A DNA stretch of 46,691 bases from Candidatus Poseidoniaceae archaeon. GTDB taxonomy: Archaea; Thermoplasmatota; Poseidoniia; Poseidoniales; Poseidoniaceae. The notes beneath the pieces were generated by a model that saw only the letters and a list, made by a program, of their open reading frames with translations, was not told the origin of the DNA and ran no database searches. Below are positions 1 to 46,691 of the stretch, piece after piece. The translations under genes were made by a program, and so were the position numbers. How positions within the stretch are numbered: the stretch's first letter is position 1; every line of letters starts with the position of its first letter. The DNA is taken from positions 1-46,691 of the forward strand of contig CALKDX010000024.1 of NCBI GenBank assembly GCA_938084455.1, read 5' to 3'.

Positions 1-215
1 GGCAGAGCTACTGTGAAATTGCTGTGAAGTCTGATACCAAGTGTACGGTGCGCAATCGAAGACTGGGATGACCCTTCGGGGGATGATTCCCGGTGCAAAC
101 GCGCTTAAACCAACCGGTAGGTTATGGGTCCTCGTGCGACGACAGAATGAACACGAGACAACCACCCTTCCGGACAGAAACACCCTGGCGCTGGGTCAGG
201 CCCTCGAGCTTTGCG
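1..215 (+). ncRNA. rnpB: Probable archaeal RNase P RNA, 3' portion (5' end outside window; 3' end approximate)
   Basis: No convincing CDS. Elements occur in the order expected for the 3' half of RNase P RNA: a GGTGCAAA segment (~92-99), ACCGGTAGG (113-121), an AGAATGAA CR-IV-like segment enclosed by a TCGTG/CACGA stem (~132-156), GGACAGAAACACC CR-V-like (~172-184), then a GGGTCAGG P2-like 3' strand. A canonical kink-turn lies at 65-91, as expected for L7Ae-binding archaeal RNase P RNA. Confidence 0.6.
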
Positions 216-327
216 ATGAAATGGGCCGTTACGCGCCGGGGTACAGTTTCTTCTCCTTTCTTCAAACTCATTGTTTCGCTTCGGTGGAAGCGATGCAATC
301 AAAGGGCTGCTGCGTCCACCCAGATTC

Positions 328-1347
328 ATGACCAATGAGCAACGCTTCCGCTGTTGCCTCGTTGGCGGCACCTTTGATCGACTCCATGCAGGTCATCGTT
401 TACTGCTCGAAGCAGCATGTAAACGCGCTGAAACGGTCGAAGTCCACATCACGACAAATGCCATGGCTGAACACAAATCGATGTTTGTCCTTGATTTTGA
501 ACAACGGCGGTGTGATTTGCTAGATTGGGCATCTACGAAGGACAATTCAATCACCGTTCATGCCCTTGAGGATGCGTTCGGCCCCGCACCCCACCATGCA
601 ACCGCCGATGCGATTGTGGCAACTCCAGAAACGGTTGGTATGTGTGAATCAATTAATGACCAACGTGAGGCAAATGGCCTTCCTACCCTCCACATTATCG
701 AGGTCGCTCATCTGAGAGGCATTGAGGGTGGAATCATCTCTTCATCGTCCATTCGCAACGGTTCCATGGATTTGGAGGGCCATCCTTGGATGAGAAAACA
801 ACTGCGAGATTCCACCTTGAAGATGGCTAAGGCATTGGACACTGAACTCAAAACCCCGATGGGTGCGCTCTTTGAAGGACCTGAGGACGACCCGGAAGTG
901 GCCATGGCCGCGGCCCTTGACGACCTACCTGCTCATGTCCACCTTCTGGTCGCCGTGGGTGATGTGACAACCAAAACTCTCCTTGAAATGGGCGTAACAC
1001 CGGGTTTGGCACTTATTGACGGGATGACAAAACGCTCCGCTCTTCCTCCGGAAGACCTCGTAGATACCAGTGCTTTTGATCACCACTTAACGGCGACAAA
1101 TCCGGCGGGACTTCTGACGCCTTCATTGTGTCAAAGTTTACAACACGCCCTTGGTGCAGATGATTCCGTTCTTCTGGAAGTGGAGGGTGAAGAAGACCTC
1201 GCCCCGCTTGTAATTCATTGCCTTGCCCCAATTGGCACTGTGGTGCTGTACGGGCAGCCTAGAACTGGAGTTGTGATGCAAATCACAAGCTTAGAAGTGA
1301 AACAACGATGCAGGAATCTGCTGAATTTGTTTGAGGTGATTGAATGA
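328..1347 (+). CDS. Bifunctional phosphopantetheine adenylyltransferase (archaeal PPAT-like) / DUF359 GTP-dependent dephospho-CoA kinase
   Basis: N-terminal nucleotidyltransferase motif CLVGGTFDRLHAGHRLLL and ISSSSIR; C-terminal DUF359-like VAVGDVTTKTLLEMGVTPGLALIDGMTKR...NPAGLLT...LVIHCLAPIGTVVLYGQPRTGVV. ORF opens at 271, but the ATG at 328 (MTNEQRFRCCLVGG) is the better start. Confidence 0.85.
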   Translation: MTNEQRFRCCLVGGTFDRLHAGHRLLLEAACKRAETVEVHITTNAMAEHKSMFVLDFEQRRCDLLDWASTKDNSITVHALEDAFGPAPHHATADAIVATPETVGMCESINDQREANGLPTLHIIEVAHLRGIEGGIISSSSIRNGSMDLEGHPWMRKQLRDSTLKMAKALDTELKTPMGALFEGPEDDPEVAMAAALDDLPAHVHLLVAVGDVTTKTLLEMGVTPGLALIDGMTKRSALPPEDLVDTSAFDHHLTATNPAGLLTPSLCQSLQHALGADDSVLLEVEGEEDLAPLVIHCLAPIGTVVLYGQPRTGVVMQITSLEVKQRCRNLLNLFEVIE

Positions 1348-2459
1348 CAACGCCACCCTTGGTGTCTGCGACCGTTTGCGTGCGGGATGGCGTCGCATGG
1401 GTTGATGACTGCATCCAAGCCCTCATCGAACAATCCTACCGCCCCCTAGAGATCATCGCGATTGATGACGGTTCCACCGATGGCTCTAAGGAAAAATTAC
1501 TATCGTGGCATGATGAAACTTCTGAGGTTCCAATCAGAGTGTTCACCCAGGAAGCCAAAGGCCTGTCCGCTGGCAGGCAGTTGGCAGTGGATGTCGCCAA
1601 AGGAGAATGGGTCGCAATCACCGACATCGATGTGCGGCCAGAACCTGATTGGATCGAGACCATGGTCTCAGAAATTGAACCACTGGATGAGACTGAAACG
1701 GTTGTTGCTGTAACGGGAAGAACCGTTTTTGGGCATGCAGGGGATGTTGTCAGCCGTGTCCGATCGGTTGAAATTGCGAGGAAATACCGTGCTCGACCTC
1801 GAAAAACGAGTCTAGCGAACGGTCCTTGCTCGATGTTCCACCGACAAGCTCTGTTGGACATAGGCGGTTTCAATCCGGAGTGGTACCATGCCGAGGACAT
1901 GGAAGTTAGTCTTCGCCTTATTGGAAATGGGGGTTCGATCGTGTATGCCCCATCGGCCGTGGTAGCGCATGTACCCGAAAAAGAGCGGAAACGATTCCTT
2001 GCAAAGCGGAGACGGGATGCAAGAGCCCACGTCCGGATCGTGCGTCATTTCCCGAGAAGAAAGCGAATCGGACCTGGATTAGACTTCATCGGCAGTTCAA
2101 CGCTTGTGTTGACCGTACTCCCACTATGGATTTCGGCTTTGATTTCAGGATTACCATTCATCTACAAAGCCATCACAATGGATGCTTGGGACTGGGGGGA
2201 GGCTCAGAAATGGTGGCAAACGAAAATACTCTTGAGCACGCTCATGCTCATGGTGCTTCATGAATTCATCCTCTGGCGCGGCCCCCTTGGAGAAGTGAAC
2301 CGTGGAGCGTTAAGGGAAGGAAAAACTACGCTGAAAGCCGTGTTGGGCATTCGAAGTCTCACCTTTCGGTGGAGCGTTGCTCTATGGCAAGGATTGTTGC
2401 TTGGCACGTACGATGCACTGACTGGAAAAAACGGCCATCAACCGTTCTTCAAGCGATGA
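1344..2459 (+). CDS. Family 2 glycosyltransferase with C-terminal membrane segments
   Basis: ATVCVRDGVAWVDDCIQALIEQSYRPLEIIAIDDGSTDGS GT-A signature, DIDVRPEPDW, later hydrophobic helices; ATGA overlap with upstream stop. Confidence 0.85.
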   Translation: MTTPPLVSATVCVRDGVAWVDDCIQALIEQSYRPLEIIAIDDGSTDGSKEKLLSWHDETSEVPIRVFTQEAKGLSAGRQLAVDVAKGEWVAITDIDVRPEPDWIETMVSEIEPLDETETVVAVTGRTVFGHAGDVVSRVRSVEIARKYRARPRKTSLANGPCSMFHRQALLDIGGFNPEWYHAEDMEVSLRLIGNGGSIVYAPSAVVAHVPEKERKRFLAKRRRDARAHVRIVRHFPRRKRIGPGLDFIGSSTLVLTVLPLWISALISGLPFIYKAITMDAWDWGEAQKWWQTKILLSTLMLMVLHEFILWRGPLGEVNRGALREGKTTLKAVLGIRSLTFRWSVALWQGLLLGTYDALTGKNGHQPFFKR

Positions 2460-2469
2460 ACGAAAGTGT

Positions 2470-3036
2470 TCAAGACAGGTTTTCGTCGCCTTCTGGTGCA
2501 TTGCTTGATGCTTTGAGGGCAAATCCAAATGCAAGCAGAGCGATGGTCACTGAGTAGACACCAGGGTCGGTCCAACCCATGTGGACAATGCCGTAGTAAG
2601 CGTAGCAAGCAAAGCCAAGAAGAAGACACCATGCTGCTGCGAACATTGACCAGCCTTTGTGGCCGGGGTCTGCAAGGGCAGGCCATGTATCATTCACAAT
2701 CAGACTCTTTCCAAAAGCGCCAATGCCACCTTCTTCAGATGCAATGGTTTTCAATCCGAGACCGGCGAGTGCACTACACAGGCCCATGAAGACGAAATCT
2801 GATGGAACAATTTGGATCCCGTCTGATTTAGGCTCAAACGCTAAATTTGTCGCTTCAAAGGTGAGGATGCCGCCCCATGACCAATGATAGGTTGGGTGTG
2901 CCTGGCCCAAAATGTTGAGAATAGCGAGCAAAAGACCCCATGCCCCGATGGCGATGAACCACATGGAAACGCCACGTGAAGGGTTGAGAATTGCCGTCAT
3001 AAGGCTGTTCGAACCGTCGTTCTCATCTTTGCTCAT
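2470..3036 (-). CDS. Multi-pass membrane protein of unknown function
   Basis: ORF 2470..3069 (-); probable start at MSKDENDG; about 4-5 hydrophobic helices. Confidence 0.6.
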   Translation of the reverse strand: MSKDENDGSNSLMTAILNPSRGVSMWFIAIGAWGLLLAILNILGQAHPTYHWSWGGILTFEATNLAFEPKSDGIQIVPSDFVFMGLCSALAGLGLKTIASEEGGIGAFGKSLIVNDTWPALADPGHKGWSMFAAAWCLLLGFACYAYYGIVHMGWTDPGVYSVTIALLAFGFALKASSNAPEGDENLS

Positions 3037-3112
3037 AGGATGCGCCACCTGCCTTTTGGATATAAGCACACCGAATCAACAAAAGAAGGAGTGATATGCT
3101 TGGAAAGTGAAT

Positions 3113-4369
3113 TCAGAGGCGGGATTGATGTCGATAAGGGCGCTCGAAGACCTCTTTCATTTGTGCTTCGGATTCAACCATGATGCCTTCTGCGTCAATG
3201 TTTTGTGGAATGCATGAATTGATTTCCTTGGTTCGCCCATAACGTCCACGGGACACCGTTCGAGCGGTGATCAAACCAAGCATGTCGAGGTTTGAGATTA
3301 AGCCAGAAACTCGACGTTGAGTAAGAGGGTTTTGACGCACATAGCGACAGGCTTGCGCATAGACATCGTAGACTTCACCGGTCTGAATGTTGCGCAATCC
3401 ATTTCGTTCGTTGAGCAGAATTGAGGCGAGAACAAGTTTTTGTTGGCTCGGAAGAGAGGAGAGTACTGGATGCATTTGGTCGGCCTCCAACTGGTGTTGG
3501 GCCATGCGCACATGTGCTTGTGTCACGCATTCATCACCGGATTGTTCTGCTTTCTCAGTCGATACACGCAGCAGATCCAAAGCACAACGAGCGTCTCCGT
3601 GTTCTTGTGCTGCAATTGCTGCACAAAGAGCGATGACGCTGTCATCGAGGGCGCCCTCGATCAAAGCCCCTTGGGCCCTTTGACGGAGGATATTCTGAAG
3701 TTGCATGGCGTCATATGGATTGAACACCACATCGGATTGACCGAGCCGAGAGCGGACTCTAGGGTCGAGGAAGTCAGTGAATTTGAGATCGTTGGAAATA
3801 CCAATGACACACGCACGAGCACTCTTCAGTGAAGCGTTGATGCTGGTGAGGTTGTAGAGCAAATCATCGCCAGCTTTGCGTACGAGATGATCAATCTCGT
3901 CGAGGATAATAACAAACACGCCACCTCGGTTGTCCATTCGACGAACCAATTCTCCAAACACTCGGTCTGTTGGCCAACCGGTGAAGGGGATTTCATCAAT
4001 CTCATGAGATTCCAAGAGGGAATTACCCAAATGGCTGAGGACTCGATACTGCGTGTCAATTTGACGGCAGTTCACCATGATGCTTTGCACAGGGCGGTTG
4101 ATCTCTCTTCCCTTGGCTTCGAGTTCATCGCAGACATAGGAAGTCACTGCTGTTTTTCCAGCACCGGTCACGCCGTACAATGTCATGTTAGATGGAATGT
4201 GTCCATTCAACGCCTCGACAAGGTTGAAACTTAATTTCTCGATTTCATTTTGTCGGTGAGGGAGATTTTTTGGGCGGAAGTCGTGGCGAAGGACTTCCTT
4301 GTCAACGAACAGAGTTTTTCTTGAAAGGAAGTCATCAAAGATGTTTCCGCTCATGATGATTCCTCTCAA
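3113..4369 (-). CDS. cdc6: Orc1/Cdc6 replication initiator AAA+ ATPase
   Basis: LPHRQNEIEKL, Walker A YGVTGAGKTAV, Walker B VFVIILDEIDHL, sensor GISNDLKFTDFLDPRVRSRL, C-terminal winged-helix region. Start may be 4354 (MSGNIF). Confidence 0.93.
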   Translation of the reverse strand: MRGIIMSGNIFDDFLSRKTLFVDKEVLRHDFRPKNLPHRQNEIEKLSFNLVEALNGHIPSNMTLYGVTGAGKTAVTSYVCDELEAKGREINRPVQSIMVNCRQIDTQYRVLSHLGNSLLESHEIDEIPFTGWPTDRVFGELVRRMDNRGGVFVIILDEIDHLVRKAGDDLLYNLTSINASLKSARACVIGISNDLKFTDFLDPRVRSRLGQSDVVFNPYDAMQLQNILRQRAQGALIEGALDDSVIALCAAIAAQEHGDARCALDLLRVSTEKAEQSGDECVTQAHVRMAQHQLEADQMHPVLSSLPSQQKLVLASILLNERNGLRNIQTGEVYDVYAQACRYVRQNPLTQRRVSGLISNLDMLGLITARTVSRGRYGRTKEINSCIPQNIDAEGIMVESEAQMKEVFERPYRHQSRL

Positions 4370-4600
4370 TTCCTACATGACCGAGCAAAGGTCGGATGGA
4401 CCGATGCGCGATATTATGCGTGAGTCCGAGTCCCCCTCATAAGTATGTCCTATGCTTCAATTCACAAAACTGAATTTGGATTGTAAACCCTCTTTGATTT
4501 AGAGGATATAAGGGCGGGTCTAAAATCGAGAAAAATACGAAAAATAACGAAAAAAAATTCGGTAAATTGACCTTATTCCGGAAAACATCAATCCCAGAAT

Positions 4601-5395
4601 TCAATCGATAATATTCCATTTCAAACCGTCCCAACTCAGCCGAAGTTCATCGCGGGCATGGAACACATTGGATGGATGATGTGGGAATGCGTCGGTCACG
4701 GTCGGCGTTCGATTTTCTTGCGGCTCATCGATGTAGGTGTGAGTAATGATCATCGGAAGTTCTGGTAATTGTTTTGCGATTTTTTCAACATCTGATGGTT
4801 TGTGATGATGATCGGATTCGACCCACTGTGGCAGGCCCATCTCCAAGATTGCCATGCTCGTCTGAGCCATTTCATCATACAATGAATCACAAGGACCTGA
4901 GTCACCGCTATGGATGAAACTGGCCTCTTTGCCTGGATTGAAGTGGTAGCCATATGGGTCCACCGATTCATCATGGTGAACCCTAAACCGTCGCCAAGTG
5001 AGTCCGCACTCGAGTTCACCTTCAGGCTCTTCGCGCCATTTGATTTTGGAAAAGACCTCATCGAGGCTTCCAGGGTAGGCCAAGGCACACAACTGCTCCA
5101 AGCGTTGCTTCACGCCCGGTGCTGCGACGATGGTCAGCGGCCTGTTTGAATCCCGATCTGAAATGTACCGTCGCTCGAGCAAAAAGAATGGAAAACCAAA
5201 CACATGATCTCCGTGCACGTGGGTGATGAAGATGGTCTCGATATCGCTGAGAGGTTTTTGGGCCCGTCGAAAGCTGGCTAGAGCAGTTGGTGGGCAATCC
5301 ACCACATGTTTACCGTCAATCATGACAAAGGAGTGATAACGACCATAGGGAAGGAAAGCATTTCCTGTCCCTAGCATCACAACCTCCTGCGCCAT
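4601..5395 (-). CDS. Ribonuclease Z-like metallo-beta-lactamase-fold hydrolase
   Basis: MVMLGTGNAFLPYGRYHSF, ITHVHGDHVFGFPFFL, HSGDSGPCDSLYDEM, TH.Y near C-terminus. Confidence 0.8.
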   Translation of the reverse strand: MAQEVVMLGTGNAFLPYGRYHSFVMIDGKHVVDCPPTALASFRRAQKPLSDIETIFITHVHGDHVFGFPFFLLERRYISDRDSNRPLTIVAAPGVKQRLEQLCALAYPGSLDEVFSKIKWREEPEGELECGLTWRRFRVHHDESVDPYGYHFNPGKEASFIHSGDSGPCDSLYDEMAQTSMAILEMGLPQWVESDHHHKPSDVEKIAKQLPELPMIITHTYIDEPQENRTPTVTDAFPHHPSNVFHARDELRLSWDGLKWNIID

Positions 5396-5477
5396 AAGGT
5401 GCCCTACAAGCGCTTGCTCTTTTCTTCATCGGTCGAACGAAACACATCTTGATAGGCAAATGGGCGAATTCCAACTC

Positions 5478-6305
5478 ATGCCAGAGGGCCCTGAGATTCG
5501 AAGGGCTGCAGACCGGATTGGCAAAGCCCTCGTCGGCCAACGCATCGAAGAGGCCTCACTTCCGTATTCCACCTTCATCGGTAGAGAACACCTCATTAAA
5601 GGCCAGACCGTTGTTGATGTGACCAGCGTGGCCAAAGCCATGTTGATTCGATTCCAAAACGGTTGGACGATGTACAGCCATAATCAATTGTACGGTCGAT
5701 GGACGGTGAATCTCAAAACGACTGAAAACAAAATGCGCCGCTCCCTCCGGGCGGAATTCCAGACTGAAAAACACGCAGTACGCTTGTGGTCTGCCACAGA
5801 CATCGATTTGATACCAACTGCGGAAGAGCATCTGCACTCGTTCCTCTCCACATTAGGTCCAGATGTGCTTGAATCGGCAGTCGATGAGGAAACATTGTAT
5901 GCACAATTGGTTTCAAAAAAATGCTTCAGAAAGAAAGCGGCCACGTTGATGCTCGATCAGCGAAGTTTTGCTGGATTGGGCAATTACTTGCGTTCAGAAA
6001 TACTGTTCAGCGCCAACATCCACCCGGATGATCGGCCTTGTGATTTACCCGAAGAACGATTGCGAGCGTGGGCGAATGCCATCAAAAGCGTCACCTGGCA
6101 AGCCTACGAGAAAGGAGGCGTGACGGTTCCCGAGGCCGTTGCTAAAGCGGGAAAAGCAAGGGGTGAGCCAAGACGAACCTGGCGTCACTACGCCTTCTGC
6201 CGCAATGAGCGTCCCTGCCTAAAGTGTGCGACGTTAATCGTTCGCCTCCGCTACGGAGGGAGACGGCTTGACCACTGCCCGACATGCCAGCAAGCTCATC
6301 GCTGA
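5478..6305 (+). CDS. nei: Fpg/Nei-family DNA glycosylase (endonuclease VIII-like)
   Basis: MPEGPEIRRAADRI N-terminus fixes the start, because the catalytic Pro must follow the initiator Met; GLGNYLRSEILFSANIHP; C-terminal zinc finger CLKCATLIVRLRYGGRRLDHCPTCQ. Confidence 0.9.
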   Translation: MPEGPEIRRAADRIGKALVGQRIEEASLPYSTFIGREHLIKGQTVVDVTSVAKAMLIRFQNGWTMYSHNQLYGRWTVNLKTTENKMRRSLRAEFQTEKHAVRLWSATDIDLIPTAEEHLHSFLSTLGPDVLESAVDEETLYAQLVSKKCFRKKAATLMLDQRSFAGLGNYLRSEILFSANIHPDDRPCDLPEERLRAWANAIKSVTWQAYEKGGVTVPEAVAKAGKARGEPRRTWRHYAFCRNERPCLKCATLIVRLRYGGRRLDHCPTCQQAHR

Positions 6306-6306
6306 A

Positions 6307-7947
6307 TCACTGGTCGTTTGGGTGAAGAGTCTCACCGTTGATGAGTGCTTGCTGGACCCGTAGGAAGGTTTGGTGATCAATTCGCTGTTGCTCTTCACTG
6401 CGTCTGCTCAGATTACGCATTGGCATTGACAGACGGTGATTGCCCGAAAAGGCATCTTGGTGCCGTGCGAGGTAAGCCCAATACAGACGAGAAATTGGAC
6501 AGGTTTTCTTTGGATGGAATTCACACGTTGAACAATGATCACTCATCCGGTTGATGTATGCAGAACCTGCAACATACGGTTTTGTCATCATCGCTGATCC
6601 GGTGGCAAAGGTTCCCATCCCCAAGACATTGGGTTCTACAACCCAATCGAAAGCATCAATGAAGGCAAAATGAAACCAATCTGTAAGTTGTCTTGGTTCT
6701 ACATCGAGCAAATGGCCAATGTTGCTGAGCACCATCAATCGTGGAATGTGGTGGGTCCAAGCATCCTCCATGACCGAGGTCACCGATCGGTCAAGGCAAC
6801 TTAAACCACTTTTTTCACCCCAGTATGCTGCTGGTAATGGCTGACGCTGACCCAAGTGGTTAGGGTGAGGTTCTGGTCCAATCGGCGACTCTTGGTGCCA
6901 ATTGGCATCCCTTCTGCTGGTGGTACGAGCCACTTCTAGGGTGCGAAACCCATCCGTGACCACGTGGATGTGATGCACATATTCCCGCCAAATCATTTGC
7001 CTGACGAAGCCTTCGACGTTATTGAGAGCCTCCCCGCTTGCCAGTGCCAACTCGATGGCCTGTAATGGCATCACGCGATGCAGGTTGATCAAAGGAGCAA
7101 GGCGTGTGTGAAACAGCCCTCTGTTGGTGGCCGACATCGCATCTTCGTAAGTCCCGAAATGAGGCATGCAATCCGATGCAAACGCTAACGCTTTTTCCAC
7201 ATCGTGTTGTGATGTGGGGACTGTGGATAAATTCGCAGTGCCGGGGTGGTCTGGGAAAAAACGGTTGACAAGAAGGGTGACGTCTTTGTCAATATGATCG
7301 ACTGCAAAATGTGGTGCAGAGGGTGGCATAGGGTCACCTCTCCATGGTTTTCTATTCTCACCATCGTGACTAAATTGCCCACCTATGGGCTTCCCTTCAT
7401 GCATCAGCCAACCGGTTTTCCGCCTCACATTGCGGTAGAATGCATCCATTCGGAAGGGTGGCTGATTGCCGACGCTGTCGGTGAACAAGGCTTCTGTTGT
7501 GAGCCATCCTCGGTGCGGATGGACGAGAAGGATCTCCTCGTCAACAAGAGGCTGAACTTCGAGCCGAGTCGAACGCTCAGCGTGTTCGATCGCTTGAATC
7601 TGCCCGACGGTTGAATGGAGGTGGCGTAAGGCCTCGTGATAGGAACTCTTTGTGATGATGTACTGCACCTCAAAGCCTTGGTTGACCGCCTCAACTGCGA
7701 AGTGACGCATGTTTGAAAGCAGGAAGGCGAGTTTCTGTTTGTGGTAGGGATGGGCTTTTCCTTTTGCGCTTGACTCAATGAGGATGAGGCCTGTGTTGGA
7801 AGGTTGACTGGACACATCTTGGAGCAGTTCAAGGTTCAGTTGGTCATAGCAAAGCCAAACCCATGAATCCATCTTTTTGGCAGGTTTTTTCTCTGCACCT
7901 GAAGTGAAGGAGCCCTTTCCGCTTCCGGGGTTAAGAATGCACAACAT
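6307..7947 (-). CDS. FeS-BCP / prokaryotic (6-4) photolyase-cryptochrome family protein (PhrB/CryB-like)
   Basis: Motifs MIWREYVHHIHV, FIDAFDWVVEPNVLGMGTFATG, HCSTCEFHPKKTCPISRLYWAY with Cys spacing suited to a 4Fe4S cluster plus an upstream Cys. ORF extends to 8055, but the ATG at 7947 follows the upstream gene's stop by 4 nt. Confidence 0.85.
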   Translation of the reverse strand: MLCILNPGSGKGSFTSGAEKKPAKKMDSWVWLCYDQLNLELLQDVSSQPSNTGLILIESSAKGKAHPYHKQKLAFLLSNMRHFAVEAVNQGFEVQYIITKSSYHEALRHLHSTVGQIQAIEHAERSTRLEVQPLVDEEILLVHPHRGWLTTEALFTDSVGNQPPFRMDAFYRNVRRKTGWLMHEGKPIGGQFSHDGENRKPWRGDPMPPSAPHFAVDHIDKDVTLLVNRFFPDHPGTANLSTVPTSQHDVEKALAFASDCMPHFGTYEDAMSATNRGLFHTRLAPLINLHRVMPLQAIELALASGEALNNVEGFVRQMIWREYVHHIHVVTDGFRTLEVARTTSRRDANWHQESPIGPEPHPNHLGQRQPLPAAYWGEKSGLSCLDRSVTSVMEDAWTHHIPRLMVLSNIGHLLDVEPRQLTDWFHFAFIDAFDWVVEPNVLGMGTFATGSAMMTKPYVAGSAYINRMSDHCSTCEFHPKKTCPISRLYWAYLARHQDAFSGNHRLSMPMRNLSRRSEEQQRIDHQTFLRVQQALINGETLHPNDQ

Positions 7948-7951
7948 CGGC

Positions 7952-9190
7952 TCACTCCCTGAGGTAAGCCTCAATCTTCTGAGCGGTCGTTTCTGCGGAG
8001 GAGAGAGCACCTTCGACGCTACCATGCACGGTATGATCTCCGCATTCAAATCCATTCGAACGAGGCGTTGTTCCCAAATTAATTTCTTTTCCGATCTCCG
8101 GTAGGGCGTGTTGGATGTGCTGCACTGCGAGGAGACGCCAAGCCTTGCTTACCTCAGGGTACCAAGCCGAAAGTTCACTTCGGACAGCTGCTTCCACTGC
8201 GGAAGCATCGCTCAATCCTCTGGCGTCGGCTCGCTCCCCTACAACCGTGATGGTGATCAGCGAACGGCCCTCTGGGGCATAACTTGGTTGGACATCTGAG
8301 GGCACAGCCAAATGCGCAATCAAGCCCTCTGAGTTTTTGACCCCTGCATTCAAAAGAATATGATTGGTCCTGAGCGGAGAGGATTCAGCATCGAAATGAA
8401 GCGTCCAAACATGGCGTTTTTCCTCACTCATTGCAGGATTGAATGCTTTGACGATGACATCAAAGGAATGTTCTTCACCGTTGACCACCATCTCGGTGTC
8501 ATTGCGTATTTCGACTTTGGAATTCAAATGAATCCGGTCCTGACCCAGCCGTTGAGCCAGTTGCTTTGGTGCGGCAGCAATCCCCTGCTTTGGCAGCACC
8601 ATTTGGCCTTCTGACATCATTCGGAAGACGAAGCGAAACATCCGCTCATTGGTTCGTAAATCGTCTTCAAGGAAGATTCCTGAAAACAATGGATGAAAAA
8701 ATCGCTTAATCATTTTCGCCGAGAAACCCCGACCTTCTAGATACTGCAAAGCTGTGTTGTGTTCTCCAGTGAACACACGACTCACCTTTCCTCGGCGAAC
8801 CGCAAATCGAAGGCGCGCTACTCGAAGTAGGTCAAAGGGTGAGGCGAACCTGTTGAGTCCACTCAGAAGGCCCTGAAACGGACGCCGAAAAGGATCGGCC
8901 ATGGTCCAAAATTTGGCACCGTTGTTCTTTTGCTCGACAACGATTGCTCCTGGTTCAAACGCCTTGGCTTGCATGGTTTGGAAATTGAAAGCACGTTGCG
9001 AAGCAGGATAGCCAGTTTGCATCACATGGAACCCGTGGTCGAGCAAAAAGCCGTCAACGACGTCGGTTTGCATGCGACCGCCAATTTGACTTGACCGTTC
9101 GAAAACCTGCACATCATGGCCAGAGGCTTGCAGCAATGTTGCGCATCTAAGACCGGATAGACCTGCACCGACAACCGCAATTGAAGCCAT
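7952..9190 (-). CDS. FAD/NAD(P)-dependent oxidoreductase (amine oxidase / phytoene desaturase-like Rossmann flavoprotein)
   Basis: MASIAVVGAGLSGLRCATLLQASGHDVQVFERSSQIGGRMQT dinucleotide-binding motif. ORF opens at 9265; the start at 9190 is preferred. Confidence 0.82.
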   Translation of the reverse strand: MASIAVVGAGLSGLRCATLLQASGHDVQVFERSSQIGGRMQTDVVDGFLLDHGFHVMQTGYPASQRAFNFQTMQAKAFEPGAIVVEQKNNGAKFWTMADPFRRPFQGLLSGLNRFASPFDLLRVARLRFAVRRGKVSRVFTGEHNTALQYLEGRGFSAKMIKRFFHPLFSGIFLEDDLRTNERMFRFVFRMMSEGQMVLPKQGIAAAPKQLAQRLGQDRIHLNSKVEIRNDTEMVVNGEEHSFDVIVKAFNPAMSEEKRHVWTLHFDAESSPLRTNHILLNAGVKNSEGLIAHLAVPSDVQPSYAPEGRSLITITVVGERADARGLSDASAVEAAVRSELSAWYPEVSKAWRLLAVQHIQHALPEIGKEINLGTTPRSNGFECGDHTVHGSVEGALSSAETTAQKIEAYLRE

Positions 9191-9200
9191 CATTCCACCC

Positions 9201-10418
9201 TCAAATCTTGAGTTTCGTTTGGAATTCTTCCAAGAAAGGACCCATCGATTGGATGAGCAAGGCATCCGGATGGGTGCGAATCACCAATCCATCAAGGTAC
9301 ATCAATGCGCGAATAATGGGGAATGCTTCTTCTCCAAAGGTGGCGCCAGCATGCTCCACAGCGGCCTTTACCGTCCCCATCATGATCCGAGTGAGGCTTT
9401 GTTCTCCAACGGGTTTCTTTTCGAAATCGGTGTAGATTTCCGTCATTGTGCTGTAATACTTGGCTAACCTTTTGGGGTTGGGTTTCAAATCAGTCATTGT
9501 CAGGAGGGCATCAAATGCTTCTTGCATTTCTTGTCGAGATAGATGGTCGAAGAAATGGAAGAGTGCATGAGCGACTTTTTTCGGCGCATGGCAGATTGCT
9601 CCGTTGTCAATGAATACGAATTTTCCATCATCATCAACGATGCAGTTTCCGGGATGGAGATCACCGTGGAAGGTGCCGATGCCAAACAAGTAAGCGCCGT
9701 GAATCCTGAAGAATTGTAGCAAGAAATCCCAAGTGAGTGCTTTTTCTTCAATCCCCTCTTCAAGGGACATGCCTTGGATGAATTCTGAAACGAGGATGTC
9801 TGAATTCGACAACTCCGGATAATAAATCGGGAATCGCAGAAGGTCCATGCTGAAGTCGTCTTTCAACGAATCTTTGATTGCAGCCAGTTCATCTGCTCCC
9901 TTGATTTCATTTCTGAGGTCAAGTTCCCTCAAGGTGTAGTCTGCGACGTGGTTGATCAACGCCATTGGGTTTCCTACCTTGCGGAGTTTTGGCGCAAAGA
10001 TGAGGAAAATACGAAGCCATCGACGCATGCGGACGACTTCTTTTTTGAATTCCACAGCGTTGGTTTGTTTGATGAATTTGATGACCACTTCTTCTCCAGT
10101 CTTCAGTTTTCCACGATGGACTTGCCCAACTGATGCTGCTGCGAGTGGCTCATCGTCGATTGACTCGAAGGCATCCATGAATCCTTTTGGTGCTTTTTTG
10201 GCGATGGTTTCGTGAAGGTTTTCAGAAGCAATCGATGCTGCATGTTGGTAGAGTTGTTGGAGTTGTCTAGCTTTTTCAACCCCCAATAAATCTGGTCGAA
10301 GCGCGAAAATCTGCGCTAATTTCACCGCTATGAGGCCTTGACGTTGAATCCAATCAAGATCCGCTGGTTTTTTCCTGAGAATTTGACGCATGAAACGGAA
10401 AAACGTCAACATTCTCAT
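9201..10418 (-). CDS. ABC1/AarF/UbiB family atypical kinase
   Basis: QRQGLIAVKLAQIFALRPDLL (KxGQ-like), AAASVGQVHRGKLKTGEEVVIKF, GTFHGDLHPGNCIVDDDGKFVFIDNG. Confidence 0.9.
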   Translation of the reverse strand: MRMLTFFRFMRQILRKKPADLDWIQRQGLIAVKLAQIFALRPDLLGVEKARQLQQLYQHAASIASENLHETIAKKAPKGFMDAFESIDDEPLAAASVGQVHRGKLKTGEEVVIKFIKQTNAVEFKKEVVRMRRWLRIFLIFAPKLRKVGNPMALINHVADYTLRELDLRNEIKGADELAAIKDSLKDDFSMDLLRFPIYYPELSNSDILVSEFIQGMSLEEGIEEKALTWDFLLQFFRIHGAYLFGIGTFHGDLHPGNCIVDDDGKFVFIDNGAICHAPKKVAHALFHFFDHLSRQEMQEAFDALLTMTDLKPNPKRLAKYYSTMTEIYTDFEKKPVGEQSLTRIMMGTVKAAVEHAGATFGEEAFPIIRALMYLDGLVIRTHPDALLIQSMGPFLEEFQTKLKI

Positions 10419-10456
10419 GGCGGGAAGTCATCGGTTTCGCTTATCAAGAGATGTTT

Positions 10457-11848
10457 TCACTCAAGCAGGTCAACATCGGATTCATCAATGAAGATGAGGG
10501 TATAACGCCAGGCGTCTTTCCCTTCTGCTTCTCGACGAATTCGAACATTCCCGTTCTCTGGATATCGCGCCAACAACGCACCTTCGATGATTCCGTCATC
10601 CAGTTGCCAGAGCGGCAGAATATCATCATCGTCAGTTGCCGGATGGGCGAGGTTCACGATAATGTGGAAAAATGGATCTGCGTTGTAATCGAGTTCACCG
10701 AGCCCGGCATGCTCCCACCAATCCATCAGTTCGTTGAGGAACTCCACGTGGCCTTCGATTTTGCGAAGGCTGAACGACAATTCCTCTCCTATGCGTTGAC
10801 CAACTTGCCTTAGCATGGTGCCAAGGTCAATGCCCAGTTCATGTAGGCTGCTCATTCGGCCGTCTTGAAGGGCGGCTCGTGCTTGGTTGATTTCACTGCT
10901 CGAAGCGAGGAATGATTCTGGGTTGAATGGGACATCATCTTCGGGCAAATCCTCGCTTACTTTGAGTGCCATGCGGAATTGTTCCAAAAATGAGCCTTGG
11001 CCAACCGTAAGTCGTAAAGGATCGACGATTCGTTCTTCGGTGAATCGCTTTTTTGCCGCCTCAATATCAATCGCTTTGTTCCAAATGGCGTTGACGAAGT
11101 CGCTGTGTGAACTTGCAAACACTTCGGAATTGACAACCAACGCAGCATCGTCACGGCCTCGTCCGACGGGGTTCTCTTCGACGTGAAGGAATTGAATGAC
11201 GTTTCCAGTGTCTTGAAGAACGCCAAGGGAGTTCACTTCGTCTGAGTGTCGGACAGCAATCGATTCGTGGAGTTGATCATAGAAACGTACGGTTCTTCGG
11301 TCAAGTTGAGCCAGCACAGTGACAATGACGCCACGCTCAGCCGCTAGGTTGACTTCCTCAAGCCCAACAGATCTGCAAAGATGGAGGATTCCAAACCGTC
11401 CAAGGAGAAGGACGAGTCGTTCTTCGGCTTGCGCAGCAAACTCTCCGATTCGCTTGTGAATGTGCTCCCTTCCTTTGAGAACCGCAAACTTAGCATTCGT
11501 ATCTTCGGTAGCCTCTTCGGTGGAGTCCTCGTAATCAGAGGTCGCTCCGGACATAATTGAATCAAAGGCTTTGGAAGTTCGCTCAATTCGTTCTCTTTGT
11601 TCATTGAGCAAGCGTTTGAACAACACAGGCAACGACGAGCAGGAGAATCGCATGGGGCGATCTGCGGTGACTGACACGAGTCCGATTTCAGTCAACCGGG
11701 AAAGAGAATTGTACGCATCTAAGCGATTCGTACCGAGTTCTTTGGCTAATTCACTCGCTTTGAGTTCTTTGGAGGAGGAGAGGATCACCAAAGAGCGAGC
11801 CTCGCGCTCGGAGAGTCCCGCATCTTCGAAGAGTTCGAACCAGTTCAT
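10457..11848 (-). CDS. TrmB-like winged-helix transcriptional regulator with long C-terminal domain
   Basis: N-terminal AGLSEREARSLVILSSSKELKASELAKELGTNRLDAYNSLSRLTEIGLVSVTADRPMRFS; TrmB-like effector region follows. Confidence 0.7.
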   Translation of the reverse strand: MNWFELFEDAGLSEREARSLVILSSSKELKASELAKELGTNRLDAYNSLSRLTEIGLVSVTADRPMRFSCSSLPVLFKRLLNEQRERIERTSKAFDSIMSGATSDYEDSTEEATEDTNAKFAVLKGREHIHKRIGEFAAQAEERLVLLLGRFGILHLCRSVGLEEVNLAAERGVIVTVLAQLDRRTVRFYDQLHESIAVRHSDEVNSLGVLQDTGNVIQFLHVEENPVGRGRDDAALVVNSEVFASSHSDFVNAIWNKAIDIEAAKKRFTEERIVDPLRLTVGQGSFLEQFRMALKVSEDLPEDDVPFNPESFLASSSEINQARAALQDGRMSSLHELGIDLGTMLRQVGQRIGEELSFSLRKIEGHVEFLNELMDWWEHAGLGELDYNADPFFHIIVNLAHPATDDDDILPLWQLDDGIIEGALLARYPENGNVRIRREAEGKDAWRYTLIFIDESDVDLLE

Positions 11849-12324
11849 TGCATTGAGCCCCCAGAGGAGAGCTCACTGAAGGCATCGAGGATTCGGGCTA
11901 CGTGGCGGCGGGGCCTAAACAGCCAATCGTAGCAGTAATGCACGGTTCGATCAGGCCCGATCAAGAATGAGGATTTTGCTGGGAATCGGCCCAAGAATAC
12001 GGGGACCCCGAAGGCATCAGCGACTTGGCGTTCAGGGTCGCTCAACAATGGGAAGGGGAGGTTGAGATCTTCTTTGAACCGGCGATGGTCTTCAACAGAA
12101 TCTTGGCTGATTCCGATGACTTCGACAGGAGGTGTCAATGATTGAAACAGGTCATACTGCTCTTTGAAGGTCAAGCACCCTCGCTTGCATGTGGGAGAAC
12201 CGTCTTTTGCATAGAAGAAAACGACCTTCCATTTGCCGTCGAAGTCAGAGAGCGAGAAGGTTTCTCCGCTTGATGACGGGAGCGTAAATTCCGGGGCCTT
12301 CTTACCTGAGAGTTGATTCGCCAT
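11845..12324 (-). CDS. Peroxiredoxin (AhpC/TSA, BCP-like)
   Basis: GKKAPEFTLPSSSGETFSLSDFDGKWKVVFFYAKDGSPTCKRGCLTFKEQYDLF; GISQDSVEDHRRFKEDLNLPFPLLSDPER. Confidence 0.88.
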   Translation of the reverse strand: MANQLSGKKAPEFTLPSSSGETFSLSDFDGKWKVVFFYAKDGSPTCKRGCLTFKEQYDLFQSLTPPVEVIGISQDSVEDHRRFKEDLNLPFPLLSDPERQVADAFGVPVFLGRFPAKSSFLIGPDRTVHYCYDWLFRPRRHVARILDAFSELSSGGSMQ

Positions 12325-12362
12325 GACTTCGCCTCAAATTCTGCCTTTATAGCATGGGAGGG

Positions 12363-13001
12363 TTAAGCCTGTTCGGGAATAAGATGCCCCATGCGCTTTT
12401 GTTTGGTGGAGAGGTAGTGATCGTTCAGCTTGCAACGTCCGACCAAGTGAGGGACCCGCTCGTGAACTTTAATGCCGTTTGTACGCAAACCTCGAACTTT
12501 CAACGGGTTGTTGGTCATGAGACGGACCTCGTCAACTCCAACGCTGGTGAGCATCTCAGCGCAAAATGAGTATTTGCGAGCGTCTGCTGGAAGGTTTAGA
12601 GCGAGGTTGGCATCGAGGGTGTCAAGCCCGCGATCTTGCAGGGCGTAGGCCCGGATCTTGGCTTCTAAGCCAATTCCCCTACCTTCCTGCCGCATGTAGA
12701 GAACGGCCCCGGAGCCTTCTTCCTGGATGCGTGCCATTGAAGCACGTAGTTGAGGCCCACAATCGCACTTCAACGAGCCGAATGCGTCGCCTGTGAGGCA
12801 CTCGGAGTGAATGCGTACGATTGGGACGGTTGACGAGTCGTCGAGGCCAACGGAGAGAACTGAATGTTCACTCCCCTTATCATCAACGAACACCCTCATT
12901 CGGAAGTTACCGTATTCGGTTGGTAGGTTAGCATCTGCTTTGATGTGTGCAGCGAGTGCAGTGTACTGGGACATGACGCTGAATCCCGCCAGTTGCATTA
13001 T
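12363..13001 (-). CDS. ribA: GTP cyclohydrolase II
   Basis: [59 protein letters not shown] opens at 13076; start at MQLAGF (about 13001) or MSQYTA is plausible. Confidence 0.9.
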
Positions 13002-13061
13002 AAAATCCTGTTTCAAATCGTGTAGGCAGAGAAACAGTCCTTTATACGCATTTTCGGAAAG

Positions 13062-13562
13062 TTGAGGAATATGCACAGCGTAGAATGTGATTTGGGCGTC
13101 GCAGCAATCGTGCGACGAGCCAGATCAGTCCTTCTCGTTCGTGAACTCCATGGACGGTACGAAGGACGCTGGGGGCTTCCCAAGGGTTACGTCGATAAGG
13201 GCGAACTCCCGCGCAACGCAGCGCTCAGGGAACTGAAAGAAGAATGCAACCTCGATGGCACGGTTCTTGGAGTTCAATCTGTTCGAGAACGCCTCCTTGA
13301 TGGGACACCTGCGCTGTTCATCGCCTATCTTGTGGAAGCATCCCCTGAGGCAATACCTCAGCCAAACGACGAAGTTTCTGAGGCACGCTTCGTCCCTGTC
13401 GAGAAGTTTTCTTCGCTTGAGTGGATCAGCGATGCAATGCACAAGATGGCACTTAACGCAGTGAATTCAAAGCAAGCACTGTCGAGCATCGATTACGAAG
13501 CCGATCGTGGGCACCCGTATGTTCTTCATACACTGCCTGAGGCCTGGGGTGGATGTTCATGA
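13062..13562 (+). CDS. NUDIX hydrolase
   Basis: Nudix box [25 protein letters not shown]. Start may be MHSVECD (13071). Confidence 0.88.
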
Positions 13563-15055
13563 AAAGCAATCTTAGCGACCGGGCACGGGCGCTCAACACG
13601 AAACCGCTCAACAATGACGGGAAATACGTCCTGTATTGGATGATTGCTAATCGACGGTTTCATTGCAATGCAGCCCTCGAATACGCCGCACAAGTGGCCC
13701 AAGAACGTCAAGTTCCCCTCTTGGTGCTTGAAGAAATTTCAACACGCCACGCCTTCGCTAACGACCGAATTACCGCCTTCATGATTCAGGGCATGCTCGA
13801 CAACATCCGCACATTTAGAGAAAATGAGATTCGCTACATTCCTTGGGTTGAAACACCGATCTCCGGCCACATCGGAAAGTTGCACGAACTTGCCTCAGAT
13901 GCAGTCATGGTCATCAGCGATGAATTCCCCACATATTTCCCTCGCAAAGCGGTTGAAAGCGCAGCTGTTTCTCTGCCATTGAGGTTTATGGTCGTGGATT
14001 CAAACGGCGTGTTCCCAATGGCGTGGACCGAACGAGCCTACCCCACTGCACACGGATTCAGACGCTTTGTTCACGAACGTTTCGTCGATTGCATTGAAAC
14101 ATGGCCGTCGCACGAACCCGTCCAACCAGGCCACGGATTGTGGATGGAAGATGACGCATTCAATGCCATATCACTTGAATCGAAACTCGGTGTCACGCCC
14201 TTTGAGTGGCTGTGGCGAGCCGGTGAACAGGGATCCTCTGGCCTCGATGCACTCTCTACGCTTGATATTGACCACTCAATCCCACCCGTCGCCAACGTGC
14301 AAGGCGGTAGGGACACTGCAGTTCGAATGCTGAGGGAGTTCCTCTCAAACCGCTTGAACCGTTACCATGAAGATCGCAATCAAGTCAAGAACCCCGCAAC
14401 AAGCGGTCTTTCACCGTGGTTTCACTTCGGACATCTATCAACGGTAGAAGTCGTGCGACGAATTCTCGATACGAACGGATGGATGCCAGATCTCATCAAC
14501 GCATCACGCCGTGGTGCCCGCGCTGGGTGGTGGGGCCTTCCTGAGCCAGTTGAAGCCTTCCTCGACCAAATCATCACATGGAGAGAACTAGGATTCAATA
14601 ATGCGTTCCACAACCCCGAACACAATGATTTCAACTCATTACCAAACTGGGCCAAAATCACCCTCTCCGAACACGCTGACGATGAGCGAACCACCTACAC
14701 GCTGGAGCAAATCAGAAACGCCGATACCCACGATGAAATCTGGAACGCAGCCCAACGTCAGTTGGTCCGTAAAGGAATCATCCACAATTACCTGCGTATG
14801 TTGTGGGGTAAGCGCATTCTCGAATGGGCCGAATCCCCTGAACAGGCTGCTGACTGGATGATTGAACTCAACGACACTTATGCACTCGATGGACGAGATC
14901 CGAACTCCTACACCGGTATATTCTGGGTTCTTGGACGGCATGACCGCGCTTGGGGCCCCGAGCGCGCCATCTTCGGGAAAATCCGCTATATGTCGTCTGA
15001 AAACACTCGACGGAAATTCGACCTCAAACCTTACTTGCAAGAGTTTGGTCATTGA
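13553..15055 (+). CDS. phr: Class II CPD DNA photolyase
   Basis: YVLYWMIANRRFHCNAALEYA; FHFGHLSTVEVVRRIL; ITWRELGFNNAFHNP; GKRILEWAESPEQAADWMIELNDTYALDGRDPNSYTGIFWVLGRHDRAWGPERAIFGKIRYMSSENTRRKFDL. Confidence 0.92.
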   Translation: MFMKSNLSDRARALNTKPLNNDGKYVLYWMIANRRFHCNAALEYAAQVAQERQVPLLVLEEISTRHAFANDRITAFMIQGMLDNIRTFRENEIRYIPWVETPISGHIGKLHELASDAVMVISDEFPTYFPRKAVESAAVSLPLRFMVVDSNGVFPMAWTERAYPTAHGFRRFVHERFVDCIETWPSHEPVQPGHGLWMEDDAFNAISLESKLGVTPFEWLWRAGEQGSSGLDALSTLDIDHSIPPVANVQGGRDTAVRMLREFLSNRLNRYHEDRNQVKNPATSGLSPWFHFGHLSTVEVVRRILDTNGWMPDLINASRRGARAGWWGLPEPVEAFLDQIITWRELGFNNAFHNPEHNDFNSLPNWAKITLSEHADDERTTYTLEQIRNADTHDEIWNAAQRQLVRKGIIHNYLRMLWGKRILEWAESPEQAADWMIELNDTYALDGRDPNSYTGIFWVLGRHDRAWGPERAIFGKIRYMSSENTRRKFDLKPYLQEFGH

Positions 15056-16452
15056 AATCGGGAGACTACAATATGTTATACACTCATACCACTCAAGTCC
15101 CTGACGATGTCAAAACCACATTTGATTGGCATGAACACAAGGGATCTTTCCGGCGACTGATGCCTCCATGGGAAGACGTAGAAGAAGTCCGCTCAGACCC
15201 AACATTGGAAGACGGTTCTGAACGCATTTTCCGCTTCCCTATGGGCCCAATTAAGTTGCAATGGATTGCGCGTCACAAAGGGTACAATCCTCCACATGCG
15301 TTTGAAGATGACATGGTCAAAGGCCCATTCAAATCATGGCATCACGTTCACGCTTTTATCGAAAATGACGACGGGACCTGCAGGGTCGAAGACACAGTCA
15401 ATTTCAGTGTTCCACTTGGCGCTCTTGGGCGCCTCGTTGCTGGCCGAAGCATCCACAAGCGCATACATCGGATGTTCACCGCAAGAGGAAATCGATTGAC
15501 ACGTGACATTGCAAGGCACAAGGAATTCAAACACATCCCGCGCAAGAAAATCCTCATCGCTGGCTCCTCTGGCCTCATTGGAAGGCAACTCGTTGCGTTC
15601 CTCGATACTGGGGGGCATGAAGTATGGAGACTGGTTCGAAGGACACCTAAGAAGGGGGCTCAAGAACTACAATGGGATCCTGCAAACGGCACCCTTGATG
15701 CTTCTTCTGTGGAAGGTTTTGACGCCGTGATCCATTTGGGTGGCGCCGGTATTGGGGACAAACGATGGAGCAAAGCTCGCATGGAACTCATCAAAACGAG
15801 CAGAACTGAAAGCACAGCATTGCTCGCAAAGACCCTCGCATCGCTCAAGAAAAAGCCTGAAGTGTTCTTGGTTGCAAGCGCTATAGGATTCTATGGCAAC
15901 CGCGGTGATGAAGAACTCACTGAAGCATCCTCTGCGGGCGAAGGGTATCTGTCTGAAACCTGTATTGCATGGGAGGCTGCTGCTCAACCTGCAAAGGATG
16001 CAGGCATCCGCACTCTACATTCGAGGACGGCAGGTATCGTCTTAGACGCTACAGGTGGCGGATTGGGCAAGATGCTCCTGCCGGCTAAGATGGGAGCAGG
16101 TGGACCGATTGGTCGAGGCAAACAGTGGCTGTCTTGGATCTCAATGGACGATGAGATCTATGCTATGCATCACTTGTTGATGACTGAGGCGTGTGAAGGT
16201 GCGTACAACTTAGTCGCACCCGAAGCCGTGCGTCAAAAGAAATTCGCCAAGGTATTGGGCAAAGTGCTTCGACGTCCAGCCTTCATCCCAACACCCCCAT
16301 TTGGAGTTTGGATTCTATTCGGTAAAATGGGTGTCACATTGACCACTGACAGTGGTAGAGTGACCCCGAATCGCCTGCAAGAACTCGGCTACAGGTTTGA
16401 GCACAGTACGCTCGAACCGGCCCTGCGAGACACTCTAGGCATGTGGCGCTAG
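15052..16452 (+). CDS. SRPBCC domain fused to TIGR01777-type SDR epimerase
   Basis: N-terminal SRPBCC-like segment (FRRLMPPWEDVEEV...GPIKLQW), then KILIAGSSGLIGRQLVAFLDTGGHEVWRLVRR; FLVASAIGFYGNRGDEELTE. The ATG at 15073 is a likely alternative start. Confidence 0.83.
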   Translation: MKSGDYNMLYTHTTQVPDDVKTTFDWHEHKGSFRRLMPPWEDVEEVRSDPTLEDGSERIFRFPMGPIKLQWIARHKGYNPPHAFEDDMVKGPFKSWHHVHAFIENDDGTCRVEDTVNFSVPLGALGRLVAGRSIHKRIHRMFTARGNRLTRDIARHKEFKHIPRKKILIAGSSGLIGRQLVAFLDTGGHEVWRLVRRTPKKGAQELQWDPANGTLDASSVEGFDAVIHLGGAGIGDKRWSKARMELIKTSRTESTALLAKTLASLKKKPEVFLVASAIGFYGNRGDEELTEASSAGEGYLSETCIAWEAAAQPAKDAGIRTLHSRTAGIVLDATGGGLGKMLLPAKMGAGGPIGRGKQWLSWISMDDEIYAMHHLLMTEACEGAYNLVAPEAVRQKKFAKVLGKVLRRPAFIPTPPFGVWILFGKMGVTLTTDSGRVTPNRLQELGYRFEHSTLEPALRDTLGMWR

Positions 16453-16564
16453 CACTGTGATGTCGACGGATTGCCCGCGAAATTCCTCTCTTTGCAGATT
16501 GAATCACTAGATTTTACAACTTCAATCAATTTGGTTGCAGCCCATCTGGTCGATGGTTTTGAAT

Positions 16565-17497
16565 TTAAGATGGCACTTCAGTGGCTTCTAAAGCCTCGAT
16601 TTTGGCTGATCGGTTGTTCTGAAAAAGACAACGAGCGACCATTAATCCAGAAATAACAAGTGAAACAAGCATCACCTGTCCAATCAAATCGTAGTCAGCG
16701 TTGACAATTCCACCATCCAATAAAAGGAAGTCAAATGAGAGAACTGCACCCGCAACCATGAGCGGTATGGACCCGTTGTTCGTGAGCTTCAATTGAGTGG
16801 GAAATGGAATCTGACCGCTTTGGTTTGAAGTTTTATTCAGTGGGTCGTAGAAATGAGCAAACAACACACCCAAACCTGCACCCAACATATCGCTCACCAG
16901 GTCGGAAGCAGTGTTGACATATCCGCCTTGATCGATTGTTTGGAAAAAGGTCTTTCCAAAGAATTCGTAGACTTCATACGCCACACCAATGGCTACGCTG
17001 AGAGAGAAAGCGGTGAAGGCCACAACTCGGGAAGAGAGTTGCCACCCGTTGTGCTCTGACATTCGTCTCCAACCAAGCGACCAGGCAATCGCAATGGCTG
17101 TGCTGTTCATCCCGTGTACCAACTTGTCCCACCAAGGATGGACATGGTACATTCCATTCACGCCATCTGCGCACAACCATTCACCGGGTTGCATTCCATC
17201 AAAGCAGAAGGGGCCAGGGCCGCTGTCTGCAGCACCTAATGACCCACCAACAAAATGGAGCATTGTTGCTGAATAGCCAATCCATAGCGGGAGAGCAGGG
17301 ATATGCGCACGACCGCTCCAGAGAATCAAAATAGCCAAAAGCGCCATTACAGCTCCACCAAAATTGTATCCGGCCCAGAGATCTAATCCTCGGCTCAAGT
17401 TCCAAAATGTAAGAAGCACGCATGAGATGAGCCAAGCCATTAAGGGTGCTCTCTCAGGAATTTGAGTTTGCCAAATATGTGTTTTGCCCTCTTCCAT
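16565..17497 (-). CDS. Multi-pass membrane protein (YjdF/DUF2238 or VanZ-like)
   Basis: WWDKLVHGMNS...AYEVYEFFGKTFFQTIDQGGYVNTASDLVSDMLGAGLG, which resembles the conserved core of such proteins. The ORF's listed start at 17545 is a TTG; MEEGKTH (about 17497) is likelier. Confidence 0.5.
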   Translation of the reverse strand: MEEGKTHIWQTQIPERAPLMAWLISCVLLTFWNLSRGLDLWAGYNFGGAVMALLAILILWSGRAHIPALPLWIGYSATMLHFVGGSLGAADSGPGPFCFDGMQPGEWLCADGVNGMYHVHPWWDKLVHGMNSTAIAIAWSLGWRRMSEHNGWQLSSRVVAFTAFSLSVAIGVAYEVYEFFGKTFFQTIDQGGYVNTASDLVSDMLGAGLGVLFAHFYDPLNKTSNQSGQIPFPTQLKLTNNGSIPLMVAGAVLSFDFLLLDGGIVNADYDLIGQVMLVSLVISGLMVARCLFQNNRSAKIEALEATEVPS

Positions 17498-17665
17498 AAT
17501 CCGCCGTGGAGTGCCTCCTCTTATGATAATTAACCCGTTAAACAACCAACCCGTATCGACTTACTGAATCCTCCAGCAACACCATTCACAAAATACAGAG
17601 CGATTTCTCATAGCCCTTTGCAACCTCTCCGAACCTGTAAAATACCAACATAGGATACTTACCCC

Positions 17666-18061
17666 ATGAAGGATGGACATCATGAAGTCAACTTACCCGA
17701 CGGTGCTCGATTTGAAGGCGAAGTCAAAAACGGCATGCCGAACGGCCGTGGAATATTCACATTACCAGACGGTGGGGTACTCAAAGGCGAATTCAAGGAT
17801 GCTCTTCTCCACGGTTTAGGCGTGAATGTTTATCCTGAGGGAAATCCATCTGGTGTTGGAAGGCAAGAAGGCGAATTCAGAGATGGAAACCTTCAGACTG
17901 GAATTCAGTGGACTTTTGGAGACCCATTATATTTTGAGAACGGCACCTATGTTTCCAGCACTCAAACAACTGGAAGCGATGAAAAGGACCGGTTGAAAAA
18001 AAGAGAGTTGGCGAAAGAAAAAGCCATGCTTGCAAAGAAGACTTATTCTCTTCAAGAATAG
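17666..18061 (+). CDS. MORN-repeat protein
   Basis: Tandem DGARFEGEVKNGMPNGRGIFTLPDGGVLKGEFKDALLHGLGVNVYPEG...RQEGEFRDGN matches the MORN pattern. Confidence 0.75.
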   Translation: MKDGHHEVNLPDGARFEGEVKNGMPNGRGIFTLPDGGVLKGEFKDALLHGLGVNVYPEGNPSGVGRQEGEFRDGNLQTGIQWTFGDPLYFENGTYVSSTQTTGSDEKDRLKKRELAKEKAMLAKKTYSLQE

Positions 18062-18089
18062 ATTCAAAATTCAAACAACTTGTCGAATG

Positions 18090-19013
18090 TCATGATTTTT
18101 TACTCAATCGAGGGATGAGCGCAGGAGTATTTTCTCTGTATTTCTGATATTCTGGATCATCGCCCCACTTTTCTAAAGCTCGTTTATCGAGTATAGGAAT
18201 GCCACTGATTTTGGTTAACAAGAGATAAATGAATACCGGCGAGACCCAAGCAAAACGCTCTAGACCGGTAAAGCAAGAGATTCCAAAGAAGGCGATCCCA
18301 GTCCATAGAAGAATTTCCCCCAAGTAGTTAGGATGTCTGGAGTAGGACCATAAACCACTGTCAATCCATTTACCTTGGTTATTCGATTCTGTGTTGAATA
18401 CAGTTTTTTGATGATCCGATATGACTTCAATGCCAAACCCTAGGACCCATATTGACAATCCAATCGCATCCCACATCCCTAATTCAGGTGCTGAACCTGC
18501 TTGACTATTGATGACGATCACGACAATCATCGTGAGGAACACCCACAGACCTTGAAGAGTCCATGGGACAAGAAACCGGATCGGCGATGTTTTGAGTTGG
18601 TCAAAACGTCCGTCTTTTCCAGTTCTATGAATTCGAAAATAAAGGAAACTGGACAGGCGCAAAGACCAGATGACAACAAGGAAACTAATGATCAATTCCC
18701 TCACACTCGGAACTTCGGACTGTGAGCCCGCCCAAAGGCTAAACCCGACTGCTGCGAGATAGGTCAAGCCACCCATCAAATCATAGAAGCGTTCGGTTTT
18801 TAGGATGGATGCAGGCACCCATGCTGCCCATTGTGTACCGAAGCAAATCACTGCACAGTAGAAGACAGCAGAGGAGCCATTCAAAACGACTGAATTCTTT
18901 CCAACAGCATTCACCATCAAGAAGACGATGATTGACGCGACAGCTACCACGATTGTCGTCAATCGCAAATCTTGACGAAGAGAATCCATTGCTATCGCTT
19001 CTTCTACTGTCAT
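18090..19013 (-). CDS. DUF1295 / steroid 5-alpha-reductase-like membrane protein
   Basis: IRFLVPWTLQGLWVFL...GKWIDSGLWSYSRHPNYLGEILLWTGIAFFGIS...; multiple TM segments. Confidence 0.82.
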   Translation of the reverse strand: MTVEEAIAMDSLRQDLRLTTIVVAVASIIVFLMVNAVGKNSVVLNGSSAVFYCAVICFGTQWAAWVPASILKTERFYDLMGGLTYLAAVGFSLWAGSQSEVPSVRELIISFLVVIWSLRLSSFLYFRIHRTGKDGRFDQLKTSPIRFLVPWTLQGLWVFLTMIVVIVINSQAGSAPELGMWDAIGLSIWVLGFGIEVISDHQKTVFNTESNNQGKWIDSGLWSYSRHPNYLGEILLWTGIAFFGISCFTGLERFAWVSPVFIYLLLTKISGIPILDKRALEKWGDDPEYQKYRENTPALIPRLSKKS

Positions 19014-19037
19014 CGTATTGTTAACGATTCTGTTGGT

Positions 19038-19391
19038 TCAAAGAGCGTTATCTGCTCTATTCAACACCCACTCAAACATCGATTCAAGGCTCGGTTGAAG
19101 TGCAATCGCATCTTCTGTTAGTTCGTACATTACAGTAGCAGGTACGGTCGCAAATGCCGTACGAGTGACCAAACCATGATCTTCAAGTTCCCCCAATCGT
19201 CTTGCAACGGTTGTTGAGGAGGAGTTTACTCTCTTTTTGATCATAGAAAAACGCATAGGTTCTTTATCGCAGTTCATGATGTAGAGGATGCTTAGCATCT
19301 TTGATTTTGAAAGCAAGACAAGCAAATCATCCACATGAGCTTTCGCAGATTCACACATGGACTGCATACGCTGAGATTGTTCTTGGGACAT
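19038..19391 (-). CDS. HxlR-like winged-helix transcriptional regulator
   Basis: LLSKSKMLSILYIMNCDKEPMRFSMIKKRVNSSSTTVARRLGELEDHGLVTRTAFATVPATVMYELTEDA. ORF opens at 19409. Confidence 0.72.
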   Translation of the reverse strand: MSQEQSQRMQSMCESAKAHVDDLLVLLSKSKMLSILYIMNCDKEPMRFSMIKKRVNSSSTTVARRLGELEDHGLVTRTAFATVPATVMYELTEDAIALQPSLESMFEWVLNRADNAL

Positions 19392-19409
19392 AGAGTGGCT
19401 AAGTACCAT

Positions 19410-19487
19410 TTTGTTATTAGGGAACAGGTTACAACATTGTTACAAAAAAACACTGTTGCCACTTTTCTCCTTATTATGAGATGCACA
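19410..19487. promoter_or_regulatory. Divergent promoter region with two AACANTGTT palindromes
   Basis: AACATTGTT (19433-19441) and AACACTGTT (19449-19457), 16 bp apart, between a divergent regulator and a dehydrogenase. Confidence 0.4.
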
Positions 19488-20603
19488 ATGCCCCGAACTA
19501 TGACGACACATCCGAACGGCAAGACAATGAATATCATCGGCTTTTCAAAATATGGTAAACCTTCGGAATTGAAGAAAACAACGGCCGCCTATCCCCATGG
19601 CTTTGATGCTTCAAACAACATCGTGATCAAGGTTCACGCAGCGGCTATCAATCCGGTCGACAAAGGACTGCTATCGGGCGATCTAAAGATTGTCCTTCCC
19701 GTGGCAACCTTTCCTCACGTGATCAGTTACGATGTGGCTGGCGTTGTTGAAGAAGCAGATCGTGAGGGGAAATTCTCTGTCGGTCAACCCGTCTTTGCTC
19801 GCCTGTTTGGAAACGAAAAAGATGGAAAGAAAACCCCGTGGTACAGAGGTGCTATGGCGGAGTACTGTGTTGCGGATACATCTAATGTTGTACCAAAACC
19901 AGAAAACCTCACTTTTGAGGAAGCGGCCTCGATACCACTCGTTGGCATGACTGCTCTCCAGGTGCTCAAAGCATCTGGGCTCAAAGAAGGAGGTTCTATC
20001 TTCATTTCTGGAGGAGCAGGCGGCGTTGGCACCATGGCGATTCAACTTGCAAAGCACGTGTTCAAGGCTCGCCTCGTCGTCACGACAGCATCCAATGGCG
20101 AGAAAGAAAAGTTGTGCAAGAGCCTCGGAGCAGATGTGGTTGTTGATTACAAGACTGCGAAATTCGAGGAAGTCTATGGCGGAGTGAACGCAGAGAAATT
20201 TGACGTCTGTTTCGATACGACCGCCGAGAGCCTCAAGATGGCGGCGATCGTCAAAGATGGTGGACGTATTGTGACCATCGCGGGCATGGCGACTCTTGAG
20301 GAACTACGTCGCATAGGTGGGACAGCTTGGATTCTCAAACTCTTTGTCAAGCGGAGAGTGAAGCGTAAGGAATACAAAGCGGCTCTATCTAAGAATGCGG
20401 ACTGGAATTACCTTTTCCTTTTACCAAGTCAAAATGACCTCTCAACGCTTGCAGGCCATCTCCAAAGCGGCTTGATTAAGCCTGTGCTCGATGGTGTTTG
20501 GGACTTCCATTCAGAGGATTCCGAAGAAGGTTGGCAAGGAGCGTTCAATCGATCTTTTTCTGGTCGTGCGAAGGGCAAATGTGTGGTGCAGATTGTATCT
20601 TGA
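19488..20603 (+). CDS. NAD(P)-dependent alcohol dehydrogenase / quinone oxidoreductase-like MDR protein
   Basis: HAAAINPVDKGLLSGD, VISYDVAGVVEEAD, GGSIFISGGAGGVGTMAIQLAKHV, ADVVVDYKT. ORF opens at 19335, but the plausible Met starts are 19488, 19500 and 19527. Confidence 0.85.
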   Translation: MPRTMTTHPNGKTMNIIGFSKYGKPSELKKTTAAYPHGFDASNNIVIKVHAAAINPVDKGLLSGDLKIVLPVATFPHVISYDVAGVVEEADREGKFSVGQPVFARLFGNEKDGKKTPWYRGAMAEYCVADTSNVVPKPENLTFEEAASIPLVGMTALQVLKASGLKEGGSIFISGGAGGVGTMAIQLAKHVFKARLVVTTASNGEKEKLCKSLGADVVVDYKTAKFEEVYGGVNAEKFDVCFDTTAESLKMAAIVKDGGRIVTIAGMATLEELRRIGGTAWILKLFVKRRVKRKEYKAALSKNADWNYLFLLPSQNDLSTLAGHLQSGLIKPVLDGVWDFHSEDSEEGWQGAFNRSFSGRAKGKCVVQIVS

Positions 20604-20628
20604 GCCCACTGAAGGCCATCCATAGGAT

Positions 20629-21561
20629 TTAGCAGACGGGCGCCGTTGACGTGCCTAAGTGAGGCACATACTCTGCGGGGTTGACCGCTGCCAAATAATC
20701 TGCATCTGATGGATTCTCTAACTCGTCGGTGGCAAGTGTTCTTCCGTCGAGGGTGAAGATTGAGTAGCCGTTTTCGATCAGTGGAGTGAAAATGTCCTTA
20801 GCATGTTTATCGACGGATGCCAGAATTGAATGTCGAAGTTCAAACAGAACAAATCCGATTCTGTGGTCCTTCAACATGGAGGTGGCACCTTGGAGCACAT
20901 CATCTTCAAAACCTTCAACGTCGATTTTGAGAAAATCAATTCGATCAATGCCGTGGGTTGAGCAATAACGGTCCACAGTGTCAACTTCGACGTCAATCTT
21001 CTCGACCGTGGGGCTAGCGGCTGTGTCCCCGAGGGAATGGTGGCCGTGGAAACTTTTGACGTGAAGCTGAAGTGTACCCGGTTCCTTGCTAAGGGCGAGT
21101 TGTGAAAGGGTGATGTTTTTGGTTTTTCGAAGTTTAACTTGGTCCCTCGTCATTTGAATATTCTCAGGATGAGGCTCAAACCCATGAACATGCTCTGTGC
21201 GGTTGGCCAACCAGTTTGCGATGGTTCCAATGTTAGTCCCAACGTCAAAGACGATGTCTTGCTTGGTCAGCAGCGGTTCAATCACATCCAGCCAGTGGGT
21301 CGCATCAACAGAGAGGTTTTCCTTCAGGGTCCACTTGAGCCGTTGACCTTCAAGAACAGGCCTTAGCAGCCCGCGCCTAGGGTCGTGGACGTACACCATT
21401 AACTCGGATTGCTTGATCCATCGCTTGATGATGGGTTCGGTGATGTAGGTGGAGTAGATACGACCGGGGAGTCGCAGACCATAGCGCAAGGCTCGATACG
21501 GAAACGAAGCCTTCAAGCCCATCAGGTACCGCTTCGTTGCTCTCTTCTTCAACGTATTCAT
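20629..21561 (-). CDS. FkbM-family methyltransferase
   Basis: DIVFDVGTNIGTIANWLANR...VHGFEPHPENIQMTRDQV...IDFLKIDVEGFEDDVLQGATSMLKDHRIGFVLFEL. Confidence 0.88.
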   Translation of the reverse strand: MNTLKKRATKRYLMGLKASFPYRALRYGLRLPGRIYSTYITEPIIKRWIKQSELMVYVHDPRRGLLRPVLEGQRLKWTLKENLSVDATHWLDVIEPLLTKQDIVFDVGTNIGTIANWLANRTEHVHGFEPHPENIQMTRDQVKLRKTKNITLSQLALSKEPGTLQLHVKSFHGHHSLGDTAASPTVEKIDVEVDTVDRYCSTHGIDRIDFLKIDVEGFEDDVLQGATSMLKDHRIGFVLFELRHSILASVDKHAKDIFTPLIENGYSIFTLDGRTLATDELENPSDADYLAAVNPAEYVPHLGTSTAPVC

Positions 21562-21800
21562 CCACTGAATGCGATGAATGAGCGCTTCGGGGTGATGTCG
21601 CCTTGGGTGGGCTGATGGTCAATACGACACATAGTGAATAGAGTGGGTACAGATACAAGAACGACTTTCGGGACCACTGCGTAGATTATCCTCTGTCTGC
21701 TCGATGACCTCTCATCCGTTGGAGCAGATTCGGATGATGTTGAATTACCAACTCATAAACTGAATAAGCGATGCATCGGAATGGCTCGTAGTCCGTTGGT

Positions 21801-22805
21801 TCAATCCAAACCAGGATAGAGGAGAGTTGCGAAGGCAACCTGCATTTTTCTGTAAAAATTCAATGTAAGACGTCGACTAAGCACGTCGCCATTACGACGG
21901 ACTGCCTCTTTCAGAATGGCGTTGTAGGCCATACACATCAATCGAGGTGAGCGCCGAGCGTCTTTGTCAAGCAAAGGAAGCAAGCCAAGTGCGTTATTTC
22001 GATTCGCGATGACATGGTCAATGTAGTGGCGCATGAAATTTTGCCAAGCGGGTCTGCTTGCCAGTGTAGGATCGTTAAGATCGGCGTGTGTAAGACCGAA
22101 TTTTGCAAGTTCTTCGGTTGGGAGGTAAATCCGATTTCTGCCGAGATCTTCTTGGATGTCTCTCAAGACGTTGACAAGTTGCAGAAACAAACCCATCTCA
22201 ACAGCGTGACGCCGTGCATTAGCATCCGAGTAGCCATAAATTTCGATCAAGCAAAGTCCGACGGTAGAGGCGACGCGATAACAGTAACGGCGCAAATCTT
22301 CGAAGCGGGCGTATGTGGTTTCGAACAGGTCATCTTCCATTCCGTTGATCAATTCACCCAGATGCTCGACGTCGATGGGGTACCGTCGTAAGGTGTCGCT
22401 CAGCGCTATGAACACAGAATCAGACATGGATTGTCCATCTTGAATGGCTGCGAGTTGCTCGCGGAAGAACATCAGCGCCCTGAGCCTGTCTTTGTGTTCC
22501 TTTTCCGAAAAAATTGGATTGACTTTACGTTCGCTAAGCAATTGTTCCATCCGAAGCGTTGTGGCTTCGTCGAGATGGGTGAGATCGTGTTCAGGTAACC
22601 AGTCCCCGTCAACGATGTCATCGACGCGACGGCAGAAGGCATAGAGAGCATTGACGGCTCTGCGCTTCGGCTCTGGGAGGTGCCGGAAGGAACGGAAAAA
22701 GGAAGAGGAAGCTGCCCGGGCGATGTCTTCGCACTCCACATAAGCTCGTTCAAGCCGTTCCACGGAAGAGGTACCGTTTTCGGAGAGAAGGAAACTTGAT
22801 GTCAT
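21801..22805 (-). CDS. crtB: Phytoene/squalene synthase family protein
   Basis: SSFFRSFRHLPEPKRRAVNALYAFCRRVDDIVDGD; LVNVLRDIQEDLGRNRIYLPTEEL. Confidence 0.85.
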   Translation of the reverse strand: MTSSFLLSENGTSSVERLERAYVECEDIARAASSSFFRSFRHLPEPKRRAVNALYAFCRRVDDIVDGDWLPEHDLTHLDEATTLRMEQLLSERKVNPIFSEKEHKDRLRALMFFREQLAAIQDGQSMSDSVFIALSDTLRRYPIDVEHLGELINGMEDDLFETTYARFEDLRRYCYRVASTVGLCLIEIYGYSDANARRHAVEMGLFLQLVNVLRDIQEDLGRNRIYLPTEELAKFGLTHADLNDPTLASRPAWQNFMRHYIDHVIANRNNALGLLPLLDKDARRSPRLMCMAYNAILKEAVRRNGDVLSRRLTLNFYRKMQVAFATLLYPGLD

Positions 22806-22893
22806 GCATAATCACCTCGGCAACACTGGTCATCCCCGACTGTCCGTATTTGAACTGTGGTTTTTTCCCGTTGTGTTGCGCTCGTTTTTCAGT

Positions 22894-24522
22894 TCAGGCC
22901 AATTCGGTCCAATCCACGTCTGCTTCGACCATTTCGACTTCGTCGACGTCCATCTGGGCGAGTTGGAGTTTCCCTGACAACTCGTCGTTGACGGCGTGCC
23001 AGTATGAATAGGCTTCAATCACCCAAATTCCAGATTCACGGGTACCGTTACCGCTGCCTTTGACCCCACCGAACGGAAGGTGAGCTTCAGCTCCTGTGGT
23101 TGAGTTGTTGATACCGGTCATGCCAGCCTTAATTCCGGTTTTGTAGCGGTATGCTTCAAGGCGATCGTTGGTGTAAATAGCGGACGAAAGACCGTATGGA
23201 CTCGCGTTTGCAAGGTGGAGAGCATGGTCGAAATCAGTTGCCTTGCAGATGGTCACCGCTGGACCGAACACTTCATCATGGAAGCATTGCATGTCTTCAG
23301 TGACGTCGGTGAAGACGTGTGGCCACATGTAGACACCATCTTCAGCAGTGCTCAAGAAATTCGTTGGTTTGTTGTCGCTCGTGATGCGTCCTTTACCGTG
23401 AATTAGGTTTGCTCCGGATGCTTTGCACATCTCGAGATCGGAGAGGAAGTCCTTGGCGTACTTTTCGGACAGCATAGGGCCGTACAGCACACCATCGTGG
23501 ACCAGTGAATCACCGATGCGAGTTGACTCAACCTTAGCCATGAATTTGGTCATGAATTCGTCATAAATGTCCTCGTGCAGAATTAGGTTTCCGAGCGAAG
23601 TACAGCGTTGTCCTGCAGTTCCAAACGCACCCCAATAGGCCCCTTCAACAGCGTTGTCGAGGTTGGCAGATGGCATCACGACGAGCGGGTTTTTACCACC
23701 CAATTCAAGTGAGCAAGAAACCAGATTCCGACCACAAACTTCTCCGATCATTTTTCCGACCTCTGTCGAACCTGTGAAGGAGATCTTGTTGACCTTGCCT
23801 TCGTCAACAGCGTCGACGAGGTATTGTCCTGCCCCGCTTCCCTTTCCGTGGACGAGGTTGATGACACCGTCTGGTAGTCCTGCTTCATGCATGATGCGGG
23901 CGAGTGCAAATGAGAGCAGTGGTGCGTCCTGTGGGCTCTTCCACACACAAGTGTTTCCACACATGATGGCCGGAATCATCTTCCAAAATGGAACGGCTGC
24001 TGGGAAGTTGCAAGCATTGATAATTCCACAGACACCCAGCGGGCGACGGTAGGTGAACAGTTCCTTGTCTGGAAGTTCAGAATTGACGGTTTGTCCGTAC
24101 AAACGGCGACCTTCCGATTGGAAAAATAAGCATGTGTCAATGGCTTCTTGAACCGAACCTGCTGCTTCTTTGAGGGTCTTTCCGATTTCACGGGTTTCAA
24201 GAGCGACAATGGCGTCCTTGTGTTCCATGAGCAAACGCCCCATGTTGCCAATGATCTGACCACGGGTTGGTGCTGGAGTTGCGGCCCATGCGGGGAACGC
24301 AGCTTGTGCAGCATCGAGCGCAGCGTGAACGTCAGCACGGGTTGAGAGAGGGAATTCGCCCAGTGAATCGTTGAGAATTGCCGGGTTGATTGAAGTAAAT
24401 GTTGCACCATCGCTGGCAAGCGTCAACTGCCCGTTGATGATGTTGTAGCCGCGTACAGCGGGTTTTCCATTTGGGTTTTCTGCGGCGAGGAACTCGAGAC
24501 CTGTTTCTAGAACATGAACCAT
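22894..24522 (-). CDS. Aldehyde dehydrogenase (ALDH7-like)
   Basis: CGIINACNFPAAVPFWKMIPAIMCGNT, SFTGSTEVGKMI, LELGGKNPLVV, GTAGQRCTSLGNLILHEDIYDEF, DEVFGPAVTI. Confidence 0.9.
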   Translation of the reverse strand: MVHVLETGLEFLAAENPNGKPAVRGYNIINGQLTLASDGATFTSINPAILNDSLGEFPLSTRADVHAALDAAQAAFPAWAATPAPTRGQIIGNMGRLLMEHKDAIVALETREIGKTLKEAAGSVQEAIDTCLFFQSEGRRLYGQTVNSELPDKELFTYRRPLGVCGIINACNFPAAVPFWKMIPAIMCGNTCVWKSPQDAPLLSFALARIMHEAGLPDGVINLVHGKGSGAGQYLVDAVDEGKVNKISFTGSTEVGKMIGEVCGRNLVSCSLELGGKNPLVVMPSANLDNAVEGAYWGAFGTAGQRCTSLGNLILHEDIYDEFMTKFMAKVESTRIGDSLVHDGVLYGPMLSEKYAKDFLSDLEMCKASGANLIHGKGRITSDNKPTNFLSTAEDGVYMWPHVFTDVTEDMQCFHDEVFGPAVTICKATDFDHALHLANASPYGLSSAIYTNDRLEAYRYKTGIKAGMTGINNSTTGAEAHLPFGGVKGSGNGTRESGIWVIEAYSYWHAVNDELSGKLQLAQMDVDEVEMVEADVDWTELA

Positions 24523-24700
24523 GGTCAGGCCAACAAAACTCCCTTCTTCAAAGTGATGGAACGAGTGCGTTGAGGTTCAGGGAGCAAGAATCATGAAAAA
24601 TCGACATTAGGTTAAAAGAGGGTCGGCGTGAAGAGGAAGGGGAGAGGCGTGGAATAGAGGTTTAAATGAACTCGACCACGCATCCCAATGAAGTGATACA

Positions 24701-26929
24701 ATGGCCGGCGATGAAAAGACAATGTCCTTGCGAGTTGCAAAAGCGATCCCCTCTGATGTCGGCCACGGTCGTGCTCGAATTTCCGGGGAAAATGACCTAG
24801 GCCTCAAGCCTGGGGACATCGTCGAAATCAAAGGCGATAAGCGCTCAACTGCCGCCATTTACTGGCGCAGCCGTCCAGAGGACACGAAGATGGAAATCAT
24901 TCGAGTCGATGGAATCATCCGTAAAAATGCAGGCGTCAGCCTCGGTGACCGAGTCACCGTTTCAAAAGTCGAAGCAAAAGAGTGCACGAAGCTGGTGTTA
25001 TCACCAGTGATGGCCAACAAACAGAAGGTCAAGTTTGGCCCAGGCATCGAAGGCTTTGCTCGTCGAGGACTCTCAAAGCGTCCTGTCGTTCAAGGCGACC
25101 GCATCTTCATCCCCGGAATGACCCTCTTTGCTGAAGCATTGCCCTTCGCAGTGGTAAACACTGTCCCCAAGGGAATTGTCAAGGTCACCAACGACACGGA
25201 CATTGTCATCAAAGACGAAACGGTTGATGATGAAGATGCTGGACAATCCGAAGGCATCACCTACGAAGATGTGGGTGGTATCGGCCAGCAATTACAAAAG
25301 GTTCGAGAAATGATTGAATTGCCACTCAAGCATCCTGAACTGTTCCGCCGTCTTGGCATCGACCCACCAAAGGGTGTTCTCCTGCACGGTCCTCCCGGTA
25401 CAGGAAAAACAATGATTGCAAAGGCAGTTGCAACCGAAGTGAATGCTCACTTTAAGTCGATCAACGGGCCTGAAATCATCTCGAAGTATTACGGTGAATC
25501 AGAAAAGCAACTGCGCGAGATTTTCGATGAAGCCGCAGAAAACTCGCCCGCAATCATCTTCATCGACGAAATCGATTCAATCTGCCCTAAGCGCGAAGAC
25601 GTCAGCGGTGAAGTTGAACGACGCGTCGTGGCTCAGATGCTGACCCTCATGGATGGCATGCAAGGACGCGATAACGTGGTTGTCATCGGCGCCACAAACC
25701 GACGAGACGCACTCGACCCTGCGCTTCGCCGACCTGGGCGATTCGACCGTGAAATCGAAATTGGAGTGCCTGACCGAGACGGGCGAAGTGAGATTATGGA
25801 TGTCCACACCCGTCAAATGCCAATCTCAGAGGATTTCGAAATCAACTGGGTCTTGGACAACACCTACGGTTTTGTTGGAGCTGATCTCGCCGCACTTGTT
25901 CGTGAAGCGGCCATGAAGGCTCTTCGCCGATACTTGCCAGAAATTGAACTCGATGAAGAGACGATCCCCCCCGAAGTGCTGGAAAAGATGGAAGTCCGAA
26001 TGGACGATTTCAAAGAAGCGATCAAGGACGTCGAACCATCGGCCCTGCGAGAAATTTACGTCGAAATCCCAGCAGTCACATGGGAAGAAGTCGGTGGCCT
26101 AGAAGAGGTCAAGGACCGATTGAAGGAATCTGTTGAATGGCCATTGACTCAACCGGAACTCTTCGAGCACTTTGGCATTAAACCACCTCGTGGCATCGTC
26201 CTCTTTGGTGCACCAGGTACTGGAAAGACGCTGCTTGCAAAAGCCATTGCGAACGAGGCACAAGCCAACTTCATCAGCATCAAAGGTCCGGAACTGATTT
26301 CGAAATGGGTCGGTGAATCCGAACGAGCAATTCGAGAAATTTTCAAGAAGGCGAAGCAGTCCGCCCCGGCGATTATCTTCCTCGACGAATTTGAGTCGAT
26401 TGCGAGCATGCGTTCATCGAACTCAGATGGATCAGGCAGCGATGTTTCAAACCGCGTGGTGAACCAACTGCTCGCCAGCATGGATGGTGTCGAATCTCTT
26501 GATGGTGTCATCATCGTCGCAGCGACCAATAGGCCTGAGATGATCGACCCCGCATTGCTTCGCAGCGGTCGCTTTGAGCGAGTGCTCCATGTCCCACCGC
26601 CAGACCTTGGCGCTCGTGAAGCAATCTTCAACATCCACAGCGAAGGTATGCCACTCTCCAAATTCTCCATGAAGGACATCATCGGTGGCCTTGAGGGATT
26701 CACAGGTGCTGATGTTGAAGCGGTCTGTAGGGAAGCTGCACTTATTTGCATGCGTGCAAACAAAAAGAAGGTGACCAAGAAACACTTCGAAGAAGCAATC
26801 AAGCGGGTGCGACCAACCGTCACCCCCGAGATGTTGGACTACTATCAGAAGATGGAAACCAGACTCACGAGTGGTTTGTCAAACATCAAGCGCAACCGCG
26901 ACACGAGTTTTGGCATGGAATCAATGTGA
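24701..26929 (+). CDS. cdc48: CDC48/VCP-like double AAA+ ATPase
   Basis: CDC48 N-domain ([18 protein letters not shown]), two Walker A motifs ([28 protein letters not shown]), two SRH regions, ITYEDVGGI and [13 protein letters not shown] linkers. Start may be 24722. Confidence 0.96.
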
Positions 26930-27000
26930 TGCTTGCATTGCAGGCGACGCATTCATGATGCGGCACATATTGGCAAGGTCACAGAAGGAGGGAAAAGCCC

Positions 27001-27240
27001 GTGGCAATTTTCGCAAGAGAGATCATCGGCAGGGATGTTGTCGATTCACACCAAGAACGATTGGGCGAATTAAAAGACGTCGTCTTTGACACCCCAACAG
27101 GTGCTATCCTTGCGCTGAGGGTCAAAATTGAGAACGATATTGATGTCTCAAAACTGCCTTGGGAGATGCATGACGGCTTGATTCAAATCCCCGTGGAAGA
27201 AATCAACCGCATAGCGGCTAAAATCCACCTTAAACGCTAG
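27001..27240 (+). CDS. PRC-barrel domain protein
   Basis: 79 aa with GTG start, preceded by GGAGGG; FAREIIGRDVVDSHQERLGELKDVVFDTPTGAILALRV. Confidence 0.8.
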   Translation: MAIFAREIIGRDVVDSHQERLGELKDVVFDTPTGAILALRVKIENDIDVSKLPWEMHDGLIQIPVEEINRIAAKIHLKR

Positions 27241-27278
27241 TAAAACCCATATTAACCAAGATTTCTGATGTTTTTTTG

Positions 27279-27291
27279 AACCATCATGGTT
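27279..27291. repeat. Perfect palindrome AACCAT-C-ATGGTT upstream of the DUF4350-like gene
   Basis: Read directly; sits just after a T7 tract (27271-27277) downstream of the PRC-barrel gene. Confidence 0.5.
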
Positions 27292-27377
27292 GAGCATTTG
27301 TTTGACAAGCAGTCACAACCTTCTAAACCGATGCGAGGGCGTCCTCGTGTCGGAATCTCGCTCCAGTTGGCCCCCTC

Positions 27378-28985
27378 ATGTTTAGCGACCGCAATTTCAA
27401 CTACCGACGAATCGGTCTTCAAGCCGCGTTTTGGTTTGTGATGTCTTTGCTTTTGCTTACTGTTTTGTTGAATTTTGTCAACCTTTCTAACACCAATCAA
27501 TTGTCCGCCTACGACGATGATTGGGACGACATGTCAGCATTCAGGGCCGATTTGAAAGACGCTGGAATCAAAACCAGTTCCTTGGTCAGCAGCCCGTTGC
27601 TTCTCGCAGACATCGAAGATCCACGCAACACGACCTACATCGTTGCAGGCGTTGAACGGGACACGCTCTCTCTGCCTCAATTTGATGAGGACGGATTCAT
27701 CACCATCGCCGCTGATGACGGATACTCTCCATCTGAAATTGATGCCATTGTTGAATTTGTGGATGCAGGAGGAACAGCATTGGTCCTTGATGACTATGGA
27801 TTCGCAGGAACCATTGCCGAGGCCTTTGGAGTGCGTTACACTGGTTACCAGCTCTACGACACAACCTATGTTGAGGAATTGGATTACAACTTCATTTGGA
27901 TGTGCGTTCAAGCAACACCTTGTGGCATGAATGGTAGCGTGCTTGACGATGCGACCATCTCTGTTCACGACCGCTGGAGTGGGAACCTTGGAGAAGGCGA
28001 ACACCCGTGCAGCATCCTCGACGGGCAAACCATGGCCATCGAAGACGCTGGCTTGTGCGCCCAACATTGGACCGCAGGTGAAATTCAGTACAACGCCACC
28101 TACCAAATGCTTCTCAATGACATCACTGCCTTGGAACTCATTCCTGGCACCATCGGTGCATTACCAGATGTTTCAGTTCGTGCAGTGACCAGCAACGAAG
28201 CTACCGTTGACGTCAACGGTGACGGTGAAATTTGGGTTGGTAACGAACAAAATTCCGAAACGCCCGATTTGTGGGGCCAATTCAACCTCAGTTTCGAAGC
28301 ATGCGCTCGAAGCACATGCGACCCAAATGATGGAGGACGAATCGTCTTCATGGCCGATGGGTCGGCTCTGATCAACGCCATGTATGATTATGAAGGATTC
28401 AATGAGGGCGAGTATGGTCCAACCAACAAGACAATTCCTGCAAACGACAATCGCAAGTGGGCCTTGGACTTCATCGCAGAAGCGGTGATGTCTTCTGACC
28501 CCACTGAAATTGGGCAGGCATCAGATACGGCAATGGTTATTTTTGACGAATCACGTCACCCACAAAACGCACTTCTCGCTGATTCCTACAACACAGTGTA
28601 CTTCCTTTTGGTCTACTTTACTGGAGAAGGACTGGCTATGCTCTTGCTCTTCTTGGTGCTGTTCGTCACCTTCGAAGCCGTGTTGTTGAAGAAGCGCGAT
28701 CCAGAACCATGGCGCCACGTATTCAGCATCATCTACTACGGGTTTGGTGATGCCAATCGGTACACATATTACGCCAAGAGCGAGAAGATTCGCCAGGTGT
28801 TCCTCTCCAAAGTTCGCAACCAAAACGGACTGACTCGAGAAGAGTTCCATGCCATGCCGGCAAAAGATCTCGTCGCCCTCATCAACGACCCAGTGTTGGC
28901 TAAGTTTGCCATTGAACCCAGTAAATACTCACTGGAACAAACCGTAGCGGTCGTAAAACGAATCAAAGCGTGGGGCAGAACCTGA
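27378..28985 (+). CDS. DUF4350-like membrane-anchored protein
   Basis: N-terminal TM, SPSEIDAIVEFVDAGGTALVLDDYGF (DUF4350-like), C-terminal TM and cytosolic region; next to a DUF58 gene. Confidence 0.65.
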   Translation: MFSDRNFNYRRIGLQAAFWFVMSLLLLTVLLNFVNLSNTNQLSAYDDDWDDMSAFRADLKDAGIKTSSLVSSPLLLADIEDPRNTTYIVAGVERDTLSLPQFDEDGFITIAADDGYSPSEIDAIVEFVDAGGTALVLDDYGFAGTIAEAFGVRYTGYQLYDTTYVEELDYNFIWMCVQATPCGMNGSVLDDATISVHDRWSGNLGEGEHPCSILDGQTMAIEDAGLCAQHWTAGEIQYNATYQMLLNDITALELIPGTIGALPDVSVRAVTSNEATVDVNGDGEIWVGNEQNSETPDLWGQFNLSFEACARSTCDPNDGGRIVFMADGSALINAMYDYEGFNEGEYGPTNKTIPANDNRKWALDFIAEAVMSSDPTEIGQASDTAMVIFDESRHPQNALLADSYNTVYFLLVYFTGEGLAMLLLFLVLFVTFEAVLLKKRDPEPWRHVFSIIYYGFGDANRYTYYAKSEKIRQVFLSKVRNQNGLTREEFHAMPAKDLVALINDPVLAKFAIEPSKYSLEQTVAVVKRIKAWGRT

Positions 28986-28991
28986 GGTGAG

Positions 28992-30248
28992 ATGATGTGG
29001 ACTCGTAAGGCTTCATTCACATTCACTGGCGGTATTGCCCTCGTGCTGATCGGCATGATGATTTCAAACCTCCAAATGATGATTCTTGGGCTGACATTTG
29101 TCGCTTTCATCGTCGTCAACTCATGGATTTCCGGGCACGGTGAAGTTGAGGTTCAACGCACGCTCTCTGCAGACAACCTGTACAAGGGCGACGATCTCTA
29201 TGTCGAACTGCTGGTGACCAATCGCTCAAACAGAAACACACAGTTGTTGGAGGTTTACGACAACATTCCTCACGAAATGAAGTTGAGAAGTGGACTCAAT
29301 CAAATGCGTCTTAACCTCAAACCAGGAGAAAGTGCACGAATCCGCTATGTGTTGCGATGCCCGCTTCGTGGTCACTATTCCATCGGTCCTGTCTCGTTGC
29401 GTTCACGCAACACATTCAACCTCGGTGTCGATGAGATGTACGTCGACCACCACAGCGACATCGTGATCTTCCCACAAATCAAGGAAGTTGAGGAGGCTTT
29501 CTTGCGCTCTCGGACACCAAAGATGTACACAGGGGCAACAACCCTTCGCACACCTGGCCAAGGTTCAGAATTTTACTCCTTGAGGGAATATGTCCCCGGT
29601 GACCCGTTCAAGAACATCAATTGGAAGGCATTTGCTCGGACTGGTGAACTCATGGTCAATGAAAAGTGCCGAGACGCAGTTACTGATCTCTACTTATTGC
29701 TTGACAGCCGAGACATCTCAAGAATTGGAACCGTTCTAAAGAATCCACTCGAAATGGGCACGGTGTCTGCAGCCAGCCTTGCTGCTTTCTTCCTCAAGCG
29801 ACGAGATTCTGTTGCTTTAGCTATTTTTGATGAAAAATTATCCTACTTACCTCCAGACACCGGTGACAAGCAGTACTTCAAAATCCTCAGCGCCCTTGCT
29901 GGCGTATCCCCCAAAGGGGCCATGCCACTGCAAGCGGTGACAAACTCCCTCAGCGGTCGCTTCAGCCGCGGTAGCCCAGTGTTCATCATCTCCTCATGTG
30001 AAGGTGACGGAACAGTGCCTGCGGCCGTTCGTGATCTTGTTGGTCGAGGCCACGAAGTGACTGTTCTTTCACCGTCAAGCATTGATTTCGAGCGACTCGT
30101 AAGTCGTATTCCACGCATGTCCTATGAAGTGCTCAAGCTCGAACGGCAAAACAGACTCACCACGTTAGCAGGTTCCGGCGCACAAGTCATTGACTGGATG
30201 CCAGACATGGATTTGTCTCAAGCGTTGATGCAGGTAAGGGGGTACTGA
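28992..30248 (+). CDS. DUF58 domain protein
   Basis: GQGSEFYSLREYVPGDPFKNINWKAFARTGELMVNEKCRDAVTDLYLLLDS is the DUF58 signature. Confidence 0.88.
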   Translation: MMWTRKASFTFTGGIALVLIGMMISNLQMMILGLTFVAFIVVNSWISGHGEVEVQRTLSADNLYKGDDLYVELLVTNRSNRNTQLLEVYDNIPHEMKLRSGLNQMRLNLKPGESARIRYVLRCPLRGHYSIGPVSLRSRNTFNLGVDEMYVDHHSDIVIFPQIKEVEEAFLRSRTPKMYTGATTLRTPGQGSEFYSLREYVPGDPFKNINWKAFARTGELMVNEKCRDAVTDLYLLLDSRDISRIGTVLKNPLEMGTVSAASLAAFFLKRRDSVALAIFDEKLSYLPPDTGDKQYFKILSALAGVSPKGAMPLQAVTNSLSGRFSRGSPVFIISSCEGDGTVPAAVRDLVGRGHEVTVLSPSSIDFERLVSRIPRMSYEVLKLERQNRLTTLAGSGAQVIDWMPDMDLSQALMQVRGY

Positions 30249-30249
30249 G

Positions 30250-31473
30250 ATGGCGGATGATGTTGGTCTACAACGAGACGTCACCATCGGCGGAGAATAC
30301 CGTCCGAGAACACTCCATCTCAAATTGCTGCGAAAGCAATGGCAAATCATCGCCCTTCAAGTCATAGCAACAGTTGCTTTGGTTGGGATGTACCTTGAGG
30401 TGGTCTCAACCTATGTTGTAGGTTCAATCGACCACACCATGCTGTTTGATACGATTGAGGTGCTCATTGGCCAGCAATTGCCGATTGGAGACTTCTTGAC
30501 GGGTGAAGGAAACACCGGGCTTGGACGGTTCTCTGTACCGCTCATCCTCGGTATGTCTCTTGGTGGCAGCATGGCTTTCCTTGCCTTCCAAACTCCAAAG
30601 ACGCAGCAACGAATCAAACTTGGTTTCATTGTCACGTTGATCGTTGTCTTGGTTGGCCGCTTGGTTGTTTCATGGGGCTTTGGAATGTTAACTTCTTTCG
30701 ATCTACGACTTCCAGATGATGGTGAACTCGCCACCCTTGAATGGCCATTATTGATGATCATGTCATTGATGATTTTGTTCATTTATCTCCTACCAGTCAT
30801 CATGGGCACTCGAGGAATATGGGGGCTCTCAAGACGCTCCATTGCCTGGTCGATTGGATTCACATTGTTGTTCCTTGGCATTCACGCAATCCTCGCCTTC
30901 CCGCTCATCAATGGACAACTTGGCTCTTACGGTGAGGCGCTTGCCACCGTGGAAACACAATTTACCGATCCCACAATCGGTTTGTTTGGTCTGATGCTCG
31001 TCACTCAAGAGCAATTTGCTTTGATTATGATTGCCGTGCTCATTATGGTGTTCCAAGAATCATCCTACGGCGTAATCCGTTACCTCGAGTACGCTTACAG
31101 ACTCCCTGAATCGTGTAAGAGAGACCCTGAGTATGTTCGCCAAATGGATAATGTGCTCAACACTCACCTCAAGCATACCTTTGGTTTCCTAGGACTGACT
31201 GGAATCGCAACCATGGTTGCACTTGGATTCCATAGTGTCTTGTTGGATATCGTTGAAGGATCGACTGGAAGTCAGTGGGCAGGCCAAATTTCTGAATCAA
31301 TCGAATTATCCCTGACCTACGGCCTGGTGATTTCAGCACTGATGTTTTTGAGCATCATGGCGTTGTTGCGATTCTTTGTCCCATGGGAGCGGGTTTGGGG
31401 ACTGGTGAACTCCGTACGTGGAGAAAACCCTGCACAACCTGCTGCTGCAACAAAGGATTTCGTTGAAATCTAG
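30250..31473 (+). CDS. Multi-pass membrane protein of unknown function
   Basis: Many hydrophobic helices; follows the DUF58 gene directly (1-nt gap). Confidence 0.65.
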   Translation: MADDVGLQRDVTIGGEYRPRTLHLKLLRKQWQIIALQVIATVALVGMYLEVVSTYVVGSIDHTMLFDTIEVLIGQQLPIGDFLTGEGNTGLGRFSVPLILGMSLGGSMAFLAFQTPKTQQRIKLGFIVTLIVVLVGRLVVSWGFGMLTSFDLRLPDDGELATLEWPLLMIMSLMILFIYLLPVIMGTRGIWGLSRRSIAWSIGFTLLFLGIHAILAFPLINGQLGSYGEALATVETQFTDPTIGLFGLMLVTQEQFALIMIAVLIMVFQESSYGVIRYLEYAYRLPESCKRDPEYVRQMDNVLNTHLKHTFGFLGLTGIATMVALGFHSVLLDIVEGSTGSQWAGQISESIELSLTYGLVISALMFLSIMALLRFFVPWERVWGLVNSVRGENPAQPAAATKDFVEI

Positions 31474-31724
31474 ATTTGATCCGAAAGGGTCCGTTGCAAA
31501 ATTCGACCCACGAGTTCTGTTGACAGCATCAGCACCAATGGCAACACGCACCAACCGGAGATGGCTGCGAGCCAAGTTGGAGAATCAACGGTTTCCATCA
31601 CAACTGGTTGAAGGAAAAAGAAGCCCACGATCGCACCAAGGAACAGAAGCCGTTCAATGAACATTGGATAACTTCTGCCGGAAGATTCGTCCCTTGCCAA
31701 AAGTGTTGTTGCTTCATCCGCCAT
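31470..31724 (-). CDS. Small two-TM membrane protein in the Roadblock/coiled-coil operon
   Basis: 84 aa: FIERLLFLGAIVGFFFLQPVV... and WLAAISGWCVLPLVLMLSTELVG; 9 bp downstream of the coiled-coil gene. Confidence 0.65.
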   Translation of the reverse strand: MADEATTLLARDESSGRSYPMFIERLLFLGAIVGFFFLQPVVMETVDSPTWLAAISGWCVLPLVLMLSTELVGRILQRTLSDQI

Positions 31725-31733
31725 ACAACCACA

Positions 31734-34700
31734 TCACATGTCAAGGTCCGACAGGCGGGCTTCCAATGCTGCAAGCGCAGGGTCAGGTGCAGCGGTTGGC
31801 GCCGGCTCCTTACGGTGCTTCCAAGATGCGTCAAGTTGGGCCAATTCGGCTTCAAGAGCCGCACGCTCATCGCTTTCATCAAGGCCATCTCGGTGCTCTA
31901 AAGCAGGTGAAGTTGGTGCAGTCTCCGCCCCAGGCGCAAACGCATCATCAACTGGAATTGGCATTTCCTCCCAGCCTTGTTGGTCCGGGGCGCTTGGCTC
32001 TGGCTGAGCGTCAAGCGAAACAGGAACTTCGCCTGCCAGAGAGGACTCCATGGTCACGATCATTTCTTCTTCGACTGGTGTGCGTTGATTCGCCGGGATG
32101 GAATCTCGTTCGTATGGTAGGAGGCCATCGCGTTGGAACTCCCAAAGCATGCCTCTTGGCACACCATCTGCTAAGCCAGATGCATCGAGTTGTGTGATTA
32201 ATTCCTCAAGTACGCGAGCTGTGTCTTCAAGCGCAACTGCCTCACCAGCATCGCGCTGGTCGGCTTCGAGGTAGATGTCGTCAAGAGCAACTTGGATCAG
32301 TCCGCGAGTGGACTGTGCGATGCTTGGAAGTGCTTCAGGGCGGGTGCAATTGTTGAGCAATGCCTCCACTTCTTCAGGTGGCGCTCCAAGCCGAACAAGT
32401 TGTTCCAATACGTTGCGGAGCCGCCGAAGCATGGTAATCGAGCGGTCGTAGTCTTCCAGTAGATGTTCGAGGTCCAGAACAACATGACCTACCGTTTCGC
32501 CAAGTTGGTGTTCTAACCGTTGTTGGACCGACCAGCGCGCTAGACCACGAACGGCTCCTGCCGTCTGAGGAACTTGTCGTTCGAGCAAGGTCATGACTTC
32601 ACTTGAAAGCAAGTGACGTGGGGTTGCTGCAACATGATCAACGGTGGATTGGATGACTTGCAAGCCGCGCTCAACCGCTCGGTCCAAGAGGGTCACTGAA
32701 TAGCCGAGGGCGCGTGCATGTTCCAAGCGTTCGAGCACCGGTCCAAGTCCATCGAAGGTGTGAGCATCATCGAGCAGGGCTTGAGCAAGCGGTTCATCTG
32801 CAAGTCGGGCTCGAAGATGCTCGGCTTCTTGGATATCTGCAACTGCCGCCTCATGTGCTTCCGAGAGTGCTTCAGCTCTTTCAATCAATGAAGCGAGTTC
32901 TGCCTCTGCGTGGCCTCGACGGGCCCCTAAGTCGCCCAACTCTCGTAAGATTTGGCGGCGTTCACCCATAAGTTCCCGCAATTCGGCTTGAACTTGGGCC
33001 TGACGTGCCTCATCACTTGCAAGGCGGGTTCGATCCTCCTCTGCTCTGCGTCGACTTGCTTTTGCCTCAGATTCGATGGCTGCAAGTTCTGCTGTGTTGG
33101 ATTTTATTTTCTCATCAAGAAGCAATACCTCTGCTTGAGCACGAGCGTGTCGTTCCCGAGCCGCAGCGACTTGTTCTTGGAGAACATGAAGACGGCGTTC
33201 ATCATCTTCAGTTTGTTGACGAACGGTGGACAATTGCTGACTGTGGGTGTTGAGTTCTGCATTGAGTTCTGCCTCCTTGAGGGACATATCTTCAATGGCA
33301 TTTCGCAGTGATTCACTGGAATCCGCATCGCCAAGCGCCTTAGCAAGTTCCGCTGCTCGCTCAGAAACTTGATGCTCGAGTTCGTTGACTCTTCGAACCA
33401 ATCGCTCCGCCCTGTTTTCTGCCTGTTCTGCAGAGGCTTGTGATTGAGCGAGTTCAATCTGCATGGTGCTGAATTGCTTGTGTGCGTCCTCAAGCGAGGA
33501 AGTTGATTCCGAGCGGGTTTCCGACGCCTCTCGAGCGATGATTTGTGCTGCATTTGTTGCAGTATTTGCCTCATTCAAGCGGCTTTTAAGGGCAGCCTTC
33601 TCTTTTTCGAGTTCGTCAATTCGGTGATCTGCGGCCTCCAATCGTCGGCGCAATCCTGTGTCCACGGCTGATGTTTGAGGCACTTCCCCACCCAAGCCAC
33701 CGCTGACGACATCGACTGTTTCAGAGAAGATTGCTGTCGCTCGACTCTTCCGAAGTTGCTCCATTCCAATCTCGAACCCAAACAAGTCGTTGAGTTTCCC
33801 TTTGAGGGTTGCACGGCGGCTCTCAGAACGCGTCCGCAATGTCACCAAGAGGTCATGGAAATCATCGAGTTTGAACTCCTCGACGGTTCCTGACTCTCGA
33901 GAGATGATGCTCCCCGCAGGAAGGCGGTGAAGTTTGAGCACACGGGTGGAATCAGTGAAGGTGAGCATGGCTTCTTCGAGCGATTGTCCCTCTGGAGCAG
34001 AAACACCAACAGGGATACCGCGCGCCAAGAGCACAGACACAGCGGTTGAGGATTGTCCAGATTGCAAATGACCTGTCACCTGTTCGTTGACACCAGCCGC
34101 CAACATCGAGAGAATTGCATCAGGGCCGCCACGGCCTTCACGCAGAACAAAACCTTCCGGAATTGGTCCGCCACTGGCGCCAATGGCTCCAATCTCACCA
34201 TCGAGGACTGCTGCCACCGCCGAAATCAAGCGGGCGTGATTGGTGTTCGCTTCAGTCCAAACCCCCAACGAAACGTCGCCGGCTTTCGCTAAGAGAAGAG
34301 AACCGTCTTCATGGTGCATGGTCCAATGGCTTCCATTTGAGAGCCCTTCGTCATCAAGGACACTGATGCTCATTGCTTCGAGGGTTGAATGAATTTCTTG
34401 CGCTAGAACCTCTGGCGTATTCGGCAACTCACCGACGCTGTCGATCAGCATGCCTTGGTCAATGGCGACAGCCCCTCGCACTGTGTCCCTCTCGACAACA
34501 GCCCGGAGGACCGAAGACAGATCGCGAGCCAGAAGCCGCAACACAGCATCGCCACGTGGAAGAAGTCCTTGTCGGTCTGAGGGGTGCTCAAACGCCTCGG
34601 GAATGGCCTCGGCAACGCTACCAAGGCCGGAGAGAGAGTATTCCCCTGCAATGAAACGGCAGTGTTCTTTTCCTTCAAGATCTTCAAGCCGGAGTCTTGC

Positions 34701-34904
34701 TTCTTTTCCAGCAAGGAGAAGCTTTCCCTTTCCAGATTCAGCCACCCAGGCGACAATGCGTCCTGCACGGACGAGGCGGTGGCCGGTGGGGGTTTTTCTC
34801 CGTCCAATCCATGTGCTGATGACACCATGGTCAAAGGGTTGGATGGTGCCTGCTTCAACAGAAATAGCTGCTTCTATTGGCGTTCCTAAAGGTAGGTTAA
34901 ACAT
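31734..34904 (-). CDS. Large protein: N-terminal Roadblock/LC7-like (possibly PATAN-like) domains plus long coiled coil
   Basis: RGAVAIDQGMLIDSVGELPNTPEVLAQEIHSTLEAMSISVLDDEGLSNGSHWTMHHEDGSLLLAKAGDVSLGVWTEANTNHARLISAVAAVL fits a Roadblock/LC7 pattern. About 350 residues of heptad-rich coiled coil follow. No Walker A motif. Confidence 0.7.
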   Translation of the reverse strand: MFNLPLGTPIEAAISVEAGTIQPFDHGVISTWIGRRKTPTGHRLVRAGRIVAWVAESGKGKLLLAGKEARLRLEDLEGKEHCRFIAGEYSLSGLGSVAEAIPEAFEHPSDRQGLLPRGDAVLRLLARDLSSVLRAVVERDTVRGAVAIDQGMLIDSVGELPNTPEVLAQEIHSTLEAMSISVLDDEGLSNGSHWTMHHEDGSLLLAKAGDVSLGVWTEANTNHARLISAVAAVLDGEIGAIGASGGPIPEGFVLREGRGGPDAILSMLAAGVNEQVTGHLQSGQSSTAVSVLLARGIPVGVSAPEGQSLEEAMLTFTDSTRVLKLHRLPAGSIISRESGTVEEFKLDDFHDLLVTLRTRSESRRATLKGKLNDLFGFEIGMEQLRKSRATAIFSETVDVVSGGLGGEVPQTSAVDTGLRRRLEAADHRIDELEKEKAALKSRLNEANTATNAAQIIAREASETRSESTSSLEDAHKQFSTMQIELAQSQASAEQAENRAERLVRRVNELEHQVSERAAELAKALGDADSSESLRNAIEDMSLKEAELNAELNTHSQQLSTVRQQTEDDERRLHVLQEQVAAARERHARAQAEVLLLDEKIKSNTAELAAIESEAKASRRRAEEDRTRLASDEARQAQVQAELRELMGERRQILRELGDLGARRGHAEAELASLIERAEALSEAHEAAVADIQEAEHLRARLADEPLAQALLDDAHTFDGLGPVLERLEHARALGYSVTLLDRAVERGLQVIQSTVDHVAATPRHLLSSEVMTLLERQVPQTAGAVRGLARWSVQQRLEHQLGETVGHVVLDLEHLLEDYDRSITMLRRLRNVLEQLVRLGAPPEEVEALLNNCTRPEALPSIAQSTRGLIQVALDDIYLEADQRDAGEAVALEDTARVLEELITQLDASGLADGVPRGMLWEFQRDGLLPYERDSIPANQRTPVEEEMIVTMESSLAGEVPVSLDAQPEPSAPDQQGWEEMPIPVDDAFAPGAETAPTSPALEHRDGLDESDERAALEAELAQLDASWKHRKEPAPTAAPDPALAALEARLSDLDM

Positions 34905-34913
34905 GATATCATC

Positions 34914-35252
34914 TCATTGGGGGGTGGTTGCTAAGATTCTCCGATCTCGGTCAAGGGCATGGCGCCATCGTGCTAAACGGCCACCGTTTCCTGACAACGC
35001 TACAATTCGTGTTGGTGATGCTACATCGATCATCAGACGTTGGTCACCTTCGCACCAAACTTCGTGCACCGTGCCCAAACCAAGGGCATCCGCAGATTCT
35101 AATGCTGCCGAAATCACATCGACAACATGCTCGAAAGGAGGCATCTCCCCTTCTTCGCCGACGCTTGCAAGAAGCGTCCCACTGTCATCGATGAGCATAG
35201 CTTGCTTTACGCCATTAAGGCGATACAAACCGGCCAAAGCGCGTTGCAACAT
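34914..35252 (-). CDS. Small Roadblock/LC7-like protein
   Basis: 112 aa: LNGVKQAMLIDDSGTLLASVGEEGEMPPFEHVVDVISAALESADALGLGTVHEVWCEGDQRLMIDVASPTRIVALSGNGGRLARWRHALD. Confidence 0.65.
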   Translation of the reverse strand: MLQRALAGLYRLNGVKQAMLIDDSGTLLASVGEEGEMPPFEHVVDVISAALESADALGLGTVHEVWCEGDQRLMIDVASPTRIVALSGNGGRLARWRHALDRDRRILATTPQ

Positions 35253-35307
35253 AGGTGCTCAAACGCTCTGTCACCGTTGTAGGCTTCAAGAAGTTTTGTG
35301 CTGACTT

Positions 35308-35507
35308 CCCCCTAAAGGGGGATTTGGTGACCAAAATCAAATTTCCAACTGGATTTTGGAAAGAAGGCATCGCGGAAGCCTGTTCGACCATAGTTTTCCG
35401 CGTACACTTGGTTTCAATTTCGATCAAGTGAAGGGTTTATTTCTCTCAAATTATGGCGCATCGAAGGTAAGATTTTACAATTGGAAATTTAATTATTCAA
35501 TTGGAAA
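35308..35507. repeat. Cluster of inverted and direct repeats in a divergent intergenic region
   Basis: CCCCC-TAAA-GGGGG (35308-35321); TTTGGT-G-ACCAAA (35323-35335); CCAAAATC/GATTTTGG (35331-35338/35352-35359); TTTCCAA/TTGGAAA (35342-35348/35356-35362); CGCGGAA/TTCCGCG (35371-35377/35396-35402); CACTTG/CAAGTG (35405-35410/35425-35430); direct repeat CAATTGGAAA (35478-35487, 35498-35507). Confidence 0.85.
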
Positions 35508-35592
35508 AATAGTCTCATGAATTGACAACAATCGTACAAAGCCCCGTTGAATCATCCGTGGAGTTCAAACCTAAGTCGCCCTCCCATCAACC

Positions 35593-36585
35593 ATGGCAGG
35601 AGAGGCTGAGGTTGGGTTCACCATCCCTCAATGCGACAGTTGCAGTCGCCCTGCCGTTCTCGAACAGGCCTATTCCGGCCGGATCTTGTGCAATGAACAC
35701 ATGGCAAAATCCGTACGCAAAAAGATTGCAAAGGAATTGAGGCAACAACTCGTGTTACCAAAAGACAAGGACACGACCATCTTTGTGGCGATTTCTGGCG
35801 GCAAAGACTCAGCGGTCCTTCTCGATAGCATTGTGGATTTGATTGGAGAACGCCCAGACGTACGAATCGTCGCAGGCACTGTGGATGAAGGAATCGAGGG
35901 TTACCGCCCCCCATCGCTTGAATGCGCTCAACAACTCTGTGACACACTCGGCGTTGAATTCATCACTGTATCCTATCCCGAACTAAGTTTCAAAGAAATG
36001 GATGAGGTCGCCCGTCGAATTCCAGGACTGGTCGATGGAAACCCTAGTGCCCCACGCCTACCCTGCTCTTACTGCGGCGTGTTCCGCCGTCAAGGCATCA
36101 ATCACTTGGCCGATCGAATTGGCGCAGACATCATCGCATTAGGCCACAACCTAGACGACATGGCGCAAACAGTGCTGATGAACATGACGAATGGTGATTT
36201 GGACCGAACATTACGATTGGCCCCGCATACGAACAACATGGTTGAAGGGATGGCCCCACGGATTGTGCCACTGCGCTGGATTCCTGAACAGGAAGTCCAC
36301 CTCTATGCCTTGCACAGAAACCTGCCTCTGCACCACGAAGAATGCCCTCACGCTCAAGGTGCCTTAAGATGGAGGCATCGAGAGATAGTAGCACAGATGG
36401 AAGCTGATTCACCCGGAACTCGACACGGCTTACTTCGAATGGCAGACAACATCAAAGCGCTTCGCAACAAAGATCCTGAAGATGGGTCGAGCCTCAAACC
36501 ACCGACGCCTTGTCCTGAATGTGGTGCGATGACCTCGGGAAGTCAATGCAAAGCCTGTGATTTCCGAGCCTTGCTCAATGATTGA
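35593..36585 (+). CDS. TtuA/NcsA (TIGR00269)-family tRNA 2-thiolation ATPase
   Basis: N-terminal CxxC zinc site, FVAISGGKDSAVLLD PP-loop, PCSYCGVFRR, ALGHNLDDMAQTVLMN, C-terminal CPECGAMTSGSQCKAC. Confidence 0.92.
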   Translation: MAGEAEVGFTIPQCDSCSRPAVLEQAYSGRILCNEHMAKSVRKKIAKELRQQLVLPKDKDTTIFVAISGGKDSAVLLDSIVDLIGERPDVRIVAGTVDEGIEGYRPPSLECAQQLCDTLGVEFITVSYPELSFKEMDEVARRIPGLVDGNPSAPRLPCSYCGVFRRQGINHLADRIGADIIALGHNLDDMAQTVLMNMTNGDLDRTLRLAPHTNNMVEGMAPRIVPLRWIPEQEVHLYALHRNLPLHHEECPHAQGALRWRHREIVAQMEADSPGTRHGLLRMADNIKALRNKDPEDGSSLKPPTPCPECGAMTSGSQCKACDFRALLND

Positions 36586-36586
36586 A

Positions 36587-37063
36587 TCACAGAGCGTTCT
36601 TGACCAGTTCATCAAGGTCCTGAGGTCGGCCACAATAATGACAACGAAGGTGCAGCGGGTCGCGGCTCACAACGCGAAGTCGGTGAGCAAGTGGCTCCCT
36701 TGAGTTTGTTGTGATGCAGTTGGAGAAAGTACACCGCACCACATTGACCACTTCTTCACCCAAGTTGATGGACAACTTTTCAGCCACCACATAGGCTCGA
36801 ATAATGGCCACATGGGCATCGGGAGCAACCAAAGCCAACCGGTCGAGTTCGGTTTGTGTCAATTCTCTATCCTCGACTTTGATGATGTCTTTTGATCCCA
36901 GTTTCTTCGATGGAACGTTCATGACAAGGGAAACCGGGACAGATGTTTCACCTGCAATACCCAGCATCTCTAGGACTCGGAGCGCTTGTCCGGAAGGGAC
37001 GTGGTCAATCACGGTGCCGTTCCGGATGGCTGTGACGCGACGCATGCTTTGTTCGTTGGACAT
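36587..37063 (-). CDS. pyrI: Aspartate carbamoyltransferase regulatory subunit
   Basis: AIRNGTVIDHVPSGQALRVLEMLGI; zinc-binding CTFSNCI...CHYCGR. Start at 37063 overlaps the pyrB stop. Confidence 0.93.
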   Translation of the reverse strand: MSNEQSMRRVTAIRNGTVIDHVPSGQALRVLEMLGIAGETSVPVSLVMNVPSKKLGSKDIIKVEDRELTQTELDRLALVAPDAHVAIIRAYVVAEKLSINLGEEVVNVVRCTFSNCITTNSREPLAHRLRVVSRDPLHLRCHYCGRPQDLDELVKNAL

Positions 37064-38013
37064 CAGAGAGCACCCCCTGCTGCGGAAATATCTGCAGGTA
37101 CAGCAACGCCAAGAAGCCTGCACAGCAATGCCATTCTGGCGACCACACCATTGAACGCTTGTTCGAAGTACCGGGCGTGGCGTGTTGAATCAACAGATGG
37201 GTGAATCTCGTCCACACGAGGAAGCGGGTGCATGATGATCATGTCTTCTTTCACATCGGCAAGGTGTTTGGCGTGGAGTTTGTATGCTCCAGCGCATCGG
37301 GCGTATTCGTCTTCATCAGCAAAACGTTCTTTTTGGATTCGAGTCATGTAGACCACATCTGCATCGTTGATTGAACCGTACAGGTCTTCAGTTTCCGTGA
37401 CATTGGCGCCATGCCCTTGGAGATCTGACACAATCTCTGCTGGCATGCGCAGGAGACCTGGGCTCGCAAAAATCAATTCACAACCGAACCGGGTAAGAGC
37501 GTGGGAAAGGGAGTGGACTGTGCGCCCATAGCGCAGATCCCCTGCAAGAACCACCTTCAAGCCGTCGAGTTTTCCGTGAGCCTGTCGAATGGTGAATAAA
37601 TCAAGCATGGTTTGTGTTGGGTGGTTACCTGCTCCATCCCCGCCATTGAGGATTGGAACACGTGCGGCGTCTTGGGCGTACTGAGCTGCCCCTTGACGTG
37701 GATGGCGCATGGCGATAATGTCTGTGTATCCATCGACCATTTGGATGGTGTCGTAGAGCGTCTCGCCTTTGACGACGGATGATGTCTTGACATCCCCGAG
37801 GTTGACCACGCCGCCACCAAGGCGCTTCATAGCGGTCTCAAAGGACATTCGTGTTCGTGTGCTGGGTTCGAAAAACAGATTGCCCATAATCCGACCTTGC
37901 AATAATGGCAGGTATAATTCCCCCTTTGCGACGGGAAGAAGTCGTTCAGCATCGTCTAAAATATCGAGGATTTCCTCATTCGTCAAATCATCCATGGTAA
38001 TGAGACCGGTCAT
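37063..38013 (-). CDS. pyrB: Aspartate carbamoyltransferase catalytic subunit
   Basis: NLFFEPSTRTRMSFETAMKRLGG, MRHPRQGAAQYAQ, LNGGDGAGNHPTQTMLDLFTI, MHPLPRVDEI. Confidence 0.96.
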   Translation of the reverse strand: MTGLITMDDLTNEEILDILDDAERLLPVAKGELYLPLLQGRIMGNLFFEPSTRTRMSFETAMKRLGGGVVNLGDVKTSSVVKGETLYDTIQMVDGYTDIIAMRHPRQGAAQYAQDAARVPILNGGDGAGNHPTQTMLDLFTIRQAHGKLDGLKVVLAGDLRYGRTVHSLSHALTRFGCELIFASPGLLRMPAEIVSDLQGHGANVTETEDLYGSINDADVVYMTRIQKERFADEDEYARCAGAYKLHAKHLADVKEDMIIMHPLPRVDEIHPSVDSTRHARYFEQAFNGVVARMALLCRLLGVAVPADISAAGGAL

Positions 38014-38178
38014 TGTAACTCCTCTCTCCTAAGAAGGCGGTGAACGACACCCATGAACATTCCCTTCAAGTTGGTTCAAAAAAACCCTACATTTTCATTG
38101 CTATTTGTACTGGAAGTGTGGGATTCAATAAGCGCATGAAAGCGGAGTGATTATGACCATCCCGTCGAAGTCGGTTGC

Positions 38179-39942
38179 ATGGTGGACGCTTGGGCCGATG
38201 TCGAAACTGCCATCGAATCTGCTGGTGCGCAACGGCAACAACGGCTTGACCGCCTGACAAGTATGTCAGCATTGGCTTTGCTGACAGGAGCGCTGTGGCT
38301 CATGTGGCCAAGCCTCGATGCTGCCATCCGAGGCGAAGCAGGCTTGCTCAACGGTTTGGGATTCCCATTGATGGTGATCGTTTGGGGGCTCATCATCCAA
38401 GATCTAGCCGTGGATGATCCACGCGCCCGGACTCGAGTCGGCTCAGCCGCAAGCCTTGCGTGGCCAGTGCTGTTGGTTACAGCAAGCCAATCGCTTGACT
38501 TGAGTGAACCGAGCATGGTTGTGGGATGCGTGTTGCTATCACTCGTTGCCTTTTCATGTATGGGCGCTTCGAAATCAGTCCTCCAAGGTGGACTTGACGT
38601 TTTGCGGTGGCGGGCAATCATGACTGGGCTTGGAACCATCATTGCCGTCTCCCTATTCGCAGGTAGCACGCCTGAATCGATGTCGTATGAGTGGCTGGCA
38701 TGCATATTGGCGCTGACCTTTAGCAGCGCTATGACGGCTTACATTTGGTTTATCGGGGACGATCAACGACAGGTTAGGAAAGCATTCAGCAAAAGACTCG
38801 ATGACATGGAAGTGCGATTGCTTCAACTCAAAGCGAGTGGAGCAGCAGTCGATCAGGCCTCCAGTTTGATCATGACGGCAAGGGAGGAAGGCCACAGCGA
38901 CCCACAGCACGGCATGAATTTGCTCAACGAAGCAGAAGACAACATCGAACGTTCCCTTTCTCTCTCCGGCGATGTAGAGGCCATTCGGGAAGATGCACGT
39001 TCAAGCATGGAGAAGGCCGAGGCCATCGCCCCAACTGCAAAGCGACCACGAAAATCCTTTGACATGGGCGAGCGAGAAGTCAAGTTAGGCTCTCTTCGCG
39101 AAGGTGAACTCTTGTTCCGACAAAGCAAAAAATACGCCAACGAAATCATTGAATGGTGGGCTGTTGCAGAAAAAGCAATCGCTGAGGCAGGAAGACAATT
39201 GCAAGGCAAAGATGGTGAAAGCCTTGCACACCTCAAGGAAATGCTGATGGATGCGAAAAAGAAACTCGCTTCTGAAGCCCCGAAAAAAGCCTATGAATTT
39301 GCTGTCGTCATCCCTGCTCAATTGGCAGCAGATGACGATGCACTTGCCAAAGCTGCAGCATCGCTTAAGGAAGCACATCGCCAACTCAAACAAACCGATG
39401 GACTGAACACAGAAGCGATGATTGAACGACTGCATCAGGCCGAAAGTGCGCTTGAAGCGGGCAACGCTGGACAGGCAATCGGATTAGCCGATGGGGTTGT
39501 GCGTTCGATCCTCCATGAGCGTGAATCGATGGACACCTTACAAAGAGCCCTCCGTCAACGCAAGAAACTCGTTGCTCAATACCAAGCACGTGATGATGCG
39601 AACGCTTGGGAACAACGTATGCTGGACATCGAAAAGGCTGCTGACGAGCGACGGTGGAGTGAAGGTGCTGAACTGCTCGCTTCAATGAATCAGGACCTCG
39701 ATATGGAAGGAAAAGCAAGCGAGGAAGCATTGGAACTTCACGATTTCGTCATGGACGAATGGCGAGTCCTGCGCAATCAGTGTGAAGCGAGTGGAATCAA
39801 GGTGAACGATGAAGATCGACGGGCCACTGAGGAGGCAATTGCACGAGCCACTGAGGCCTTAGGTGTCAGCAGAATCGAAGATTGTTTGACACAGTTAGGG
39901 GCTGCAGACGCCTCTATGGAACGCTTGAAGCGACGAATTTGA
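38179..39942 (+). CDS. Membrane-anchored helical/coiled-coil protein of unknown function
   Basis: 587 aa: N-terminal TM helices, long charged alpha-helical C-terminus. Confidence 0.6.
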   Translation: MVDAWADVETAIESAGAQRQQRLDRLTSMSALALLTGALWLMWPSLDAAIRGEAGLLNGLGFPLMVIVWGLIIQDLAVDDPRARTRVGSAASLAWPVLLVTASQSLDLSEPSMVVGCVLLSLVAFSCMGASKSVLQGGLDVLRWRAIMTGLGTIIAVSLFAGSTPESMSYEWLACILALTFSSAMTAYIWFIGDDQRQVRKAFSKRLDDMEVRLLQLKASGAAVDQASSLIMTAREEGHSDPQHGMNLLNEAEDNIERSLSLSGDVEAIREDARSSMEKAEAIAPTAKRPRKSFDMGEREVKLGSLREGELLFRQSKKYANEIIEWWAVAEKAIAEAGRQLQGKDGESLAHLKEMLMDAKKKLASEAPKKAYEFAVVIPAQLAADDDALAKAAASLKEAHRQLKQTDGLNTEAMIERLHQAESALEAGNAGQAIGLADGVVRSILHERESMDTLQRALRQRKKLVAQYQARDDANAWEQRMLDIEKAADERRWSEGAELLASMNQDLDMEGKASEEALELHDFVMDEWRVLRNQCEASGIKVNDEDRRATEEAIARATEALGVSRIEDCLTQLGAADASMERLKRRI

Positions 39943-39947
39943 GGGCT

Positions 39948-42518
39948 TCAAAGGTCAATCAAGCCTTTCGACTGGATGGATTTCAGGTCTATTCCACCTG
40001 GGAACCCAAGGTCGACTGGCATGCCACCCAATGTCACAATGATGCCGCTCAGGTGAAGGTACAAGCAAGGAGGGAGATTTTCCTGGTCGACTTTAGCCAA
40101 CATCTTCCAACCATTGGTGCCTTTTTTGGAGGCAATGGTCAGTTCGTTGGCAGGTCCATGCGCAATCCAGGCATTGGCCGACCAGGCATGCTGCCGTTGA
40201 GATTTCTTCTTGAACGAAGGCGGGGGCGACACCACATGCTTACGGGGCCAAACGGCATCGATGTTCAGTCCTGATTCAGTTGCCCATTCCATACCAGTCA
40301 GCTCACTTGGTGCAGGGGAGGTCAGTCCTGAGCGGGCCAAATAGCCAACAAGGGCGCGAAGATGTGGGTGTCGGCCATGCTGTTCAGCAAGGCGTTCCGC
40401 CATCGCCACGGCGGTGTTAATCCGGCCCGCATCTAGGTGCAATAAACAACGCACTACATCCCCGTGAACCCAAGTTTCAATCCCGTTTTTCTTGATGAAT
40501 CGCTCGAGCAGATCAAGAGCATCTTCACTGTCTTGAGAAAGTCTCATTCTGGCTACATCTCCCAAGAGGAAAAGTCGCCCTGCTGGTGAGTCGATGTATT
40601 TCAAATCAGTTCGACTGCTGTTGCTCTCAAACCGATGGATCAAGTCGATGTTACGTCGCATGATGCTGTCCATCGACAATAGAGGTTTGTAGCGTTCGTT
40701 CAACGACCTCGATTTTGGACCAAAGACGCTTGCAACCCACTGAAGTCGAGCGGATTCAATGTCATCTTCGGGAAGCATTTTCAATCGAGGTTTGGCTTCA
40801 GGAAGGTCCCGTTGAGCAAGGCTTGCTGCCGAGAGCATAAGCCGGGCGAGTGCTGCTTCCTTACCACCTCGTAGAGCAAGCAACGATACCGCTTCTTCTT
40901 CAGCTTCATTCCATCGACCAAAACCGGCATAGAGGGTCATAACAGCCTTGGTTTTCCGCCCAAGCGCCAACCCATCAAGCGCATCGCCATGCCCCTTGAG
41001 AACATCATCAAGTTGACGAAGCGCTCTCACCCAATCATCGGCAGCCACCAATGAGGTGAGGGATTGTTTCTTGAGGTAAATGACATCTTCCATTTCCGAA
41101 AATTTCGCACGGTTGTCTGCAACAGCAGCATCGAACGTGATGTCTTCAAGTTTTGATCCAACCCTCAACGACTTTGTCCAGATTGTAAGGAAGGCAATTT
41201 GCCCACCAGATGCCAGCATCCACGTCAATTCTTCGAGGGCATCCTTGGTCAAAATGGAACAAACGGTCGAATCCCAAGTGCCACATTGTGAGCCTTGTGG
41301 GAGGAAACTAGAATCCCAAAAAGTGATCATACCAAGGGCAAGCAAAAGCATCGATTGGCCAGCAAAACCTGTGAAACAGAAGTTCAACACTTTCGCTTGT
41401 TGAGAGGTTTCGGCCCGCAGCAAGCGACTGTCTGCTAACTTAATTCCGCCTGCCCCAGAAACATCTTGGACATCCAAAAACAGGATTCGAGCCACTTCGT
41501 AGACGAAAAGGAAACCGATGATGGCTACGTTAAGCAACAAAAACAGCAGAACCATCGATACAATGGGCACTCGAATACCCTCGACTGGGATAAACGAAAA
41601 GAGTTCGATCAAAGCGAACCCTAGGATGCCACCTTCCTCCATGAATGTGGTTTGTTGACGGTATTCCGGCAGTTCGAGCACTCTGTCAGAATGCAACAAA
41701 AGGTTTGGATCGACAAGAAGAACAACCAGAGAAATGAGTGTGTTGAGCGCCACGAAGGGCATGACGACGAGATTGAAATTAACGATTTGAGCCACTGCCT
41801 GTTGCTTAGCATTGGGAACGTGATTGTGAAACGGAGAAGGTTCTCCACCTGCAATTTTCATTGAGGATTGACGTAGCGCCCGCCAAGAGGACCCAAGGAT
41901 CCGCCCATAGGCGAGGACGGAAGGAGAAAACATGGCGAAGGCTGCGATGCTGAAGCGGCGGTTATCTGGCACTTCTGCAATCCCGAGCATGAAGTAAAGG
42001 GTGGCGACCAGTGCCGCCCAAACGAGAAGCAAAAGGACGTAACTGTACCTGCGCCAAACGCTTGAATCTTGAAGGGAAGCACGGTCTTGTCCAATGGGTT
42101 TGATCACTTGTGCGCCCAACGATGAACCGCTTGAGACAAATGCTGGTAAGGCGATGAACATCAAACCAATCGCAACAGACGGTGCATGGTACCCTTCAGA
42201 AAAGCCATACTGGGTCATTAAAAATTCGAAGAGAAGAATCAACACTCCAACCAAGGCAAACAGATAGGTGGTCACACCAAAACGCATGCCTGGTGATTGA
42301 AGCAATGTTCTTGCTTCATCGACACTGCGGGTAACTTGGTGCACTTCATACCGCAGTTCACCAGTTTCAAAGGCCACCTGTAGGCCTTGTAATTGACGAG
42401 GAACAACCTTTGTCCAAAAGAACCACGCCGTTCCCGCAGCTAACAGCATAGGCACCACGGCGGCAAGGGAGAATCCCTCAACAATCGGTGGTGCTGTCAT
42501 AACGATCTCTCCAGTCAA
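39948..42518 (-). CDS. Large multi-pass membrane protein with C-terminal TPR-like helical region
   Basis: 856 aa: multiple TM segments, then helical-repeat-like soluble region (RQLDDVLKGHGDALDGLALGRKTKAVMTLYAGFGRWNEAEEEAVSLLALRGG...). ATGA overlap with thrS. Confidence 0.6.
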   Translation of the reverse strand: MTGEIVMTAPPIVEGFSLAAVVPMLLAAGTAWFFWTKVVPRQLQGLQVAFETGELRYEVHQVTRSVDEARTLLQSPGMRFGVTTYLFALVGVLILLFEFLMTQYGFSEGYHAPSVAIGLMFIALPAFVSSGSSLGAQVIKPIGQDRASLQDSSVWRRYSYVLLLLVWAALVATLYFMLGIAEVPDNRRFSIAAFAMFSPSVLAYGRILGSSWRALRQSSMKIAGGEPSPFHNHVPNAKQQAVAQIVNFNLVVMPFVALNTLISLVVLLVDPNLLLHSDRVLELPEYRQQTTFMEEGGILGFALIELFSFIPVEGIRVPIVSMVLLFLLLNVAIIGFLFVYEVARILFLDVQDVSGAGGIKLADSRLLRAETSQQAKVLNFCFTGFAGQSMLLLALGMITFWDSSFLPQGSQCGTWDSTVCSILTKDALEELTWMLASGGQIAFLTIWTKSLRVGSKLEDITFDAAVADNRAKFSEMEDVIYLKKQSLTSLVAADDWVRALRQLDDVLKGHGDALDGLALGRKTKAVMTLYAGFGRWNEAEEEAVSLLALRGGKEAALARLMLSAASLAQRDLPEAKPRLKMLPEDDIESARLQWVASVFGPKSRSLNERYKPLLSMDSIMRRNIDLIHRFESNSSRTDLKYIDSPAGRLFLLGDVARMRLSQDSEDALDLLERFIKKNGIETWVHGDVVRCLLHLDAGRINTAVAMAERLAEQHGRHPHLRALVGYLARSGLTSPAPSELTGMEWATESGLNIDAVWPRKHVVSPPPSFKKKSQRQHAWSANAWIAHGPANELTIASKKGTNGWKMLAKVDQENLPPCLYLHLSGIIVTLGGMPVDLGFPGGIDLKSIQSKGLIDL

Positions 42519-44542
42519 TCTTCTTCTTCCACCACGACAATGGACGGTTGGGCTACTTTCGCCTCGATTTCATTCAACAATGCAGTCACAAATTCGTCAA
42601 GTGCCATACCGCTGATTTGGTCACCGTTTCGAGCACGTAGACTGACGGTTCGGCCCTCGGCTTCACCATCACCGACAATCACCATGTATGCAGGTTGGAG
42701 TTTGCGATGGTTGCGGATTTTCTTTCCAACGGTGTCATCGCCATCATCAACTTGAACTCGAATTTCGTGTTCCCTCAGGGCTGTTGCAACTTCTTGGGCG
42801 TAGGCCTTGTGCTTCTCCGAAATCGTGATGATGTGCACCTGTGTTGGGGTGAGCCAGGTTGGGAATTTTCCTGCAAAATGCTCGATTAGCACGCCACAGA
42901 ATCGCTCCATTGAACCGAAGGGGGCCCGATGAATCATTACTGGGCGGTGAATTTCTCCATCGCTGCCTTTGTATTCCAAACCGAAACGTTCTGGGAGGTT
43001 GTAGTCCACTTGGACGGTTCCAAGTTGCCACTCACGTCCAATCACATCCTTGACCACGAAGTCAATTTTTGGGCCATAAAAGGCTGCTTCGCCCTCTTCT
43101 TCGGACCAATGAACGCCAAGAGATTGTGCGGCTGCTCGGCAGGCTTCCTCAGCCTTATCCCAACGCTCGGATTCTCCGACATACTTGTCTGAATCTGAAT
43201 CTCGTAGGCCAACACGAACCCGATAATCCGTCATGCCGAGCTTCTCGAAGATGATCTGAACCAATTCGATGCATCCGAGCACTTCTTGGGCAATTTGGTC
43301 TTCTGTCACAAACAGATGTGCATCGTCTTGAGTGAAACCTCGAACGCGAGTTAATCCTGAAATCTCCCCGGACTGCTCCCAACGGTAGACGGTCCCAAAT
43401 TCGGCGAGTCTGAGGGGCAAGTCCCTGTAAGAACGTTGCTGAGAGGCGTAAATTTTCACGTGATGCGGGCAATTCATTGGTTTGAGCATGTAACCGTCAA
43501 TATCGCCAGTTTTCATCAGGTTCGACAACTCGCCACAGGTGCAGCCCTCATCGGCCAGTTTTTTCATCAGTTCCCGTTCGACAAGCGGAGGGTATTGAGA
43601 ATCTTGGTAGTAAGGAAAATGCCCAGATGTCCGGTACAAATCCAACTTACCAACATGAGGCGTGAACACCTGTGAATAGCCCTGGCGGCGGAGATGGAAG
43701 GAAATGAAGTCCTGCAGTTCTTGACGGATAATGGCCCCTCTTGGCGTCCACAAGATGAGACCTTGGCCCACCTCTTCATCAATATGGAACAACTGCAAAT
43801 CCTTTCCAAGTTTACGATGGTCCCTCTTTTTGGCTTCTTCGAGGCGCGTCAAAGTGGCTCTGAGAGCTTCCTTTGAAGGTTCAACGATTCCATAGATTCG
43901 CACCAATTGTTCTCGATCTTGGTCGCCTCGCCAGTAGGCAGAAGAAACACTGGTGAGTTTGACATGCATCAAACGGGAGGTGTTTGGAACGTGAGGTCCA
44001 AGGCACAAATCATACCAGTCATCTTGTTTGTAAATGGTGGAGCCTCCCCCGTCTTCGATCTTGTCGTTGATGATTTCCAACTTGTAGGGATTGTCTGCAA
44101 AATGGTCTTGCAGTTCATCATCCGAGAGTTCAACGCGTTCGACCGTGAAGTTCTTTCGAGCCAATTCCTGCATTTTTTTCTGAATTGGTTTCAAATCTGA
44201 TTCAGTAATGGCCTCCATTGCAAAATCGTAGTAGAAACCTCGGTCAATTGCAGGGCCAATCGTTGGTTTGGCATCCGGATAGATGGCCATCACTGCTTGG
44301 GCTAAGAGATGTGCTGCGCTGTGCCTAAGGATGTGAATCCCTGCATCCGATTCAGAAAGGATTCCTTCTACGGAGCAATCTTGGTCAAGCGCAGACGACA
44401 TGTCGCGTTCCACGCCATCGACAACCGCTGCTAAGCAGCCATGCTTCCGACCAAGCGCATCTGTGATGACTTCTGCACAGGTGATTCCTGATGCATACTC
44501 ATTGACCGTTCCATCTGGCAAAGTGACGTTGATGAGTGCCAT
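42515..44542 (-). CDS. thrS: Threonyl-tRNA synthetase, bacterial-type (TGS + editing + catalytic + anticodon-binding)
   Basis: N-terminal TGS MALINVTLPDGTVNEY; editing HILRHSAAHLLAQAV...GPAIDRGFYYDF...LCLGPHVPNTSRL; catalytic KPMNCPHHVKIY, RVRGFTQDDAHLF, MIHRAPFGSMERF. Confidence 0.97.
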   Translation of the reverse strand: MALINVTLPDGTVNEYASGITCAEVITDALGRKHGCLAAVVDGVERDMSSALDQDCSVEGILSESDAGIHILRHSAAHLLAQAVMAIYPDAKPTIGPAIDRGFYYDFAMEAITESDLKPIQKKMQELARKNFTVERVELSDDELQDHFADNPYKLEIINDKIEDGGGSTIYKQDDWYDLCLGPHVPNTSRLMHVKLTSVSSAYWRGDQDREQLVRIYGIVEPSKEALRATLTRLEEAKKRDHRKLGKDLQLFHIDEEVGQGLILWTPRGAIIRQELQDFISFHLRRQGYSQVFTPHVGKLDLYRTSGHFPYYQDSQYPPLVERELMKKLADEGCTCGELSNLMKTGDIDGYMLKPMNCPHHVKIYASQQRSYRDLPLRLAEFGTVYRWEQSGEISGLTRVRGFTQDDAHLFVTEDQIAQEVLGCIELVQIIFEKLGMTDYRVRVGLRDSDSDKYVGESERWDKAEEACRAAAQSLGVHWSEEEGEAAFYGPKIDFVVKDVIGREWQLGTVQVDYNLPERFGLEYKGSDGEIHRPVMIHRAPFGSMERFCGVLIEHFAGKFPTWLTPTQVHIITISEKHKAYAQEVATALREHEIRVQVDDGDDTVGKKIRNHRKLQPAYMVIVGDGEAEGRTVSLRARNGDQISGMALDEFVTALLNEIEAKVAQPSIVVVEEED

Positions 44543-44556
44543 AGCGATTACTCCTC

Positions 44557-44638
44557 AACCCCTACGGGGTTGCTTCTCCCTCATCAAACCACCACTCTTC
44601 AGGGTGCAAAATGGCCTTTCCTCGCACCATGGGAGAAG
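44557..44638 (-). promoter_or_regulatory. Structured leader upstream of thrS (nested inverted repeats plus SD-proximal hairpin)
   Basis: AACCCC-TAC-GGGGTT (44557-44571); CTTCTCCC (44573-44580) with GGGAGAAG (44631-44638) enclosing GGTGC (44603-44607)/GCACC (44624-44628). GAGGAG lies between the hairpin and the thrS ATG on the minus strand. Confidence 0.5.
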
Positions 44639-44643
44639 AGGCG

Positions 44644-45267
44644 TTACCATGGGAATTTTAGATTCCAATAAATTCCATCAAACAAAATGCATTGAATGCC
44701 GAGCAAAATAGAACCGAGGAGCATAGCGCCACCACCGGGGACATCGTCTTGATATGCTGAATACGCAAGCAGACCCATCATGATGTTCCCAATACAAGCA
44801 AGCAGTAAGACCCCAACAACCAGGATTGCAGTCCAGGTGTAATCGTTGTCAATGTGGTAAATTGTAGCCTCAAGCCAAAGCGAACTCGGAATGACGAGCA
44901 GGGCGAAAGCGAGCAAAAGCCGCCCTCCACCATGGCCGTCGGATGAACCCCAAGGCCAGCGTAAATCGGCGATTACATGAGCGTCCCTTTGATACAGAAT
45001 GATCCACCAATACATCAGGAAACCAAAGGCGGCCAAGAACATGAAAGGCACGATGAATTGGGCCTGAGACCAAGGAATACCTCCCCAGAGGGCGGCTGTG
45101 TCTGAAGCATGTGAAACACCGTAAGCATAGGAGACCAAAACTAAGGTTCCAAAGATGAAAATGAACATTCGTAGCACTTGGCGGGAGACCTTCATGTCTC
45201 TTGGAGGTGGATTTGATTGATAAGGACCTGTATCACTCTTACCATTCCACGTCGAATTCATCACCAA
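44644..45267 (-). CDS. Multi-pass membrane protein of unknown function
   Basis: 207 aa with about 5 hydrophobic segments; possible internal start MKVSRQVLR. Confidence 0.6.
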   Translation of the reverse strand: MVMNSTWNGKSDTGPYQSNPPPRDMKVSRQVLRMFIFIFGTLVLVSYAYGVSHASDTAALWGGIPWSQAQFIVPFMFLAAFGFLMYWWIILYQRDAHVIADLRWPWGSSDGHGGGRLLLAFALLVIPSSLWLEATIYHIDNDYTWTAILVVGVLLLACIGNIMMGLLAYSAYQDDVPGGGAMLLGSILLGIQCILFDGIYWNLKFPW

Positions 45268-45553
45268 TTGTGCTTACGACATCCTTCGAGACCAGCGTTT
45301 TTACCTCGTTCGCCTCTTCTTCTGGTTTGGCTTGATTTGTTGGGTTGGCCACTACAAATTCTTGCCGATCTTCCACGGCTTCGAATTTTTGATTGTAGAG
45401 GATTGGTTGTGCAGGTTCTGGGGGTTGTGGCTCAACTGATGGGGCATTTTCTTCTGGTGCCGGTTGAAGGTTCGCCTCTCCAACTTTCAATTCGGAAAAC
45501 CCCTTTTTCAAGGCCTCTTCCAGCGTCGGCGCTCGCTTCGGTGTCTTGCTCAT
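45239..45553 (-). CDS. Small acidic, Pro/Glu-rich hydrophilic protein
   Basis: Start MSKTPKRAPTLEEALKKGF at 45553; low-complexity PAPEENAPSVEPQPPEPAQP; overlaps the next gene's start by 29 bp. Confidence 0.5.
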   Translation of the reverse strand: MSKTPKRAPTLEEALKKGFSELKVGEANLQPAPEENAPSVEPQPPEPAQPILYNQKFEAVEDRQEFVVANPTNQAKPEEEANEVKTLVSKDVVSTIGDEFDVEW

Positions 45554-45604
45554 GGTGGGGACAAGTCCGGCTGAGCACATCAATGCTGGGGTATTAGGCC
45601 TCAT

Positions 45605-46339
45605 TCATTCCTCTTCTTCGCCTTCAAAGGTAACTTCGGGAAGGAAGGAAAGAATGGTTCCGAGAATACCCGCAACCAAGACATACTCCCAAGCAGCACC
45701 GGTGTTGATGGCTGGCTCCAAAGCCTCTGTGCAGAACTCAAGCATGTTTGAAGCTGAAGCATTGTAAGCGTCCCAATCAAAATCATCGCCCCAGACACCA
45801 ATCTGGGTTGTGATCATTTTGTAAAGCCCGACTGCGGCGCTAACTGCAGCCCCTAGCCTTAACCAAAGAATTCGTTTGAATGTTGGAGAGGTCCACCAAA
45901 TACGCATCGAAACAAGCGTCACAAGCAAACACCAATACACGCCGTTGTAGAAAATATCCATAGCATAATGCCCGTGCATTGGACCGTCGGTATCCCAAGG
46001 GACAGTTCCAATCCGGATGCATGAAAACGCGCCGATGAGGCCTGGAAAAACCGCCAAATGGTTCAATCCATGCCACAAAGAGCCGTGCTCACCATCGTTG
46101 ATGCGTTGAGTGTTCATGGAATGTAATTCCATGACAATCCAGAACACGAGAAATCCGCTCACAAAGGTTCCAGCGGTGAAAATTGTGTCTCCAGGTTGAT
46201 ACAAATCAAAATCCGAAATGTATGGGAGCCATGCACGACATCCATTCATCAACCATGTCCCATAGCCAAGTAAAATCCAGGTTGTCGTGGAAATGACCAT
46301 CGTCAAAATAGCCGTTTTTCGTCGCTGGAGATGGTCCAT
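45605..46339 (-). CDS. Multi-pass membrane protein, weakly Frag1/DRAM/Sfk1-like
   Basis: 244 aa, about 6 TM; WLPYISDFDLYQPGDTIFTAGTFVSGFLVFWIVMELH...HGHYAMDIFYNGVYWCLL resembles the Frag1/DRAM layout. Confidence 0.5.
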   Translation of the reverse strand: MDHLQRRKTAILTMVISTTTWILLGYGTWLMNGCRAWLPYISDFDLYQPGDTIFTAGTFVSGFLVFWIVMELHSMNTQRINDGEHGSLWHGLNHLAVFPGLIGAFSCIRIGTVPWDTDGPMHGHYAMDIFYNGVYWCLLVTLVSMRIWWTSPTFKRILWLRLGAAVSAAVGLYKMITTQIGVWGDDFDWDAYNASASNMLEFCTEALEPAINTGAAWEYVLVAGILGTILSFLPEVTFEGEEEE

Positions 46340-46427
46340 GCGCTTCGGGCATCAAAGGTGTTCTTGAGAACATCGTTGGACAACCATTCGCACAGGCATT
46401 CTTGAAGGAGAACACTCACGACTCACC

Positions 46428-46691
46428 ATGCGCATCGGGGTGGTTGTCAATCCTGACGCCGGACTCGGCGGGAAATTGGGATTCAAAGGAAGCGACGGGC
46501 GTGCTTTAGAAGCACGGGCAGCGGGGGCTGAAGACCGAGCAGGACCCCGTATGACTCATGCACTCAATGCCTTTTCCACCTTGTTGCAAGGCTCGCTCAA
46601 TCGAACCGAGTCAAACATCACGCTCGTGGGCTGGGAAGGCCGTATGGGTGGCACTTGGGTGGGCGACCAAAACGACAAACTCTCTTTCGAA
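46428..46691 (+). CDS. ATP-NAD kinase family protein (N-terminal part, truncated by window end)
   Basis: Hand translation MRIGVVVNPDAGLGGKLGFKGSDGRALEARAAGAEDRAGPRMTHALNAF...; the NPxAGxGGxxGxKGxD motif is typical of the ATP-NAD/AcoX kinase family. Open to the window end. Confidence 0.75.
   Translation, partial: MRIGVVVNPDAGLGGKLGFKGSDGRALEARAAGAEDRAGPRMTHALNAFSTLLQGSLNRTESNITLVGWEGRMGGTWVGDQNDKLSFE

Follow-up and report, generated by a model that had tools for sequence, protein, structure and literature searches.

Three genes in a MAG of the Poseidoniaceae (Marine Group IIa) encode a free Roadblock/LC7-like protein (RBL), a large protein with a predicted Roadblock domain of its own followed by a long coiled coil (BIG), and a small two-TM protein (TM). 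They are real genes and form one cassette, which is likely an operon. Tentatively, and with a likelihood that we place just short of even, RBL-BIG-TM is read as a scaffold that is tethered to the membrane, probably has no need of a small Ras-like GTPase, and perhaps serves the neighbouring DUF4350-DUF58-8TM complex. The three genes lie on the minus strand of the window—the whole 46,691-nucleotide stretch of DNA that was analysed (Table 1)—and are separated by 9-bp gaps, with ORF positions that match exactly those given in an earlier note made from the letters of this DNA. The TM gene and the convergent 407-aa gene share their last 4 bp, and no Rfam features are found within the window.

Table 1. 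Features of the cassette, of the BIG protein and of the neighbouring candidate partner genes.
Feature	Position in window	Strand	Description
RBL	34914..35252	(-)	Free 112-aa Roadblock/LC7-fold protein (profile-based); first gene of cassette
BIG	31734..34904	(-)	1056-aa protein; middle gene of cassette
TM	31470..31724	(-)	84-aa two-TM protein; last gene of cassette
BIG residues 1-105			Alpha/beta domain
BIG residues 120-234	34203..34547	(-)	Predicted Roadblock domain (AF2 topology and Foldseek)
BIG residues 250-330			Alpha/beta domain
BIG residues 414-702	32799..33665	(-)	Coiled-coil rod (long helix and heptad period)
BIG residues ~706-930	32115..32790	(-)	Most conserved helical domain (conservation profile)
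BIG residues 930-1056			Acidic tail
407-aa ~8-TM protein	30250..31473	(+)	8 hydrophobic segments; convergent neighbour, candidate partner
DUF58 protein	28992..30248	(+)	Pfam PF01882, E 6.5e-19; two N-terminal TM segments; candidate partner
DUF4350 protein	27378..28985	(+)	Pfam PF14258, E 6e-10; TM segments 16-34 and 419-437; candidate partner

Conservation and distribution of the cassette

An ORF matching the RBL profile lies directly upstream of BIG in all 50 loci that contain the BIG 5′ end. The TM gene, scored as present where BIG is directly followed by an ORF of 60-130 aa with two or more TM segments, is found in 48 of the 51 loci that contain the BIG 3′ end, usually after a gap of 8-11 bp; beyond it, all 51 of these loci have the 8-TM gene, oriented convergently to BIG. 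Linkage of the three genes, the absence of which had been named beforehand as refuting, is thus conserved. The three loci without a TM call are L008, in which BIG itself is interrupted, L060, which carries ambiguous bases, and L064, in which no two-TM ORF is present between BIG and the convergent gene (5706-5947) and TM has possibly been lost or frameshifted; L065, from the same genus, has one. L008 belongs to a single-contig MG-II genome (CM001443.1), and here BIG (8001-11173) and the 8-TM gene (11443-12661) are each split by apparent frameshifts, BIG being read as pieces of 947 and 111 aa that overlap by 4 bp; the frameshifts are perhaps assembly errors.

Relatives of BIG were recovered by a contig scan in 24 loci at 62-98% identity, all from Poseidoniales/MGII records, while RBL has relatives in 68 of the 76 Poseidoniaceae genomes sampled and in 20/20 of the most complete. 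A profile of the BIG C-domain matches 169 of the 289 genomes of the class, including 137/146 Poseidoniaceae MAGs, the nine misses being incomplete MAGs. Within the sister family (MGIIb), BIG is confined to four of 11 genera (g15, g17, g19, and g22), and among 296 genomes sampled across the phylum no match lies outside Poseidoniales. Two equal-scoring BIG copies are present in one MGIIb genome (G091:C4:2466-3179 and G091:C8:10191-10904) and G500 also holds two; those in G091 could be genuine paralogues or could stem from mixed strains or contig duplication. In the cassette-less MGIIb genera, CDC48, DUF4350, DUF58, the 8-TM gene, and the NcsA-like gene keep their order, and RBL, BIG, and TM are all missing. 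These genera are monophyletic in most gene trees, with the exception of pyrB, and the absence is consistent with a single loss, gain being the alternative.

Distribution also bears on the proposal that the cassette helps to place or assemble the archaellum, which serves adhesion in Poseidoniales. Archaella are described in all Poseidoniaceae genera and in half of the Thalassarchaeaceae genera (Rinke et al., PMC6461757), and the two distributions overlap in part; however, by PF01917—a coarse test of archaellin co-occurrence, as this model may also catch other pilins—the MGIIb genera g14 and g21 have archaellin without the cassette, and g17 and g22, also of MGIIb, have the cassette without archaellin. 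On this discordance an archaellum partnership was rejected, and we hold it the least probable of the rivals considered. The suggestion in the earlier note of a membrane-linked polarity, scaffold, or motility-like complex survives in part: a membrane-linked scaffold fits, and the motility-like element finds no support in the distribution of archaellin.

Roadblock domains, coiled coil, and conserved helical end

RBL scores 22.5 bits against Pfam Robl_LC7, just under the 23-bit cut-off, and the same model matches 14 of 27 members of the RBL family. A profile of the family retrieves Asgard Roadblock structures first from the PDB (7f8m, E 3.3e-7; 7yh1, E 2.3e-5), followed by MglC, CvnB5, and MglB. 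At the level of profile comparison, membership of the Roadblock/LC7 superfamily is confirmed, and the 112-aa protein may be called Roadblock/LC7-like, as had been claimed by eye. A PF03259 profile search of the source genome (E<=1e-3) nonetheless finds nothing, because both Roadblock domains fall below the reach of the Pfam model. The same genome carries a second divergent Roadblock-like gene of 105 aa at L143 (G000:C47) 5792-6109 (+), just upstream of a gene for a 298-aa coiled-coil protein; weaker relatives of its product occur in G011, G046, G018, and G084, and no GTPase gene was recognised by eye in its vicinity.

The Roadblock domain within BIG is undetected by Pfam and was identified from predicted structure. 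An AF2 model of residues 1-400 (mean pLDDT 81, pTM 0.73) displays an a-bb-a-bbb-a topology at residues 120-234, that is, helix, two strands, helix, three strands, and helix. Foldseek returns 118 PDB matches to this model at E<=1e-3, the best 50 of which are all Roadblock, MglB, Ragulator, or dynein light chain proteins, headed by 7yh1 (E 4.3e-6, TMt 0.76); the full-length model likewise gives only Roadblock matches among those listed. A sequence profile of residues 120-234 finds CvnB5 best (E 0.006) and then only Roadblock proteins. The profile-profile similarity between the RBL and BIG Roadblocks is weak, a point against the pairing of the two that is proposed below. Structure prediction of the large protein, the check that had been proposed, therefore recovers a Roadblock fold, which is confirmed for the model; the domain does lie in the N-terminal third, although at about residues 120-234 and not 130-260. 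That third also holds more than had been described, namely two further alpha/beta domains, the second of which (250-330) has no Pfam match and shows a b-a-bbb-a-b order that by eye resembles DUF4388/PATAN domains, an assignment that we do not claim.

The long coiled coil expected beyond the Roadblock domain is borne out as a helix of some 290 residues, modelled with one short break at 522-528 and carrying a hydrophobic period of 3.50 residues (power 12.3 vs 6.3 for the 95th percentile of shuffles). It is this rod that gives BIG its best NCBIfam matches, which are to SMC coiled coils (E 1.5e-7) and invite comparison with an SMC/ScpB-like chromosome organiser lacking an ATPase of its own. The SMC/Rad50 matches, however, span the coiled coil alone (~421-702) and reach 28-30 bits against cut-offs above 560; Pfam finds no SMC/ABC ATPase domain in BIG, the ends of which are a predicted Roadblock fold and an unrelated helical domain, and BIG has a membrane protein as its partner in the cassette. 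An SMC identity was rejected, as the similarity is confined to the coiled coil, and a chromosome-organising role is very improbable.

A structural alternative takes the rod at face value, as a cytoskeletal or intermediate-filament-like element that would give the cell its shape or hold a surface structure in position; the Roadblock domains would then be there only for oligomerisation. The long heptad rod with globular ends, the near-universal presence in MGIIa, and the membrane partner all suit such a role, but the best conserved part of BIG is the C-terminal helical domain and not the rod, thereby indicating a specific binding surface. Mean column identity in the family is 0.70-0.88 over residues 691-930 vs roughly 0.45-0.73 elsewhere, and the most conserved segment, at about 695-935, averages 80%. 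We consider a purely structural rod unlikely. No PDB relative of the helical domain was found by sequence at better than E 0.35, and Foldseek of the full BIG model gives no match to it among the matches listed.

TM has the two membrane segments ascribed to it, at residues 20-38 and 50-68. The favoured scaffold could then be assembled as follows. Roadblock proteins are generally homo- or heterodimers and can be platforms for larger complexes (PMC10933270); RBL and the BIG Roadblock domain would together form the usual Roadblock dimer platform, and BIG itself may dimerise through its coiled coil, predicted to be ~43 nm long at 0.15 nm per residue. The Roadblock platform would then sit at one end of the resulting rod and the strongly conserved helical domain at the opposite end, with the two-TM protein presumably anchoring one end of the scaffold at the cytoplasmic membrane, where it would serve the convergent DUF4350-DUF58-8TM membrane complex.

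Small GTPases and the candidate client

A small Ras-type switch protein is the usual partner of Roadblock domains. Genomes were searched with the Pfam models PF00025 (Arf), PF08477 (Roc), and PF00071 (Ras), which divergent GTPases could escape. Neither PF00025 nor PF08477 matches in 14 genomes from both families, including one single-contig genome, while in the positive controls they match 12/14 and 11/14 control genomes, respectively. PF00071 has no match in the genome of the window (G000) or in the single-contig genome G011, and gives weak hits in G046, G009, and G018 that lie inside longer ORFs of 372-678 aa. Strong Ras matches are seen in G007, at G007:C7:14637-15146 and G007:C15:807-1445, that on C15 being in pieces, one of them with stops; these are probably eukaryotic contamination of the MAG.

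The earlier statement that no Ras-like GTPase is encoded in the window thus extends to whole genomes, with no Arf/Roc and no convincing Ras match among those tested, and the proposed co-occurrence with MglA/Ras-like GTPases, as checked, fails to appear. A Ras-like partner is unlikely; a standard MglA/Ragulator reading is therefore unsupported, and the result speaks against a GAP role of the MglB kind. The corresponding rival is a polarity system under GTPase control, akin to MglA/MglB or Ragulator, whose GTPase gene lies elsewhere and has diverged beyond the reach of Pfam models. It draws on the frequency with which Roadblock modules regulate small GTPases and on fold matches that include MglB and Ragulator subunits; against it stand the searches above, with their working controls, and the lack of a GTPase within the cassette, whereas 390 of 449 prokaryotic MglA genes are coupled to mglB (PMC4316618). 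On balance we judge such a system improbable.

The likeliest client of the scaffold is perhaps the convergent DUF4350-DUF58-8TM membrane complex, whose genes the cassette always faces. Branch ratios of the cassette-less lineages, in which higher values denote more divergence, are 2.33 (1.87-2.75) for DUF58 and 1.59 (1.33-1.90) for the 8-TM protein, while the adjacent CDC48 (0.91) and NcsA (0.96) show no extra divergence; pyrI, pyrB, and DUF4350 lie at about 1.3. In matched genera, the unlinked, MoxR-linked DUF58 paralogue reaches 1.70 (1.24-2.31) vs 2.41 (1.80-3.28) for DUF58, with overlapping intervals. As a partner signal, this shift in sequence divergence of DUF58 and the 8-TM protein is suggestive only, being weakened because the unlinked paralogue also shifts, pyrI and pyrB reach ~1.3, and the absence of the cassette looks like a single event.

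A paralogous DUF4350-MoxR-DUF58-TM cluster is located elsewhere in the genome, at L152 (G000:C23) 63-5093 (+), with no cassette beside it within the stretch read. No MoxR gene adjoins the DUF58 gene of the window, which is flanked by DUF4350, the 8-TM gene, CDC48, and others, and the window cluster looks like a MoxR-less duplicate of that at L152. In the loci examined, CDC48 holds a syntenic position upstream of DUF4350 and DUF58 (window positions 24701-28985), as a possible AAA+ partner of the two.

Relation to known systems

On a bolder proposal, RBL-BIG-TM would count as a Roadblock machine of a new class. It would be a coiled-coil scaffold, tethered to the membrane and independent of any GTPase, in which one Roadblock module is free and the other built in, and it would organise a cell-surface complex of the DUF58 type in Marine Group II archaea. 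We regard this as rather unlikely as it stands. In the literature searched, no published description of the cassette was found. The cassette marks a component of cell biology that is nearly universal, and apparently undescribed, in an archaeal group that is among the most abundant in surface oceans, and Marine Group II is described as being without cultured representatives (PMC6461757).

The MglA/MglB polarity module of Myxococcus and Thermus also has a Roadblock-fold protein in a gene cluster, and the BIG Roadblock gives fold matches to MglB; unlike that module, the cassette has no MglA-type GTPase that was found, fuses its second Roadblock to a coiled-coil protein, and includes a membrane protein partner. 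Asgard Roadblock proteins (7f8m, 7yh1, and 9jue) are the closest solved sequences to RBL and, among the matches listed, the closest folds to the BIG Roadblock, but these are single-domain structures from hosts with many small GTPases, whereas the cassette encodes a scaffold with no detected GTPase. Ragulator/LAMTOR resembles the cassette as a multi-Roadblock platform at a membrane, the membrane site of the cassette being predicted; it differs in that the cassette has neither a detected Rag-type GTPase nor a LAMTOR1-like tether and possesses a long coiled coil. MoxR-DUF58 membrane clusters share the DUF4350 and DUF58 genes that adjoin the cassette, but MoxR is absent from the cassette locus.

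Orphan prokaryotic MglB/Roadblock proteins likewise come from Roadblock genes uncoupled from a GTPase gene, a category that comprised 328 of 749 in a 2014 survey, none of them then characterised (PMC4316618). Roadblock proteins that lack a coupled GTPase have thus been known before, and the cassette departs from these orphans in having two Roadblock modules within three conserved genes that include a scaffold and a membrane protein. The literature searched yielded no description of a free and a built-in Roadblock joined with an extended coiled coil, a helical domain specific to the order, and a two-TM protein of their own. As a clean, conserved case in genomes in which no Arf/Roc was found, the cassette makes a Roadblock role without a switch testable.
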